Below, in pieces: positions 1 to 64,000 of a stretch of DNA of 64,000 nt. Made by a program: the position numbers and the translations under genes. The stretch comes from Alteromonas naphthalenivorans (GTDB lineage Bacteria; Pseudomonadota; Gammaproteobacteria; Enterobacterales; Alteromonadaceae): the NCBI RefSeq assembly GCF_000213655.1, contig NC_015554.1, positions 1,178,001 through 1,242,000 on the forward strand, in the 5' to 3' direction. The notes below the pieces were generated by a model. The model made no database searches and was not told where the DNA came from. It saw only the letters and a list, made by a program, of their open reading frames with translations. Each line of letters starts with the position of its first letter. Within the stretch, counting starts at the first letter, position 1.

Positions 1-654
1 TTACCGCTTACCGCGATAACTGCATGGGAATTATTGTTCCAACATTTGGCGCTTGAAAAACAACAAGCGGGTAATCCCAAGAAAACTAACGAAACCGTGT
101 TGGTAGTAGGCGCGGCTGGCGGGGTTGGTTCAATCATGCTTCAACTGCTAAAAACCTTAACCGGTGCTACGGTTATAGCCACTGCTTCTCGTGAAAGTTC
201 TATACAGTGGGTGAAGAGCTTGGGTGCTGATTATGTCGTTAACCACCGCCAACCATTAGCTGAACAAATTACTGCGCTAAATATTGGGCCAGTTACACAT
301 GTGGCAAGCTTGAATGCCACTGATGCATATCTCGATGCCTACGTAGAAATAATGAAGCCTATGGGTAAGATTGCACTTATTGACGACCCTGAAGCGTTAG
401 ATATTTCAAAGCTCAAGCCAAAGAGTATTTCTTTACACTGGGAGTTTATGTTCACCCGTTCAATGTTCCAAACAGAAGATATGAGCGCCCAAGGTGAGTT
501 GCTATCCGATGTTGCCGCGTTAATTGACGCAGGCCACGTAAAAACGACAGTAGGTAAGCATTTGGGTAAAATTAATGCGGCGAACTTAATTGAAGCGCAT
601 AAAACCCTAGAAGCAGGCACAGCAATTGGAAAAATCGTTTTAGAAGGTTTCTAA
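1..654 (+). CDS. Zinc-type alcohol dehydrogenase/quinone reductase-like MDR protein (3' part)
   Basis: The reading frame is open from the first base, so the start lies upstream of the window and only the C-terminal ~217 residues are seen. A Rossmann nucleotide-binding motif (VVGAAGGVGS) sits where medium-chain dehydrogenase/reductases bind NADPH. It is followed by the usual SLGADYVVNH segment and a C-terminal stretch ending IGKIVLEGF. The family oxidises alcohols or reduces quinones and enones in the cytoplasm; the substrate cannot be read here. Zinc ligands, if any, would be in the missing N-terminus. A hairpin terminator follows about 85 bp after the stop. The family call is firm and the specific function unknown. 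Confidence 0.85.
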   Translation, partial: LPLTAITAWELLFQHLALEKQQAGNPKKTNETVLVVGAAGGVGSIMLQLLKTLTGATVIATASRESSIQWVKSLGADYVVNHRQPLAEQITALNIGPVTHVASLNATDAYLDAYVEIMKPMGKIALIDDPEALDISKLKPKSISLHWEFMFTRSMFQTEDMSAQGELLSDVAALIDAGHVKTTVGKHLGKINAANLIEAHKTLEAGTAIGKIVLEGF

Positions 655-738
655 CTTGTTTGTTGGGGGACCGCATATCGAGTTTGATGTGATAAAACTA
701 GCTCAATGCAATGTTGACTAGCGAAACATAACGTATTC

Positions 739-768
739 AACGTGGCGTACTAAGTGGTACGTCACGTT
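739..768 (+). terminator. Hairpin terminator after the dehydrogenase gene
   Basis: A 12-bp stem with one G-U pair (arms 739-750 and 757-768) and a 6-nt loop is followed by a short T-containing tail. It lies about 85 bp after the stop codon. The rest of the 655-1020 gap is AT-rich and shows no convincing small gene; it must hold the promoter of the alginate lyase gene. Confidence 0.6.
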
Positions 769-1020
769 TATCATCCTATTCACGTTTTTATTTAGAACCT
801 GCCTATGCAAGATTTTTTAGTAAAAATACTACAAATGGCTATATTTCGGACAAATAGTTGGTTGTTTTTGCGTTTTCTCGCAGTGGTCAGCTTTTATACC
901 TTAGAGGTTCTGTTATTGTACTAATCCTCAATTCGCTATCTTCTTATTAACAATTTTTTACCCTACACCCATTGTTAATAAATTCTAAAAAGGCGAAGTG
1001 TTAAAAACGGAACTTATAAT

Positions 1021-3261
1021 ATGAATATAAAAAAATTTACCCTTACGTTATTAACGGTGGGCATAACTATGTCGCCTTTTACCCTGCAAGCAAAAGAACA
1101 TCCTAATCTTATTCTTACTAAACCTGGTGTGGAAAGAATGAGAGACAATTTAGGCCAAGTTCCCCTGTTTGACACAACATTATCAAGTGTTAAACAGGAA
1201 GTAGATGCAGAAATTGCTATGGGAATTGATACGCCTATTCCTAAAGACTTTTCAGGCGGTTATACCCATCAACGCCACAAGCAAAACTTCTTTGTAGCTC
1301 AAAAAGCCGGTGTGTTGTATCAGGTACTGAACGACGAAAAATACGCAAAATACATTCGCGATATGTTGTTTCAGTATGAAGCCATGTACAAAGATTTACC
1401 GCTACACCCTCAAGAACGCTCGTATTCACGTGGTAAATTGTTTTGGCAGTGCTTAAACGACAGTAACTGGTTGGTTTACATGAGCCAAGCTTATGATGCC
1501 ATTTATGATTATCTTTCAGCTGAAGAACGGGAAACGCTAGAAACGAATTTGTTCCGTCCGTTCGCTGATTTTATCTCACTAGAGAACCCGCAGTTTTTCA
1601 ATCGCGTTCACAACCATAGCACGTGGGGCATCGCGGCGGTCGGTATGATTGGCCTAGTCATGAACGACGAAGAACTTATTCAGCGTGCCTTGTATGGTAT
1701 TGAAGATGATGGTTTAGAAGTAGGCGGTAAAGATAACGACGGTGGCACCATTAAGGTAGAAGGTCAGCGCAAAGGCTTCTTTGCTAACCTAGAAGAACCT
1801 TTCTCGCCAGATGGCTATTATACCGAAGGACCATATTACCAACGCTATGCAATGTATCCTTTCCTTATTTTTGCTTTAGCAATGGACAACAGTCGTCCAG
1901 ACTTAAAAGTGCTTCAGCACAAAGACAACGTTTTATTGAAAGGCGTAAACGCGCTTCTTAATTTGTCTGATGCTGATGGTGAATTCTTCCCAATTAATGA
2001 TGCCCAAAAAGGGATGTCTTATTACAAGAGTTCCTTGGTGAGTGCGGTGGATTTAGCTTATTTCTACGGTGATAAGAATCCACAACTGCTTAGTGTTGTT
2101 GAAAAACAAGGCGAAGTGTTATTGCAAGAATCAGGGCTACAAGCGGCAATTGACGTTCGCGATGGTAAGGCTGAACCTTTTATCAAGCAATCAGTGAACT
2201 TAAGTGACGGCGTGAATGGCAAGCAAGGTGGCATAGGTGTGTTGCGCCAAGGTGATGAAGATATGACCTTGGTGTTTAAGTATGCGGCCCAAGGCTTAAG
2301 TCATGGCCATTACGACAAACTTTCTTTTTCAATGTATGAAAAAGGCGAGGAAGTATTACAAGATTACGGTTTAGCGCGTTTTGTAAATATTGAGCAAAAA
2401 GGTGGCGGTAACTACTTAAAAGAGAACAAAACCTGGGCGAAAACCACCATCGCGCATAACACTTTGTCGATAAATCAGAAGAAACATTTTAACGGCGATT
2501 ACGATATAGCGAGTCAGCATCATTCAGAGTTATTTACTTTTGATGCAGAGCGCGAAGATATCAAAGTGGTAAGTGCGACAGAAGAAAATGCGTACCCTGG
2601 TACCTTGATGCACCGCACTATGGCTATGATCGCTAACGACAACTTCGAAAAGCCGTTCGTGTTAGACATTATGCGGGTTGAGTCAGATAAGAAAAATCAG
2701 TATGACTTTCCGTTCTACTATTTTGGCCAAGTATTAGATATGAACTTCAAATACGATACGCCAACGAGCCTGAATCCGTTAGGTGATGATAATGGCTATC
2801 AACATTTATACGTTGAAGGAAAAGGCGATGCGGCTGACCACAACACTCAGTTTTCGTGGTTAAGTAATGGCAAGTATTACACCATTACTTCTATCACTAA
2901 CAGTGAAGATGAAGTGTTTTTTACCCGTATAGGCGCTAACGACCCTGAGTTTAACTTACGACGTGATCCAGCCATCATGCTTCGCAGAAATGATACACAG
3001 GATACCCTGTTCGTATCGGTAGTAGAGCCTCATGGGTCTTATAGCCGAGTTAGTGAATCATCACAGAATTCAAAAAGTAGTATTACTGACTTGAGTGTGG
3101 TGCTTGATAGCGAAGCCTATACAGGTATTAAAATTACCGACGTTAAAGGTACTGAGCAAGTGTTTATTATCTCCAATGAAGATGCGTCGAAAAACGCCAA
3201 ACATAGTGTGAAAATAGACGGTGAAAAGTATAGCTGGACGGGCCCTTACTTGTACCAGTAA
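1021..3261 (+). CDS. Exo-type oligoalginate lyase, polysaccharide lyase family 17
   Basis: The 746-aa protein has a signal peptide (cleavage likely after LQA, residue ~24), an all-alpha (alpha/alpha) barrel region and a C-terminal heparinase II/III-like beta region, as in PL17 enzymes such as Alg17C of Saccharophagus degradans. The adjacent Asn-His pair near residues 198-199 (VHNHSTWG) and the tyrosine-rich segment SPDGYYTEGPYYQRY near 262-276 match the catalytic Asn/His/Tyr set of that family. A later HGHYDKLSF segment fits metal or substrate contacts. PL17 enzymes cleave alginate oligosaccharides to unsaturated monomers, probably periplasmically. No other alginate genes flank it, so it is an isolated locus here. 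Confidence 0.85.
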   Translation: MNIKKFTLTLLTVGITMSPFTLQAKEHPNLILTKPGVERMRDNLGQVPLFDTTLSSVKQEVDAEIAMGIDTPIPKDFSGGYTHQRHKQNFFVAQKAGVLYQVLNDEKYAKYIRDMLFQYEAMYKDLPLHPQERSYSRGKLFWQCLNDSNWLVYMSQAYDAIYDYLSAEERETLETNLFRPFADFISLENPQFFNRVHNHSTWGIAAVGMIGLVMNDEELIQRALYGIEDDGLEVGGKDNDGGTIKVEGQRKGFFANLEEPFSPDGYYTEGPYYQRYAMYPFLIFALAMDNSRPDLKVLQHKDNVLLKGVNALLNLSDADGEFFPINDAQKGMSYYKSSLVSAVDLAYFYGDKNPQLLSVVEKQGEVLLQESGLQAAIDVRDGKAEPFIKQSVNLSDGVNGKQGGIGVLRQGDEDMTLVFKYAAQGLSHGHYDKLSFSMYEKGEEVLQDYGLARFVNIEQKGGGNYLKENKTWAKTTIAHNTLSINQKKHFNGDYDIASQHHSELFTFDAEREDIKVVSATEENAYPGTLMHRTMAMIANDNFEKPFVLDIMRVESDKKNQYDFPFYYFGQVLDMNFKYDTPTSLNPLGDDNGYQHLYVEGKGDAADHNTQFSWLSNGKYYTITSITNSEDEVFFTRIGANDPEFNLRRDPAIMLRRNDTQDTLFVSVVEPHGSYSRVSESSQNSKSSITDLSVVLDSEAYTGIKITDVKGTEQVFIISNEDASKNAKHSVKIDGEKYSWTGPYLYQ

Positions 3262-3449
3262 CTTAGTTTCGCTATAGAAATTACGTTATAAAATCAAAGC
3301 ATGGTAATCACAGTTTCATGGAAAGTGTATGCGAACGCTGTTTTTAAATAGCAATGCTTTGCGTAACGAAATGCGCAGTGTAACTAAAGCCGCACAAACT
3401 CCAATAGTTGTCGTTTGCATTCATATGTTAACGGCAACCTAAAGAGCGT

Positions 3450-3473
3450 GCGGTTTTTCTTTTTTTAAACCGC
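3450..3473. terminator. Hairpin in the gap between the lyase and the aldehyde oxidase operon
   Basis: A perfect 7-bp inverted repeat (arms 3450-3456 and 3467-3473) encloses a T-rich loop. The sequence around it (3386-3473) offers a second pairing of GCCGCAC with GTGCGG. It is probably a weak terminator for the lyase gene. The rest of the 3262-3589 gap shows no gene. Confidence 0.35.
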
Positions 3474-3589
3474 AACATTTAATGCTGAACCAAACTTAAA
3501 GAGGAGGCGTAGTGAAAAGGTGAATGACAAATATTCAGCTAACTCCTGAGCAGTAACGGATTGATAGCTGTACGGTATAGGAAAACGCC

Positions 3590-4087
3590 ATGTCCACTCT
3601 TTTTGTAAATGAAGAAGCTTATCCCCTCCCTGAAGATCCAAGAACCACGCTACTCGATTTTTTACATCAACACCTCGCTATGTTTGGTGCCAAAAAAGGC
3701 TGCGATCACGGCCAGTGCGGTGCCTGTACCGTATTAGTTGACGGAGAGCGAGTAAATGCGTGTTTGGTTTTCGCCTTTCAGCTTGAAGGAAAATCGGTTA
3801 CCACCATTGAAGGAATAGCCAAGAATGATGAGTTACACCCCCTACAAAAGGCCTTTGTAGAGCGGGATGCTTTTCAGTGCGGCTATTGTACTTCAGGGCA
3901 AATTTGCTCGGGTGTCGCGTTAATGGATGAGCTAGCGGCAAAGAACCCCAGTGCGGTGACCTGTAGTGCTGACTACTCACCCAAAGAAGATATTAGTGAA
4001 AGAATGAGCGGCAATTTATGCCGCTGTGGCGCTTATCCCAATATTGTTGATGCAATACAAGATGTTATTGCTTTGGAGCCACAATAA
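3590..4087 (+). CDS. Aldehyde oxidase/xanthine dehydrogenase-family [2Fe-2S] subunit
   Basis: The 165-aa protein carries both iron-sulfur cluster motifs of the small subunit of molybdenum hydroxylases: the plant-ferredoxin type CDHGQCGAC...C near residues 39-59, and the second C-x2-C...C-x-C set (FQCGYCTSGQ and GNLCRCGAY). It passes electrons from the molybdenum subunit to FAD. It most resembles PaoA (YagT) of the E. coli periplasmic aldehyde oxidase but shows no Tat signal, so the complex here is probably cytoplasmic. The stop codon overlaps the start of the FAD subunit, indicating an operon. Subunit identity is firm; the substrate is not known. Confidence 0.9.
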   Translation: MSTLFVNEEAYPLPEDPRTTLLDFLHQHLAMFGAKKGCDHGQCGACTVLVDGERVNACLVFAFQLEGKSVTTIEGIAKNDELHPLQKAFVERDAFQCGYCTSGQICSGVALMDELAAKNPSAVTCSADYSPKEDISERMSGNLCRCGAYPNIVDAIQDVIALEPQ

Positions 4088-5109
4088 TGAACCCATTCAG
4101 CGTACAAAATATAAAGCATACTCAAGATATTACCGGTTTATCAACCGAAGACAGTGCTAAGTATATTGCGGGAGGTACTAATCTTATCGACTTGATGAAA
4201 CTTCAGGTTGAAACCCCTTCACAGTTGATTAATTTAAGCCAATGGGAAGATGAGCAGAGTATTACTGAACACGACGATCATTATCGTGTTGGTGCCATGG
4301 TTACGAATACGGCGCTCGCCAATTACGCTTATCACAAACCATCACTTTCCTTGCTATCTCAAGCATTATTAAGTGGCGCCACGGTGCAGCTTCGAAATAG
4401 GGCGACGACCGGAGGCAATCTACTACAACGAACGCGGTGCTACTATTTTTACGATACCACTAAGGCCTGCAATAAGCGCCAACCTGGTTCAGGATGTGAT
4501 GCGCTAACAAGAATGAACCGTATTCATGCCATTTTAGGCACTAGTGATGATTGCATTGCCACTCACCCATCGGATATGGCGGTGGCCATGATGGCTCTTG
4601 ATGCAAAACTGCTGCTAACCGCAAAATCGGGTAACGAACGGGTGGTACCCGTACGTGAATTTTACTGCGAGCCCGGTAGTACACCTCATATAGAAAATAT
4701 TCTAGAGAATGAAGAGGTTATTACTGCCGTCATTATTCCAAAACAACGTCATGGCAGCCAATATTACCGTAAGGTGCGTGACCGTTCTTCTTATGCCTTT
4801 GCTTTGGTATCGGTAGCTGCTGGGCTTGTGGTAAAAGGCAATAGAATTGAAAAGGTTACATTAGGTTTTGGCGGGGTAGGAACTAAACCTTGGTTCCCTG
4901 TGAGCGCTATTAAAGTGCTTACAGGCGCTGAGTTTTCTGATGAAGTTTTAGACCTCGCTATTGATGCTGAGTTGGCCGATGCGAAGGTATATGGCAGTAA
5001 CAATTTCAAACCTGATTTACTCCGTAATACATTCAAAAGCGTGCTGAATTCACTTTATGAACATCAGTGTGAAAATGATGATTACGAAGGAGCGCTTTAT
5101 GAAAATTGA
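4087..5109 (+). CDS. Aldehyde oxidase/xanthine dehydrogenase-family FAD subunit
   Basis: The 340-aa protein has the FAD-binding CO-dehydrogenase flavoprotein fold: YIAGGTNLIDLMK near residues 27-39 and the second flavin segment ATTGGNLLQRTRC near 100-112. The Cys-containing loop (RTRCYYFYD, then KRQPGSGCDA) matches the extra 4Fe-4S-binding insertion of PaoB-type subunits. It is the middle subunit of a three-gene molybdenum hydroxylase operon: the start overlaps the previous stop and its end overlaps the next gene by 11 bp, so translation is probably coupled. Confidence 0.88.
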   Translation: MNPFSVQNIKHTQDITGLSTEDSAKYIAGGTNLIDLMKLQVETPSQLINLSQWEDEQSITEHDDHYRVGAMVTNTALANYAYHKPSLSLLSQALLSGATVQLRNRATTGGNLLQRTRCYYFYDTTKACNKRQPGSGCDALTRMNRIHAILGTSDDCIATHPSDMAVAMMALDAKLLLTAKSGNERVVPVREFYCEPGSTPHIENILENEEVITAVIIPKQRHGSQYYRKVRDRSSYAFALVSVAAGLVVKGNRIEKVTLGFGGVGTKPWFPVSAIKVLTGAEFSDEVLDLAIDAELADAKVYGSNNFKPDLLRNTFKSVLNSLYEHQCENDDYEGALYEN

Positions 5110-7360
5110 TACTTCGAAAAACGTATTAGGAAAGCCGAAAAATCGCGTAGACGGTGTTTTAAAAGTAACTGGACACGCACGCTACGCAGCCGAGCAGCAG
5201 TTCGATGAAAAAGCGTTAGTGGGGTGGCTGGTATCTTCTGACACTGCCGTAGGAGAAATTACTCATTTATCGACAGAGAAAGCTGAAAAGGCAGAGGGCG
5301 TGCATGCTGTACTAACCTATAAAAATGCTGGACCGCTTAAGCCATTCAGTAAGCCCGCAAGCGAAAGCCGTTTTACGCAGAGTAGGGCTGTACTAAACGA
5401 GCCTCATATTCGTCATTTCGGTGCGCCAGTTGCTTTAGTCATTGCCGATACATTGGAGCAAGCCCGTTATGCTGCAAGCTTGGTTGAGTATACGATTGAT
5501 GCTAAAAGTCCAGATTTGCTTCTATCTTCAGAGCAGGCCACTACCGTGCCTGATTCCCTTGATGGCGGATTTGAAGCTGATGTCGAAAGTGGAAATAGAG
5601 AACATGATAAAAAGGCAGTGGAGATAGAGGCTGACTATACCACCCCCTCTCAAATATCCGCGGCTATGGAGCCACATGCAACCATTGCAAACTTTGATGG
5701 CGAAAAGCTAAGCGTGTATACCAGCGTGCAAATTATTGCTTCGGCAGTGGAAGCGTTAGCGGTTACTTTCGAATTAGATGAAGAGAACATTGAGGTGAAA
5801 AGCCCCTTTATTGGGGGAGGTTTTGGTTCAAAACTAGGTTTGCATTACGATGCCGTATTGGCCTGTTTAGGGGCGCGATATTTGAAGCGACCGGTGAAGG
5901 TTGTTCTAAGCAGACGCCAGGTATTTTACAATGCGCCTCATAGAGGACATAGTTTTCAGCAGATGCATTTGAGTTGCGACAGTGATGGTCTGATAGGTGA
6001 TATTGAACATCATAGTGCTATGCCGAAAGCAAAAGGTTACGAGTTTGCCGAGGCTACTGGAGCGGGAGCACGTGTAACGTACGCTGCAGAATTTATAAAC
6101 AGTACCCATAGAATAAAGGATGCAGACACCCCGCTTATCGATTCTACACGTTCGCCTGGTGATGCCATTGGCTCGCTGGCGTTTGAATCGGCCATAGATG
6201 AACTAGCCCTAAAAGCGGGGATAGATCCGCTTACCTTTCGAATTAAAAACCTACCTGAAGTTCACCCTGTTAGCGGTAAGCGCTTTACCACCCATAGGCT
6301 TGGCGACTGCTTGCAAGAAGGAGCACAGAAGTTTGGGTGGCAACATAAACCAGCGCCCAAGCCTGGGAAATTAATAGGCCACGGTGTAGCGAGTGCTATG
6401 CGTATGAACGTTCTGGTACCCAGTGCAGCCAGCATAAGCCTCGACAGCAACGGAAAGCTTACGGTGCGTTCGGATATGACAGATATCGGAACGGGATCTT
6501 ACACCATATTGGCGCAGATAGCGGCAGGCGCATTCCATTCACAGCTTGATAGTGTAGATGTACAACTGGGTGATAGCAGCTTGCCACCATCCTGTGGTTC
6601 TGGGGGCTCTTTCGGCGCGGCAAGTACAGGCTCAGCATTAATGAAGGCCTGCGAGTCGTTGAAGAAATCGTTGAAGAAAGCACTCAGACAAAAGTTGCCA
6701 AACCTTACGCCGGAATGTGAATTGGTGTTAGAAGGCAACACGCTGGTGGTTTATGAAACAGATGTGGACACCCACACTAAAACAGATGTGGACACCCACA
6801 CTAATAGTAGCGAGCCACAGCGTTTTCTTTTAAGTGAGCTTATCGATAAGGATGACTTTCCTTTAACGGAAGTAGGTGAAGTGAGCGAAGACGACACCAG
6901 TGAAGACGAGCAATACTCTTGTGGCGCGCATTTCGTAGAAGTGGAAGTGGACACCCACACAGGTGAAGTGCGACTGAAAAGACAATATGGTATTTTTTCA
7001 GCAGGTAAAATCCTTAATGAAAAAACGGCGTCTTCGCAAATTAAAGGCGGGATGGTATGGGGGGCAGGGTATGCACTTACCGAAGCCATTCATCATCACA
7101 CTGATTCGGCCAGTTTTATCAATCCTGACTTCGGTGAATATCATATTGCGGTAAACCGCGATATTGCTGAGGTCACGTTAGATTTCCTAGAAACGCCAGA
7201 TTATGAAGCATCTCCTATTGGCGCCAAAGGTATTGGCGAACTTGGTATTACAGGCGCTGGAGCCGCTATTACCAATGCGATTGCAGATGCAACAGGCGTG
7301 CGAATTCGGGAATTTCCAATCACAATGGATAAGGTGATGGAAGGACTGCAAAATAAGTGA
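5099..7360 (+). CDS. Aldehyde oxidase/xanthine dehydrogenase-family molybdenum subunit
   Basis: This is the large catalytic subunit, 753 aa from the chosen start. The ATG at 5099 is preceded by GAAGGAG at proper spacing, so I prefer it to an in-frame ATG 42 bp upstream. The molybdopterin-binding segments are visible (SPFIGGGFGSKLG, GSGGSFGAASTGSA), as is the C-terminal GAKGIGELGITGAG segment with the catalytic glutamate. It hydroxylates an aldehyde or N-heterocycle using water. Around residue 555 a loop is extended by a perfect 24-bp tandem duplication coding for TDVDTHT repeats; each unit carries the 12-bp dyad motif found elsewhere in the window. No maturation chaperone (PaoD/XdhC) lies beside it. 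Confidence 0.88.
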   Translation: MKIDTSKNVLGKPKNRVDGVLKVTGHARYAAEQQFDEKALVGWLVSSDTAVGEITHLSTEKAEKAEGVHAVLTYKNAGPLKPFSKPASESRFTQSRAVLNEPHIRHFGAPVALVIADTLEQARYAASLVEYTIDAKSPDLLLSSEQATTVPDSLDGGFEADVESGNREHDKKAVEIEADYTTPSQISAAMEPHATIANFDGEKLSVYTSVQIIASAVEALAVTFELDEENIEVKSPFIGGGFGSKLGLHYDAVLACLGARYLKRPVKVVLSRRQVFYNAPHRGHSFQQMHLSCDSDGLIGDIEHHSAMPKAKGYEFAEATGAGARVTYAAEFINSTHRIKDADTPLIDSTRSPGDAIGSLAFESAIDELALKAGIDPLTFRIKNLPEVHPVSGKRFTTHRLGDCLQEGAQKFGWQHKPAPKPGKLIGHGVASAMRMNVLVPSAASISLDSNGKLTVRSDMTDIGTGSYTILAQIAAGAFHSQLDSVDVQLGDSSLPPSCGSGGSFGAASTGSALMKACESLKKSLKKALRQKLPNLTPECELVLEGNTLVVYETDVDTHTKTDVDTHTNSSEPQRFLLSELIDKDDFPLTEVGEVSEDDTSEDEQYSCGAHFVEVEVDTHTGEVRLKRQYGIFSAGKILNEKTASSQIKGGMVWGAGYALTEAIHHHTDSASFINPDFGEYHIAVNRDIAEVTLDFLETPDYEASPIGAKGIGELGITGAGAAITNAIADATGVRIREFPITMDKVMEGLQNK
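6757..6804 (+). repeat. Perfect 24-bp tandem duplication inside the Mo-subunit gene
   Basis: Positions 6757-6780 and 6781-6804 are identical 24-mers. Each contains GTGGACACCCAC (6764-6775, 6788-6799). A third copy of that 12-mer sits at 6947-6958 in the same gene. In frame, each unit adds eight residues (TDVDTHTK/N), so the gene stays open. Confidence 0.95.
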
Positions 7361-7523
7361 TTAGGCTAGGTATGAGCTTAGTCAATAATTTATGGAGAAC
7401 CGATAGGCTTTAACCGTAAAACGTTACCATTATCCTTAACTTATGAAGATAAAAATATGTGTGACTCTTAAATCGCAAGGACGCGAAGAGTCACACGTTG
7501 AGAAGATATATAAATCACGTTGA

Positions 7524-7973
7524 TTATTTTAAGATGATTTCACGGAAAATATATTCCCCAGTCAAGGTGCGGATTTTTGGGTATCCGGCGCTGAGTTCTT
7601 CAGACATAGTTTGATTGTCTTCCCCCCACTTTTTCATAAAGGCTTCATATTTTTTCTTACTGGGCTCCAAATCAGAAAGTTTCTCGTAGGTAACGACTAA
7701 TAGCATATTGAAGTCACCAGTTAAGGGGAGTTCACTTGCGTATATTTTCCAGTCTTTGATGTAACCCATATCTTTTTGAATTTGCACGGCTTTAGCCCAA
7801 GATTGCTGTAGCCCAGCTAAATACATATCTTCCATGTTGGGGTCGACTTTAACCATGGTCATCGAAACAAGCTCGGTACCAATATCAAAATCTTCATAGA
7901 CATCAAGGCGATCTTTGGCTTGTAGGTTTGTACAAACGCCAATTAGCGTAAGGACTAAAAGTATAATTTTCAT
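7524..7973 (-). CDS. Small secreted protein of unknown function
   Basis: The 149-aa protein starts with a signal peptide (MKIILLVLTLIGVCTNLQA, cleavage near residue 19). The mature part is charged, rich in Lys/Glu/Asp and Met, with no cysteine, and has aromatic segments (WAKAVQIQKDMGYIKDWKIYASELP). The layout suggests an alpha/beta fold of the dimeric ferredoxin-like kind, but I recognise no family motif. It stands alone between the aldehyde oxidase operon and a transposase. The start has a good ribosome site (AGGAGATAATG on the minus strand). Confidence 0.65.
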   Translation of the reverse strand: MKIILLVLTLIGVCTNLQAKDRLDVYEDFDIGTELVSMTMVKVDPNMEDMYLAGLQQSWAKAVQIQKDMGYIKDWKIYASELPLTGDFNMLLVVTYEKLSDLEPSKKKYEAFMKKWGEDNQTMSEELSAGYPKIRTLTGEYIFREIILK

Positions 7974-8379
7974 TCATTATCTCCTGATAATATTGAAGTG
8001 AGTTAATGCCCCCTACTTCAAACTCCAAGAGACTTTCGGAGTGTAACAGTTTTTTCACATATTGATTAAATTTCATACTGATTTTATTTTTACTTCAATC
8101 AAAAAATCGAATATTTTGATAGAGTTCCAATATTTAGACATCCATACATCAGCTGCAATATAGGCCATTTATCTATTTGAGGTTTTAAGAGTAAATAATA
8201 GCCCCTCTTGTTGCTAAAAGTGATTTATTGGAGAGGTTAGAGTAATTCGTATGGTGCTTTTATTAAGTGGTCGAGATATAAAGTTTTTTATAAAATTGAA
8301 CGTGCGATTGGTTACTATTAGAAGAGTTGCGCTGAGGGTGTCTTTTAGGTTTATGTAGCGTTTAGGTTTATACAGTTAG
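7974..8379. other. AT-rich gap with no gene seen
   Basis: About 400 bp of low-GC sequence without a credible reading frame. The only notable item is GGGTGTC at 8336-8342, just downstream of the transposase gene, which matches half of the window's recurring 12-bp motif. Confidence 0.5.
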
Positions 8380-9315
8380 TTAGGCGGTTTCCAGTATCTT
8401 CTGTCTCCGTATAGCTATTGAAAGGCTAATTGACGATGAAAACTGTGTTTCAATTCCTTGGCACATGCCTTCCCAGTCTATATTTTGTAGACCAGTGCGA
8501 TCAAGAATAGGCGAGTGAATATTGGAAATATAGCCATTCTGATCAGAACGGATTTTTCTTCCCAATTTATCGACGAGCTCTAGGTAATCATGGAGAAGAA
8601 AAGGAAGCCCTTTAACTACATTTCCGCTACCAGAAAAAGGTTGTAAATACTGAGGTTGCTTTCCAATCTTAGCTGCAGCAACTCTTTTTTTGATACTGGT
8701 GAAGTCAGATTGTTCTGGAGTTTCTGATAAACCTACGCGCAATGGATTTAAATCCACATAGGCCATGCAGGCGGCCAAGGCGGCTTCATCAAGTAATGAT
8801 TGAGATTTAAACCGCCCCTCCCAAAAACGTCCGGTACATTCGTCTTCTTTGTTTGCTAAACGCGCAATAAACTCATTTAAAAGCCGCATAAACCAACTGA
8901 TATCGTGCAACCTTTGACGATATATATTTGCAGTTGCTATTACGGATTCTATTTGGGCGTCTGAAAGCAAGCTACGCTGTTCAGCTTGCATATATTGACG
9001 GGTTAAGTTTGTGCCTTTGTGAAGCGTATGCCATCGTTTCAATACTTCGTGAGTAGTCCACGATAAGGCTTCATCTCTGTCAACATGCAGAACGACGTGT
9101 GTGTGGTTGCTCATCACTGCATAGGCGCAAACATTAATAGCGAATATGCTGCCTAGTTTGATTAGCCTGGCTTCAACCCACTGACGGCGATGCTCGTAGC
9201 TCTTTTTGCTGTAATGGTCTTCACCACACAGGAACGCTCTGCGTACGCACCGAGAAATACAATGGTAGTAAGGGGTATCTTGTAAGCAGATGAGCGATTT
9301 TCGAGGGCGCGGCAT
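8380..9315 (-). CDS. RAYT-like Y1 (HUH) transposase
   Basis: The 311-aa protein belongs to the IS200-like Y1 transposase superfamily, in the chromosomal REP-associated (RAYT) style. It opens with PYYHCISRCVRRAFL. The HUH metal-binding motif is HTHVVLH near residue 71. The tyrosine-bearing helix region follows (VDLNPLRVGL and its surroundings). These proteins nick single-stranded DNA at hairpins and are usually single-copy, domesticated, and associated with dispersed palindromic repeats. No IS ends are obvious. Both flanks carry degenerate GGGTGTC motifs (8336-8342, 9453-9462), which resemble the window's repeated dyad. The family is clear; whether it acts on those repeats is inference. Confidence 0.85.
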   Translation of the reverse strand: MPRPRKSLICLQDTPYYHCISRCVRRAFLCGEDHYSKKSYEHRRQWVEARLIKLGSIFAINVCAYAVMSNHTHVVLHVDRDEALSWTTHEVLKRWHTLHKGTNLTRQYMQAEQRSLLSDAQIESVIATANIYRQRLHDISWFMRLLNEFIARLANKEDECTGRFWEGRFKSQSLLDEAALAACMAYVDLNPLRVGLSETPEQSDFTSIKKRVAAAKIGKQPQYLQPFSGSGNVVKGLPFLLHDYLELVDKLGRKIRSDQNGYISNIHSPILDRTGLQNIDWEGMCQGIETQFSSSISLSIAIRRQKILETA

Positions 9316-9392
9316 AGCGTAAACTCTGTAATTTTATAAGTTTCACAATAGTGCCGTTTACATAAATATTAATATACTGAACTTGTGGCGGG

Positions 9393-9462
9393 TTTGTGTG
9401 GCTGTCCGAGCTTAAGTTGCTAGTGTAGGCGAGGCATCGAATATGAAATTCGGTGGGTGTCG
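9393..9462 (+). repeat. Degenerate copies of the 12-bp dyad motif upstream of the transposase
   Basis: GTGTGGCTGTCC (within 9395-9407) and GTGGGTGTCG (9453-9462) are imperfect copies of GTGGGTGTCCAC, in the same orientation. They lie 80-150 bp upstream of the RAYT-like gene start. Confidence 0.45.
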
Positions 9463-9507
9463 AAGTTTTGCTTAAAGAAAGTGAATACAGCCTATCAATA
9501 TAAAACA

Positions 9508-9532
9508 AAGAAGCCCCTAAAAGGGGCTTCTT
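9508..9532 (-). terminator. Rho-independent terminator of the yqiJ-yqiK operon
   Basis: A perfect 10-bp stem (arms 9508-9517 and 9523-9532) with a 5-nt loop, followed on the minus strand by a T-rich tract. It lies about 25 bp after the flotillin stop. Confidence 0.85.
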
Positions 9533-9556
9533 TATGAGCTTATCTGCTACGAAATA

Positions 9557-11306
9557 CTACTCCGCTAATGCATCGGGTTTAGGAGGAGTGGGGGCTTTTA
9601 TGACAGGTGCGTTAGCAGCTGTGCCTGTTAATATTTCACTTTTGCCAGTAAGTAAGTCATCGAGGGTACCACTTTCACCATTTACCAAACCAACTTCACG
9701 AAGCATTGCATCAACTACAGGTGCATTCGCTCGGTAACTTAAAGCCGCTTGTGTAACCTGGTCGGCTAAACCGCTACCTGTAGCAACGGTTTGGCCACTA
9801 CCAGATTGACCGTTCCCTTGACCATAACCTTGAAGAATTTTAATTCCTTCGATGTTCTCAAGAGGTTTAACTGCTTGGGCGATAAGCTCAGGTAAAACTT
9901 CCATCATAGCTAGCGATTTTTGAAGTTCGATCTGTTCATCTTTAAGTGTATTTTCTGCTTCATAAAGTGCTTGTTTACCTGCGGCTTCTACGGCAAGCAC
10001 TTTCTCGTCCGCTTCAGCTTGTAGCATTTTCGCATCAGCGCTAGCTTTTGCTTCCGTTAAAATAGCTTCAGCAGTATTTTCAGCCGCTTCTTTCTTCGCA
10101 GCTGCTTCAACAGTAATATTCACCGCATCACGTTCCGCTTCTTTTTGCGCATCGATAACTTCAATTTGTTTCTTACGTTCAGCATCGGCCACCAATTTTG
10201 CGGTAATAACGGCTTCTTCTTTTTCAACTTTGGTTTTCTCTGCTTCTGCGGCCTTCGCGCGTGCCGCAGATTCTTCTTCAGACTTATTAGCAACCGCAAT
10301 TTGTTTTACTTGCTCAGCAACTTCTACTTCTTGCTGTTGACGAATACGCGCTTGTTCAAGAGCCTGGCTTTTCGCAATTTCTTGAGTTTCTATCTCGCGA
10401 GACTTTTCGATTTCAGCAGCTTCAATCGCACGATTTTTAGCAATCTCCGCTTCGCGCTCTTCACGCTCTTTCATTTCACGCTGTTTCGAGATTTCCGCTT
10501 TTTGTTCTTGGCGTTTAAATGCGAGGGTTTGTTCCTGCATCAAGCGGGCTTCTTCTTCATCGCGCTTTACTTCTAAAGACTGCTTTTCAGCAGCTAAGTT
10601 ACGTTGTTCAATAAGGATACGGTTCTCTTGCTGAATATCATTAGTCTCTTTGCGCTTTTCTTCAATAATTTTAGCAAGGCGAGCACGACCTTCAGCATCG
10701 AATGCGTTGTTTTCATTGAAAAATTCAAGGTCAGTTTGATCGAAGCCAGTTAAACTGACTGATTCCAGTTCCAAACCGTTCTTTTCTAAATCGTTAGCCA
10801 CGCTCTGTTGTACTTTCTGTACGAAATCGGCACGTTGTTCGTGCATTTCCGTCATGGTCATCTCGGCGGCAACCGCACGAAGTACGTCGACAAATTTCGA
10901 TTCCATTAGTTTTTTTAACTTCTTCAGCTCGGGTTGTGCGCGTACCTAAAGTTTGCGCTGCCATAGATATTCCGGCTGAATTAGGCGCTACTCGTAGATA
11001 GAAGTCAGCTTTAACATCAACGCGCATTCTGTCTTTCGTTATGAGCGCATCTTTTTGCGTTTTTTCCACTTCTATACGCAGTGTGTTCATATTGACTGGA
11101 ATAATTTCATGTACAACAGGAAGTACAATTGCACCCCCGTCTTTGATGACTTTTTCACCACCAAGCCCAGTTCGAACAAAGGCAGTTTCTTTGGTCGCTC
11201 GAGTGTATAGTTTGGCAAAAATAAGCCCAATAGTGATAAGGGCTACTACAATAATACCTGCAATAAATAGCAATGAAGGTAAGTTTGATGTTTGAAGGGT
11301 TTCCAT
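9557..11306 (-). pseudogene. yqiK: Flotillin-family protein (YqiK/FloT), split by a one-base frameshift
   Basis: Two overlapping frames together make a ~580-aa flotillin. The N-terminal part (11306 to ~10917) has a membrane anchor (residues ~10-30) and the start of the SPFH/Band 7 domain (ETAFVRTGLGGEKVIKDGG). The C-terminal part (to 9557) continues the SPFH domain, then a long Glu/Ala/Lys coiled coil of ~250 residues and a Gly/Gln-rich tail. The frames join at a run of seven T (10910-10916; A on the coding strand); with six the reading frame EEVKKLMESKFVDVLR is restored. Flotillins scaffold ordered membrane domains. It lies downstream of yqiJ as in E. coli. The lesion may be real, slippage-corrected, or a sequencing error. 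Confidence 0.85.
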
Positions 11307-11323
11307 ACTCAGTCTCTTATTTA

Positions 11324-11944
11324 TTATTGATAACGGGTGGCTAACCAGCTGTGGGTGGTTTTCTTAACAAGGATAACGCGCTCACCTTGTTTGAAGAGTT
11401 CATTGTCTTCAAAAGGTTCGACTAAAACATAGTGGGGCTGTGAATAATCATCGGTGAATTTAGCTTCAGCAGGATTTCCCTTCGATGCAATCCCAATAGT
11501 TATATGTGCTACCGCACCTATGAAGTCGTCGTTTTGAATAGCAGAAGTTTGAAATTTCGGAATAACAACCGCAATTATCACACTGACTTTCGATGTGAGT
11601 AGGGTACCGACAATCGCGGAAAAAGGGAGCGTTACCCAAACGGGTAGGGTGATATTAGCAATAGATTGGGTGGCGAAATTAGTCACAAACCCAAGTAAAC
11701 CGAAAATGGTTAAAAGTACCACCAGCCATATTAGTAGCGGGACTCTATCTAAATTGAGCCAGCTCCCAAAACTAAGAATAGAACTACTTTCTACATCAAT
11801 ATTTGAGTTAGGCATATCGTCAAGCAAACCAACCATGCTTATGCCAAAAACAAGCCCCACAATTTCTATAATAAATAGAATGGCTACCGTGGCTAACGCG
11901 ATACTAAACCAAAAATTCGCATCGCTCAGCAAAATATCTAACAT
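11324..11944 (-). CDS. yqiJ: YqiJ-family inner-membrane OB-fold protein
   Basis: The 206-aa protein has three to four hydrophobic segments (about residues 12-38, 68-90, 98-125) followed by a C-terminal soluble OB/NfeD-like domain (FIGAVAHITIG...VLVEPFEDNELFKQGERVILV). This is the arrangement of YqiJ, the usual partner of the flotillin YqiK. The gene directly precedes the flotillin gene on the same strand with a 17-bp gap, so the two are co-transcribed. NfeD-like partners are thought to assist flotillin membrane-domain assembly. Confidence 0.8.
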   Translation of the reverse strand: MLDILLSDANFWFSIALATVAILFIIEIVGLVFGISMVGLLDDMPNSNIDVESSSILSFGSWLNLDRVPLLIWLVVLLTIFGLLGFVTNFATQSIANITLPVWVTLPFSAIVGTLLTSKVSVIIAVVIPKFQTSAIQNDDFIGAVAHITIGIASKGNPAEAKFTDDYSQPHYVLVEPFEDNELFKQGERVILVKKTTHSWLATRYQ

Positions 11945-12054
11945 TTACACCGTCCCTGATGATGTTTTTATTAACCTTTTTATATCACATTCTGTTTATA
12001 TATCCAGTGAAAAACGACCAAACTAGGGACAGTTTTATATGATAAACCTAAAGT

Positions 12055-12867
12055 TTAATGACGATGACCTTCACCTATCGCATTTCCATTTTGGTCGTAA
12101 AATCCGCTAGCGCCTGCTTCTATAAACCCTTGATTTACCATATTGGTTAAAAAGGGGTCGGTATGATCATCGCCAATGTCAGCATAATCGGTAGCTTTGT
12201 ATTTATCTCGGCTTTCAAAAAATGCTTCTAAGTTTACATTGTCGTCAACTGAAACTAATGACCACTCTCGGGTAGTATTCTTTTCATTAACACGAAACTG
12301 TTGGATTAGTTTTAACTCAGGTAGCCAAGCGAGCGTCATATCCACTTTGCTATTTTGATAAGTTAAATACTCAATTTTCATACAACCTTTGCCTTCAGAA
12401 CGCTCTAAAGTCATTTTGTTTAGCAAAGTATTGCTAATTAACTGATAACGAAATGAAAAGTCTTTTTCTACTCGGCCGTGAATACTTTCGCCTGGCTGAT
12501 ATTCGATAGCGCGTTCGTGCTTATCAAAATAACGAACAGGCTTGATTAGCTTGTTTCGCACCATTGTCCAAGTTTCAGTAATGCCAACCTGTGGGTACTG
12601 ATGAGCAACCGTATTGTTATAGCGCATAAGCGAAATTTCCGTGCTATTGCCGGGAGTGAATCCGCGGCGGGTAGTGACGGTATAGTCAGCTTTCAGGTTG
12701 CCTGCTTCAAGTTCGCATTTTGTGTGGGTGTCCAAGTTACTGTCCAAGTTACTGGAGTGGGTGTCCAAATCTGCGGTAACAGACGTTGCGAGGCTAGGCG
12801 CTGCCGTTAGTAAGGCTGAAATAACATACGTGGCTAAAGCTAGCGAGGGTAAAACTAGGTACTTCAT
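12055..12867 (-). CDS. Secreted protein of unknown function, in the alkaline phosphatase operon
   Basis: The 270-aa protein has an N-terminal signal peptide (hydrophobic to about residue 27). The mature N-terminus is unusual: two LDTH segments (ADLDTHSSNLDSNLDTHTK) encoded by two copies of GTGGGTGTCCAA (12724-12735, 12757-12768), probably an expansion of the window's dyad repeat. The rest (YTVTTRRGFTPGNSTEISLMR, WSLVSVDD) looks beta-rich; I recognise no catalytic motif. The C-terminus is His-rich (GEGHRH). It lies 66 bp downstream of two alkaline phosphatase genes on the same strand and may share their phosphate control. Confidence 0.65.
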   Translation of the reverse strand: MKYLVLPSLALATYVISALLTAAPSLATSVTADLDTHSSNLDSNLDTHTKCELEAGNLKADYTVTTRRGFTPGNSTEISLMRYNNTVAHQYPQVGITETWTMVRNKLIKPVRYFDKHERAIEYQPGESIHGRVEKDFSFRYQLISNTLLNKMTLERSEGKGCMKIEYLTYQNSKVDMTLAWLPELKLIQQFRVNEKNTTREWSLVSVDDNVNLEAFFESRDKYKATDYADIGDDHTDPFLTNMVNQGFIEAGASGFYDQNGNAIGEGHRH

Positions 12868-12933
12868 GTATTTAAAACTCCGAAATAAGGGAGCGTAAAC
12901 GCTCCCTTACGAACTGACGATAAACGTAATTTT

Positions 12934-14847
12934 TTATTCCACTACGGCGTCTGCTTGGGTAACGAAGTCACCCGCGAAGTCCATAATATGGAAGATTACG
13001 CTTTGTTCGTTTGTGCCATTTACTAAGAAAGCGCCAGGGCCCTTAGCATGAATACTCACGTCTTCTCCTGAGTGAGTTTCTGAGCCCATAGGAACTAACG
13101 CTTCTTGGTGATAACCCGGGGTAGTAGTGTCGATATCAGTAAGGTCTTTGCGACCAGTATCGTACGCTGTAGCGTAACCCGCATCTGAATTGGTTTCGTC
13201 TCCAAGGTTTCTGAAGCCAAGACCATTGGTGTAACCCAACGTGGTATAGGGTGTACCATCAGACGCTGTAGCGGCTTCGTCAGCGCCAACATTTACCACT
13301 TTACCTAATATGGGATTACCACGTTTAGGGTAGCCGGCAATGGTAAATACATGGCCATGGTCAGCAGTAACAATAATGAGTGTATCTTCATCGTTAGTCA
13401 GTTCGTCAGCCATGGCAACAGCGTCAGCAAAGGCTAAGGTATCGTATAAAGCGCCATAAGCATTTCCAGCATGGTGAGCATGGTCAATACGACCCGATTC
13501 AACCATAAGGAAGAAGCCTTCATCGTTATTATCAAGAATATTGATAGCCGCTTCAGTCATTTCTGCCACCGAAGGCTCACCAGCAATATCGTTGCTGCGA
13601 TCAGCTTCATACTGCATGTGCGATTCATTAAACAAACCAAATACGCGTTCGGTCGTTTCGGTGTCTAAGCCGTCAAAACCAGATTGGTCGACGATATAAA
13701 CACCATTTTCATACATATTCTGCCATTCCGCTGTAAGGTCTCGACCATCCGTTCTATCACCTTCAACTTCGCTTGCAGCATCTACACTATTAAACGCAGC
13801 ATCGTTGGGAAGAAAGTGGCGGCGGCCGCCGCCCATTACTACTTCCAAGCCATCCACGTCTAAGCCTTCATAGTTAGCTTCTAAATTAGCTTCGAAGTTT
13901 ACTAGCTGATCGGCTATATCAGGGCAGCCAGCAGTAACCGCATCTTCAGGCATATCAGATACATCTTCCCAGTTGCGATCGGCCGACTTGGCGTAGGTAG
14001 CGGCTGGTGTAGCATGAGTAATGCGAGCAGTAGAGATAATACCGGTAGATTTACCCGCTATTTCTGCAAGTTCTAATGCGGTCACGAGTTCGTTGCCAGC
14101 AACCGTACTGCATTCGCCGCGCTCAATATCTTCATCAACGCCAATAACACCCACATCGGTTTTTACACCGCTAATCATGGCTGTCATGGTGCCAGCAGAG
14201 TCTGGAGTTTGTGCATCAACGTTATACGTTTTAGACAATCCAGAGAATGGGAATTTACCAAAGCTAAGCTGGTTTTCTTCGCCATCAAGCCCTTTCAATT
14301 GGCCATCTAGAATTCGTGCGGCTGTGATGGTTGAAATGCCCATGCCATCACCAACGAATAGAATCACGTTTTTCGCTTTACCGCGAAGGTCGGCTACCAT
14401 AGCCTGTAATTCTTCATCGTCAGCTACTTGAGCTACTTCAATGTTAGCGTTAGATATGCTGGCTGAGGTGCCGGTAGCATCCATCCACACTTGCTTGTTG
14501 TTTTCCACTTCTGCACTGGCGGCTATAAACCAGTCGTTGTTTAAAGTAATAAGTAGCTCACCGGTTGCAACTTCAGAGCTGCCTAGAGAACAAACGTAGC
14601 TTGTGTCGGTAATCTCGTCGCTACCTAAGGTGCCATCTGCATTGGTGTCTAGGCCAGAATCAAACTGTACACCGCTATTCGGGCAGTTGGTATCGCCTAC
14701 TGCTAACGCTGTTTGCACGGTTAAGCTGTTAAGACCGTTTGAACCATCAACGCCTGCTGCGCCATCGTTTCCGTCATCGCCTTCAAGAGAGCAGGCGGTT
14801 AGGCCGGCAACTGCTAATGCAACAATACTCAATTTAAAAAGTTTCAT
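12934..14847 (-). CDS. Alkaline phosphatase, lipoprotein form
   Basis: The 637-aa protein has a lipoprotein signal (LTAC, Cys19), then a Gly-Asp/Ala collagen-like stretch (GNDGAAGVDGSNG) and a DTNADGTLGSDE calcium-loop-like segment, before a PhoA-superfamily domain. The catalytic features are VGDGMG (metal), DSAGTMTAM (nucleophilic Ser), VESGRIDHAHHAGN (metal ligands), TADHGHVFT and ETHSGEDV. It hydrolyses phosphomonoesters outside the inner membrane to supply phosphate. It follows a paralogous gene after only 13 bp and shares long identical stretches with it, so this is a tandem duplication with a new anchor domain added. Confidence 0.88.
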   Translation of the reverse strand: MKLFKLSIVALAVAGLTACSLEGDDGNDGAAGVDGSNGLNSLTVQTALAVGDTNCPNSGVQFDSGLDTNADGTLGSDEITDTSYVCSLGSSEVATGELLITLNNDWFIAASAEVENNKQVWMDATGTSASISNANIEVAQVADDEELQAMVADLRGKAKNVILFVGDGMGISTITAARILDGQLKGLDGEENQLSFGKFPFSGLSKTYNVDAQTPDSAGTMTAMISGVKTDVGVIGVDEDIERGECSTVAGNELVTALELAEIAGKSTGIISTARITHATPAATYAKSADRNWEDVSDMPEDAVTAGCPDIADQLVNFEANLEANYEGLDVDGLEVVMGGGRRHFLPNDAAFNSVDAASEVEGDRTDGRDLTAEWQNMYENGVYIVDQSGFDGLDTETTERVFGLFNESHMQYEADRSNDIAGEPSVAEMTEAAINILDNNDEGFFLMVESGRIDHAHHAGNAYGALYDTLAFADAVAMADELTNDEDTLIIVTADHGHVFTIAGYPKRGNPILGKVVNVGADEAATASDGTPYTTLGYTNGLGFRNLGDETNSDAGYATAYDTGRKDLTDIDTTTPGYHQEALVPMGSETHSGEDVSIHAKGPGAFLVNGTNEQSVIFHIMDFAGDFVTQADAVVE

Positions 14848-14860
14848 TGTTCTTCTCCAC

Positions 14861-16444
14861 TTATTCGTTTATCAGGCCAAGGGCTTGGTTGATTAGGTGG
14901 AAAACAACATTTTGTTCTATCACACCTTGTGCTAATTGACTTCCTGGTCCAGTTGCGTGTAATGCTATATCTTCACCAGAGTGTGTTTCAGATCCAAGTG
15001 GAATAAGTGCTTCTTGGTGATAACCGGCGGTAGTGGTATCTACATTGGTTAAGTCCACACGACCTGCCGCATTATCGTAGTTGTAACCTTCATCAGAATC
15101 GGTTTCTGTTCCAAGGTCACGAAAACCTAAGCCGTTGGTGTAACCTAATGTGGTATATGGCGTGCCGTCAGACGCTGTAGCAGGTTCTTCTGCTCCAACA
15201 TTAACCACTTTACCTAAAATGGGATTACCGCGTTTTGGGTAGCCTGCAATAGTAAATACGTGGCCGTGATCAGCTGTAACTAAGATAAGTGTTTCAGATG
15301 GATCTGTGTTTTCATAAGCGGCCATAACAGCGGCTTCAAACGCCAAAGTGTCTGTAAGTGCACCGGCTGCATTACCAGCGTGGTGGGCATGATCAATTCG
15401 GCCTGACTCAACCATTAAGAAGAAACCAGTGTCGTTGTTATCTAAGATGTTTACCGCAGCTTCGGTCATTTCAGCAATAGATGGCTCGCCCGCTACGTCA
15501 TTGGCGCGGTCTGCTTCGTATTGCATGTGTGACTCGTTGAACAAAGCAAAAACCCGTTCAGTCGATTCAGTATCTAAAGTGTCGAAGCCTGCTTGGTCAA
15601 CAACATAGACACCATTTTCATACATCTGCTGCCATTCCTCGGTAAGGTCACGATCGTCTGTACGATCGCCTTCTACTTCGCTAACCGCATCAGCGCTATT
15701 AAAAGACGCGTCATTAGGTAAGAAGTGACGACGGCCGCCCCCCATTACCACTTCAATACCGTCTACATCAACACCTGTGTACCGGCCTTCAAGGAAGCTT
15801 TCAAAATTGACTAACTGATCGGCAATATCAATACAGCCTGCCGCAGCAGCCTCTTCTGGCATATCTGAAATATCTTCCCAGTTACGGTCAGCTGATTTAG
15901 CGTAAGTGGCTGCAGGCGTAGCGTGTGTAATACGTGCAGTAGAGATAATACCAGTCGCTAAACCTTTAATTTCAGCAAGTTCAAGTGCAGTAATAACTTC
16001 ATTGCCAGCAACGGTAGCGCATTCACCGCGTTCAATATCTTCGTCAACGCCAATAACACCCACATCCGTTTTTAGGCCTGACATCATCGCTGTCATCGTA
16101 CCTGCTGAATCTGGAGTTTGTGCATCAACATTGTAGGTTTTAACCAACGCTGTGTGAGGGAAGGTTTCAAATGCCAAGTAACCTTCTTCGCCCAACCCGC
16201 CTTCAAGCTGCCCTTTGTGGATGCGCGCAGAAGTTAGCGTAGAAACCCCCATTCCGTCGCCTACAAACAAAATCACGTTTTTGGCTTTGAACTGGTTGTT
16301 TGTCACTAGTTTTTCAGTAAGTTTGCTTTGCGCATCTGAATACCATGCGTTATCTGTTTGGTGTTCGGGTAAAACAGCTGCTTGCAAACCAGATGAAGCA
16401 ACCAGTGCAAGAGCACTAAGCTTCGTTTTCCAAGTACGATTCAT
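14861..16444 (-). CDS. Alkaline phosphatase, secreted form
   Basis: The 527-aa protein has a classical signal peptide (cleavage near residue 22) and the same PhoA-superfamily core as the next gene: VGDGMG, DSAGTMTAMMSG, ESGRIDHAHHAGN, TADHGHVFT, ETHSGED. It lacks the collagen-like/lipoprotein extension. It is the first gene of a three-gene operon. Upstream lie a Pho-box-like site (16571-16588) and a Fur-box-like site (16522-16537), suggesting control by phosphate and possibly iron. Confidence 0.88.
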   Translation of the reverse strand: MNRTWKTKLSALALVASSGLQAAVLPEHQTDNAWYSDAQSKLTEKLVTNNQFKAKNVILFVGDGMGVSTLTSARIHKGQLEGGLGEEGYLAFETFPHTALVKTYNVDAQTPDSAGTMTAMMSGLKTDVGVIGVDEDIERGECATVAGNEVITALELAEIKGLATGIISTARITHATPAATYAKSADRNWEDISDMPEEAAAAGCIDIADQLVNFESFLEGRYTGVDVDGIEVVMGGGRRHFLPNDASFNSADAVSEVEGDRTDDRDLTEEWQQMYENGVYVVDQAGFDTLDTESTERVFALFNESHMQYEADRANDVAGEPSIAEMTEAAVNILDNNDTGFFLMVESGRIDHAHHAGNAAGALTDTLAFEAAVMAAYENTDPSETLILVTADHGHVFTIAGYPKRGNPILGKVVNVGAEEPATASDGTPYTTLGYTNGLGFRDLGTETDSDEGYNYDNAAGRVDLTNVDTTTAGYHQEALIPLGSETHSGEDIALHATGPGSQLAQGVIEQNVVFHLINQALGLINE

Positions 16445-16521
16445 CGTCGTTCCCTACATTGAATTTAAATTGTGATGGTCAGTTTTATTGTTAATTAGTA
16501 CGCAATTCGACAAATGAAATT

Positions 16522-16537
16522 GATTCTCGTTATCATT
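16522..16537 (-). promoter_or_regulatory. Fur-box-like site upstream of the alkaline phosphatases
   Basis: On the minus strand it reads AATGATAACGAGAATC, 12 of 16 matches to the core of the Fur consensus. It is 78 bp upstream of the first phosphatase start. This is a motif match only. Confidence 0.4.
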
Positions 16538-16570
16538 TGAATGCGCTATTTTCAACGATATATCGTGAAA

Positions 16571-16588
16571 GTGACGTTTATTTGACAT
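16571..16588 (-). promoter_or_regulatory. Pho-box-like site upstream of the alkaline phosphatases
   Basis: On the minus strand it reads ATGTCAAATAAACGTCAC: two 7-mers (ATGTCAA, ACGTCAC) separated by 4 bp, the spacing of a PhoB box (CTGTCAT-N4-CTGTCAC). It is 127 bp upstream of the start. The rest of the 16445-16767 gap is AT-rich with no gene. Confidence 0.45.
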
Positions 16589-16767
16589 ATTTTTGAACGG
16601 GCTTTAACAAAGCAACTACTGAGTACAAAATTTAAGAAAAGGAGGCTAAGACTATTTGTAAATTATCTTTACAAATTAGGGCGTTAGAAAAGCATGTTTA
16701 AAAGACAAATAATAAAATTAAATTTATGAAGTTTTTAGTATGACAGGAAGCTAAGTATCAGATATCG

Positions 16768-17493
16768 CTACTTAAAAGTGTGATGTTGTAACATAACATT
16801 GGAGTGTGACACACACAATGTGCTGCCTTGATCATACCAGTCACCTAACACGATTCTGGTAGCAGGTTTGCCATTCGCGGTAAGAGAATGAATGTTTGGG
16901 CGGTGTGTGTGTCCATGAATTAAGCGTTGAACATTGTGCTGCTCCATAACCTTAATCACTTCTGTGGGTGTCACATCCATAATGTCTGGCTTAAGGTGCT
17001 TTTGATTCTCTTTACTTTCCGCTCGACCATTTCTTGCAACACGGCGTCTGTACCATAAAGGCAAGGCTAGCATTAGCTTTGGCCACCACCAACCGCGAGA
17101 TTTTTTTCTGAATTTTTGATAGGCCACATCGTTAGTGCAAAGCTCGTCGCCGTGGGTGATAAGTGTGGGTGTCCCGTATAAGTCAATAACGGTGGGTTCG
17201 TTGATAAGTGTCATGCCCGCTTTATTTGTCCAGCCTTCGCGTATGGCAAAATCGCGATTGCCATGCATGAAATAGATAGGCACATGTTGGCTTAAAGTCT
17301 TGAATGCCTCTGCAATAGCGGTATTAAATGGGGTAACGTCATCATCGCCTATCCATACTTCAAATAAATCGCCCAGCACATATAAGGCATCGGCTTCCTT
17401 TGCATCGCTTTCTAAAAATTGCATTAGGCACGCTGTGATGTCAGGTCGATCTGCACTTAGGTGTAAATCGGCAATGAAGTAGGTAAATGACAT
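16768..17493 (-). CDS. lpxH: UDP-2,3-diacylglucosamine diphosphatase LpxH
   Basis: LpxH removes UMP from UDP-2,3-diacylglucosamine to give lipid X in lipid A synthesis, at the inner membrane face. Metallophosphoesterase motifs are in order: FIADLHLSADRP, GDLFEVWIGDDD, HGNRDF, THGDE and HGHTHRPN. The length (~241 aa) is normal. I take the ATG at 17493 (MSFTYFIADLHL) rather than a TTG 12 bp upstream. The ppiB gene is upstream on the same strand, the common lpxH-ppiB pairing, and cysS is divergent. Confidence 0.92.
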   Translation of the reverse strand: MSFTYFIADLHLSADRPDITACLMQFLESDAKEADALYVLGDLFEVWIGDDDVTPFNTAIAEAFKTLSQHVPIYFMHGNRDFAIREGWTNKAGMTLINEPTVIDLYGTPTLITHGDELCTNDVAYQKFRKKSRGWWWPKLMLALPLWYRRRVARNGRAESKENQKHLKPDIMDVTPTEVIKVMEQHNVQRLIHGHTHRPNIHSLTANGKPATRIVLGDWYDQGSTLCVSHSNVMLQHHTFK

Positions 17494-17611
17494 AGAAATG
17501 GACAACTTTGAAAGGCGTTTGGAAAAAAGAGGCCGCTTTGAATGAGTACGGCCTTTGCTTAAGATGTAGCGATAGTGAGCATTTAAGGTTTGAAATGCTC
17601 ACTTAACAGAA

Positions 17612-18103
17612 TTAAGCGACAACCGCTTTTTCAATAACAACTGGCTCAACAGGTACATCTTGGTGATAACCGCTTGAACCGGTTTTAACGCTTTTAATTT
17701 TCTCAACTACGTCCATACCGTCGGTAACTTTACCGAATGCGCAGTAGCCCCAGCCATTCACTGATTCGCTAGTATGGTTAAGGAAGCTGTTATTACCCAC
17801 GTTAATGAAGAACTGCGCAGTTGCTGAATGCGGATCGTTAGTACGTGCCATCGCAATAGTACCAATTTCGTTAGCAACGCCGTTGTTTGCTTCATTTTCA
17901 ATAGTATCTTTGGTGTCTTTCTGATCCATATCTGCAGTGAAACCACCACCTTGAATCATGAAACCGTCAATTACACGGTGAAAAATAGTGTCATCATAAA
18001 AACCTTCTTTAACATAAGCTAGAAAGTTTTCTACAGTTTTAGGGGCCTTGTCTTCAAATAATTCTAGGGTGATATCACCAAAGTTTGTTTTGAGAGTAAC
18101 CAT
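17612..18103 (-). CDS. ppiB: Peptidyl-prolyl cis-trans isomerase B (cyclophilin)
   Basis: The 163-aa protein has no signal peptide, so it is the cytoplasmic cyclophilin. It catalyses proline isomerisation. The family segments [27 protein letters not shown] and [16 protein letters not shown] are intact, including the active-site Arg of FHRV. It is divergent from cysS and upstream of lpxH, the usual gammaproteobacterial order. Confidence 0.93.
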
Positions 18104-18264
18104 TTCTTCGTGTCCTGCCTTTAAATAAGTAAATACTTGGTAATATTACCGCATAACCAGCCATGCGGGGAAGTAGCGATGCTAAAAAGCATCGCAAAAT
18201 CTTACCATTTGGCCACATACAGTGCTAAACTTTGCGGCCATTTTGATACTTAGGAATTCACTTT

Positions 18265-19647
18265 ATGCTACACCTTTACAATACCCGTACCCGTGACAAG
18301 GCGAAATTCGTGCCGCTTCAAGAAGGGAAAGTGGGCTTGTATGTGTGTGGTATTACCGTGTACAACCTAAGCCATATGGGGCATGCTCGCACTTACCTTA
18401 GTTTTGATATCTTAGTTCGATACCTGCGTCATTTGGGTTTTGATGTGAAGTACGTTCGTAATATCACAGATATTGACGACAAAATTATTGCCCGTGCTAA
18501 TGAAAACGGTGAAACCTTTGAAGCGTTAACTAAGCGCACCATTGGCATGATGCATGAAGACTTTGCGGCTATCAATTTACTTGAGCCAGACGTAGAGCCA
18601 ACCGTTAGCGGACATATGGATGATATCATCGATATTATTAAGATATTGATGGATAAAGGTTTTGCATATCAGGCCTCAAATGGCGATGTATTATTTGATG
18701 TAAGCAAATTCCCTGAATATGGCAAGTTGAGTAAGCAAGACTTAGATCAGCTTCAATCTGGGTCCCGTGTTGAAGTGGCATTGGATAAAAACGACCCGCT
18801 AGATTTTGTATTATGGAAGCCCGCTAAAGCCGGTGAGCCTGCATGGCAATCGCCGTGGGGTGAAGGCCGCCCTGGTTGGCATATTGAATGTTCTGCCATG
18901 AACAAAAAGCATTTGGGCGCACATTTTGATATTCATGGTGGCGGTTCAGACCTTACTTTTCCGCACCATGAAAATGAAGTGGCACAGTCATGCTGCGCAT
19001 TTGATAAACCGTACGTAAACGTATGGATGCACGCTGGTATGGTGCAAGTAGACGATGAGAAAATGTCTAAGTCGTTAGGTAACTTTTTTACCCTTCGTGA
19101 CGTATTGCAAGAGCACGATGCTGAAACCTTGCGCTTCTTCTTAATGTCGGCACATTACCGTAGCCAGTTAAGCTACTCGCAAGATAACATTACCCAAGCA
19201 AAAGCGGCATTAGAGCGTTTATACACTGCGCTTCGCGGTGTAACAGTAGATGAATCTACCGACCTTAGCTACGGCGGTTATTTAGCGCGGTTTGAAGCTG
19301 CCATGAATGACGATCTAAACGTACCTGAAGCATTTTCAGTATTGTTTGATGTAGCACGTGAAATAAATCGTAATAAAGATAATGCCGAAGAAGCGAGTAA
19401 ATTAGCTGCGGTGCTTAAAGGTTTAGGTGCTATTTTGGGTATGCTGCAAAGCGACCCAGATGCTTATCTTAAAGGCGGTAGCGAAAACGACGATGAAGCC
19501 GCTGAAATAGAAGCGTTGATAAAACAGCGTAACGATGCTCGGGCAGCTAAAGATTGGGCAGCAGCAGACGCTGCGAGAGATGCACTTAACGCTAAGAATA
19601 TAGTGTTAGAAGATGGGCCTGCGGGTACAACTTGGCGCAGAGGCTAA
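18265..19647 (+). CDS. cysS: Cysteinyl-tRNA synthetase
   Basis: The 460-aa class I synthetase charges tRNA-Cys. The HIGH-like motif is HMGHART near residue 37, the zinc-binding Cys/His set includes [11 protein letters not shown] and ECSAMN and [11 protein letters not shown], and the KMSKS loop is [11 protein letters not shown] near 268. Length and C-terminal anticodon-binding region are normal. Two terminator hairpins follow. Confidence 0.96.
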
Positions 19648-19718
19648 CCAGTCAAAGCTTGGTAATATAGATAGTTTAAATAGCGTAAAGCTTTGATAGA
19701 AAAAGATAACCAGTATTA

Positions 19719-19739
19719 GTGCTACAAGGCATGTAGCAC
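19719..19739 (+). terminator. Rho-independent terminator of cysS
   Basis: A perfect 7-bp stem (19719-19725 with 19733-19739) and 7-nt loop are followed by GGTTTTCATTTTT. It lies 70 bp after the cysS stop. Confidence 0.75.
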
Positions 19740-19831
19740 GGTTTTCATTTTTCTATGAGATAAACTTCAAAGTAATAGTCAAACGAATAAATAGTACTCG
19801 CTGATTTTAAATAGCTTATATCAATAATAAA

Positions 19832-19863
19832 AAAGGCCTAACATTTTATAATGTTAGGCCTTT
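19832..19863. terminator. Bidirectional terminator between cysS and the TonB receptor
   Basis: A perfect 14-bp stem (19832-19845 with 19850-19863) and TTAT loop, with A-rich sequence on the left and T-rich on the right, so it can stop both convergent transcripts. Confidence 0.9.
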
Positions 19864-19882
19864 CTTTATGGGGTGAAAACGC

Positions 19883-22015
19883 TTAAAAACGCTTTTCAAT
19901 ACCAACTTCAAATCTACGTTGTGCACCATACCAACAGTTATTCGTGTCGTAACATGCACCAACATACTCTTTGTCGGTCAAGTTACTTACACTGCCTGTT
20001 AGTTTTAAATCGTACTCTGGCATGTCGTAAGACAATACAGCGTCAACTAACGTGTAGGAAGGAACCGTATCTGTGTTGTATTTATCTGCTTGTGTTTCGC
20101 CAACGTAGCGAACACCTGCACCTAGCATTAAGCCGTCTAGCGCATCATCGAAGAAGTAGTTCGCCCATACTGATGCACTTTCTTCTGCAACCCAAACTGG
20201 CGTTTTACCTACTACGTCTGGGTCCAATGTGTCTTCAGTTACTTCTAAATCTAACAAAGTAGCATTTGCTTGCAGTAAAAGGGCGTTGGTTACTTTAGTA
20301 GAAAGCTCTAGTTCAACACCTTTCGATTCAACTTCACCATTTTGCGTATATTGCGCAAAGTCTGACGTATTGACCACTACATTTTGTTTAGTCAGTACGA
20401 AGTACGCACCGGTAAACGTGGTTGCGCCATCACCGCTAATATACTTGGTTCCCACTTCAACTTGGTCAGCTGTAGTAGGTTTGAAAGCTTCGCCAGTAAC
20501 TGAGTCGGTACCTGAAACTGGTTCGAAAGATTCAGCGTAGTTCGCATACATGCGCCAGCCTGAGTCAAACGTGTACATAGCGGCTACACGGCCTGAAAAC
20601 TCATTTTGGTCAATTTCTGTGGTGCTGCCGTACTCAAAACCCGCATATACATTCTCTGCCACATCAGTGCTTTCAAATTGATCATATCGACCATTTAGCA
20701 AGAACGTGAAATTATCGATACGTATTTCATCTTGAAGATAAAAACCAATTTGCTCAATGTCGATAACGTGATCTTCTTGGTAGAAGTCGAGTGGTAGAGA
20801 ATCTACATCGAACAAGTCATTATCGATATTGCTTAAATCTAGTACTGGCGTGTCGGTAGTTAATGTATCTCGATACGCAACGGTTGAGTCTGAGTTTTGA
20901 TAATCCACACCGAATAATAAGTTATGTGCTAAATCACCAGTTTGAACAAACCCAGCCACCTGTGTATCAACAGTCACACCATCAATTTCTTCATCGGTAA
21001 GGTACGCTGAACGAGTTAGGTAAATATCGTCTGTTGGGGTACCTGAGTGATAGGTATTTTGTTGCAAGGCGTCAGCATCGGTATAACGAAACTTTTGTAA
21101 CACTGACCAATTATCATTAAATTCATGGTTCAGTTTATAGCCAAGCATAAGCACTTCGCGAGAATAGCTGTTCCAGTTTTCATCACCTGCATAAACGCTG
21201 GCGTCAAGCTTTCCATAAGGTGCTTCGTAAAGGGTACCAACGCCTGGAAGTGGGGTAGAGGGCACCATTTGAGGGTCGTCTTGATAATAGGCAGATAAGG
21301 TAAGCTCCGTTGCCTTGCTAAGATCAATGGTAACTGAAGGCGCAATGGTATAACGCTCGTTTTCAGTAGTGTCCTGAAAGCCATCTTGTTTTCTACCTAG
21401 TGCCACAACACGATAGCGCGCGTTGTCGGTAAGTTGGCCGGTAGTATCTAAACCAAGTTCGAATAAACTATCTGAACCCACTGCCGCACGAATTAAGGTT
21501 TCGTTTTCGTCTTTAGGGTATTTGGCAACTTGGTTAATCATGCCGCCAGGAGGAACGAGGCCATAAAGCGATGACGCAGGGCCTTTTAATATTTCTAAAG
21601 ATTCTGTTGCGAAAGAATCAACTTGCGGATAAAGGTTCCAGCTGTTGTTACTTAAAAGAGGTAAGCCATCGTAAAAGGTTTGGTAGGTATCGAAGCCACG
21701 AATGGTAAATTGGTCAAAAATAGTGATGGTTGGGCGACTTTCAGTCGTTACTCCAGAGCTATAGCGCAAGGCTTCTGATACCGTTTGTGCTTGGCGCAAT
21801 TGTAAAAGCTCTTGATCGATAACACTGATACTGACAGGCGAATCGATAGGGCGCAAAGAAGACTTAGTGGCCGTACTTCTGTACGACTGCATAGGGTTAA
21901 CTTCAATGTGCTCAAGGCTTTCATCTTCTTGTTCTTGTGCAACTGGTGATGTAGCTACCGCTATCGCTAATGCGGTTAAGGAAGGGTAAAACCAACCTTT
22001 ACGACCGTTCGACAT
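19883..22015 (-). CDS. TonB-dependent siderophore receptor
   Basis: The 710-aa outer-membrane protein has a signal peptide, a plug domain (SPVSISVIDQELL, EALRYSSGVTT, TIRGFDTYQTFYDGLP, ILKGPASSLYGLVPPGGMIN) and a C-terminal 22-strand barrel ending in ...VGIEKRF with terminal Phe. The plug sequence is of the FhuA/FoxA siderophore-receptor type, so the ligand is probably a ferric hydroxamate-like siderophore; that is inference. A Fur-box-like site lies 74 bp upstream. It stands alone, with no siderophore synthesis or ABC uptake genes beside it. Confidence 0.88.
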   Translation of the reverse strand: MSNGRKGWFYPSLTALAIAVATSPVAQEQEDESLEHIEVNPMQSYRSTATKSSLRPIDSPVSISVIDQELLQLRQAQTVSEALRYSSGVTTESRPTITIFDQFTIRGFDTYQTFYDGLPLLSNNSWNLYPQVDSFATESLEILKGPASSLYGLVPPGGMINQVAKYPKDENETLIRAAVGSDSLFELGLDTTGQLTDNARYRVVALGRKQDGFQDTTENERYTIAPSVTIDLSKATELTLSAYYQDDPQMVPSTPLPGVGTLYEAPYGKLDASVYAGDENWNSYSREVLMLGYKLNHEFNDNWSVLQKFRYTDADALQQNTYHSGTPTDDIYLTRSAYLTDEEIDGVTVDTQVAGFVQTGDLAHNLLFGVDYQNSDSTVAYRDTLTTDTPVLDLSNIDNDLFDVDSLPLDFYQEDHVIDIEQIGFYLQDEIRIDNFTFLLNGRYDQFESTDVAENVYAGFEYGSTTEIDQNEFSGRVAAMYTFDSGWRMYANYAESFEPVSGTDSVTGEAFKPTTADQVEVGTKYISGDGATTFTGAYFVLTKQNVVVNTSDFAQYTQNGEVESKGVELELSTKVTNALLLQANATLLDLEVTEDTLDPDVVGKTPVWVAEESASVWANYFFDDALDGLMLGAGVRYVGETQADKYNTDTVPSYTLVDAVLSYDMPEYDLKLTGSVSNLTDKEYVGACYDTNNCWYGAQRRFEVGIEKRF

Positions 22016-22088
22016 TCTTTATTTCCTCAAAATGTAAGACTAACAACCATTGGTATTGGTCAGAAGTCTACCATATGAGTATTGAAAT

Positions 22089-22104
22089 AATAATAGTTAT
22101 CATT
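22089..22104 (-). promoter_or_regulatory. Fur-box-like site upstream of the siderophore receptor
   Basis: On the minus strand it reads AATGATAACTATTATT, 13 of 16 matches to the Fur core consensus, in the 114-bp gap before the receptor start. Iron repression is expected for this gene class. Confidence 0.6.
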
Positions 22105-22129
22105 AAGTTTTAATTTTTTGAGCGTGTAC

Positions 22130-23185
22130 CTACAAGTTCTTCTCTATTGTTGTTTCTTCTGAAGGTTCTGTTACTGGCATTGTAGATTCCTTTTTAGCGA
22201 GCTCTGATTTCCAGCGCTGCTGTGCAATGTGTCCTTTCATCAATTCTAAGCATTCATTTACCACCTGTAATACTTCCTTATCTAAAGCATCGGCTGTAGG
22301 GGTGTAATCGTGCATACCCACTGAGATGAAGTGGTCAATGCGCTCAGCATCTATATCAGACAGTAAATTTACCAGCGACATGGTGACAATATCGGTTACC
22401 GATTCCTCCAGTGTGTTTTCAATTGTTTTACCAATTATGGGTAAGTAATTAAGCGTAGACACCTGGGAGTTTCCACGTACCGCTTTGCCTACACTTTTGC
22501 GAACATGTTCACGTATCACTTCACCATGTTCGTCGTTACTTATCGATTGCCCTAAGTGATTAATAACACCCGCCATCCACTGTGTAATAACAGGGCGGCG
22601 TGGTGCAAGGACTTGCTCGGTAATCTCATCTACCAATGGTGAGCCTGCGGCAATGTCTTTTTGCGCATCGCTTAATACTTTCACCACAATTCTGTCGCTA
22701 AGCTCTTCAACAAATACATCGTAATAGAAGGCGAAGAACCGAAAAATTGCGGTGCGGTTTAAATCAATAATTTGATATTTGTGCAGCCGATGCAAAATTG
22801 AAAATATGCGTAGGAAGCGGAACAGCCGCGTAGCCCCAAGAGGAATTAGCCCGACTAAATCGTACCAATGCAGAAAAGGGAAAAAATACCAACGTAGGTG
22901 CTCTTTGCGCACGATGGCAACAATCCACCTAAAACAAAATTCAGTAAGAAAAATGCCAATGAAGACTAAATCAACCAACAAGAAGTTGTGGTGGATGGGG
23001 TCGTAAGCGTTAATTAAAGCGGGGAAGAAAGCATCTATTTGAGAATAGATAAAATCGGTAGCGTACAAAGCATCGAAAATTAGCCATGCTAGGTTTAAAA
23101 ATAAAATACCCAGCATGACTAAATCTAAGATTAACCAGGGCGTTTCATGACTGTTACGTAAATTGTCCCGGTTAATCCTTAGCAT
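22130..23185 (-). CDS. Ion-channel-like membrane protein of unknown function
   Basis: The 351-aa protein has about four N-terminal hydrophobic segments (residues ~20-42, 65-90, 100-117 and an amphipathic one near 118-135). The last has Arg at every third or fourth position (RLFRFLRIFSILHRLHKYQ), as in S4 voltage-sensor helices. The ~210-residue C-terminal part is soluble and helical (VRKSVGKAVRGNSQVS...), with no pore motif that I can see. It lies between mltD and the receptor gene, 18 bp downstream of mltD on the same strand, and may be co-transcribed with it. The voltage-sensor reading is a pattern judgement. Confidence 0.65.
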   Translation of the reverse strand: MLRINRDNLRNSHETPWLILDLVMLGILFLNLAWLIFDALYATDFIYSQIDAFFPALINAYDPIHHNFLLVDLVFIGIFLTEFCFRWIVAIVRKEHLRWYFFPFLHWYDLVGLIPLGATRLFRFLRIFSILHRLHKYQIIDLNRTAIFRFFAFYYDVFVEELSDRIVVKVLSDAQKDIAAGSPLVDEITEQVLAPRRPVITQWMAGVINHLGQSISNDEHGEVIREHVRKSVGKAVRGNSQVSTLNYLPIIGKTIENTLEESVTDIVTMSLVNLLSDIDAERIDHFISVGMHDYTPTADALDKEVLQVVNECLELMKGHIAQQRWKSELAKKESTMPVTEPSEETTIEKNL

Positions 23186-23203
23186 TGCTCTATCCTTTGC
23201 TAT

Positions 23204-24883
23204 TTAGCCTGTGCTATTTAATCTAGTGACGTCTACAAACAGCTTTAGCTTCTGGCCCGGCTGTAAGTAACGCGATGTATTAATGTTATTCCATTTGCCA
23301 ATATTACTGATGCTGACATTGAATTTACTCGCTATGCGCGACAGGGAATCACCGTTTCTAACCGTATAGGTTACGCGTTTGGTTATAGCATCTGCGTTTT
23401 TTGAGTTGCTTTTGTTATTCTGCCAAACCACTAATTTGTTCCCAAGACGGAGCATGTCGCCAGGCGCCATATTGTTCCAACTCGCTAGTTTTTTAGTCGT
23501 AACACCATATTTACGCGCAATATCCCATAACGTATCACCTGAGCGAATAGTATGGGTAACTTTATATGCACCGTGCTTTTTGTTTTGCACACTGGCTAAA
23601 CGCTGGCCTTGTGATAGGTCGTAATTGTCTAGGGCTTTCAAAGCCACAGGTACCATAATAGGTTGGCCAATACGAATAACGTTAGAGTTAAGCTCGTTAA
23701 CTTGCTTAATCACTTTCACAGTGGTGTGATATTTATTCGCAAGTTTCCCTAAGCTATCACCTGGCTTCACCGTATGACGTACCCAATTCAATCGGTCGGT
23801 ACGATCAATTTTAGCAAGCGCATCACTAAAGTCAGCGGCTTTGGTTAACGGTAACACTAATCTATGCGGGCCCTCTGGAGCAGTAGCCCAGCGGTTAAAG
23901 CCAGGGTTCAATGCATGTAACTCTTTAAGCGTCATGCCCGCAAGGTCGGCAGCAAAGGCCAAATCTACCTGTGAACCAATATCAACCACTTCGATAACGG
24001 CGACGTTTTCAACTTCAGGCCATGCAAAAGCATATTCATCACGATGTTTTAAAATGTCTGCCAATGCTAATAATTTCGGTACATACGCACGGGTTTCACG
24101 AGGTAAGTTTAACGACCAAAAATCGGTAGGCTTACCGGCTTTTTTATTTGCGCGAATGGCTTTAGATACACGACCTTCGCCACTGTTATACGCCGCTAGA
24201 GCATGTAGCCAATCGCCATCGAACATGTTCGATAAATAGGTTAGGTAATCTAAAGCACCTTTGGTGGACGCTATAACGTCACGACGCCCATCGTACCACC
24301 AGGTTTGCTCCATTCCGAAACGCTTGCCCGTACCGGGAATAAATTGCCACATACCAGCGGCTCGGCCATGAGAGTAGGCAAAAGGGTCGAAAGCACTTTC
24401 AACAATGGGCAATAACACCAATTCCATTGGCATATCACGCTTCTCTATTTCGTCAACAATGTAATAGAGAAACGGCTTGGCACGAGTAACCACACGTTTC
24501 ATGTACTCTGGATGCTTTAAATACCAGTTTTTTTGTACATCAACGCGACGATCATCAGGAATATATAAATTAAGCCCGTCACTTACTCGCTGCCATACAT
24601 TGGTAATAATGGCTTCGGTTTCTACTGAAGGGTCGTCAATAAGTTCCTCTGCTTCCGACAGCAGATTATCTTTAGGGTGCACTACATCAATAACGCCTTC
24701 GCGCGCTATTTCACAGTCTTCAATTGCTTCTGGTGTGTCGTGTAATGTGTTGCAAGGTTCAGTAGCGCCTTCAACATTTTGTACATTCACCACGTCTTCT
24801 TGTATTTGTTCTTCGGTGATTTGGCACCCACTTAGCCCTAACGCTAATAAAACGGGTGACAAAACAAACAACTTCAACTGCAT
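23204..24883 (-). CDS. mltD: Membrane-bound lytic murein transglycosylase D
   Basis: The 559-aa lipoprotein (LSGC, Cys20) cleaves peptidoglycan glycan strands to 1,6-anhydro ends. The SLT domain has the catalytic glutamate in VESAFDPFAYSHGRAAG, the GMWQFIPGTGKRFG segment and AAYNSGEGRVSKAI. Three LysM repeats follow near residues 365-410, 425-470 and 485-530, each starting (Y/H)T(V/I)(K/R)xGD(S/T)L. It is divergently placed from nothing and precedes gloB on the map, on the same strand, in the common gloB-mltD neighbourhood. Confidence 0.92.
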   Translation of the reverse strand: MQLKLFVLSPVLLALGLSGCQITEEQIQEDVVNVQNVEGATEPCNTLHDTPEAIEDCEIAREGVIDVVHPKDNLLSEAEELIDDPSVETEAIITNVWQRVSDGLNLYIPDDRRVDVQKNWYLKHPEYMKRVVTRAKPFLYYIVDEIEKRDMPMELVLLPIVESAFDPFAYSHGRAAGMWQFIPGTGKRFGMEQTWWYDGRRDVIASTKGALDYLTYLSNMFDGDWLHALAAYNSGEGRVSKAIRANKKAGKPTDFWSLNLPRETRAYVPKLLALADILKHRDEYAFAWPEVENVAVIEVVDIGSQVDLAFAADLAGMTLKELHALNPGFNRWATAPEGPHRLVLPLTKAADFSDALAKIDRTDRLNWVRHTVKPGDSLGKLANKYHTTVKVIKQVNELNSNVIRIGQPIMVPVALKALDNYDLSQGQRLASVQNKKHGAYKVTHTIRSGDTLWDIARKYGVTTKKLASWNNMAPGDMLRLGNKLVVWQNNKSNSKNADAITKRVTYTVRNGDSLSRIASKFNVSISNIGKWNNINTSRYLQPGQKLKLFVDVTRLNSTG

Positions 24884-24946
24884 GTAGAAGGGACCTCTCG
24901 AATACCTGCAAACCGCACATTCTACCTTCAGTGCGTTAGTTTTGCA

Positions 24947-25738
24947 TTAAAACTCATCTTTCCAGCGCCGAACTGCAGCAAATACCGCTACATCGTCGCC
25001 CATGTTTTTTTCGCAATAAGCTTCGGCAGCAGTTTGTACAGAAAGTTCATGAGAACGTAAGAAAGGGTTAATTTGTTTTTGTTCAGCCAAATTTGAGGGT
25101 AGGGTTGGCATACCCATTTCTCGCTTTTTATCTACCCAAGATGAATAGTTTTGAAGGTTTTGATTTTCTGGTTCTACTTCTAAAGCAAAGCGTACGTTCG
25201 ATTGAGTATATTCGTGAGTACAGTAAACCAGAGTGTTGTCGGGCAAGCGCTTCAGCTTGTTCAGCGAGTGCAACATTTGTTCAGGCGAACCTTCGAACAA
25301 CCGACCACAACCTGCTGAAAATAAGGTATCGCCACAAAACAAAACGTTATGGCCAAAAAACGCAATATGATCGAGCGTATGACCGGGCACTTCCATTACT
25401 TGGAATTCTAAATCTAATACTGGAAGCTGTAAGGTATCGCCTTGCGAAACGGATTTAGTGATGCCACGAATATGACCCCCTCTTGGGCCAATAACGGGAA
25501 GGCCTGGGTTTGCTGAGACTAATTTGGCAATGCCACCCGTATGGTCATGATGGTGATGGGTTATTAATACGGCCGCTAAATGTAAATTTTCACTTTTTAA
25601 AAACGAGAGTACGGGCTCTGCATCGCCTGGGTCGACAACGATCGCTTGTTCGTTATTGTGAATACACCAGATGTAATTGTCGCTAAATGCTTCTATTGGA
25701 AAAATTGAAATGCCGTGAGGAAGAACGTTAGTCGTCAT
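24947..25738 (-). CDS. gloB: Hydroxyacylglutathione hydrolase (glyoxalase II)
   Basis: GloB hydrolyses S-lactoylglutathione in methylglyoxal detoxification. The binuclear metal motif THHHHDHTGG is present, with further ligands in EVPGHTLDH and FCGDTLFSAGCGRLFEG, and the family C-terminus (INPFLRS, AVRRWKDEF). I take the ATG at 25738 (MTTNVLPHG), preceded by AGGTGCACC, rather than an upstream in-frame ATG at 25801 that would add 21 non-homologous-looking residues. A divergent methyltransferase gene sits upstream, as gloB/yafS in E. coli. Confidence 0.93.
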   Translation of the reverse strand: MTTNVLPHGISIFPIEAFSDNYIWCIHNNEQAIVVDPGDAEPVLSFLKSENLHLAAVLITHHHHDHTGGIAKLVSANPGLPVIGPRGGHIRGITKSVSQGDTLQLPVLDLEFQVMEVPGHTLDHIAFFGHNVLFCGDTLFSAGCGRLFEGSPEQMLHSLNKLKRLPDNTLVYCTHEYTQSNVRFALEVEPENQNLQNYSSWVDKKREMGMPTLPSNLAEQKQINPFLRSHELSVQTAAEAYCEKNMGDDVAVFAAVRRWKDEF

Positions 25739-25823
25739 GGTGCACCTGCTTGTGTAGGTATAATTATGCGATACTATAAGAACTTGTTGTACACAGAGCA
25801 ACCTTAAGGCACGCTTAGCAACT

Positions 25824-26654
25824 ATGAGATCAGCATTTCATTCCCAAGCCCCTCGTTATCCTGAAGACTGGACCGACTTTCCAGCAGGAGAGCAAATTAA
25901 GCAAGCCATCACGCAGGTGTGCGACGACTACACCCAACGCATTTTTGGGTATCACTTCGTGAAACTCGGCAGTTTAAGTGCGCAAATACCGTTGAAGCAA
26001 AGCCCTATACGCAACATTATTAGCCAAGTGCCATTTAGTGCTATGCATTTAGAGCACGATGAAATAAGTGAAAGTGCGAATAATAGTGGTGAGCGGACAG
26101 AAAGCGTTGATAGTTCAGCAAGCCCCAAAATAGTAGGACAGTCACATCAGCTGCCATTTTCTGAAAACAGCATAGATGGCTTTTTACTAGCCAATGAATT
26201 GGACTTTGCGCAAGACCCTCACGAAATTTTACGGGAAGTAGACCGAGTTATTACTCAAAGTGGTTACGTTATTATTAGCGGTTTCAACCCGTTGAGTTTA
26301 GCCGGCATCGCCAAGTACTTACCGGTCAAGCGCGACAATAAACTGCATGACGCTCGTTTTTTTACCTCATATCGCATTAAAGATTGGTTGCAGCTGTTGG
26401 GCTTTGAAATTGTAGAACAGCGCCAAATTATGTTTTCTACATTGTTTTTTGAACAGCGGTGGGGTTACGCGAAAAACATTCAGCAATACCTTTCCACTTA
26501 CTTCCCGTGGTGCAGTGCCGTTTACGTAATACTGGCCAGAAAGCGAGTAATGCCTATGACGGCTATTCGGCCAAAACTTCAACTAAAACGCCAGTTCTCT
26601 CCTGTCGGTGCCGCCAGCGCCAGAACTTCTTCATACAATAAAGCCAAAAGCTGA
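25824..26654 (+). CDS. SAM-dependent methyltransferase (YafS-like)
   Basis: The 276-aa protein is a class I methyltransferase of the Methyltransf_11 kind. The substrate-side segment SHQLPFSENSIDGFLLANELDFAQDPHEILREVDRVI is typical, followed by SGYVIISGFNPLSLAG and F(F)TSYRIKDWLQLLGFEI. The glycine-rich motif I is not obvious, because the SAM-binding first half looks shortened. It is divergent from gloB, the gloB/yafS arrangement of Enterobacteria, but rnhA and dnaQ do not follow; a repeat cluster and metG do instead. Confidence 0.78.
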   Translation: MRSAFHSQAPRYPEDWTDFPAGEQIKQAITQVCDDYTQRIFGYHFVKLGSLSAQIPLKQSPIRNIISQVPFSAMHLEHDEISESANNSGERTESVDSSASPKIVGQSHQLPFSENSIDGFLLANELDFAQDPHEILREVDRVITQSGYVIISGFNPLSLAGIAKYLPVKRDNKLHDARFFTSYRIKDWLQLLGFEIVEQRQIMFSTLFFEQRWGYAKNIQQYLSTYFPWCSAVYVILARKRVMPMTAIRPKLQLKRQFSPVGAASARTSSYNKAKS

Positions 26655-26985
26655 GACACCCACAGTTTTGGTCTAAGCCGAAACTTGGACACCCACAGTT
26701 TAGCTAACCGAACCTAACCATGGACACCCACGATATTTCTGGGTGCTTAAACGTGGACACCCACGTTAATTTGGAATTTTAATCAGTGGATATCCATTTT
26801 TTGATTGGGGTTAAAACATGGATGTCCACTTTTATCACCGATTTGACGAGAGCCAAAAACAAGAAGCCAAAAACAAGACACCCACAACTCAGTTGGTCAA
26901 TATAAAAGTGGGTGTCCGCAATAGAACTGGGATTTTAATAAGTGGGTGCCCATGTTTTTAGTGGCGTTAATACATGGATGTCCAC
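26655..26985. repeat. Cluster of ten copies of a 12-bp self-complementary motif
   Basis: Ten copies or near-copies of RTGGRYRYCCAY lie between the methyltransferase gene and metG: 26655, 26686, 26720, 26753, 26786, 26818, 26877, 26908, 26942 and 26974 (starts, some partial). Good examples are GTGGACACCCAC, GTGGATATCCAT, ATGGATGTCCAC and GTGGGTGCCCAT. Spacing is mostly 22-36 bp. The consensus is its own reverse complement. The intervening sequence is not conserved, except for AAGCCAAAAACAAGA-like stretches. No gene is seen in the 26655-27115 gap. Confidence 0.9.
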
Positions 26986-27038
26986 TTTTAAACTAGGCAG
27001 AGAAACAAGAAAATCTACATCATTTTCCCATAAACAAA

Positions 27039-27069
27039 AAAGCCGCGTTGAGACTATCAACACGGCTTT
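27039..27069 (-). terminator. Rho-independent terminator of metG
   Basis: A 13-bp stem with one C-A mismatch (27039-27051 with 27057-27069) and 5-nt loop is followed on the minus strand by a T-rich run. It lies about 47 bp after the metG stop. Confidence 0.85.
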
Positions 27070-27115
27070 CAAATTTTCTGGCGGTTCGTTTACCTAAAAA
27101 GTCAGCAACCCAGTT

Positions 27116-29143
27116 TTACTTAACGCGCATACCAGGCAATGCACCTTCGTGTGGCTCTAAGATATAAAGCTCATCACCACCAGGGCCGGCAGCTAATACC
27201 ATGCCTTCAGACATACCAAAGCGCATCTTACGCGGTGCTAGGTTAGCCACCATTACGGTATGCTTCCCGATTAACGCCTCAGGCGAGTAGGCAGACTTAA
27301 TACCTGCAAATACCTGCTTTGTTTCGCCGCCTAAATCTAGCTCTAAACGTAGAAGTTTGTCGGCCTTTTCAACATGCTCAGCGTTGGCGATACGTGCAAT
27401 ACGTAAATCTACTTTAGCGAAGTCGTCGAACGAGATTGTCTCGCTAATAGGATCTTTACCTAACGGGCTGTCTGGGTTAACCGTTGGCTTTGCTGGCTCT
27501 AGGTTTTCTTTTGAATCATCAACCATGGCGTCTACTTTCTCCATTTCTACACGTTGCATCATTGGCTTAAACTTGTTGATAGCATGGCCCGTTAGCACGG
27601 TTTCAAGAGACGACCACGTAAACTCATCGTTCAAGAAGCCTTCTGCTTTTTCTGCCAATACTGGAAGCACAGGTTTTAAGTAAATGACCAACAAGCGGAA
27701 CATATTGATACCCAACGAACATACATCGTGAGTGAACTGCTGTTTGGTTTCGTCTTTAATCGTTACCCAAGGGGCGTTGGTATCAATGAACTGGTTGGCT
27801 TTATCGGCCAATGTCATGATTTCACGTATCGCTTGATGGTAACGACGGCGCTCGAATAAATCGGCAATAGTGTCGGCTGCATTTTGGAACTCGGCAATAA
27901 GCTCTGGCTCTAACACGTTGTCAGACAATTTGCCGTCAAAACGCTTAGTAATAAAGCTGGCACATCGGCTAGCAATGTTTACCACTTTACCTACTAGGTC
28001 TGAATTCACTTTTTGAGCGAAATCGGTAAAGTTTAAGTCGATATCTGTCACGCTATCGCCAAGCTTAGACGCAAAGTAATAACGTAAGTACTCTGGGTTT
28101 AAGTGGTCTAGATAAGTGCGCCCTTTAATAAAGGTGCCGCGAGACTTAGACATTTTCGCCCCATTCACAGTAACAAAACCGTGAATATTTACACCAGTAG
28201 GCTTACGGTAACCCGCACCTTCTAGCATGGCAGGCCAAAATAGGCAGTGGAAGTAGGTAATGTCTTTACCGATGAAGTGGTAAAGCTCGGCTTCTGAGTC
28301 TGAGCCCCAGAAATCGTCGAATTCCAGATTGTTTTGGTCGCAGAAGTTTTTAAAGCTGGCCATGTAACCAACGGGGGCATCTACCCATACATAGAAAAAC
28401 TTATTCGGGGCACCTGGAATTTCAAACCCAAAATAAGGGGCGTCGCGGCTAATATCCCACTGCTGCAAACCTTCGGTAAACCACTCTTGAAGCTTGTTGG
28501 CCATTTCTTCTTGCAGGGCACCCGAGCGGATCCAGCCTTTAAGCATGTCTTCGAACTTAGGCAGGTCGAAAAAGAAATGTTCAGATTCTTTCAATACCGG
28601 AGTAGCACCAGATACCACACTGCGAGGGTTTTTAACCTCAGTAGGGCTATAAGTAGCGCCGCACACATCACAGCTATCGCCGTTTTGATCTTCAGCACCA
28701 CAGCTAGGGCAGGTACCCTTAACGAAGCGGTCTGGCAAAAACATTTCTTTTTGCGGATCGTATAATTGATTAATCGTACGCTTGCTAATGTAACCGGCGT
28801 TATCTAAACGAGTGTAAATTTCTTCACACAACGCCTTGTTTTCAGGCGAATGGGTTACATAGTAGTTGTCGTACTCTACGTGAAAATCGAGCAGGTCTTG
28901 GTGATGCTCTGCACGAGTTCTGGCCACCATTTCTTCTGGTGTAATACCCAGTTCCTGCGCTTTAAGCATAACAGGTGTACCGTGTGCATCATCGGCACAA
29001 ACACTGTAACATTCGTTTCCACGCAGACGCTGAAACCGTGTCCAGATATCGGTTTGAATGTGTTCAAGCAAGTGGCCTAAGTGAATAGAGCCATTGGCGT
29101 AGGGCAACGCACTGGTTACCAGAATGCGGCGATTTTCAGACAT
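27116..29143 (-). CDS. metG: Methionyl-tRNA synthetase
   Basis: The 675-aa class I synthetase charges tRNA-Met. The HIGH-type motif is [12 protein letters not shown] near residue 18, the zinc knuckle is [18 protein letters not shown] near 146-163, and the KMSKS motif is [12 protein letters not shown] near 333. The C-terminal EMAP/Trbp111-like tRNA-binding OB domain is present ([15 protein letters not shown]). It is divergent from mrp with a 106-bp gap, the usual gammaproteobacterial metG/mrp pairing. Confidence 0.96.
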
Positions 29144-29249
29144 AATAACGTATAGATTCTTCGCGTTTCAAAATGGCTGCAAATACTAGCGGAAATCCGC
29201 GTTTTTTGCATTACGAAATTCACAAAATACCCCGTAGACAGGATAATTT

Positions 29250-30407
29250 ATGTTCTTTTCCCGTAAAGCTAAGCCACTCATCGACAGAGTTGCGGCTATT
29301 TTAGCCAGCTATTTCAGTATTGAAGCCGACATTACCGCACAATGGTGTGCAGATAAGTTAGATGCAGATCAAGCCATTGGTGACAAAAAAGCTGACAACA
29401 CGAAAGCTGATCACGAAACTCCTTCCAACACATTCACTATCAACTTACCGTTTTGTTATAAAACTCAGCAAGCAACAATTAAAGCTTACGTGCTAGAAGC
29501 ACTAAAAGGCGAGCTTACCGAACAGCAACTCATCGTTAGCCAACACATAGCGTCGGGTGAAACTAAAAATACCGCCGTTAATAATATTAAAAATATTATT
29601 GCCGTGGCATCAGGCAAAGGCGGGGTAGGGAAGTCGACCACCAGTATTAATTTGGCGTTTGCGCTTATGCAAGAAGGGGCAAGTGTAGGCATTTTAGACG
29701 CTGACATTTACGGCCCATCGGTGCCTATTATGTTGGGCAATACCGACGCACATCCGCATAGCACTGATAACAAACACATGCAGCCGTTAAGCGCCCATGG
29801 GTTGGTGGCAAACTCTATCGGCTACTTGGTGCCGCAAGAAGACGCCGCTGTGTGGCGCGGCCCAATGGCGAGTAGGGCATTAAAACAGCTTATTGATGAA
29901 ACCTTGTGGCCCGTACTCGATTATTTAATTGTAGACATGCCGCCGGGTACTGGTGACATTCAGCTTACTATGGCGCAGCAAGTGCCGCTAACTGCTGCGG
30001 TAGTAGTAACCACACCTCAAGACTTAGCGCTAGCCGATGCCCAAAAAGGCATTAGCATGTTCGAAAAAGTGGGAGTGCCAGTATTGGGACTGGTTGAAAA
30101 CATGAGTTATTACCAATGCCGTGCCTGTGGCACCAAAGACTATGTGTTTTCAAAAGATGGCGGCGAAATCTTAGCTGAGCGACATGGCTTGCCACTACTA
30201 GGCCAATTACCACTCGATATCACCGTGCGCGAACACGCCGATGCGGGTACGCCACTGTTGGTAAGTGCACCTGAGAGCCCATTAAGTGAAAGCTACCGCG
30301 AAGCCGCTAGAGCGTTATCGATGCAATTAGCATTAACCGTTGCACCCAGAACGCAGCAAAGCAAGCATATTAAAGGCGACCCCATTGGCGTTAACAGTAA
30401 GCTTTAA
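29250..30407 (+). CDS. mrp: Iron-sulfur cluster carrier ATPase Mrp/ApbC
   Basis: The 385-aa P-loop protein binds and transfers Fe-S clusters. The deviant Walker A is ASGKGGVGKSTTS near residue 119, followed by DADIYGPSVPIMLG, VDMPPGTGDIQLT, and the cluster-binding CxxC (YYQCRACGT). The N-terminal ~110 residues are a divergent DUF59-like region. It is divergent from metG. Confidence 0.92.
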   Translation: MFFSRKAKPLIDRVAAILASYFSIEADITAQWCADKLDADQAIGDKKADNTKADHETPSNTFTINLPFCYKTQQATIKAYVLEALKGELTEQQLIVSQHIASGETKNTAVNNIKNIIAVASGKGGVGKSTTSINLAFALMQEGASVGILDADIYGPSVPIMLGNTDAHPHSTDNKHMQPLSAHGLVANSIGYLVPQEDAAVWRGPMASRALKQLIDETLWPVLDYLIVDMPPGTGDIQLTMAQQVPLTAAVVVTTPQDLALADAQKGISMFEKVGVPVLGLVENMSYYQCRACGTKDYVFSKDGGEILAERHGLPLLGQLPLDITVREHADAGTPLLVSAPESPLSESYREAARALSMQLALTVAPRTQQSKHIKGDPIGVNSKL

Positions 30408-30553
30408 ATGACAAACTTTAACGGAAATTAATCAGTTTTAACCGTTTAAGTGACTAATTTTGTTATTTATGTAAATAGTCGCTTATAGCCAGTTGATTGG
30501 CGAGTGCTACATACGCATAATACCGCACACTTTATAGTAAGGACTTACCGCTT

Positions 30554-31150
30554 ATGCGCCTTTGCGATCGCGATATATACGAACATTTAAAAGCTGGGAA
30601 AATAAAAATAGACCCAACTCCCGACTACGAAGAAATTAGTGGGGTGACGGTAGATATTCGCCTAGGTAATAAATTTCGCGTATTTGAAGATCATCAAGCA
30701 CCTTACATCGATTTAAGCGGACCTAAAGCGCAGGTACAAGAAGCGTTAGACCATGTAATGAGCGACGAAATTGAATTGCCAGAAGGCAAAGCATTTTTCT
30801 TGCACCCAGGCGAGCTTGCACTGGCAATCACTCATGAATCTGTGACGCTGCCAGATTATATTGTAGGTTGGTTAGATGGACGTTCGTCGCTAGCTCGATT
30901 AGGCCTGATGGTGCATGTAACCGCACACAGAATCGATCCTGGTTGGTCTGGCAATATTGTGCTGGAGTTCTACAACAGCGGAAAACTGCCTTTAGCCCTT
31001 CGCCCAAAAATGAAAATTGGTGCGTTAAGCTTTGAAGTGTTATCGAACCCCGCCGAAAAACCATACAATGCCCGCGTAGATGCAAAATACAAAGGGCAAG
31101 ACGGCGCAGTAGCCAGCCGTATATCCTCTGATGATAAAGGCAGCGCATAA
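30554..31150 (+). CDS. dcd: dCTP deaminase
   Basis: The 198-aa homotrimeric enzyme converts dCTP to dUTP for dTTP synthesis. Family segments are intact: [22 protein letters not shown], the catalytic region [13 protein letters not shown] and [22 protein letters not shown]. The length matches the E. coli enzyme (193 aa) with a short C-terminal extension. It follows mrp on the same strand as in related genomes. Confidence 0.95.
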
Positions 31151-31224
31151 GCTCTACAGCGAATAAATTCTATAAAGCAAAGCATGTAACAAAACATGAA
31201 ATAAAGTATAAATAAGGATGCGCA

Positions 31225-32634
31225 ATGAGTGCCGAAAAGCCGTTCGACAGAAGCTCGTTTATTATTCTTATTGCCCTTCTTACTTCACTAGCGCTTGGCT
31301 CAGGAATATACTTTTCAGATCTAAGTGCTGATATTGCCCTTACCGCAGGCATTACCTTGTTTGTGGCAATATTATGGGTAACGGAAGCGCTGCCCATACC
31401 CGCAACCTCACTTATCCCATTTGCACTATTTCCTCTTGCCGGTGTATTGACCCATGCCGAAGCGGCTTCGTCGCTAGGTAGCCACGTTATTATCTTGCTA
31501 ATGGCAGCGTTCATGCTATCGAAAGGGTTAGAGAAAGCTAACCTGCATCAACGGTTCGCTATTTATATGCTACGAGTCACTGGGGCGGGAAGCCCGCTAA
31601 AGCTAATATTAAGTTTTATGCTGACCACCGCTATTTTAAGCATGTGGATAAGTAACACAGCCACCATTTTAATGATGCTACCTATGGCCATGGCCATTAT
31701 TAATGCTATGGAAAACCCACGATTTGGTGTAGCCCTTATTTTAGGTATTGCTTATGCCGCAAGTCTAGGCGGCGTGGGCACGCCCATTGGCACGCCGCCC
31801 AATATTATTTTTATGAGCGTTTATGAAGAAACGCAAGGGCATGAATACAGCTTTATTGAGTGGATGAAAACTGGGGTGCCCATTGTACTGGTCTCTATTC
31901 CGCTAATGGCGTTGTGGCTAGCACGGGGGTTAACGCAAGTGGGTAACATTGCTTTACCTCAACCAGGCAAATGGACAGTGGCCGAAAAGCGCGTTTTGGC
32001 GATATTCGGCACCGTCGCCATGGCGTGGGTATTCAGGCCGTTCTGGAGTGCGTGGTTAGGTATTACCACTATTAGCGATAGCACCATTGCGGTAGCCGGT
32101 GTTGTGGCCATGTTTATGACCAATAACGGTGAAACAACGCCTGCCACTGAAACGCGCAAAGGCCAACACGACAAATTACTCGACTGGAAAACCGCCAATA
32201 ATATTCCTTGGGGCATGTTGTTATTGTTCGCTGGTGGTATTTGTATTGCTAAAGCGTTTAAATCATCGGGCTTGAGCGTGCTAATGGGGGAGTGGCTTAC
32301 CGGGCTTTCAACCCTACCGGTGATTTTCCTTATTCTGGGTATCTGTTTATTTGTAACCTTCTTGACCGAAATTACATCGAATACCGCCACAGCCACACTA
32401 CTTATGCCAATATTAGCGGCAGCAGGCTTTGCGGTAGGTGTAGATCCTAAACTACTAATGATACCCGCCGCTATTAGCGCTAGTTGTGCGTTTATGCTGC
32501 CAGTAGCTACCGCGCCAAACGCAATTGCTTATTCCACCGAGAAGTTTGATATAAAAACCATGGCACGAGAGGGCATAGTGCTTAACGTAATTGTTGCCTT
32601 AGTGGTAACAGGTGTGTGTTATTTAACGTTATAA
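31225..32634 (+). CDS. SLC13/DASS-family sodium:dicarboxylate symporter
   Basis: The 469-aa protein has about 11 to 12 hydrophobic segments. The two family signature loops are present: SNTAT near residue 142 with GTPPN about 50 residues later, and the second repeat SNTATATLLMPI with ATAPNAIAYS. These Asn-rich motifs bind sodium and dicarboxylate (succinate, malate, fumarate) in VcINDY-type carriers. It is the last core gene before the tRNA-Pro integration site. Confidence 0.88.
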   Translation: MSAEKPFDRSSFIILIALLTSLALGSGIYFSDLSADIALTAGITLFVAILWVTEALPIPATSLIPFALFPLAGVLTHAEAASSLGSHVIILLMAAFMLSKGLEKANLHQRFAIYMLRVTGAGSPLKLILSFMLTTAILSMWISNTATILMMLPMAMAIINAMENPRFGVALILGIAYAASLGGVGTPIGTPPNIIFMSVYEETQGHEYSFIEWMKTGVPIVLVSIPLMALWLARGLTQVGNIALPQPGKWTVAEKRVLAIFGTVAMAWVFRPFWSAWLGITTISDSTIAVAGVVAMFMTNNGETTPATETRKGQHDKLLDWKTANNIPWGMLLLFAGGICIAKAFKSSGLSVLMGEWLTGLSTLPVIFLILGICLFVTFLTEITSNTATATLLMPILAAAGFAVGVDPKLLMIPAAISASCAFMLPVATAPNAIAYSTEKFDIKTMAREGIVLNVIVALVVTGVCYLTL

Positions 32635-32765
32635 AAACGGCGTTGTGCACCGGAATTTGCAGTTTTATATTACAAACTGATTAGCAATTAAGCACTTAAT
32701 CAAGGATTTGTGTAATTGTCGTTGCATTGTGACTAAAAATAAGTAGACTTATCGGCTCTTTCGGT

Positions 32766-32842
32766 CGGTGTGTGGCGCAGCTTGGTAGCGCACTGTCATG
32801 GGGTGTCAGGGGTCGGAGGTTCAAATCCTCTCACACCGACCA
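32766..32842 (+). tRNA. tRNA-Pro (anticodon GGG), CCA encoded
   Basis: A 77-nt cloverleaf: acceptor CGGTGTG pairing with CACACCG, D-arm with GGTAGC, anticodon loop ATGGGGT (GGG reads CCC), T-arm GGTTCAAATCC, discriminator A and encoded CCA. It closely matches the E. coli proL tRNA. Its 3' half is the attachment site of the adjoining island and remains intact. Confidence 0.96.
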
Positions 32843-32843
32843 A
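32798..32843 (+). other. Left attachment core (within tRNA-Pro)
   Basis: 46 bp from the anticodon loop through CCA plus one A, identical to 48274-48319. The bases beyond differ on both sides (C versus T before, T versus C after), which fixes the core limits. Confidence 0.93.
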
Positions 32844-32890
32844 TCTATATCTTTAATAATCAGAAAGTTACAAATATTATCCCCAGTATA

Positions 32891-32940
32891 TGTAGCAAAG
32901 AGAATTCTGATTTTTTAAACCATGTAGCATATATGTAGCT
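32891..32940 (+). other. Left integrase arm-type sites
   Basis: TGTAGCA at 32891-32897 and 32923-32929, and TGTAGCT at 32934-32940. The same heptamer occurs three times just inside the right end (48081-48130), as expected for arm sites of a P4/lambda-type integrase. Confidence 0.65.
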
Positions 32941-33019
32941 TGGTTTACTCATACATAATTTCTTCTTTTAAGCTTCTCTAGGCACCTGCTTAACAATAAT
33001 ACCCTGATTGTCAGCATAC

Positions 33020-34084
33020 TTAACATTTAATCACATCCTTGTACTTCGCTATTGTTTGACGAGTTAGACCAGATTCCTTCGCCAGATTGATCTGAGTAAG
33101 GCGCTCGCCTCGCTTTGTAAGACGAGATCTAGCTTCCAATATTTGTTGTTTGGTTTTCTCTTGTCGCGTTCGATGCGTGTAACGTGCGCCTTCTTGCTGT
33201 GCCAGCTTTTGGGTAATTGCTTGAATGGGTAGGTTCCAAAGACCTGCTATGCCCCTATTATGCGGTGGGTTGTAGTTCAGCCAGGTCCATCGAGATACGC
33301 TGCGAACTATCGAAGAAAGTTCATTAAGCGGCAATTGGTGCGTTTTGCTCAGGTCTTTTCCGGTAAAATCATTAAAGTAAATCGCGAGCTGAAAAAGGTG
33401 TTGTTCCCATTGCTCATAGCTCCAGTTTTCCCTAGCGAAAATTACTCGGCGATATGCTTCAAACCTTAACTCATGGAACACCGTGCAATTTCTTGAATCG
33501 GGAACATCATCCCAATCAAAGTCCCCACGTTTGTACATTTCTTGTCGCTTAAACCCATCGTTTAGTTCGTTTAAGTTATATTCGTGATCGTGTAGAAAAC
33601 TTGTTTTCCAAAACGGATGAAGTGGGTTCTTGCAAAGCGGACCAGTGTAAGCATTATCGGCCATCAATTCGCTAGTCATTTTTCTTTTGATATCGTTTAG
33701 GAAATTAATAGGTTTTCGGCGTGAATTCCGGCTAGTTGGTACATTTTGAATGGCGTAAAAAAGGTGTGCGGAGATCTGTTGCAACTTTGCTTTAGGGCCC
33801 TGTCCACTTACTATAATGTTTGGAGGTGGTAATAGTTTGTCTTCCCATATAAATGGATCTGTCCCGTCTAAATCGAATATCAGCCAGCACTTTGTATTTA
33901 TTGGATTAACCTGGATGTGAAGATACTTTTGTAAGGCACTAAATCTGTACCGATAGGTGCTTTTAGTCACATCCTCTTGTGCGCAAAGAGTTTGTTGGGG
34001 AGTTGTGGTTTCTAGCCGTTTGATTAGTCTCTCTCGCGCACTAACAGGCGCAGCCAAGACTGGCTGAATCATTTCAGATAACAT
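33020..34084 (-). CDS. ColE2-type plasmid replication initiation protein
   Basis: The 354-aa protein matches the Replicase (RepA of ColE2/ColE3) family. The N-terminal catalytic-like region has YLHIQVNPINTKCWLIFDLDG, then WEDKLLPPPNIIV, HLFYAIQNVP and PLCKNPLHPFW. A PriCT-like middle region (FHELRFEAYRRVI) and a C-terminal helix-turn-helix (LTQINLAKESGLTRQTIAKY) follow. ColE2 Rep acts as both initiator and primase. Its presence in an integrated island suggests the excised circle can replicate. It sits about 175 bp inside the left end, pointing outward. Confidence 0.85.
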   Translation of the reverse strand: MLSEMIQPVLAAPVSARERLIKRLETTTPQQTLCAQEDVTKSTYRYRFSALQKYLHIQVNPINTKCWLIFDLDGTDPFIWEDKLLPPPNIIVSGQGPKAKLQQISAHLFYAIQNVPTSRNSRRKPINFLNDIKRKMTSELMADNAYTGPLCKNPLHPFWKTSFLHDHEYNLNELNDGFKRQEMYKRGDFDWDDVPDSRNCTVFHELRFEAYRRVIFARENWSYEQWEQHLFQLAIYFNDFTGKDLSKTHQLPLNELSSIVRSVSRWTWLNYNPPHNRGIAGLWNLPIQAITQKLAQQEGARYTHRTRQEKTKQQILEARSRLTKRGERLTQINLAKESGLTRQTIAKYKDVIKC

Positions 34085-34159
34085 AAACTACCAATGTTGA
34101 AATTCAGTTCAACACGGCAGGCAGTGGGTTTGATCGCTTATGCCTGCCGTATTCTCAGA

Positions 34160-34378
34160 CTAAGCAACTTCGCCGTAGGTACGCAGCCAGCTTTCCAGCT
34201 TGGATTCTTCGAAGAGTAGTTTTCCACCAATTTTAATTGCTTCAGGCGCGAGCTTGTTAGCTAAAGTCTTGTTGCCTTCTTCAATGGCAGATTTACGTTT
34301 ATTTCTTAGATTGTATAGATGCTGAGGCGTACAGTTTAAGTACGCTGCTGCTTGTTTCGTGGTAATAAATGCGGACAT
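34160..34378 (-). CDS. AlpA/excisionase-like helix-turn-helix protein
   Basis: The 72-aa protein is a single MerR-like winged helix: FITTKQAAAYLNCTPQHLYNLRNKR, then a wing (IGGKLLFEESKLESWLRTY). This is the HTH_17/AlpA form that controls integrase genes or acts as recombination directionality factor. A strong site (GGAGGGCTTATG) precedes it. It is 75 bp upstream of the rep gene on the same strand, so it may instead regulate replication. Confidence 0.78.
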   Translation of the reverse strand: MSAFITTKQAAAYLNCTPQHLYNLRNKRKSAIEEGNKTLANKLAPEAIKIGGKLLFEESKLESWLRTYGEVA

Positions 34379-34645
34379 AAGCCCTCCTAACCGTAATACC
34401 TAAACCTGTTAAACATTTATGAAGTGGATGACCTAGAGAAGGAAGGTCCGTATTTTTCCTCATTACGTGTAACAGGCAGCTGGTTAGAGCGCCTTTTTGT
34501 GGTGTAAAACACCTAAGCTCTAATTTAAATTATAAGTAGATCTAAGTAAAGCTTGTTTATGAAAGGAAAATGGTAGGCTCAGTCAGAAACTTTGTTATTC
34601 TAAGAAATACTAAAGTTAATTTTCAATCCACTGGAAGGAAATAAG

Positions 34646-35902
34646 ATGGATAAACAAACCATGGGGGCATGGATAGTACACCATGGCCGAAAAATTAATG
34701 ACAACACAAATGTGGCCGCGGAATATGGCGCTATAGACATTGCCGCGAAGTCCGCTTCGTTGCTGTCTAGAATGGCTGCGTCTGATCAAGATGAATTAAG
34801 CAATGAGCTTGTTATAACCTTAGGCAAGGTTGGTGGCTTGAACCCCAGAACGGAATTAAAGGCTTGTCTTGAAGAGTTGAAGAAGCAAAAAGTAATTGAT
34901 GTTGCCAACAGCGGTGCCGTATCAGTATTGGGGATTACTACAAATAGTGCGCTTTCTCATGCTACAGATATGTTCAATAGAAACGCCCCTGACTCCCATG
35001 AAAACGCTGTGTTAGATTTGAGTGAAAAGGTGTCTCAAGCGCCAATTAATAGAAAGCTTGCTTCGGAATACATTTCAGATATTCATAGGTTGCCCAATAG
35101 TGAAGTTAGTGAGCTAATCACTCAAGCGTCAACTATTGGTTTTATCGATAGTGATTCCGATGACGATGATCCTCTACTTTTTAACGGAAACCTCTTTAGA
35201 AGAGATACTGTTTCGAAATCTCAAAAAATTTTGAGCTCTTTGAATTCAACTGAACAGAGTTCGTTAATAAACTTCAACGAAAAGCTCAAGTTACAAGGTG
35301 CGGTACATATTAAAGTTGCTGAAAAAATCTTAGGTCAAACACTATTATCAAAATTGAGAGCAGCAGCGTTTTTTGATGAAAATGTCGTTTCAAATGAGGC
35401 TGGAGATCACAGTTTTATAACATCACCTTCTTCTTTTCATAAGTTTAGTAATCCTATGTTGGATGATGCATTTGACCACGCAAAGGCACTGGTTTCCGCA
35501 CTATGTTATGGCGTGTCTGTAAGTTCATCCTCCAGAGGTCGTATATGGGGTGTTGAGCTGATCTTGGGCAAATTAATTCGAGGGGGGACAGTAGGGCCTG
35601 TGCCCGCAATTGGGAAAGATTATAGAGCTTTAGAACTGGAGAGAGTGGTTAGGATAATAGCTGGGAACTATGGTTTTTCAATGCAACTTCTTAAACGAGA
35701 GGTTGGTGAAATTGCCCTACAAGTTTTGCAAAACGGTTCTGCTAACAATACAGTTCTAGAAAATGTTCCGAGTGCGCAAGTAACGGCTTACATAGGACCT
35801 GAAGCTGCAAGAACAAGGTTTAAAAAGAAAAAGAGCATTCAGCCAAGTAGTTCACAAATGAGAACACTACTGAGTTCAGTAAGAAGTGGAGGTGGTCTCT
35901 AG
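34646..35902 (+). CDS. Unrecognised protein, first gene of a two-gene putative defence operon
   Basis: The 418-aa protein has no motif I recognise. It looks cytoplasmic: no signal peptide and no membrane segment. The N-terminal third (residues ~20-115) is helical with a possible winged-helix-like stretch (GGLNPRTELKACLEELKKQKVIDV). The centre has an acidic patch (SDSDDDDPLLF near 170-180). The C-terminal half has a conserved-looking region (SRGRIWGVELILGKLIRGG...RALELERVVRIIAG). The tail is basic (RFKKKKSIQPSSSQMR). AAGGAAATAAG precedes the ATG. The stop overlaps the next start (TAGTG), so the two are translationally coupled. Function unknown; a sensor or partner for the nuclease-like neighbour is inferred. 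Confidence 0.6.
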   Translation: MDKQTMGAWIVHHGRKINDNTNVAAEYGAIDIAAKSASLLSRMAASDQDELSNELVITLGKVGGLNPRTELKACLEELKKQKVIDVANSGAVSVLGITTNSALSHATDMFNRNAPDSHENAVLDLSEKVSQAPINRKLASEYISDIHRLPNSEVSELITQASTIGFIDSDSDDDDPLLFNGNLFRRDTVSKSQKILSSLNSTEQSSLINFNEKLKLQGAVHIKVAEKILGQTLLSKLRAAAFFDENVVSNEAGDHSFITSPSSFHKFSNPMLDDAFDHAKALVSALCYGVSVSSSSRGRIWGVELILGKLIRGGTVGPVPAIGKDYRALELERVVRIIAGNYGFSMQLLKREVGEIALQVLQNGSANNTVLENVPSAQVTAYIGPEAARTRFKKKKSIQPSSSQMRTLLSSVRSGGGL

Positions 35903-37023
35903 TGACTAGTAAAGGGTTTAAAACCGAAGAATTAATGAGGAACTATTTTCTCAAAGCTGGATTTTTCGTCGTTCGAGGTATCAATGTGCAAGTAAAAGAA
36001 CTTGACTTAACAGATGCAGATTTATGGATATACGAGAGGTCAGCTACGTTCGCCAGAAGACGGACAATTATAGATATCAAAGATAAAAAAAGACCCCAAG
36101 CTGCAGAAAGAATGTTTTTTGTAAAAGGCTTGTCCGAAGTTTTAGGTGTAGAAGGCGCAGGTATTGTTACGACTGACAATAACCCAGTATTACGAGACTT
36201 AGCCAGAAGAAATAAAATTCTCTGGATTGATGGAAATGATGTTCAGAGAATAAAAACTAACAAATTTATAGAGTCTATTGATCGGTTGTCTGAAGAAGAG
36301 TTTTTACAATCTGTAGATGAACTAGATCAAGTTAGGGGGGGGAAAGCGTATCGTCATGGCTTTGAGAAAATGAAAACTGCTTTGGGCGATCGGTTTGGTA
36401 TTTCTTCTGCGAATATAGCACTAGATAATTTTGGACAGTTCGCTAGAAGTGCTACAAAAACCCATCCAAATACTGAAAGCGCCAAAAGTCTGATCAGATT
36501 AAGCTATTACACTGCATCTATAGCTGCAATTTCTTTAGATTTTAGTTCAGCTGACACTGCGTTGAGACCTTCAGATGAGAGGCTCAAACATATGTCCAGC
36601 GCTATTAGGTATGGTGATGATCAGACCGAAATTAATAATAAAATGATGTGGTTAGAATTGGCCTTGAATAGTGTTGAGAACGGGTCATCAGTATTTAACC
36701 AAGTCAATAGAAAGTTTCGATCTGAAGCTGAAAGTATACCGGCTGAGGATTTAGCTCAGATAGTGGTCAAATATAGCAGTTCTGATACTCTATTTGAGGT
36801 TGCCAGAACTCTTGAACAAGCAGCTTTCGATAGACACTTGGCAAGTTTTGATGATCTACCTATACCTGTGAAAAGCTTTTTGGGCGCTCTTCTTGATTTT
36901 TCAGGGTGTTCCAGAGAGGTATTTTCAAAGGTAATATCTCCTTCTGAATATTTCACTAACTCTGGAGATAATCGAGTTGGTGAAAAACAGATGCAATTCA
37001 AAATTGAAGATGAAGAAAAATAA
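35902..37023 (+). CDS. PD-(D/E)xK nuclease-like protein, second gene of the two-gene operon
   Basis: The 373-aa protein starts with GTG overlapping the previous stop. The first ~110 residues look like a restriction-endonuclease fold: FKTEELMRNYFLKAGFFVVRG (helix with Glu), LTDADLWIYE (Asp) and RTIIDIKDKKRP (D-x-K), then a GAGIVTTDNNPVLRDLARRNKILWIDGND strand-helix as in Mrr/PDDEXK families. The remaining ~260 residues are helical and unrecognised (LIRLSYYTASIAAISLDF, MMWLELALNSVENG). A DNA-cleaving effector is a reasonable inference from the fold; specificity is unknown. No methylase is nearby, so it is not a classical restriction-modification pair. Confidence 0.65.
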   Translation: MTSKGFKTEELMRNYFLKAGFFVVRGINVQVKELDLTDADLWIYERSATFARRRTIIDIKDKKRPQAAERMFFVKGLSEVLGVEGAGIVTTDNNPVLRDLARRNKILWIDGNDVQRIKTNKFIESIDRLSEEEFLQSVDELDQVRGGKAYRHGFEKMKTALGDRFGISSANIALDNFGQFARSATKTHPNTESAKSLIRLSYYTASIAAISLDFSSADTALRPSDERLKHMSSAIRYGDDQTEINNKMMWLELALNSVENGSSVFNQVNRKFRSEAESIPAEDLAQIVVKYSSSDTLFEVARTLEQAAFDRHLASFDDLPIPVKSFLGALLDFSGCSREVFSKVISPSEYFTNSGDNRVGEKQMQFKIEDEEK

Positions 37024-37110
37024 ATTCTGCGCAGCCTTAGGGCTGCGCATCCCAATGAAAGTAAAAACCCAGTTTAATTTTTACATTAGAACTTTTTTTC
37101 GTCAATTCTC

Positions 37111-37308
37111 TTAATAGTAAAACTCACCGCGGTCGTGGGCATCTCGCGCTTCTTGTTCAGAATAATCATCCCCAAAGAAATTTACATTTCCTGCGCCGTC
37201 ATTATGTTCATCAATAAACCTGTCTTGTTTTTTTGCATCTTCACTTGGGTCATCTAGCAGAACTTCTAATGCAATCAGGGCGGTTGTTTTTAATATCTTC
37301 GAAAGCAT
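37111..37308 (-). CDS. Small acidic protein of unknown function
   Basis: 65 aa from the ATG at 37308, chosen because GGAG lies 6 nt upstream; an ATG 12 bp earlier is less well placed. A short hydrophobic N-terminus (TTALIALEVLL) is followed by an acidic tail (DRFIDEHNDGAGNVNFFGDDYSEQEARDAHDRGEF in parts). It is divergent from an XRE-type regulator gene across a region of AAAACTAAG boxes, so it is probably the regulated target. The role is unknown. Confidence 0.5.
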   Translation of the reverse strand: MLSKILKTTALIALEVLLDDPSEDAKKQDRFIDEHNDGAGNVNFFGDDYSEQEARDAHDRGEFYY

Positions 37309-37321
37309 CTTTAACTCCAAT

Positions 37322-37378
37322 AAAACTAAGGATTTCTGAGTATCTATGACTTATTAAAACTAAGAAACTCTTAGTTTT
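37322..37378. promoter_or_regulatory. Operator-like AAAACTAAG boxes
   Basis: AAAACTAAG occurs at 37322-37330 and 37356-37364, and inverted at 37370-37378. The last two form a 23-bp dyad with 5-bp spacer. They fill the gap between the divergent small gene and the XRE regulator, the expected place for the regulator's operator. Confidence 0.6.
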
Positions 37379-37400
37379 CAAGTTTTAGTTAGTTTTAAGT

Positions 37401-37664
37401 ATGAATAATGATGAGTCGCCTTTTCCCAAACGGTTGAAGCAGGCTAGAAAAGATCGGGGATTGTCTCAAAAGCAACTCGGTATCCTGTCAGGGATGGACG
37501 AGTTTTCAGCTTCCGCTCGCATGAACCAATATGAAAAAGGGGTCCATTCGCCCGACTTTAAGACGGTGAAGGCGTTAGCGGAGGTACTGAAAGTTCCTAC
37601 AGCTTTTCTTTATTGTGAAGAAGATGACTTAGCGGAACAGATCGCCAGTTTTAAAAATGGTTAG
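37401..37664 (+). CDS. XRE-family transcriptional regulator
   Basis: The 87-aa protein is a single Cro/cI-type helix-turn-helix: LKQARKDRGLSQKQLGILSGM, then NQYEKGVHSPDFKTVKALAEVLKVPTAFLY. No further domain. It probably represses its own promoter and the divergent small gene through the AAAACTAAG boxes upstream. Its 3' end overlaps the end of a convergent 35-aa gene by 4 bp. Confidence 0.85.
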   Translation: MNNDESPFPKRLKQARKDRGLSQKQLGILSGMDEFSASARMNQYEKGVHSPDFKTVKALAEVLKVPTAFLYCEEDDLAEQIASFKNG

Positions 37665-37768
37665 TTCTCACCGCTGTTTTTCACCTGCTTTGACGCGAAA
37701 TGGAAATAGCCAGCGAAGAATGCAACCAAACCAAGTATCATCAGATTGCTCACTATTAGCGGTGCCAT
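37661..37768 (-). CDS. 35-aa single-span membrane protein
   Basis: The ATG at 37768 is preceded by a near-perfect ribosome site (GAGGAGG, 5 nt upstream). The predicted peptide starts MAPLIVSNLMILGLVAFFAG, giving one hydrophobic span, and ends in a short basic/polar tail (ASKQVKNSGEN). The size and strong initiation site make it a credible small protein, of the hydrophobic toxin or small membrane-regulator kind. No family is recognised. Confidence 0.55.
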   Translation of the reverse strand: MAPLIVSNLMILGLVAFFAGYFHFASKQVKNSGEN

Positions 37769-38306
37769 AAAAACCTCCTCGATCGATGAGATTAAAGCGT
37801 AAGGTAGTTTGCCGTTAACAGCAAGCTGAGCGCAAAACCCAGCCCTTGCTATCGAGGCATCATGAGCAATATCCCTCTCTTTTTTCGGGCGCGTTGCCGC
37901 CCGCTATGTCGAAGCCGAAAATCGTCTTCAGCATAGCGGGCGTCTGGGTTTTGCTTCCTTACGCGCAGCTATCTGTTTGCAGACGCTATTTGCAGATTGA
38001 AAAAGATTTTTTCAGCAGGTAATCTCTAAATGTATAGCCCGTTCGGGCATCGAAAAAAGTCGGCGCTTTCAGCTGCCGTTTACACGTAGTGAGGAACCTC
38101 ACTTATCATATCTATATTCATGTCACGCCGCATTTTCAGGCGTTTTTAAAGTCGGCGCATTCAGCTGCCGTTTCCACGTATCTGAGGTTTTAAATTTTGG
38201 CGGGATCAGTCCGAGCCAAGCGTAGTTGCGCTAAACAGGGGCGAATAGGCTTTAGTGTCGCTGAGCCGTAAAAGGCCAGTTAATCTTACAATACGCAGGG
38301 TGTGTC
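37769..38306. other. Structured non-coding region with nested inverted repeats and 33-bp direct repeats
   Basis: No gene is seen. An outer 11-bp inverted repeat (GCAAAACCCAG 37832-37842 with 37944-37954) encloses an inner one (CGCCCGCTATG 37898-37908 with 37932-37942). Two 33-bp direct repeats (38056-38088, 38148-38180; 31 of 33 identical, containing GTCGGCGC.TTCAGCTGCCG) lie 92 bp apart, with a GTGAGG-AA-CCTCAC hairpin between them. It may be the recombination site region of the downstream recombinase, a replication origin for the Rep protein, or an RNA. Confidence 0.6.
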
Positions 38307-38531
38307 ATGAATTTTAATGAAGTAAACGAAGTTGCTCAGCTAAAAGCTGAAACCAAACTAATTGCCAGGAAGAGAAAGAAATCTTCAAAGCTCGATGTTC
38401 ATCGGTATCAGTTATGTAAACTTTTTCATGCCGGTGCCACAAAAGCAGAGCTGCAAAGGTGGTTGATCAAAAAAAAGGGGATGCGTGTCGATTGGACCAC
38501 TGTAAAACGATGGCTTGATAAAAATGCCTAA
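38307..38531 (+). CDS. Small basic helix-turn-helix-like protein, partner of the recombinase
   Basis: The 74-aa Lys/Arg-rich protein looks helical with a likely DNA-binding helix-turn-helix (LFHAGATKAELQRWLIKKKGMRVDWTTVKRWL in parts). Its end overlaps the tyrosine recombinase start by 17 bp, so they are one transcript. It may be an accessory DNA-bending or regulatory factor for that recombinase; that is inferred from position. Confidence 0.6.
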   Translation: MNFNEVNEVAQLKAETKLIARKRKKSSKLDVHRYQLCKLFHAGATKAELQRWLIKKKGMRVDWTTVKRWLDKNA

Positions 38532-39402
38532 GTTTGCAAAAGCCAGTACGCAGGCTCATAACGTCATAAAGGCGCTAACAAAGACTGAGAGAATACAGTC
38601 TCTTGGAACAGCTAGAAACTACGAAGATGCCCTGAAAAGGGTTTCTTTTTGGGTTAAGGAAAAAAAGCTTAATGGCTTGCAATCATTATCATTAGAACAA
38701 GCACGGTTTTACCTTGAGTATCGCGCCGAGAGTGTAGGGCAAAAAACACTTGATATGGAACGTCAGGCCTTGCAAGCGATGATGCAGCTAAATGGTAGAC
38801 TACCTGATAACGGTAAGCTCTATATCGTCAAGTCAGAATTAGCTGAAGCAACACGGTCCAGGGCGTATACTAGAAAACAAGCCGAGGCCGTATCTCAAGG
38901 GCAATCGTCTAAGCATAGTCTGGCAACACAAATCGCATACGCCGCTGGGCTACGTGCTCATGAGCTTTTGACATTGGCCAGAAACGACGAACGGGAACCT
39001 GATAGACGAAAAGCATTGAGTTCTAAATGGGATGGCCGTTCAGGCTCACTTTACACAGTTGTGGGGAAGGGAGGGTTAAAGCGGCACGTGCTTATTCCTA
39101 CAGCCTTAGTCAATCAACTTGAACAGCGCAGACTCAAAAGCCCTGTAACTGTCACTGACCGTCAAATAAAGTACCTACAGCGTTATGATATTGGTGGTGG
39201 GAAAAAATGGTCCGATTCCTTCAGTAAAGCTTCAAGTAGAAATTTGTATTTTTCAACTGGGGCACATGGCTTGCGTCATAGTTACGCACAGGAAAGGATG
39301 GTTGAGTTGAAAGCATTAGGCTATAGCAGAGCTATAGCCCTGGAGACAGTATCTCAGGAAATGGGACACTTTAGGCCGGAAATAACCGAGGTATATCTTT
39401 AA
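38515..39402 (+). CDS. Tyrosine recombinase, ending just after the catalytic Tyr
   Basis: The 295-aa integrase-family protein has a SAM-like N-domain (residues ~15-100) and a catalytic domain with R (AAGLRAHELL), K (GKGGLKRHV), HxxR (HGLRHSYA), H (MGHFRPEIT) and the tyrosine in EVYL. The stop comes one residue after the Tyr-Leu, shorter than usual. A diverged copy of its last ~25 codons lies at 41640-41744 beyond a three-gene module, with the longer ending. It is not the P4-type integrase of the island and probably belongs to a nested element. Confidence 0.82.
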   Translation: MIKMPKFAKASTQAHNVIKALTKTERIQSLGTARNYEDALKRVSFWVKEKKLNGLQSLSLEQARFYLEYRAESVGQKTLDMERQALQAMMQLNGRLPDNGKLYIVKSELAEATRSRAYTRKQAEAVSQGQSSKHSLATQIAYAAGLRAHELLTLARNDEREPDRRKALSSKWDGRSGSLYTVVGKGGLKRHVLIPTALVNQLEQRRLKSPVTVTDRQIKYLQRYDIGGGKKWSDSFSKASSRNLYFSTGAHGLRHSYAQERMVELKALGYSRAIALETVSQEMGHFRPEITEVYL

Positions 39403-39471
39403 AACATTATTTAAATGAGAAAACTATATTTAACTTGCAATATCAATCAAACTTTGAGCTAATGTGTTCGT

Positions 39472-39483
39472 TGTTCGCGAACA
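39472..39483. promoter_or_regulatory. Palindromic operator-like site before the wHTH/NTase/PP2C operon
   Basis: TGTTCGCGAACA is a perfect 12-bp palindrome, 22 bp upstream of the GTG start of the winged-helix gene. Autoregulation by that protein is inferred. Confidence 0.5.
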
Positions 39484-39504
39484 GAAAACATGTGAGGGCT
39501 TTTA

Positions 39505-40218
39505 GTGCTAAAAAGTCAAGATATATTAGTTACATTAAAAATTTTAGGGTTTGAGGAGTACAGCGAGGCGACCAAGGTCACAACCATGCGGCTACAGGGT
39601 AGGGCATGGTTAGACCTAAATGAGTCGGCCGAAATCGCAAGCTCGTACGACCTTGACAATGATGAGCTGGTTGTAAGTGATGAACCAGATGACTTTGAGC
39701 AAAAGGACCTCGAAACTATAAGAGATTATTTAGGCCAGTTCGAAGCAACTACTAGCACTGGTTGGACATATCGCAGTCTTGCTAAACAACTATTCATATC
39801 CGTTAGCGAAGCAAACCAGTCAGTAAAGCGGTGCATAGCCGCTGGGTTGCTATATCAAGTAGGACGTGGACCCGTTCGAACGAATCGTCCAGTTCTCTAT
39901 AACTTCATTAGATATGGTGTTGGGGTATCTTTCTACGCAGAAAAAGGAAAGGTAGCTAGAGGTATTCCAACTTCTATTGCAGCACCAGCATTTAAAACAA
40001 GATTTTTAAGCTCTGATATGCCTCCAGTTTGGCCCTGCGCAAGAGGGACAGTGAAAGGAGTAGCAATCCCCCCAATTTATAAATCCGTGGTAAAAGCTGT
40101 GATGATAGATAGTTGGTTATACGATCAACTGGCATTAATTGACATTTTTAGAATAGGCACCGCTAGAGAACGAGAAGAGGTGTTACCGCTACTGGATAAT
40201 TTGAGAGTAAAGAAATGA
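39505..40218 (+). CDS. Winged-helix protein, probable antitoxin/regulator of the NTase module
   Basis: The 237-aa protein starts at GTG with GAGG 8 nt upstream. A winged helix is seen near residues 88-120 (TYRSLAKQLFISVSEANQSVKRCIAAGLL). The C-terminal part (YKSVVKAVMIDSWLYDQLALIDIFRIGTAREREEV) resembles regulators that pair with AbiEii-like nucleotidyltransferases (type IV toxin-antitoxin style). The stop overlaps the next gene's start (ATGATG). DNA binding and an antitoxin role are inferred from fold and context. Confidence 0.65.
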   Translation: MLKSQDILVTLKILGFEEYSEATKVTTMRLQGRAWLDLNESAEIASSYDLDNDELVVSDEPDDFEQKDLETIRDYLGQFEATTSTGWTYRSLAKQLFISVSEANQSVKRCIAAGLLYQVGRGPVRTNRPVLYNFIRYGVGVSFYAEKGKVARGIPTSIAAPAFKTRFLSSDMPPVWPCARGTVKGVAIPPIYKSVVKAVMIDSWLYDQLALIDIFRIGTAREREEVLPLLDNLRVKK

Positions 40219-40919
40219 TGCAGGCAACAGAACACGAGGCGATGTTGATGGCCGTGGCGTCAATGTTAGATGAAGGGTTTCTTCGTGAAATTACTTTCGT
40301 TGGTGGTGCTACGGTATCTTTACATTTGGATAATGCGCAGCCGATTGATATTAGTAGCACTAAAGATGTGGACTTCATCGTATCGGTTGCAGGCTACAGT
40401 GGTTATGACGAATTAAGCGCAAATCTGAGAGGAAGAGGATTCAAAAATTATATACCACAAGGTGATGAAAACGTACCGTTGTGCAGATTTGTGTGTGGGG
40501 ATATATGTGTAGATGTCATGCCTGATGATGGGCAAGTTCTCGGTTTTAGTAATGAGTGGTTCAAGGCATGCCAAAAGCACAATATTGACTATCAATTACC
40601 GAATGGAGTCACGATTAGAATTGCAGAAACAAAATATCTGTTGGCAACGAAATTGGTTGCCTTCGCCTCTCGGGGAGAGGACATGTTATCAAGCAAAGAT
40701 GCAGAAGACATTGTACTCCTTGTTAATGGAAAGGATTCACTAGTAGACGAAGTGGTAGAGGGCCCTGAGGATTTGAAGATATTTATTCAAGATGCGATGT
40801 ACAAATTTATACAAAATTCGGACTTTGAGTATGTTTTGTCGAGCAATTTACAAAATGAAGAAGTTGAAAGGCAAGAATTGATACTGAGTAAATTTAATAC
40901 ATTAGCAGGACAGGAATAA
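40215..40919 (+). CDS. AbiEii/MNT-like nucleotidyltransferase
   Basis: The 234-aa protein has the pol-beta nucleotidyltransferase signature: FVGGATVSLHL near residue 28 (GG...S-type helix), SSTKDVDFIVS (paired acidic residues) and, about 60 residues later, ICVDVMPD (third carboxylate). The C-terminal helical part contains IAETKYLLATKLVAFASRGEDMLSSKDAEDI, typical of the AbiEii/DUF1814-like families where Lys and Asp follow the active site. Such enzymes add nucleotides to tRNA or protein and often act as toxins. It is between a winged-helix gene and a PP2C-like gene in a tight operon. Confidence 0.72.
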   Translation: MMQATEHEAMLMAVASMLDEGFLREITFVGGATVSLHLDNAQPIDISSTKDVDFIVSVAGYSGYDELSANLRGRGFKNYIPQGDENVPLCRFVCGDICVDVMPDDGQVLGFSNEWFKACQKHNIDYQLPNGVTIRIAETKYLLATKLVAFASRGEDMLSSKDAEDIVLLVNGKDSLVDEVVEGPEDLKIFIQDAMYKFIQNSDFEYVLSSNLQNEEVERQELILSKFNTLAGQE

Positions 40920-40922
40920 GCT

Positions 40923-41606
40923 TTGACTGAAGTATTAGTAATGCAAACAGGGGCAGGTTCTATAGAATCAGTTAATGCAGATTTTGTGCACAGTTGGGCT
41001 ATAGAGGAGGGGCATGCATATCTAGTATGTGACGGTATTGTTCATACAGAAGAAACAAGAGAAGCGGTCATTGAGTTTGCGGAAAAACTTAGCGCAGAGG
41101 ATTGGTGCTACGTCAATGATAGAGAAATGCAACTTTCAGGTAACGTGTTAAAGGCTATAGACTGTATGTCTCCTCATCATGATGGGCGAGCATTTTGTTG
41201 CTCAATAATTCTCATTTTTGACGGATACTATGTCGCAGGATGGTGTGGAGACTGCCGAATAGGTAATGTGACATTGAGTGCTCTTGAATGGTTAACCACA
41301 GATGATGTGCCGTTTTTAAAAATGTACCAGGATGGGGTAATAGATTACGAATTTTATTTAAAATCAAGACACTTATTATCATGCAAGTTGAAAGTAGGTC
41401 AAAATAATATAGGATGCGTAAAAACCTTTTCAGGGACGCTGGCTAACTGTAAGAACCTTATTCTCTGTAGCGATGGATTTTGGTCGGAAGTCAATTTGCT
41501 AAATGAGTCAATCAGAGAACACTTTTCTGTTGAGATCTCAAATGAAGTGAATAGGCTAGCCCGTGACGGTATAGATAACTTCAGTGTTATAGTGCTGGAT
41601 GTTTGA
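40923..41606 (+). CDS. PP2C-like protein phosphatase
   Basis: The 227-aa protein starts at TTG (AGGA 7 nt upstream). It keeps the PP2C metal-site order in reduced form: SWAIEEGHAYLVCDGI (first Asp), AGWCGDCRIG (GD-x-R-x-G), LILCSDGFWSEV (SDG) and the terminal DGIDNFSVIVLD (DN-S). The usual GxGG of motif 2 is missing, and several cysteines replace common residues, so activity is uncertain. Third gene of the module, 3 bp after the NTase stop. A phosphatase coupled to a nucleotidyltransferase suggests signalling or reversal of a modification; that is inference. Confidence 0.68.
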   Translation: MTEVLVMQTGAGSIESVNADFVHSWAIEEGHAYLVCDGIVHTEETREAVIEFAEKLSAEDWCYVNDREMQLSGNVLKAIDCMSPHHDGRAFCCSIILIFDGYYVAGWCGDCRIGNVTLSALEWLTTDDVPFLKMYQDGVIDYEFYLKSRHLLSCKLKVGQNNIGCVKTFSGTLANCKNLILCSDGFWSEVNLLNESIREHFSVEISNEVNRLARDGIDNFSVIVLDV

Positions 41607-41639
41607 AAGCACAACTGGGTAAAATCGTTATTAGAGCAT

Positions 41640-41744
41640 AGTAGGGCTGTAGCCTTAGAAACAGTATCTCAGGAAATGGGCCATTTGGGGCCGGAAATTA
41701 CACAGGTTATGTGTAAGGATTCAAAACGTTACTTGCAGAAATAA
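41640..41744 (+). pseudogene. 3'-end fragment of a tyrosine recombinase gene
   Basis: 35 codons in frame read SRAVALETVSQEMGHLGPEI, then TQVMCKDSKRYLQK and stop. They match the recombinase end at 39328-39402 (SRAIALETVSQEMGH...) at most positions, with a longer tail. No upstream part is present, so this is a remnant, not a gene. It overlaps the 3' end of the convergent helicase gene. Confidence 0.82.
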
Positions 41745-43110
41745 CAACAAGTTTTTTGCGGCATCTCGTCAAAGCTACATACAGATGCTTCGGAGATTGA
41801 ATCTTATGAGCGTCAAGCACGACAACAACATCAAACTCTAAACCTTTTGTTAGTAACGTTGTTCCAACGTGCTTTCCCTCCACTCTTCTACCAAGCCTCC
41901 TTATGTTGTTTCTTTGCTCTCTCATTCCTACTAATACAGAGGTGTTATTTTTAACTGATAGCTCAATAGCTTTTGAAATTGAACGGAGTAGTTCCTTGCG
42001 AGAGCAGTAAATATTCGGTAAACCTTCAATCTCATTAAGAATTTCGATTACATCGTGCAGTGAATCTAAGTTCGCGACTAGCTTCTGAAGGATTGTAATT
42101 CTCTTTTTGGAAGACTTATCTTTTTTATTTTTAAAGCCCTTTTCATTGAACCATTCATTAACACCTGTTTTGTTAAAGAGCTCTAGTGAAATGTTTCTTA
42201 TGTGGGGTAGCGGATTCTGTAAATTAAATTTGTCCAGTGATTTTGCTAGGCTATAGAAATCACTGTCGTCAATACTCTCAAGCAAGCGAATATCTTTAAA
42301 CCTCTTCGAAAATTTGATTCTTGGCTGCTTATTCATTGAATTGGGGTGTATTACCAATAGGCTATCTTCGTCTCTTAACGAGTTGAGGGCACGAACATAA
42401 TCTGACTTGAATTTATAAAAGTCTTGTTCACTAGCAATTGTAACTTCAATCGATTCCTCGAAGTTTCTCAGATCGATTGGTTTACCGTTTTCAAGGTTTT
42501 CTCTTATTTCCGCAAGTGCCAAACCTAGCCCTTCTGCACCAACCTGATTCCATCTGTGTGGAACATCTAATGTGGGAAAGGTTTTGAAATCAGCAAGATC
42601 TTCATCGAAGTTCACCAACTCCCCATTAAAATCAAAAATACCTTGAAGCGGGTCACCTAAAACCCTTGTTGGAAAGAGCTCTATGAGCTTTCTTATCATT
42701 GAGTGTTGTCCGCGAGAGCAATCTTGGTATTCATCCACGAAGACACCTGAATATGTTGCTAGTAAGACATTCTTTATTTGGGGGGTTGAAAGAATTTTGG
42801 CTGCTTCACTAATGATAAAAGGGTAGTAATTGGTGGTATCTTCTTGAAGAGGTTTCTCATCGCCTATATAGAAAGACTCTACGTACCGTTGTGCAAAGCT
42901 GGTTATCGTTTCTACAGAATAACGACGGGAGTGAATTGCCGCACTTTTTAACTTTTGTTTAATTGAAGCAATACCCGCATGGGTATGGGTGAGTATTAGG
43001 CTTTTCCCTGTAGTGAATTCTAGGCATTTAGCAAGAGTATGTGTTTTACCATATCCTGCAGGGGCTACGAGAAGTGCTTTTTCACAGTTTACGAAATTTT
43101 CATAATCCAT
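41707..43110 (-). CDS. UvrD/GajB-like helicase
   Basis: The 467-aa SF1 helicase has motif I VAPAGYGKTHTLAK, motif Ia TLTHTHAG-like, motif II FVDEYQDCSRGQ, motif III LGDPLQGIFDF, motif IV-like VPHRWN, motif V TKGLEFDVVVVLDA and motif VI YVALTRCRKKLVVIS. It is short for a UvrD protein, as GajB of the Gabija system is (about 494 aa). It starts 3 bp after the stop of an OLD-family nuclease gene, which fits the Gabija GajA-GajB pair. In Gabija, GajB is thought to use DNA ends or nucleotide depletion signals to activate the nuclease complex. Confidence 0.82.
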   Translation of the reverse strand: MDYENFVNCEKALLVAPAGYGKTHTLAKCLEFTTGKSLILTHTHAGIASIKQKLKSAAIHSRRYSVETITSFAQRYVESFYIGDEKPLQEDTTNYYPFIISEAAKILSTPQIKNVLLATYSGVFVDEYQDCSRGQHSMIRKLIELFPTRVLGDPLQGIFDFNGELVNFDEDLADFKTFPTLDVPHRWNQVGAEGLGLALAEIRENLENGKPIDLRNFEESIEVTIASEQDFYKFKSDYVRALNSLRDEDSLLVIHPNSMNKQPRIKFSKRFKDIRLLESIDDSDFYSLAKSLDKFNLQNPLPHIRNISLELFNKTGVNEWFNEKGFKNKKDKSSKKRITILQKLVANLDSLHDVIEILNEIEGLPNIYCSRKELLRSISKAIELSVKNNTSVLVGMREQRNNIRRLGRRVEGKHVGTTLLTKGLEFDVVVVLDAHKIQSPKHLYVALTRCRKKLVVISASNVLNPYT

Positions 43111-43113
43111 GGG

Positions 43114-44811
43114 TTAGCCAATCCATTTGTCTAGTTGACTCAAAATTTTATGAAGATGGGTGCCGTTCATGTTCTCAAAATATTTGAATATCACTTCACC
43201 AAGCTTTTCGCCATGCCCAACTCTTTTGAACCATTCCTTTTGTTTAGTAACGGATACCTTAGCTAGAGCTGACCTCACTTCTGGTGTGTCAGCCTGTCTC
43301 CAGTTTTCAGGGAACTCTCCAGGGTATTTTGCTTTTACAGATGCCAAAAGAGATTCATCAGTTTTATTATGTACTTTGAGAACGTAATTGATTAATTCAT
43401 CAATTGCTTCCCATGGAAGATCATTGAAGCATTGGTCCTCAAATGAGTTCCCATCCTCACATTCAAAAATAGAAATATTCTCGGCGAGCAAATCTTTCTT
43501 TTGCGGCTTTAAATCTTGGTCAGTATCAGAGTCACATAACACAGATACTTCTAGCCCAGCTTTCCGAGTATTTAATGCTCTATCCGTAAATGAGTGCCCT
43601 GTGCCGTCCACATAAGCGCAACCGTTGAAGGTCATTGGTTCTCGCCCTTGTTTCAGCCTAAATACATCTAAGGCCCTACATACCCCAACCTCTGTAGCGC
43701 CCTCACAAACTATAACCTTTTGAGAAAAGAACGCATCAGGACAAGCTCGAATTAACCCTTGTAGACCACTGTTATCTACATCTAGAAAGCTTGATCTTAC
43801 TTCTCCAGAATTTCTATTCACGCAAACCACAGAAAGATCTTTGGCTTCAAGTTCTACTGCTACCTCACGCGAATGACTAGTAATTATTACTTGCCCTTTG
43901 TTCTCGTCTTTTAAAGTTCTAGCTACTTGTCGGACCCTATCGGGTTCTAGACCCTGTTCTATCTCGTCAATCAGAACTATTCCACCTTCCCTCGAAATAG
44001 CTGTTTGAATTGCCATTGATGCCAGGCGCTTTGAACCTTTGCCCATAAGCCTAAAAGGGACGTCTTCTTTGTGTAAGCTCACTTTACCCTCATGGAGGTT
44101 AATATCTTTAAAATCTATCGTCGTTTGGACCTCTTCGAGATTTAACCCAAAACCTACAGCTTGCTTTTGAATAGCTTCCATTACGCCACTGTAATGTGCG
44201 TAATCAGCTTTATCGATTTTCTCCTTCGCTTCACGAATTGCATCTAATACGATTTTTTTCTTTGGCGCTTCTGACGTATGTACTTTTAAAAGTGAGTTTA
44301 ACGGGCTTCCTTTGCTCCAAGAAAAGTGTCCATCTATAGAGTCCGACACCATGAAGCAGTTAAACTTTGAACGGTCATTCGCAGAGATACTAATCTCATT
44401 TTCCGCTCTACCATTTATAACTGTCCAACTAGGTTCTAAATCACTACCAACAGTGAGTTTCACCGTTAAAACAGTAATATCACCTTTGGTAATATCGTCA
44501 GTAACTATCCCTGTGTCGCGGCATAGTGTTCTTATCCATAGTCCATACTTATGTTCAGCTAATAAGCTTTCGGGTATAGAGGCGATGGAGGCAATAATCT
44601 CAATAGGGTTCTCTGAATTAAGTTTAAAAAAATCAGTATCGTAAAACGAGTGATTCCATAAGGGAGAAAGAACTGCCTTAATAGCATCTAATATAGTTGT
44701 TTTTCTACTGTCTCCCCGTCCTAAAAAACAAATAACTTCTCGATTCAATCTTTGGTGATATGACGATATGCCTCGAAAGTTTTTTATCTCAAGTTCAACT
44801 ATTTTTGCCAT
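43114..44811 (-). CDS. OLD-family ATP-dependent endonuclease, GajA-like
   Basis: 565 aa from the ATG at 44811, chosen for the AAGGACAAGGGA site just before it; an in-frame ATG at 44883 overlapping the upstream gene is less likely. The ABC-type ATPase has EIKNFRGIS, Walker A GRGDSRKTTIL, signature MGKGSKRLA, Walker B GIVLIDEIEQGLEP and H-loop ITSHSRE. The TOPRIM domain has VIVCEGATEVG and LCDSDTDQD. Length and order match GajA (about 578 aa). The Walker A has Arg where Gly is canonical before Lys. With the UvrD-like gene it forms a class 2 OLD/Gabija-type pair. Confidence 0.83.
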   Translation of the reverse strand: MAKIVELEIKNFRGISSYHQRLNREVICFLGRGDSRKTTILDAIKAVLSPLWNHSFYDTDFFKLNSENPIEIIASIASIPESLLAEHKYGLWIRTLCRDTGIVTDDITKGDITVLTVKLTVGSDLEPSWTVINGRAENEISISANDRSKFNCFMVSDSIDGHFSWSKGSPLNSLLKVHTSEAPKKKIVLDAIREAKEKIDKADYAHYSGVMEAIQKQAVGFGLNLEEVQTTIDFKDINLHEGKVSLHKEDVPFRLMGKGSKRLASMAIQTAISREGGIVLIDEIEQGLEPDRVRQVARTLKDENKGQVIITSHSREVAVELEAKDLSVVCVNRNSGEVRSSFLDVDNSGLQGLIRACPDAFFSQKVIVCEGATEVGVCRALDVFRLKQGREPMTFNGCAYVDGTGHSFTDRALNTRKAGLEVSVLCDSDTDQDLKPQKKDLLAENISIFECEDGNSFEDQCFNDLPWEAIDELINYVLKVHNKTDESLLASVKAKYPGEFPENWRQADTPEVRSALAKVSVTKQKEWFKRVGHGEKLGEVIFKYFENMNGTHLHKILSQLDKWIG

Positions 44812-44864
44812 TCCCTTGTCCTTTGTTTTGACTTTTTTAATAAACGATGAATATGAATCACTTA

Positions 44865-46754
44865 CTAATAATAGGACGCGCACACTCTATCTTCTAGATA
44901 GCGTTCCCATGCTGGCTTTATAAAATCAGATAATGACTGAATTTCGTAGTCACTGAGCGCTGATTTTTCTCTTAATATAGCGCATAGTGATCGCAGTGAA
45001 TGGTCCATAAACCCTGATGTTGGAAACACTTTTTTATCTTTAGAGTTTATTAAACAAGTAATACCGTCATAAACCTTTTCATCATTCAGTCCTAACTTTC
45101 CTCTTATATACGAGCTTTCATATGCTGGCATGTTTTCTGTTAAATGCTGGCAAGCTTTTAAGACGTCAACTATCATCATTACCTCAATGAGGACGTTCGA
45201 CTTATAGATGGTATAGTGACTTTGAAGTGTGTTTGCCAAGTCCAGAGCTTCCGAAATGTTTGATACTCTTAGACCAATATTTCTGTTGGAAGTGTTTGCA
45301 TATGAAATACAAATATCAGTTAGCGTTCTGTATTTTGTTTTTTTTCTTTTGAAATTTAGAAAGCTAAGAGAACTTTTTCTTTTGCTTTTTCTATTTTTGT
45401 ACCAGTCGTATACTCTTGGGAACAGATAGTCTAAAAGCCAATTATGTGAATATTCTGCGTCCCAGGCATCTCTAGATGAGTAGGTTAGGGGCTCGCCAAC
45501 AATGTCTGTCAGTGGCTGCCAACAAAGAAATAGGTCAGTTGAGTAAACACGCTCACTAGAGTAAGGGTACATAATCAGATGGAAACCTCGAGATAAACTT
45601 AGTGTTTCATCCTTTACATATATTTTTAGACACCCTGGAGCGTTATCGAAGATATGATGCTCGGTATTTCCCTTTGCGTAGTCGAATTCATAGGAATACT
45701 GAATAATTGCCTGCCAAAACCATAGTTCAATGCTAAAAAGTTTGAATGCGAAATGATCTTCTTTTAGTAAGTCAAATCGAGCGGTTTTCCATTTCTTCTC
45801 TATACTCGTAGCCTCTGATATGTATCTTTTCCAAGCCTCAAAAATCACCCAGTCTAAGTCATTTGATTCGTTGTTATTCAGAGTTAATCTGACCGTTGGT
45901 AAAACCAAAATATTAAGAGAGTTTCCAGTGTTAAGGGTTTGTATGAGTGACGTTTCTTTTATATGTGAAGCGTGAGCTCTTTCCTGCATGAATTTGACTA
46001 GTGCCTTCCCATCGCAAGAAATTGTAACGCCATTCAAGTCTGATCTTGTAAATGATAATGCTGCGGTCAAATTCGGCTTTTTCTCAGTGGGTAGAAATAC
46101 TTCCAGTCTTACACTATCATTTTCAATAATCGCCAAATTATCAATACACAGACTCTTCTTCTTACTATAAGAGTAGGGGTATTTAATTGGTAAAGGTAGT
46201 GAGGTGCAAAATCTGTTAGCAGCTTCTAGACCATAGTATTTCTCGGTTATTCTTCGAGCTTTTCGCAATTTTTCTAGAATAACGTCGTAATCCCATAATG
46301 TAGGAATGATTTTGTGTTCTTCGAGTTTTCTTTCTGCCATGTGCCAAGACTCTACTAACTTGGTGTGGCTACTTATCGAATAAGAAGTGCACAAAACGAA
46401 CTCTTGATAGCTCTCTATATCCGATTCAGAAATAAATTTTTCTACCCAGTCTGTAATATTTTTTGGAGAAACCCTTTTATATCTTTTGCATTGTGCAGCA
46501 ACTTTTTTACTTGTTCTGAGATCGAGGCCTACAATGTCGAGCCCATACTGTGATTGACCTCTAGAACCATACAACAAGAACGTTCTGACGCCACTAAGAT
46601 CTTGCTCATCTTGCAATAATTCTAAGCAGATTTTTTCGAATATTTCCCAGTCTTTTGTTATCGGAAGAGATTTTAAAAGAGAATCGTAAATAGGGTATGA
46701 GTCTTTCTCTTTCTGTTTAAGAATATCTGATGGGTCTACTTCTTTACGAATCAT
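44865..46754 (-). CDS. Mrr-like nuclease-domain protein preceding the Gabija-like pair
   Basis: The 629-aa protein has an Mrr/PD-(D/E)xK domain at residues ~35-130: WEIFEKICLELLQDE, then SRGQSQYGLDIVGLD (catalytic Asp) and KVAAQCKRYKR (Q-x-K), then FVLCTSYSISS. The other ~480 residues are unrecognised; they hold an aromatic, His/Trp-rich middle (WFWQAIIQYSYEFDYAKG) and a Lys/Arg-rich patch (KNRKSKRKSSLSFLNFKRKKTK). The stop is 53 bp before the OLD nuclease start on the same strand, so it is the first gene of a three-gene operon. Canonical Gabija has only two genes; the added nuclease-like gene is unusual. Confidence 0.72.
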   Translation of the reverse strand: MIRKEVDPSDILKQKEKDSYPIYDSLLKSLPITKDWEIFEKICLELLQDEQDLSGVRTFLLYGSRGQSQYGLDIVGLDLRTSKKVAAQCKRYKRVSPKNITDWVEKFISESDIESYQEFVLCTSYSISSHTKLVESWHMAERKLEEHKIIPTLWDYDVILEKLRKARRITEKYYGLEAANRFCTSLPLPIKYPYSYSKKKSLCIDNLAIIENDSVRLEVFLPTEKKPNLTAALSFTRSDLNGVTISCDGKALVKFMQERAHASHIKETSLIQTLNTGNSLNILVLPTVRLTLNNNESNDLDWVIFEAWKRYISEATSIEKKWKTARFDLLKEDHFAFKLFSIELWFWQAIIQYSYEFDYAKGNTEHHIFDNAPGCLKIYVKDETLSLSRGFHLIMYPYSSERVYSTDLFLCWQPLTDIVGEPLTYSSRDAWDAEYSHNWLLDYLFPRVYDWYKNRKSKRKSSLSFLNFKRKKTKYRTLTDICISYANTSNRNIGLRVSNISEALDLANTLQSHYTIYKSNVLIEVMMIVDVLKACQHLTENMPAYESSYIRGKLGLNDEKVYDGITCLINSKDKKVFPTSGFMDHSLRSLCAILREKSALSDYEIQSLSDFIKPAWERYLEDRVCASYY

Positions 46755-46804
46755 TCGCTATTAATTCCATTTATGAAAACATCACTGCAAAAAAAAGATT
46801 ACCA

Positions 46805-48091
46805 CTATCGAGAACAACTACCAACGATTGTCAGTTTTTGCGCCCATGTTGTTAGCGCGGCGACTCTTTCGTTCATATAATCTTGGAGGTTGTATACTTT
46901 TTGTACCCCCTGAAGCTGATGGTTCAGTATTTTTTCAACCACTATCGGATCTGCGCCGATATCAGAATCGCCTAATCGTGTCGCGAGAGTTCGTCGCAAG
47001 TCATGAGGTACAAACTTAGGTACACCTAAACGGTCAAGTTTTCTATTTACGGCTCGTGATAGTGAATGCCTGTCAATTGGCTGCTGTCCTGGAGCGCAGT
47101 TGATACACGTGGTGCTGGGGAATACATAATTTGAATTGAGGTAGTTAAAAGCAGAGCGCAGTTCATCTAGCATTACAATCATATTTTGAGTAACAGGTAC
47201 ATTGTGTATTCGATCGCCGCCTTTCTTCTGCTTAACCCGCTCACTGGGTATAGTCCATAGCATCGCCTTAAAATCAAACTCAGACCAGCGCGCGCCAGTT
47301 ACCTCAATCGGTCTACAGCCTGTCAGGGCGATAAACTCTAGAGCATAGATAACTTGAGGGCTAACGCCTAATTTAGGTAGTCGTTCGAAAACCTGTACCA
47401 ATTCATCGAAAGTAAGCGCCCGATTTCGGGACTTCTCAAACCCACCAATATTTTTCTTTTTAACTGTAGTAATCGGGTTGCCATGAAGAAGGTCTCTATC
47501 AACGCCGAAATCAAACATTTGTTTTAGTATCGAAAGCGTCTTGTTCGCCTGAGTGCCAGAACTACGATCAGTGATGGGATCTAGTACGTTTTCAATGACA
47601 TCTCGCCTGGTGATGTCTTTCAGTTTCATCTCGCCAATGGTAGGCAGAACATCTTTATCGAACATTCTGCGAACTTCTTTCGGGTCTTTTCGGTTAACGT
47701 CTATATAACGCGTAAGAAATTCATTCGCTAGCTTTGAAAGGGTAGGGCTACTGTCTTCAATAAACTGCTCTCTCTGAGCTATTCGCTTCGTTTCATAAAC
47801 GTCTTCACCGGCTGCTATACGGCCTTTTAAGCTTTCGACCTCTTTACGAACTTCTTTGAGATCTCGCTCTCCGTGATAGCCTAATAGATAATTACGTTGT
47901 TTACCGCCCGAGCCACCAATTCGATAATTCAGGTATAACGCTATTTTTGATTTATTGTCTTCTGATACTTTGCCAATCCGAGCATGAAAACCACTGAGTT
48001 TAGAATCATTAATTCGCTTGATTTGTTCAGGGACTTTACTGAGTGAAGTATCACTTATGAGTAGCTTTACGGTAGACAAATGTAGCACCAC
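46805..48091 (-). CDS. P4-type tyrosine integrase of island 1
   Basis: The 428-aa integrase has the DUF4102-like N-terminal arm-binding part (FHARIGKVSEDNKSKIALYLNYRIGGSGGKQR in pieces), a core-binding domain and a catalytic domain with R (ALTGCRPIEVTGARW), HxxR (PHDLRRTLATRLG), H (LNHQ) and Y (VYNLQDY). Its 5' end overlaps a TGTAGCA arm site and lies 183 bp from the right attachment core. The start is unclear (GTG at 48091 or a nearby GTG/TTG). It integrates the island into tRNA-Pro. Confidence 0.9.
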   Translation of the reverse strand: MVLHLSTVKLLISDTSLSKVPEQIKRINDSKLSGFHARIGKVSEDNKSKIALYLNYRIGGSGGKQRNYLLGYHGERDLKEVRKEVESLKGRIAAGEDVYETKRIAQREQFIEDSSPTLSKLANEFLTRYIDVNRKDPKEVRRMFDKDVLPTIGEMKLKDITRRDVIENVLDPITDRSSGTQANKTLSILKQMFDFGVDRDLLHGNPITTVKKKNIGGFEKSRNRALTFDELVQVFERLPKLGVSPQVIYALEFIALTGCRPIEVTGARWSEFDFKAMLWTIPSERVKQKKGGDRIHNVPVTQNMIVMLDELRSAFNYLNSNYVFPSTTCINCAPGQQPIDRHSLSRAVNRKLDRLGVPKFVPHDLRRTLATRLGDSDIGADPIVVEKILNHQLQGVQKVYNLQDYMNERVAALTTWAQKLTIVGSCSR

Positions 48092-48130
48092 AATGGTCGA
48101 AAAATATATTGGTGTAGCATATGTGTAGCA
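48081..48130 (+). other. Right integrase arm-type sites
   Basis: TGTAGCA at 48081-48087, 48113-48119 and 48124-48130, mirroring the three sites near the left end. Confidence 0.65.
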
Positions 48131-48273
48131 GCTTGATGATTCAACTACTTGGTTCTACTTAATTCTAATCAAGCCGCTAAAATTTTATAAAGTTTATATA
48201 TAACAATGGCTTGAATTTAATTCTTGTCCTAATTAGAACTAATTTCCACTAATTAAAGCTAATGTTACTTTTT

Positions 48274-48319
48274 ATGGGGTGTCAGGGGTCGGAGGTTCAA
48301 ATCCTCTCACACCGACCAA
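48274..48319 (+). other. Right attachment core (tRNA-Pro 3'-end copy)
   Basis: Perfect 46-bp copy of 32798-32843. There is no 5' half, so this is not a tRNA gene. It also marks the left end of the next element, whose integrase gene starts converging on it 43 bp further on. Confidence 0.92.
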
Positions 48320-48361
48320 CTATCTTCCTGATATCCTTGCAAAAATCCATTTTTCAAATGT

Positions 48362-49486
48362 CTAAACCCCAATTTTGCACCGTTTTGATATTTTGGTGCG
48401 AGTGAGACGCCACAAAGGGGCTCTACCCCATAAACGGTTCAAAGTCATCATTGCAGACGCATGGCCTAATTGCTGACTCACCCAGTGTATCTTCGCTCCC
48501 GATTGCAAAGCCGTAGTACAAAACGTGTGTCTTGTTTGATAGCTATTACGATGGCGAATACCACAGGCTTTTAACCCTTTATTCCACATCAATCTCGGCG
48601 AAGCGTTATTAGTAAAAGGTTCTCCTGTAGACGGGTGAACAAATACTTCGCTATTTTGTAAAAACGTCCACTGTTTCTGCCGTAATAATGCTGTTTTTGA
48701 GCGGGCATTAAACTCTACGTCTCTTACTTTGTAAGTTTTAGTATGTTTGCGAATTTTTTTTTTGATTTTGCTTCGTTCAATCCGTGAGTAACCACGATTA
48801 AAGTCTACACTATCCCAACACAATGCAATTTGCTCACTCGGTCTAAGGCCGCTAAAAAACGCATACTCAAAGTAGTTATGCCATAAAGGATGCTGTGTCC
48901 GTTCTACCCAATTTAGAAAAGTGTCTATTTCTTCAATGAGCAAAGGGTCTGCCTCTGGCTGCTGATGTCTACCATTCTCAATACCCTCAACAGGATTAAA
49001 TTGAATAGCTCGATCTCGCAGAGCGAGTTTGAACACACCTCTTAGTGGAATTAACGCATTGTTACGAGTTTTATTATGCTGAAAATCGAAGCTTCCAAGC
49101 AAGGCCAGTAATTCAGAATGCTTAATCGACTTAACTAACCTGTCTGCCAAATTCGGATAATAAAACCGTTCTAATGCCTGAGTATATTTTTCCTTAGTGT
49201 TTTCAGTGCACGTTAACGTATTCAAATATAACTGCCCGTAATCTTTGAATGTCTGTGCACCCGTTTCTTCATTGGCATGTTTCGAGTCAGGGAAAAACTC
49301 TTGCCACGTGAAGGTTCCCCATTTTATCGCTTCCTGCGCTTGTTGCCGTAGTTTTCCTGCCTTTTTAATGTTTCCCGCAGTGGGACGCCAAGGCAGGCTC
49401 ACATAGTGGCGTTTGTCGTTGTAATTCAAACGAACTTCAATCGACTGATTTCGAGGAACTATCCCCGTTGGCCATGTCGAACCCAT
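48362..49486 (-). pseudogene. Second tyrosine integrase, frameshifted before the catalytic Tyr
   Basis: The 374-aa frame has an AP2-like/DUF3596-type N-terminus (IEVRLNYNDKRHYVSLPWRPT), a SAM-like domain and catalytic R (FFSGLRPSEQIAL), RH (YQTRHTF) and LGHAS. After MMTLNR the frame reads LWGRAPL and contains no catalytic Tyr. Removing one base in the AAA run at 48432-48434 (T on the coding strand) gives NRYG followed by SLAPKYQNGAKLG, the usual integrase end, and this frame would stop near 48307 inside the tRNA-derived repeat. So the present gene is a one-base frameshift mutant, or the base is a sequencing error. Confidence 0.8.
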
Positions 49487-49653
49487 TTCTCATACTCCTG
49501 TATGTTCCAGTGGATCCTCCCGTCAGGCGACTTTACAAAGTGTACACCTTGTCTGAAGATCCCGTCATGGATTTTTTTACGGAGTGCGCCAACTGAATAC
49601 CCCGTCAACTCGGCTAGCTTTTTAGTTGTTATCAAATTAATTAGATAGTTCAT
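49459..49653 (-). CDS. Excisionase-like protein
   Basis: The 64-aa winged-helix protein (LITTKKLAELTGYSVGALRKKIHDGIF, then the wing VHFVKSPDGRIHWNIQEYEKWV) resembles phage excisionases (recombination directionality factors). Its end overlaps the second integrase start by 28 bp, the normal xis-int order on the minus strand. Confidence 0.8.
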   Translation of the reverse strand: MNYLINLITTKKLAELTGYSVGALRKKIHDGIFRQGVHFVKSPDGRIHWNIQEYEKWVRHGQRG

Positions 49654-49674
49654 TTGGACACTCCCAACTAATTA

Positions 49675-50118
49675 TTAATTATGAGTTACTGAATTCAGTA
49701 ACTTCATGGCCAATGATGCGTGATCAGACCTGGCCGGCTTTATAGAGATTATTTTTAACGGTAAGTCTCCTAGGCGTCCAAGCGTTCCCCTATAAGCTTG
49801 CCAAGATACAAACGATGATATTCCCTTATCCCAGCTTAAGTAAAGTCTTGAAAATACCAAGCCTTTGCCAAAATTTTGAATGATTAAAACGAGAGGTTCA
49901 TCGGTCTCAACGTTTGAATAGTGGGTTAAGAGAACTTCATTACACACTTTAGCTAAAGTGCCTTGGTGAAAAGATGCTCCAACAGCAGAAATTAACGCTC
50001 GTTCCGCGATAATATTTACTGAGACTTCTTCACGTGTAACAGCTTTCTGAAATACAAATGCGGAATATTCAGTTAACGCTTCGATCGGAGTGAAAACTGT
50101 TTTCATTAGAGTAGCCAT
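49675..50118 (-). CDS. Unrecognised protein in the mobilisation module
   Basis: 147 aa from the ATG at 50118, preceded by AAGGA; a longer frame to 50163 overlaps the upstream gene and has no site. It is a mixed alpha/beta protein with ILIIQNFGKGLVFSRLYLSWD-like strands and no motif I can name. Its position directly after a relaxase-like gene suggests a mobilisation accessory role, by context only. Confidence 0.55.
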   Translation of the reverse strand: MATLMKTVFTPIEALTEYSAFVFQKAVTREEVSVNIIAERALISAVGASFHQGTLAKVCNEVLLTHYSNVETDEPLVLIIQNFGKGLVFSRLYLSWDKGISSFVSWQAYRGTLGRLGDLPLKIISIKPARSDHASLAMKLLNSVTHN

Positions 50119-50128
50119 ATGCCCGTCC

Positions 50129-50830
50129 TTAATAAATTGATTTGAAATAGCCATAATCGGCAAAGATAAAGTGTATTAGGTGCTCGTTTCGCAGAGAGAT
50201 GCGTCTTCCTTCCAAAGTCAAATATGAAAGCGTCGATGCCTTTCGCGCTAACCTTTTAGCTATTTCACTAGATGGGCAAAGGTACAGAATCTTCTCCCAA
50301 TGACCTTTTTTACGCATAGACAAATGTGAGGCAAATATTGTTCGCAATCGTTTGCTGCTCTTTATTTCACGCTCAACTTCAATGCAGTAGGTGATATTTG
50401 CAGGGGAGGAGGCAATTGCATCTGGGTATTTTGTAGCTTGGAGTCTTGTCCCCAAATGTTTTGCATTCCGCCAATCCTTCCAGTTGTTTTGGATTGCACT
50501 AATTCGCAGCTTTTGCAGATCATTCTCATGAGCAAACATAGCTGGCGAAATCTTACTTGAGTTGAACACACGGCGATTTGTTGGGCATTCATCGAGTTCC
50601 CAAGCATAAGCGTGCCCCAGTTCTGTTATGCCTACTAACTTTTGCGGGCGACCAAAACTTGCAGCAATATTGCTCGAAGCGATGAGGCCTTTGGCTTCTG
50701 CTCGTTTCAAATACTGATGCGTAGCCTGAATTGATTTTTGTTTAAGAGCGAGTTGAACATTAACGACCGTAGCCCAAGTATCTTCTCTAAGAAACATCAA
50801 TAATGCTTTATCAAGAGGTGACAATGTCAT
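50129..50830 (-). CDS. Replic_Relax-like (plasmid replication-relaxation) protein
   Basis: The 233-aa protein has an N-terminal winged helix (LLMFLREDTWATVVNVQLALKQ... HQYLKRAEAKGLI) and a C-terminal part with YPDAIASSP...YCIEVEREIKSSKRLRTI, the restriction-fold-like PDA...E-E/K arrangement of Replic_Relax family proteins. These accompany relaxases and coupling proteins in mobilisable elements. It overlaps the coupling-protein gene by 4 bp. A nicking role is inferred from the family, not proven. Confidence 0.68.
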   Translation of the reverse strand: MTLSPLDKALLMFLREDTWATVVNVQLALKQKSIQATHQYLKRAEAKGLIASSNIAASFGRPQKLVGITELGHAYAWELDECPTNRRVFNSSKISPAMFAHENDLQKLRISAIQNNWKDWRNAKHLGTRLQATKYPDAIASSPANITYCIEVEREIKSSKRLRTIFASHLSMRKKGHWEKILYLCPSSEIAKRLARKASTLSYLTLEGRRISLRNEHLIHFIFADYGYFKSIY

Positions 50831-52698
50831 AGCAGAGCATCCTCCAAACTTTCATTATTTAAACAATCGGTAGTGTTAATGGGAGACGCTTTATAGGTCT
50901 CTAGGTATGTGCTTTCACAATGTAAGATTGGTACAAAAATATAAGTTGGTCTCTCAAATATGCCGATAGCGATGGCGCATGACTGCGGTAGATTTTGAAC
51001 AATATTTGGGTGAACGTACGGAACTTCTTGCCGACTTATTCTGCGTTCTAAAAAGTTGGTTTGCGACGCAATTTCATTTACCGCCGTGTGGCGAACCTCT
51101 TCATTTTTCATAACGGTACCGCAAAGGTTGCTAACCCTGAGAGCAGTTTCGTAGTTATTCGAACGAAATATAATTTTGAATGGGAGGTTATCCAACATTG
51201 ATTCACGCACAGCATCTGGTGGCATTCTGAGCTGAACCGATTCGAAATCCGCCAGGCTTTGCTGGGTAACATGAAAACAACCGCCGAAGCTACGGATGTT
51301 CCCCATATAATTGATGACAGAAGTAGTTATGGTATATTTAACTTCGTCTAGCGCAATACACACCTTACGAGAACAGTCTGCTCGGCTAGTTGTTAATTGC
51401 GCTACTCTATGTAGCAACAGTTTCATTACTAACAAAATACTTTCGTCTTCCGTATTTCCCTCTATTACAACGCACCCACCTTTTTGAATAACTTCTGTTA
51501 TGCATTTACCGTCAAGGGTTGCAACGCAGGGCAGAGCAGCAATTTCTTTTAGTTTTATGAATAGGCCGAGAGCGTCTTTCGATATCGTATCTCGTAGTGT
51601 ATTCGCGAAATGAAGAAGGCCAGGAAGTGATGGGTTATCATCACTATCAGCATAGGCAGACAATGTTTGCGCCAGTTCTCGCTCGACATCTTTGTAATAT
51701 CCTAGTCCTTCGGAGCTTGATTGAAGTTCGAATGTCATTTTCAGTAAAACAAACAATTCTCTGGCAGTAATATTGAATAATGGGTTAACTACAGGATGTG
51801 AAGCACACAGATTTAAATAAAAGAATGGTTTTTCCGAAGTCTTGGCCGAAAATCTAAGTACATTTTTTAATGGCTTATCTTCTTTGGGGCAAAATACAAA
51901 GCACGCGCATTTTTTTTGTATAAACTGAAGATAAAACAACCCCAAAAATTGCCCCTTTCCCGTGCCAGTCAGGCCTAAAGTCTGATAGTTTGGATGAGTC
52001 GCAACCTTAAAATCTATCAAAATAGGTTTATCAGCAGATGATAGGCCCACACAAATCAGTGACTTCCCCTTTGTTGACTTCAGTACCCTTGCAATAAAGT
52101 TTTTACTCTTAGGCCGCTTGGGTAGAAGTTTTACAACATTGTCGAAATCTGGAAAATCGTAATATTCGTTTACGGTTTTAGACACACTTTCTATGAGAGA
52201 CGAGAACCAAGGCTCTATATAACGCTTAATGCAGAAATAGATAACAAAGGCACCAATGGAACCGATCAACATCCCCAGCGAAGCGTTATTCAGTATTGCT
52301 ATGCAAAACTCTTTGTAAATGTTCCATGGTTTACCAGTATTGATATAGCTTGAAAGTAAATATTTACTAAACAAGAGGACAATTCCAACACTAGCTAAAA
52401 GTGTAGTAAACGATAGTGCTGAAAAGACAAAACGGAGTGCTCTGGTTATGAGGGTCTGGTCTGCCCTTAAAAAAGATTTACCTGCAACAATTAATGAAAT
52501 CGCAAACAAATAGCCGGACACGAGAAGCGTCACAGTTAACTTGTCAGATGTCGCAATAGATAAGCATTGCCACAATGCATCTCGGGTTAAAGAGTTAATT
52601 TCACTGACTTGGAACAGAAGTAATTTGTTTGTCCCGATTGATAGTGGTTTCTGTTGAAATAACGCTTCTAGCATAATTAGAACCTCGATAGTTTTCAA
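50827..52698 (-). CDS. TraD/TraG-like type IV coupling ATPase
   Basis: The 623-aa protein has about three N-terminal membrane spans (residues ~55-75, 90-115, 138-160) and an ATPase domain: P-loop GLTGTGKGQFLGL near 240, VFCPKEDKPL, ALDEVKYTITTS (Walker B-like) and the arginine/Gln segment FHVTQQSLADFE. This is the layout of VirD4/TraD coupling proteins, which dock DNA at a secretion channel. No other type IV secretion genes are present, so the element would be mobilised by a helper. Confidence 0.78.
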   Translation of the reverse strand: MKTIEVLIMLEALFQQKPLSIGTNKLLLFQVSEINSLTRDALWQCLSIATSDKLTVTLLVSGYLFAISLIVAGKSFLRADQTLITRALRFVFSALSFTTLLASVGIVLLFSKYLLSSYINTGKPWNIYKEFCIAILNNASLGMLIGSIGAFVIYFCIKRYIEPWFSSLIESVSKTVNEYYDFPDFDNVVKLLPKRPKSKNFIARVLKSTKGKSLICVGLSSADKPILIDFKVATHPNYQTLGLTGTGKGQFLGLFYLQFIQKKCACFVFCPKEDKPLKNVLRFSAKTSEKPFFYLNLCASHPVVNPLFNITARELFVLLKMTFELQSSSEGLGYYKDVERELAQTLSAYADSDDNPSLPGLLHFANTLRDTISKDALGLFIKLKEIAALPCVATLDGKCITEVIQKGGCVVIEGNTEDESILLVMKLLLHRVAQLTTSRADCSRKVCIALDEVKYTITTSVINYMGNIRSFGGCFHVTQQSLADFESVQLRMPPDAVRESMLDNLPFKIIFRSNNYETALRVSNLCGTVMKNEEVRHTAVNEIASQTNFLERRISRQEVPYVHPNIVQNLPQSCAIAIGIFERPTYIFVPILHCESTYLETYKASPINTTDCLNNESLEDALL

Positions 52699-53482
52699 AA
52701 ATTGCGTACATCACTTAATGTGCTAGTTTTTTTGGCTGATAAGCTTAAAATAGTAATTTTTTCTTGTTTTTATTTTAACTGATTGAAAATTAAGTGTATT
52801 TTTATTGTGATGTAACGTTCATTAGCCGCGCATTCAGCGCTCTAGATGAGATCTACATTCTTTTGTGCAGGAGAAGCGCTCCCAAGCGCTGATAGAGAGA
52901 TTGTCACCCCAGTGACAGACGAAAGGTCTGCAGGCCGCCGTCGGAGGGAGTGAAACGAGCGGCAGACCAACTGTGTTTTAAATGATGCAATCAGCCGAAG
53001 GCCGGTCGAAATTCCCGTCAGTTTCGGAGCGTAGCGACTCGACCGTTTCAAACGCAGTTGGTCGGGCGGCACGACCGGCGGCGGCATCGGGTGAATTTTG
53101 TTGAAACGGAATGTCCAGTGAAGTGCAGACAAAAGAGGGTGGGGGTCATAGGCCTCGCGTGTAATTTACCCTCCATCATTGCATGAATCGTTCAGAGAAA
53201 AGCGATGATTCTCCATGTATTCATGTTTAATAAATATATTTAAAAAGTAGGTTGATGTGCGTAACGTTCTAATTAAATGGCTTCAACCGCACGAATTCAT
53301 ATTTATTTTTAAGTGGTTAAACCAAGGATTTAAAAAAGCAATTCAACGCACCGGTTCTGTAGTTTTATGGTTTTATACTCACTACTAAAGTATAGTGAAA
53401 TTAAGTATTTGTGGTAGTCTCTGCTTTGCAATACACACAGAATAAAAAAGTATTACTGAGTTCTGATTGAACCAGCGTCAAG
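52699..53482. other. Non-coding gap with a structured GC-rich core, possible oriT
   Basis: 52699-52860 and 53130-53482 are AT-rich promoter-like flanks with no gene. The core 52860-53070 is GC-rich and folds: TGTCAC/GTGACA (52902-52917), GGTCTGC/GCAGACC (52925-52931, 52962-52968), GACCAACTG/CAGTTGGTC (52965-52973, 53055-53063), CGGTCGA/TCGACCG (53003-53009, 53039-53045). It lies between the mobilisation genes and hsdR. A long minus-strand frame here (52842-53132) is judged accidental. Confidence 0.55.
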
Positions 53483-56400
53483 GTGAAATGGAGTTTCTTA
53501 AACATGGCATCCTCTATCCAGCAAAGTAACTTTGGGTTTCTACAAGAGCATGATTCACTTTTAGTGGAAATTGCCTCCTCTGCTGAAAAAGCCTTCTCGA
53601 GCGATCCTAACACAACGTTAATGAAGCTTAGGCAACTGGGTGAGGCGCTGGCACAACACATTGCAGCATTGGTTGGAATTGAGTTTGACGATAAGACTTC
53701 CCAGGCTGATTTAATCTACAAAATAAACCGTGAGTTACAGCTAGAGCCGGTAGTCAGAGAGTTATTCCATACTCTTAGAATGGAAGGTAACAAAGCAATC
53801 CATACGTTTAGAACTCAGCACAAAGAAGCCATGAATGGTTTAGTGGTTGCACGTAAACTAGCCATATGGTTTCACCAGTCTTTCGGAAAATCAGGGGTTC
53901 AATTTAAACCTGGCCCTTTTATTCCACCTACAGACCCCAGCGAACAGTTACGTCAGTTACAGTCTGAAATTGCAAAGTTAAAAAGTGATTTAGAACAAGC
54001 CAATGTTGACTTGGATTCCAGTAATCAACTTCATGCGCTCGTAGCTAAAGAAAAAGCAGAGTATGAAGTATTGGCAATGGCAATGGACGAGGAATCTCGA
54101 TCTTTGGCGAAGCAAGCGTCTGAACATGAAGATGCCTTACAAGCACAACGTAAGGATTACGAAACAAAAATAAAGGCACTTCAAGCTCAGCTAGCGGCGG
54201 CTGATGAGAAAACGCAAACTGCCCAACGCAGTCAGATAAACAAAAATACACAGGCGGCAACGCAACACATTGTGTTGGATGAAGCGCTAACCCGCATTTT
54301 AATCGATCAGCAACTGTTAGAAGCGGGTTGGACAGCCGATAGCGAAGCGCTTACTTATAAAAGTGGGGCTCGACCAGAAAAAGGCAGGAATATCGCTATT
54401 GCTGAATGGCCTACTGAACATAATGGCGAAAAAGGTAGAGCAGACTATGTACTGTTTTACGGTTTAACGCCCATGGCCGTGGTTGAGGCGAAGAAAGAAA
54501 ACACCAACGTTGCAGGAAAAATTTCGCAAGCGGAACGATATAGCAAGGGTTTTAGTGTTTCACCCCCTATGCTGGGCGCATGGGATTTAGCAGGTTTAAC
54601 AATTGCCTGGCCTGATGAACAAGAAAGCCATTATAAAATCCCGTTTGTTTATTCTTGCAATGGTCGCCCTTACGTTCCTCAGCTGGCTGAACAGTCTGGA
54701 ACCTGGTTTCGTGATGTGCGGGAACCTGCCAATATTAAACGTGCACTCCCTAAGTTTCATACGCCAGAAGGCTTAATCGACAAACTCAAACGCAGTAAAG
54801 AAGAGGCTGAGAAAAAACTAAAAACTGAGCCATTCGGCTATTTAAAAGTTCGCGATTATCAGCAAAAAGCCATTATTGCGGTGGAAAATACGCTAGCGAA
54901 AGAAGTACGCACGGCGCTGTTAGCTATGGCTACCGGTACGGGTAAGACGCGCACCATCATTGGTTTGATGTACCGGTTTCTAAAGGCTGAGAGATTTAAG
55001 CGTATTCTATTTTTGGTAGATCGCACCGCACTTGGTCAGCAAGCCATTGATGCTTTTAATGAAGCACCACTAGAACAAAACCATACCTTATCTAAAATCT
55101 ATAATGTTGCAGAGCTGGGAGATATGGCTGCTGAGGCTGAAACGCGTGTGCAGGTAGCAACTGTACAGGCCATGGTAAAGCGCATATTTATGAGCGATAA
55201 CCCGCCACCGTTAGACCAGTTTGATTGTATTATTATTGATGAAGCCCACAGAGGGTATACGCTCGACCAGGAAATGACCGAAGGCGAAATCGCTACGCGG
55301 GATGCGAGTCAGTATCTTTCCAGTTACCGCCGGGTGCTCGACTATTTTGATGCCGTCAAAATTGGCTTAACGGCAACGCCAGCAAAACACACCAGCGAAA
55401 TTTTCGGCACACCTGTTTATACCTATTCATACAGGGAAGCGGTAGCGGATGACTGGCTAATAGATCACGAACCACCTATTCGATACGAAACATTACTCAC
55501 GCAAAACGGGATTAAATTTGCCAAAGGTGCCGAAGTTAGTGCCATTAACACCCAAACTGGTGAAGTACAAAGTGCAGAGCTAGACGATGAACTTAATTTT
55601 GAAGTGGAAGCTTTTAATCGCAAAGTAATTAATGAAAACTTCAACAAAGTGATTTGTCAGCAACTGGTTCAAGAACTCGATCCGTTCGGGGATGAAAAAA
55701 CTCTGATTTTCTGCGCAACCGATTTGCATGCCGATATGGTAAAGCGACTTTTAGACGAAGCGTTTAAAGACCTTTATAACGGTGAATATAACCAAGCGGC
55801 AGTGGCTAAAATCACCGGGCAAAGCGACAAAGTAGAACAGCTCATTCGACAGTATAAAAACGAACGCTATCCAAATATTGCTATTACTGTAGACCTACTG
55901 ACCACCGGTATCGATGTTCCCAAAATTTGTAACCTCGTTTTTATGCGGCGGGTTAAATCACGGATTTTGTATGAGCAAATGATTGGCCGTGCTACCCGCC
56001 GCTGTGATGACATTGGTAAAACGGTATTTCGAATTTACGACCCGGTGGATATTTATGCCGCGTTGGCCGATGTTAATACCATGAAGCCATTGGTTAAAGA
56101 TCCCAATATTACGTTGGAACAATTGGTACACGAAATCACTAATCCGCAACAATTGGAACGCGCGTTGAATGCACCCGGTGATGCGCCTGAGCAAAGCCAT
56201 GCTGATGTGGTGTTAAGTCAACTCAGTCAAAAAGTGATGCGCGTAATGCGAAAGGCCGATAAAAAAGCCGAGAGCAAACCAGTACTTAAACAAAAACTTG
56301 ATGAATTATAGGGTTTATGGGGCGTCGAGCCCAAAAGCCTGCATAAACACTTACACGAGCTTGGGCCTAAGCTAGCTGCGGCTTTTATTACAAAACATAG

Positions 56401-57025
56401 CGGTTTGATAAATCAGTTGGCAGAAGTGAATGAGTTACTCGGCAGTGAACGCCAGCCTATAATTTCTGAACATCATGATGAGATAAGAGAACGCACCCAA
56501 AGCTACGGTGTACATCAAAAGCCAGAAGATTATCTGGACAGCTTTAACCAGTTTATAAAAGAGCAGCTTAACCAAAGTGCAGCTCTTGCGGTAGTGGTAA
56601 ATAAACCTCGAGATCTGACTCGCGACCAACTAAAAGAAATTAAACTATTACTTGATGGTGCAGGATACTCAGAGGCTAAACTACAAAGCGCTGTACGCAA
56701 CCAAACTAACCATGATATTGCAGCAAGCATAATTGGCCATATTCGCCGCGCAGCATTCGGCGAGCCATTGGTACCCTTTGAAAAACGTGTTGCACAGGCT
56801 ATGCTGCGAATATTTGAAAGTCATAACTGGTTACCTGCACAGCGCAAATGGCTTGATCGCCTGGCAAAACAACTGGTTCACGAAGTCATTGTTGATAGAG
56901 AATTCGTAAACAGCCGATTTGCAGAGCAGGGCGGAGCAAAGCAGCTGGATAAAGTACTGGGTAACCAGCTGGATACAATACTGGATGGACTGAGTGATAC
57001 AATTTGGCCTTCCCAAAGTGCATAA
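53483..57025 (+). pseudogene. hsdR: Type I restriction enzyme R subunit, split by an amber codon
   Basis: The R subunit drives ATP-dependent translocation and cutting. The N-terminal region (DUF4145-like, then HSDR_N with IAEWPTE...GRADYVLFYGLTPMAVVEAKKE) holds the nuclease site (D...E-A-K). SF2 helicase motifs follow: ATGTGKTRTIIG, DEAHRGY, LTATPAKHT and ITVDLLTTGIDVP, MIGRATRR. The frame stops at TAG 56309-56311 after KLDEL. The same frame continues with GLWGVEPKSLHKHLHELGP and the C-terminal EcoEI_R_C region to 57025, totalling ~1180 codons. A CAG-to-TAG change would explain it. Starts at 53483 or 53504 are both possible. Confidence 0.88.
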
Positions 57026-57054
57026 ACTTTATATGTATAAGTAAACAGAAAAAC

Positions 57055-57080
57055 TATACATGTTATAAAGTACATGTATA
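57055..57080. promoter_or_regulatory. Operator-like inverted repeat before the Fic gene
   Basis: TATACATGT (57055-57063) and ACATGTATA (57072-57080) form a perfect 9-bp inverted repeat with 8-nt spacer. TATACAT recurs at 57096-57102. It lies in the short hsdR-fic gap, so the fic gene probably has its own regulated promoter. Confidence 0.55.
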
Positions 57081-57141
57081 ATTTTTTGCAAAATCTATAC
57101 ATATACAGTTCTAAATGTATAAAAAGGACATAATATTAATC

Positions 57142-58221
57142 ATGACTGCATCTATCCCATTGTTACCACTTGATAATATAGAGCAGTGGGAAACCCGCGC
57201 AGTACTCAAAAAAGTGGCTGAAGCTCACCGATATCTGGCCGAATTAAAGGGTGTTGCCGCCAGCATTCCCAATGAAGCAATACTAATCAATACGCTTGCC
57301 TTACAGGAAGCAAAAGACAGCTCGGAAGTGGAAAACATTGTAACCACGCATGACGAGCTTTATAAAGCTAACTTATTTGAAGAAGCCATTACTAGCCCTG
57401 CAACCAAAGAAGTGCAGGATTACGCAGTAGCATTAAAGCTGGGCTTTCAAGCAGCACGGCAAAGTAAACTCATTCGCTTAAGTGACATCCTTGCCATCCA
57501 GCAAAACCTGGAGCACAACAACGCAGGCTTGCGAAAGCTACCCGGTACAGATTTAAAAAATGCTCGTACGGGGGAAGTAGTGTACACCCCGCCACAACAT
57601 GCAGACGAAATAACGGCGCTAATGGATAACTTGGTGCAATTTATTAATAACGATGAGTTATGCGATGCAGACCCGCTGGTAAAAATGGCCATCATCCATC
57701 ATCAGTTTGAAAGCATTCACCCATTCTACGATGGCAATGGCCGCACAGGGCGGATCCTGAATATTTTGTACTTGGTGGTTAAAGACTTGCTTAACCTGCC
57801 AGTACTGTATTTAAGCCGTTTTATTATTCAGCACAAAGCAGATTACTATAATAATTTGCAGGCCGTGCGTGATACCGGTAACTGGGAACCCTGGATAGCC
57901 TTTATGCTTGGTGGCGTTATCGACACAGCGCAAAACACAATTTCACTCATTACCGAAATGAAAAGCCTGATGGCTAATGTGAAACACGGTATTCGTGAAC
58001 AATTGCCCAAAATCTATAGCCAGGACTTACTCAACAACTTGTTTCATCACCCCTATACCAAAATCGATTTTATCATCGAAGAGCTAGGGGTAACGCGAAT
58101 AACCGCTACTAAATATTTAGAGCAACTAGTAGAACACGGCTTTTTAACCAAACAAAAAATTGGCCGCGCCAACTACTACATTAATGAGCCGTTGTGCAAA
58201 GTACTGATAGCACACAGTTAA
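57142..58221 (+). CDS. Fic-domain AMP-transferase with inhibitory motif and winged helix
   Basis: About 359 aa from the ATG at 57142 (MTASIPLLPLD); AAGGA lies 13 nt upstream, while the earlier ATG at 57115 has none. The Fic core HPFYDGNGRTGR is intact. An N-terminal inhibitory helix motif SSEVEN fits (S/T)xxxE(G/N), so it is a class II self-inhibited Fic protein (Fic_N). The C-terminus has a winged helix (IIEELGVTRITATKYLEQLVEHGFL). It transfers AMP to a target hydroxyl. It sits between hsdR and hsdM, a recurring position for Fic genes, and may watch over the restriction system. Confidence 0.88.
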   Translation: MTASIPLLPLDNIEQWETRAVLKKVAEAHRYLAELKGVAASIPNEAILINTLALQEAKDSSEVENIVTTHDELYKANLFEEAITSPATKEVQDYAVALKLGFQAARQSKLIRLSDILAIQQNLEHNNAGLRKLPGTDLKNARTGEVVYTPPQHADEITALMDNLVQFINNDELCDADPLVKMAIIHHQFESIHPFYDGNGRTGRILNILYLVVKDLLNLPVLYLSRFIIQHKADYYNNLQAVRDTGNWEPWIAFMLGGVIDTAQNTISLITEMKSLMANVKHGIREQLPKIYSQDLLNNLFHHPYTKIDFIIEELGVTRITATKYLEQLVEHGFLTKQKIGRANYYINEPLCKVLIAHS

Positions 58222-58249
58222 GAACCAAATTATTAATTAAGAGACACAC

Positions 58250-59859
58250 ATGACAAATAACGATATCGTTCAAAAACTCTGGAACCTCTGCGACGTGCTG
58301 CGAGACGACGGCATTAATTATTCAGATTATGTAACCGAGCTGGTACTTCTGCTATTTATTAAAATGGTGCACGAAAACACAGAAGCGGGAGTATTAAAAC
58401 GCCATCCTTTACCAGGGGGATGTCGTTGGACAGACATCAACGAAAAGTCGGGTATTAATCTGCTAAATGACTACAAACGCATTCTATTAAGCCTTTCAAC
58501 AGGTAAAGATTCAGACGGCAATATTGTGCACGAAGACCACTTATCAGTGCAATCTACGCCGATGCACAAACTCGACTGCGTGAACCACGCCATCTAGAAC
58601 AAATGATCAAAACCCTCGACCATATTGATTGGTTTAGCGCCCAAAAAGACGGGCTAGGCGATTTGTATGAGGGGCTTTTAGAAAAGAACGCTTCGGAAAC
58701 AAAATCCGGGGCAGGTCAGTACTTCACTCCACGTGCGCTAATCAACAGCATGGTGCGCTGCATTAAGCCGCAAGTTGGCGAAGTGATACAAGATCCAGCG
58801 GTAGGCACAGCTGGATTCTTAGTTGCCGCCGACCAGTATATGCGTGAGCAAACTGATGATTACTTAGAACTTTCTGCTAAAGAAGCTGATTTCCAGAAAA
58901 ACAAAGCTTTCGTTGGCGTTGAACTGGTACCTAATACCCGACGCTTAGCGTTAATGAATTGCTTACTGCACGGAATGGAAGGCGACGAAGAGGGCGTAGT
59001 GCACTTAGGAAATGCACTAGGCGATGCAGGGAAGGAGTTAAAACAAGCTGATATTATATTGGCAAATCCGCCTTTTGGTACCAGTAAAGGTGGTGAAGCA
59101 TCCAATACCAGAGACGATCTCACTTACAAAACTACCAACAAACAACTGGCGTTTTTACAGCATATATATCGCAACTTAAAACCTGGTGGCCGGGCGGCAG
59201 TCGTACTGCCGGATAACGTACTGTTTGAAGCCGGTGTAGGTACCGATGTTCGCCGCGACCTAATGAATAAGTGCAATCTACACACTATTTTACGCCTGCC
59301 AACGGGTATTTTTTATGCTCAAGGCGTAAAAACCAACGTTCTGTTTTTTACTAAAGGTTCTGCAAAGGACAAACACCAGGAAGAAAACTGCACTGAAAAT
59401 GTGTGGGTATATGACCTGCGCACAAACATGCCCAGTTTTGGTAAACGCAGCCCCTTTGGTAATGCAGATATTGGCTTTACACTCGATGAATTTGGTAAAG
59501 ACCTGCACCTAGGTGCTTTTGAAAAGGTCTATGGCGAATCTTCAGATGGCATAAATAGCCGAAGTGAAGGTGAATACAGCTTTGGTGCACAAGACATTGA
59601 AGTAGACAAGGAAGTCGTTGAGGAAAACCAAGGTATTGATGAACGTCTTGCGCACTCCCGCTGGCGCTGCTTTAGTCGTGGGTGGATTCGCGAAACGAAA
59701 GGCGATTCTTTAGATATTTCCAGGTTAAGAGATAAAGACAGTATGGATGCGGCGGATTTGCCTGAGCCAGATGTTTTAGCTCGAGAAGCTAAAGGTGAGC
59801 TGGAAGAGGCGCTAAAGGAAATTGATGCGTTATTGGTAGCTTTGGAAGGTGCGAGCTGA
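58250..59859 (+). pseudogene. hsdM: Type I restriction-modification methylase subunit, frameshifted
   Basis: HsdM makes N6-methyladenine at the site set by HsdS. The first frame (58250 to ~58535) has the HsdM_N domain (NDIVQKLWNLCDVLRDDGINYSDYVTELV in pieces). A one-base loss near 58535-58537 shifts to the second frame, where PLISAIYADAQTRLREPRHLEQM continues into the methylase domain: DPAVGTAGFLVA (SAM motif I) and NPPFGTSKGGEA (NPPF motif IV). The total is ~536 codons, normal for HsdM. Restart at 58603 would give a protein without the N-domain. Confidence 0.88.
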
Positions 59860-61397
59860 TGGCTATACCGGCATCTTGGAAACAAACTGAACTTAGTGAA
59901 ATTCTGCTTTCGATAATTGGGGGCGGAACACCAAGTAAATCCATTCCAAGCTACTACGAAGGTAATATACCTTGGATGAGTGTAAAGGATATGAACAAAA
60001 GTATCCTACAAGATACTGTTGACCACATTTCAGAAGAAGCTGTAAAGAACAGCAGCACTAATGTGATTCCTTCAGGAACACCTATTGTTGCGACTAGAAT
60101 GAGTCTAGGGAAAATTGTTGTCGCAAATTTTGATTCTGCAATCAATCAGGATCTGAAAGCATTGTTTCCTGCTAGTGGTGTCAATCACGAATACCTGATT
60201 GGTTGGTACAGGTCGATTTCGCGTAAGGTTGAAGAACTCGGAATGGGTACTACGGTTAAAGGCATTCGTTTAGAAGTTCTTAAATCATTAGAATTCCCAC
60301 TACCTCCACTAGGAGAACAAAAAGTCATCGCCGACAAGCTCGACACACTGCTGGCACAGGTGGAAGCCACCAAAGCCCGGCTCGAGCGTATTCCCGAAAT
60401 CCTGAAAACCTTCCGCCAATCTGTCCTCGCTGATGCAGTGAGTGGCAAGTTGACGGAGGAGTGGAGAGCAGTAAATAAATCGGATTTCACGAAAGAAGAG
60501 CGACTAGAAGAAATTCGAAAATATAAATATGAAACATGGATAGAAGAACAAGAAGCTAAATATGAAGCGAAAGGAAAGTGGCCAAAAACAGATTCTTGGA
60601 AGAAAAAATATAAAGAAGCTGAAATTGATCCTGAGTTTAAATCAAGAGAGTTACCTGAAAGTTGGGTGAACCAACCTTTAGATGGATTAGTTTACATATC
60701 AGCACGAATAGGCTGGAAAGGTTTAAAGGCATCTGAATATACCCAATCAGGCCCATTGTTCCTTAGTGTACATTCATTGAACTATGGGCGAGAGGTTAAA
60801 CTCTCAGAAGCGTTTAATATCTCACCGGAGAGATACGATGAAAGCCCTGAAATAATGTTACAAAATGACGATATTCTTCTTTGCAAAGATGGCGCGGGTA
60901 TTGGAAAAATAGGAATTGTGAAAAACTTGGCAGAGCCGGCAAGTATTAACTCTTCTCTGCTATTGATTCGTTCAGGTAAATATTTTGTCCCAGAGTTTCT
61001 TTATTTCTTTTTAGCTGGACCAACAATGCAAAGGCTTGTTCAGGAAAGAATGACAGGTTCAGCTGTACCTCATTTGTTTCAAAGAGATGTGAAGGAGTTT
61101 GTATTAGAAATACCACCGATATCTGAGCAACGTGAGATAGTTCGACGCGTTGAAGAGTTACTTGCGTTTGCCGATGGCATCGAGCAAAAAGCCAATGCAG
61201 CACTCCAAAGAGTGAATAACCTCACCCAATCTATTTTAGCCAAAGCATTTCGCGGTGAACTCACCGCCAATTGGCGTGCGGCAAATCCTGAATCAATTTG
61301 CGGAGAAAATAGTGCTGAGGCTTTGTTGGAAAAAATTAAAGCAGAACGTGAAGCGTTTAAGCCGGTTAAAAAAAGTAGTGTAAGGAAAAAATCCTGA
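59859..61397 (+). CDS. hsdS: Type I restriction-modification specificity subunit
   Basis: The 512-aa protein has two target-recognition domains (residues ~5-150 and ~265-425), each starting with a typical segment (WKQTELSEILLSIIGGGTPSKS; WVNQPLDGLVYISARIGW). Each ends in the conserved PPLGEQKVIADKLDTLLA or PPISEQREIVRRVEELLAFAD helix. The spacer has LADAVSGKLTEEWR and the tail LAKAFRGELTANWR. It sets the bipartite DNA site for the complex. The start overlaps the hsdM stop by one base. Unlike hsdR and hsdM it is intact. Confidence 0.92.
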   Translation: MAIPASWKQTELSEILLSIIGGGTPSKSIPSYYEGNIPWMSVKDMNKSILQDTVDHISEEAVKNSSTNVIPSGTPIVATRMSLGKIVVANFDSAINQDLKALFPASGVNHEYLIGWYRSISRKVEELGMGTTVKGIRLEVLKSLEFPLPPLGEQKVIADKLDTLLAQVEATKARLERIPEILKTFRQSVLADAVSGKLTEEWRAVNKSDFTKEERLEEIRKYKYETWIEEQEAKYEAKGKWPKTDSWKKKYKEAEIDPEFKSRELPESWVNQPLDGLVYISARIGWKGLKASEYTQSGPLFLSVHSLNYGREVKLSEAFNISPERYDESPEIMLQNDDILLCKDGAGIGKIGIVKNLAEPASINSSLLLIRSGKYFVPEFLYFFLAGPTMQRLVQERMTGSAVPHLFQRDVKEFVLEIPPISEQREIVRRVEELLAFADGIEQKANAALQRVNNLTQSILAKAFRGELTANWRAANPESICGENSAEALLEKIKAEREAFKPVKKSSVRKKS

Positions 61398-61967
61398 TGC
61401 GTTTGCTGTCGCTAACTTTGGAAGGGCAGTACAAAGGATTGAAAGATCAGACCTTTAATTTTGAGGATGCCGATGACAATGTCATCGCATTTATTGGTTT
61501 AAATGGCTCTGGCAAATCCCAACTATTGGAGTTAATTGCAGAGTGTTTTGCCTATCTAGAACGTTTGCAGCGAACTGATTTTAAAAACAAAGGGCATTTA
61601 GGATTCGACTTTTCACTGGTTTATAGCATGAGCGGTTATGTAAATGCTGCACCTTCTGCTCGTGCGGAAGTATTCGGGGAAAAACTCCAAATTGCTGATG
61701 GTTTTACTGATCCCAAATTTTCGGTATCAGTCAATGGCGGTGACGTACAGCCAATCGATGTTGAGCAAGCCGACCAATCAATAAAAATAGGCTTAGAACA
61801 ATTACCTTTACCGAATGTTGTAGGATATTCCTCCGGTCTTAATGAAAACTTACAACGTCCGTTTTTGAAAAATGCGAACCAGTTGTTTAAGGCTTTGAAA
61901 GCTAGGGCGCGTTACCATAAAGAAAAACGGGCATTAGATCTGTCCTATGAAAATATGCATATTCTCA
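61397..61967 (+). pseudogene. Restriction-associated AAA ATPase, truncated by an IS
   Basis: About 190 residues remain. The Walker A (FIGLNGSGKSQLLELIAECF) near residue 32 and the SMC-like N-terminus (LTLEGQYKGLKDQTFNF) show an ABC/AAA_21-type ATPase. Genes of this kind occur after hsdS in some type I systems ('restriction system-associated AAA family ATPase'). The start overlaps the hsdS stop. The IS21-family end begins about 61968 and the frame then runs through IS sequence to a stop at 62008. The rest of the gene, if kept, lies beyond the window. Confidence 0.78.
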
Positions 61968-61974
61968 TGCATCG

Positions 61975-62079
61975 CGATCACCTAATACCATCTAAGCCGA
62001 TCACCTAATACTATCCATCGCGATCACTCAATACCATCGATGCAGATCACTTTTTGGTCAAAATGGTATTGAGTGATCG
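61975..62079. repeat. IS21-type terminal repeats
   Basis: Three direct copies of CGATCAC(C/T)(T/C)AATAC(C/T)A at 61975-61990, 61998-62013 and 62021-62036, phased at 23 bp, and an inverted copy at 62064-62079. Such multiple repeats are IstA binding sites in the family. Confidence 0.85.
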
Positions 62080-62158
62080 GCTTGAATGGTATCGTTCAAT
62101 TTATACTCATTTTTGTCTATCCAGTAGGTGTTTTTAACCGTTATCCTTTTCATTTTTG

Positions 62159-63719
62159 ATGATGAGAATAACCATGCCAACGGCACCTATTTCAATGCGT
62201 AAACTTAAAGAGATTTTAAGACTAAAATACGACTGTAAACTCAGTCATCGAAAGATAGCAAACAGCTTATCTATTTCACCTTCAATTGTTTCTAAATATG
62301 CCTGTAAATCAGCAGAGTTAGGTATCACTTGCTGGCCACTTGATGAAAAATGGGATGATCATTCTCTGCAACGAGCATTCTTCAAAACAAAGCCCCGACT
62401 AAAAGGCTTTAGTATTCCTGACTGGTTGTTAGTTCAGCAGGAGCTGCGACCCAAAACCATGACGCTATTGCTGCTTTGGCAAGAATACAAAGAGCGACAC
62501 GAGGAAGGATTTTACAGTTACACCCACTTCTGCCGACAGTACAAGGCATGGCTTAAATGTCAAAAAACCGTCCATGCGACAAAACCATAAAGCAGGTGAA
62601 AAACTGTTTGTTGATTACTGCGGCCCAACTATGAATATTGTTGATGCTAGTACAGGTGAATACCGTACAGCTCAAGTGTTTGTCGCAGTTATGGGCGCAT
62701 CTAATTATACGTATGCGGAGGCAACGTATAGCCAAAAGCTAGAAGATTGGGTGATGAGTCATGCTCGTTGTTTTGAGTTTCTTGGTGGTGTGCCAGAGCT
62801 GGTAATCCCTGACAACTTAAAAAGTGCGGTAACTAAACCTTGTCGATATGAGCCTGATTTAAATCCAACCTACCAACAATTGGCGACACACTACAATACG
62901 GTCATTGTGCCTGCTAGACCTTATAAGCCCAAGGATAAAGCCAAAGCAGAAGTGGGTGTGCAAATTGTCGAACGCTGGATAATGGCACGGCTTCGCAATG
63001 AAAGCTTCTTTAGCTTGCGCCAATTAAACCTAAAGATACAAAAACTGCTTGTCGACTTAAACCAGCGGAAAATGAAGAAGCACCCTGGTTCAAGGCTCAG
63101 TCAGTTTGAATCCATTGATAAACCTGCTCTCAAACCACTACCCACACAGGCTTACAGTTACACCTTAGTCAAACAAGTAAGCGTGCATATTGATTATCAT
63201 GTCGAAGTTGAAAAACACTACTACTCAGTACCTCATACCTTGATCAAACAAAAGCTTGAAGCCCATGCCACAGGTCAACTGGTGACACTTTACCATCAGG
63301 GTGTTCAAGTAGCCGTTCATCCAAGATCACACCGAGAAGGTGCACACACTACGCTTGATCTACATATGCCAATAGCTCATCAAAAGCAGCAGCAATGGAC
63401 ACCACAACGGTTCGAGCGTTGGGCAGCTAAGTTCGGTGGTTCAACGGAGCAGTTTGTTATGCAATTGATGCAAGCTAAAAAGCATCCAGAACAAAGCTAC
63501 CGTGCTTGTATGGGGTTATTAAGCCTAGGTAAGAAGTTTACTGACCAACGTCTTGAAGCAGCCTGTCATCGCGCATTAGCCACAGGTGTTACTCGCGTAA
63601 AACAAGTAAAAAACATTTTAGAAAAGGGCTTGGATAAGCAACCCTTACCACAAGCTCAAGGTGATTTACTACAAGATATTGATCATAAAAATATCCGCGG
63701 CAACAACTATTACCATTAA
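62159..63719 (+). pseudogene. istA: IstA transposase, in two frames
   Basis: The first frame (to 62590) gives the N-terminal helix-turn-helix (LSHRKIANSLSISPSIVSKYA). The second (to 63719) gives the DDE core: [10 protein letters not shown] (Asp), [11 protein letters not shown] (Asp) and [16 protein letters not shown] (Glu), then the C-terminal Mu-like part. The join is a run of six A (62562-62567). With five, the frame would read through [18 protein letters not shown], as in intact IstA. Either a mutation, slippage-dependent expression, or a sequencing error. Start taken at 62159, uncertain. Confidence 0.85.
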
Positions 63720-63747
63720 TCAAAACTAACAAACCAAAGGAAATCTT

Positions 63748-64000
63748 ATGCAAAATATCAATCAACAAGTCAATAACCAGTTAAGTAACTTAAAGCTAAG
63801 CGGTATACGTGATGCACTATTGCAGCAATATGAGCAACCCAATCTATACGTAGAACAAAGTTTCGAAGAGCGGCTAAGTTTATTGCTTGAGCATGAAATA
63901 ACACAGCGTGACCAGCGTAAAATTGATCGCTTAACTCGTCAAGCAAAGTTCAGAGTTGGCGGCACACTGGCTCAACTAAACTATGGCGCAGCACGACAAC
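63748..64000 (+). CDS. istB: IstB helper ATPase (5' part)
   Basis: The ATG at 63748 follows AAAGGAAATCTT. The visible 84 residues (LSNLKLSGIRDALLQQYEQ, then EERLSLLLEHEITQRDQRKIDRL) are the N-terminus of the IS21 ATPase that activates IstA. The Walker motifs lie past the window end. Confidence 0.9.
   Translation, partial: MQNINQQVNNQLSNLKLSGIRDALLQQYEQPNLYVEQSFEERLSLLLEHEITQRDQRKIDRLTRQAKFRVGGTLAQLNYGAARQ

What the first reader, a model, noticed from the sequence alone, without database searches (positions are those of the whole stretch)
39505..41606. Three-gene module: winged helix + AbiEii-like nucleotidyltransferase + PP2C-like phosphatase
Tight spacing (4-bp overlap, then a 3-bp gap), an upstream perfect palindrome (TGTTCGCGAACA) and a flanking recombinase duplication mark this as a discrete cargo. 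wHTH + NTase resembles type IV toxin-antitoxin pairs, but a third PP2C-like gene with partly lost motifs is not part of those. It could sense or reverse a phosphorylation that controls the NTase toxin.
Basis: partly seen in the sequence, partly recalled or inferred. Interest (0 to 1): 0.8.

Follow-up and report, generated by a model that had tools for sequence, protein, structure and literature searches.

The report
Toxin-antitoxin pair with its own phosphatase
A bacterial toxin-antitoxin-like gene pair carries a third gene for a protein phosphatase, and distant relatives carry an unrelated phosphatase in the same place, which suggests a built-in switch that may turn the toxin on by removing a phosphate.

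Summary
In detail: A (winged helix), B (AbiEii/MenT-type nucleotidyltransferase) and C (PP2C-type) are tightly packed. All three match PADLOC's candidate PDC-M21, so the trio is catalogued but uncharacterised.

Best guess (0.35): A represses and neutralises B, partly through Thr49 phosphorylation; C removes the phosphate and re-arms B. Defence is unproven; the neighbour check showed no clear defence context.

The parts
39435..39463 (+). promoter-like pair: -35 TTGCAA (39435-39440), 17-bp spacer, -10 GCTAAT (39458-39463)
   Evidence: 8 of 12 consensus matches; consensus match only
39465..39490 (.).
39505..40218 (+). gene A (PDC-M21A): winged-helix protein with acidic insert (residues 17-88); putative repressor and antitoxin
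40215..40919 (+). gene B (PDC-M21B): AbiEii/MenT-type nucleotidyltransferase, putative toxin; Thr49, D51, D53, D100, K146
40923..41606 (+). gene C (PDC-M21C): PP2C-type phosphatase with metal ligands kept
38307..38531 (+). small gene (74 aa) overlapping the recombinase gene; flanking, probably not part of the module
38515..39402 (+). tyrosine recombinase with relatives in 161 plasmid records; flanking, probably carrier
41628..41708 (+). remnant matching the 3' end of such a recombinase gene

Best explanation
An autoregulated three-gene toxin-antitoxin-like module. A binds a four-half-site operator next to the -10 box and represses the operon (inferred from sequence); A also holds the nucleotidyltransferase B inactive (inferred from A-B co-conservation). 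As reported for MenAT1 and MenAT3, antitoxin binding probably drives B to phosphorylate its own active-site Thr49, which shuts it off (inferred from residue and fold equivalence). C, a metal-dependent PP2C phosphatase, removes this phosphate and so re-arms B, which then modifies a nucleic acid (probably tRNA) or a protein and stops growth. In another branch a calcineurin-like metallophosphoesterase takes C's place. Shown here: gene anatomy, operator, core pair, two alternative phosphatases, kept catalytic residues. Inferred: toxicity, neutralisation, phosphorylation, dephosphorylation, target and trigger.
Against: A Ser/Thr at this place is kept in C-less loci too and in other DUF1814-superfamily proteins (PMC11375011 Discussion), so its conservation does not single out C. 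A is not recognisably AbiEi (0 of 57 members hit an AbiEi model) and was not compared with MenA1. MenT4 showed no phosphorylation, so the mechanism is not universal. The window's B has Ser47 where R76 of MenT3, which contacts the phosphate, aligns (R in 108 of 110 rows; several close relatives also have Ser). C presence tracks an insert in A (47 of 48 against 8 of 62), which may mean that C acts on A; that association is not shown to be independent of descent (3 independent pairs, median p 0.5). In the wider family most A-B pairs have no linked phosphatase (56 of 111 rows). No activity data exist for any part.
Confidence: 0.35

Rival explanations
1. C acts on A, not on B. The acidic insert inside A's winged helix is phosphorylated (by a host or phage kinase) or docks C, and C thereby sets how well A represses the operon or holds B.
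For: Insert of 20 or more residues in 47 of 48 PP2C loci, 8 of 62 others, those 8 all inside the PP2C group; 0 of 47 rows outside it. Inserts are acidic (23% D/E against 12% for whole A) and 32 of 55 carry W-x-x-W (shuffle mean 2.7, maximum 8).
Against: The association may be simple common descent (3 independent pairs, median p 0.5). W-x-x-W is also in all 8 long-insert loci without C and missing in 23 of 47 with C. The metallophosphoesterase loci have inserts of 6-12 residues.
Confidence: 0.2
2. C is a de-nucleotidylating enzyme: B attaches a nucleotide to a protein or RNA and C takes it off, making C a reset enzyme or second antidote.
For: Precedent: SidM/SidD AMPylation and de-AMPylation of Rab1 (PMC13327609 passages); that SidD has a PP2C-like fold and SidM an NTase-like domain is recalled. 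Metallophosphoesterases can also cleave phosphodiesters (recalled).
Against: C is missing or broken in loci with B complete, so it is not needed to survive B. The closest B relatives with known targets (MenT1, MenT3) extend tRNA ends (abstracts and passages), which a PP2C is not known to reverse.
Confidence: 0.2
3. C is an infection or stress sensor that hydrolyses a small phosphorylated signal or a host/phage phosphoprotein, and controls the pair only indirectly.
For: Module catalogued among phage-defence candidates and placed next to Gabija here; C is tightly linked but dispensable.
Against: No ligand-binding domain outside the PP2C fold (C 223-251 aa where intact and checked). No clear defence context elsewhere.
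Confidence: 0.15
4. An ordinary toxin-antitoxin pair with a phosphatase gene carried along and no functional link.
For: In the wider family 56 of 111 rows have neither phosphatase.
Against: C overlaps or abuts B across Gamma- and Alphaproteobacteria loci and its labels are clustered on the tree (7 changes against 36.3 shuffled); a second, unrelated phosphatase sits in the same place.
Confidence: 0.1

Closest known systems
PDC-M21 (PADLOC phage-defence candidate, PADLOC-DB 2.0.0)
   Same: all three proteins hit PDC-M21A, B and C in the same order
   Different: catalogue entry only; the term is in none of the PMC papers held. The metallophosphoesterase variant has no PADLOC match (2 of 2 proteins scanned). 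C of the window is a weak match (2.7e-8)
MenAT1 and MenAT3 (TakA-TglT), M. tuberculosis
   Same: B has the MenT fold, DxD, Lys and the phospho-acceptor Ser/Thr position
   Different: MenA1 is 7.4 kDa and MenA3 AbiEi-like; A shows no AbiEi match. The papers seen describe those loci as two-gene systems, with reversal left to an unknown phosphatase
AbiE type IV TA (AbiEi-AbiEii)
   Same: wHTH gene, then a DUF1814-type NTase; operator at the promoter
   Different: A not AbiEi by sequence; four 5-bp half-sites at 7-bp steps against two 23-bp inverted repeats 3 bp apart (PMC7319586 passages); third gene
PP2C phosphatases (Stp1, tPphA, PstP)
   Same: profile matches down to E 6.4e-9 over most of the length; Stp1 model 1.4e-7, far below its cut-off; metal Asp ligands
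   Different: motif I Arg and the GG after DG missing in the window protein; GDS changed to GDC in 44 of 46 (canonical GDS recalled)

Membership tests
PDC-M21 | A, B and C proteins matching the PADLOC models, adjacent and in order | tested here: met
   9.2e-44, 9.5e-63, 2.7e-8
PDC-M21 | anti-phage activity | not testable with these tools
   needs phage assays; candidate by genomic association only
AbiE type IV TA | AbiEii/DUF1814 nucleotidyltransferase | tested here: met
   PADLOC AbiEii 9.5e-8; Pfam AbiEii in 43 of 59 aligned B proteins at E<=0.01; the window protein itself only 0.015, below Pfam's cut-off
AbiE type IV TA | AbiEi-family antitoxin (COG5340) | tested here: not met
   by sequence: 0 of 57 A members hit an AbiEi model at E<=0.01, no AbiEi chain among 33 PDB profile matches. 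By fold: inconclusive
AbiE type IV TA | operator of two 23-bp inverted repeats | tested here: not met
   26-bp four-half-site site instead; AbiEi layout
MenT-type (type VII) toxin | MenT fold with DxD, catalytic Lys and Ser/Thr two residues before the first Asp | tested here: met
MenT-type (type VII) toxin | antitoxin-induced phosphorylation of that Ser/Thr | not testable with these tools
   needs biochemistry
MenT-type (type VII) toxin | growth arrest by tRNA modification | not testable with these tools
   needs expression and RNA assays
PP2C phosphatase | four metal-binding Asp | tested here: met
   D20, D37, D184, D218 in 45, 46, 46, 45 of 46 (which residues bind metal is recalled)
PP2C phosphatase | motif I Arg and DGxGG | tested here: not met
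   window SVNAD and CDGIVH
PP2C phosphatase | phosphatase activity | not testable with these tools
   needs an assay

The most novel reading that the evidence does not exclude
A toxin-antitoxin module with a built-in phosphatase that undoes the antitoxin-induced active-site phosphorylation of the nucleotidyltransferase toxin. Evolution recruited two unrelated phosphatase folds (PP2C and calcineurin-like) for the same step, supplying inside the operon the 'unknown phosphatase' of the MenT/AbiEii field.
Probability: 0.3. Interest if true: 0.75.

Novelty: new variant of a known kind. Interest (0 to 1): 0.6.

Why it matters
MenT/AbiEii-type nucleotidyltransferase toxins are widespread, and two are reported to be switched off by a phosphate on an active-site Ser/Thr. 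How they are switched on again is described in one paper as needing an unknown phosphatase (PMC7205606 passages). A family in which a phosphatase gene travels with the toxin gene, with two unrelated phosphatases in different lineages, makes that question directly testable with three small genes in a laboratory strain. The four-half-site operator, whose half-site type tracks a recognition-helix residue, gives a simple readout of when the module is derepressed. If defence were confirmed, the phosphatase would be a candidate trigger step.

Tried and rejected

Limits: the 80 genome loci are the best 80 of 504 or more, so they lean towards the window's relatives. The class-wide search drew 369 genomes; 41 had a match, 30 got loci (own included), 11 weaker ones were not examined; 1 of 14 control genomes also matched. 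L107 and L115 (split or partial B) were dropped from the 111-row tree and residue counts; L107 is in the 110 operator rows. L020 counts as PP2C for a 50-residue remnant only. L004's C stops 90 bp before its contig end and is counted neither intact nor broken; L007's C frame is open and only its start was mis-called. The tree is a quick search (40 of 107 inner branches under 80 SH-aLRT); supports of 94 and 99 were read after midpoint re-rooting. By parsimony PP2C needs 7 changes and the metallophosphoesterase 4, so single origins are likely but not shown.

Full report
WHAT IS THERE. PADLOC models name all three: PDC-M21A 9.2e-44, PDC-M21B 9.5e-63 (and AbiEii 9.5e-8), PDC-M21C 2.7e-8. PDCs are described as candidates found by guilt-by-embedding (PMC12988326 passages); no paper held names PDC-M21. 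Upstream lie a small gene and a tyrosine recombinase with relatives in 161 plasmid records; the 12 best rows are plasmids of 4.6 to 21 kb in Vibrio, Shewanella and Klebsiella. Part of its 3' end recurs downstream at 41628-41708. Next, on the other strand, is a Gabija pair, GajB 41707-43110 and GajA 43114-44883.

OPERATOR. The 12-bp palindrome is the centre of TGTTCG-T-TGTTCGCGAACA-G-AAAACA (39465-39490): four 5-bp half-sites at 7-bp steps with dyad symmetry. A score of 13 palindromic pairs plus 6 direct-repeat positions was computed in the 120 bp before A for 110 loci: 83 of 110 reach 14 or more, against 8 of 2200 shuffled sequences; 46 of 63 in the PP2C group and 37 of 47 others. The half-site type varies by lineage (TGTCC, TGTTC, TATTC, TGTTT and others) but tends to agree within one operator. 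In all 41 operators with consensus TGTCC and the one with CGTCC the third residue of the aligned recognition stretch of A (window V100) is Lys; in the other 40 of the 82 rows listed it never is. Both traits follow the tree, so this may be one ancestral change. Where a promoter scores 8 or more of 12, the -10 hexamer ends between two bases before the operator and its first base in 37 of 71 cases (no shuffle control). The site occurs once in the 4.97-Mb genome at up to 3 mismatches. The Pseudoalteromonas plasmid copy has one as well.

CORE AND THIRD GENE. 80 genome loci (best 80 of 504 or more) and 3 viral loci were examined. A adjoins B in 82 of 83, the miss being at a contig end; C is found by profile in 47 of 83. 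An even sample of 369 genomes of the class gave 41 with a B match; of 29 new loci returned, 28 have A, none PP2C, 3 the metallophosphoesterase. In 196 genomes of the family 5 have B, own included; all 5 have A, B and C, and the other four have operator-like sites scoring 13-15 of 19. None of the seven other genomes listed from the own genus has B. In a tree of 111 B sequences all 49 PP2C rows lie in one group of 64; the other 47 rows have 6 metallophosphoesterases and no PP2C. PP2C needs 7 changes on the tree against 36.3 for shuffled labels; the metallophosphoesterase 4 against 5.9, as low in 1 of 500. The 6 metallophosphoesterase rows lie in a group of 9. Three of them hit PF00149 at 1.7e-11 to 1.2e-13; two scanned have no PADLOC match. 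The only other recurring close downstream neighbour seen looks like type I R-M hsdM, read by eye in L031, L037, L042 and L096.

LOSS PATTERN. Of 15 rows in the PP2C group without C, 3 are cut by a contig edge (L018, L066, L089), leaving 12, which by parsimony are at most about six events. In 7 further loci C is split, truncated or a remnant (L005, L020, L033, L034, L035, L053, L074) while B is near full length and A is complete wherever the contig reaches it; sequencing errors are possible in single cases. A was not seen missing from a complete locus. This suggests that A is the neutraliser and C dispensable for survival, as expected of an activator or modulator and not of a sole antidote.

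CHEMISTRY. B: G30, G31, D51 and D53 110 of 110 (one row has a gap there); D100, K146, R153, D162 and D165 111 of 111; T49 109 Thr and 1 Ser of 110. AlphaFold model pLDDT 93.5; closest PDB entries MenT1, including the form phosphorylated at T39, then 5uvd, MenT3, ANT(2'')-Ia, JHP933 and MenT4. C: profile matches to bacterial PP2C structures (6ihl 6.4e-9, 2j82 1.7e-8 and others); metal ligands kept. A: model pLDDT 87 with a weak stretch (block means 56-62 over residues 21-60); only winged-helix matches. The insert is 20 or more residues in 47 of 48 PP2C loci and 8 of 62 others, those 8 all inside the PP2C group; it is acidic, and 32 of 55 long inserts hold W-x-x-W against a shuffle mean of 2.7 and maximum of 8. 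The test for independence from descent was not significant (3 pairs).

LINK TO PUBLISHED WORK. In MenAT1, MenA1 makes MenT1 phosphorylate its own T39 and lose activity; the same is argued for MenT3 S78 with MenA3 (PMC11375011: abstract, passages, Discussion). 'Phosphatase' occurs 0 times in that paper's main text. PMC7205606 (passages) states that reversal requires an unknown phosphatase and reports slow, unspecific action by the PP2C enzyme PstP. Here a phosphatase is encoded in the operon, in two unrelated versions. That B is phosphorylated and that C acts on it are inferences.

VERDICT. The trio is a catalogued but uncharacterised candidate system. The variant with an unrelated phosphatase, the operator and the phospho-switch reading turned up in none of the searches made, which is limited evidence. 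Anatomy is near certain, toxin-antitoxin nature likely, the phosphatase-activates-toxin step about one in three, anti-phage defence open.

Noticed in passing
41707-46754 (- strand): Gabija pair GajB (PADLOC 8e-136) and GajA (2.6e-172), followed by an overlapping 629-aa gene with a sub-threshold Mrr-type nuclease match (2.3e-4)
   Followed up: no
L052, L075, L082, L090, L091, L099: A-B core followed directly by a calcineurin-like metallophosphoesterase instead of PP2C; the two proteins scanned have no PADLOC match
   Followed up: partly
39553-39768 (A residues 17-88) and relatives: acidic insert inside the winged helix that co-occurs with the PP2C gene; W-x-x-W in 32 of 55 long inserts, including all 8 long-insert loci without PP2C
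   Followed up: partly
L031, L037, L042, L096 (also L030, L058, L108): A-B pair in front of genes that look like type I restriction-modification HsdM (read by eye; 3 of 146 neighbour genes hit PADLOC type I methyltransferase)
   Followed up: no
34646-37023: two overlapping genes (418 and 373 aa) with no significant Pfam, NCBIfam or PADLOC match
   Followed up: no
53483-61397: genes that look like type I restriction-modification with a Fic-like gene; the modification subunit appears as two neighbouring ORFs (58250-58597 and 58603-59859); read by eye, no family search
   Followed up: no
62156-63719 and L121 8051-9613: IS21-like transposase genes (recalled from the sequence, no family search); ORFs with the same protein starts lie near the genome's second recombinase copy
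   Followed up: no
40353-40361 (B residues 47-49): window B has Ser47 where 108 of 110 rows have Arg, next to the putative phospho-acceptor Thr49; several close relatives share the Ser
   Followed up: no
[not shown]
   Followed up: no
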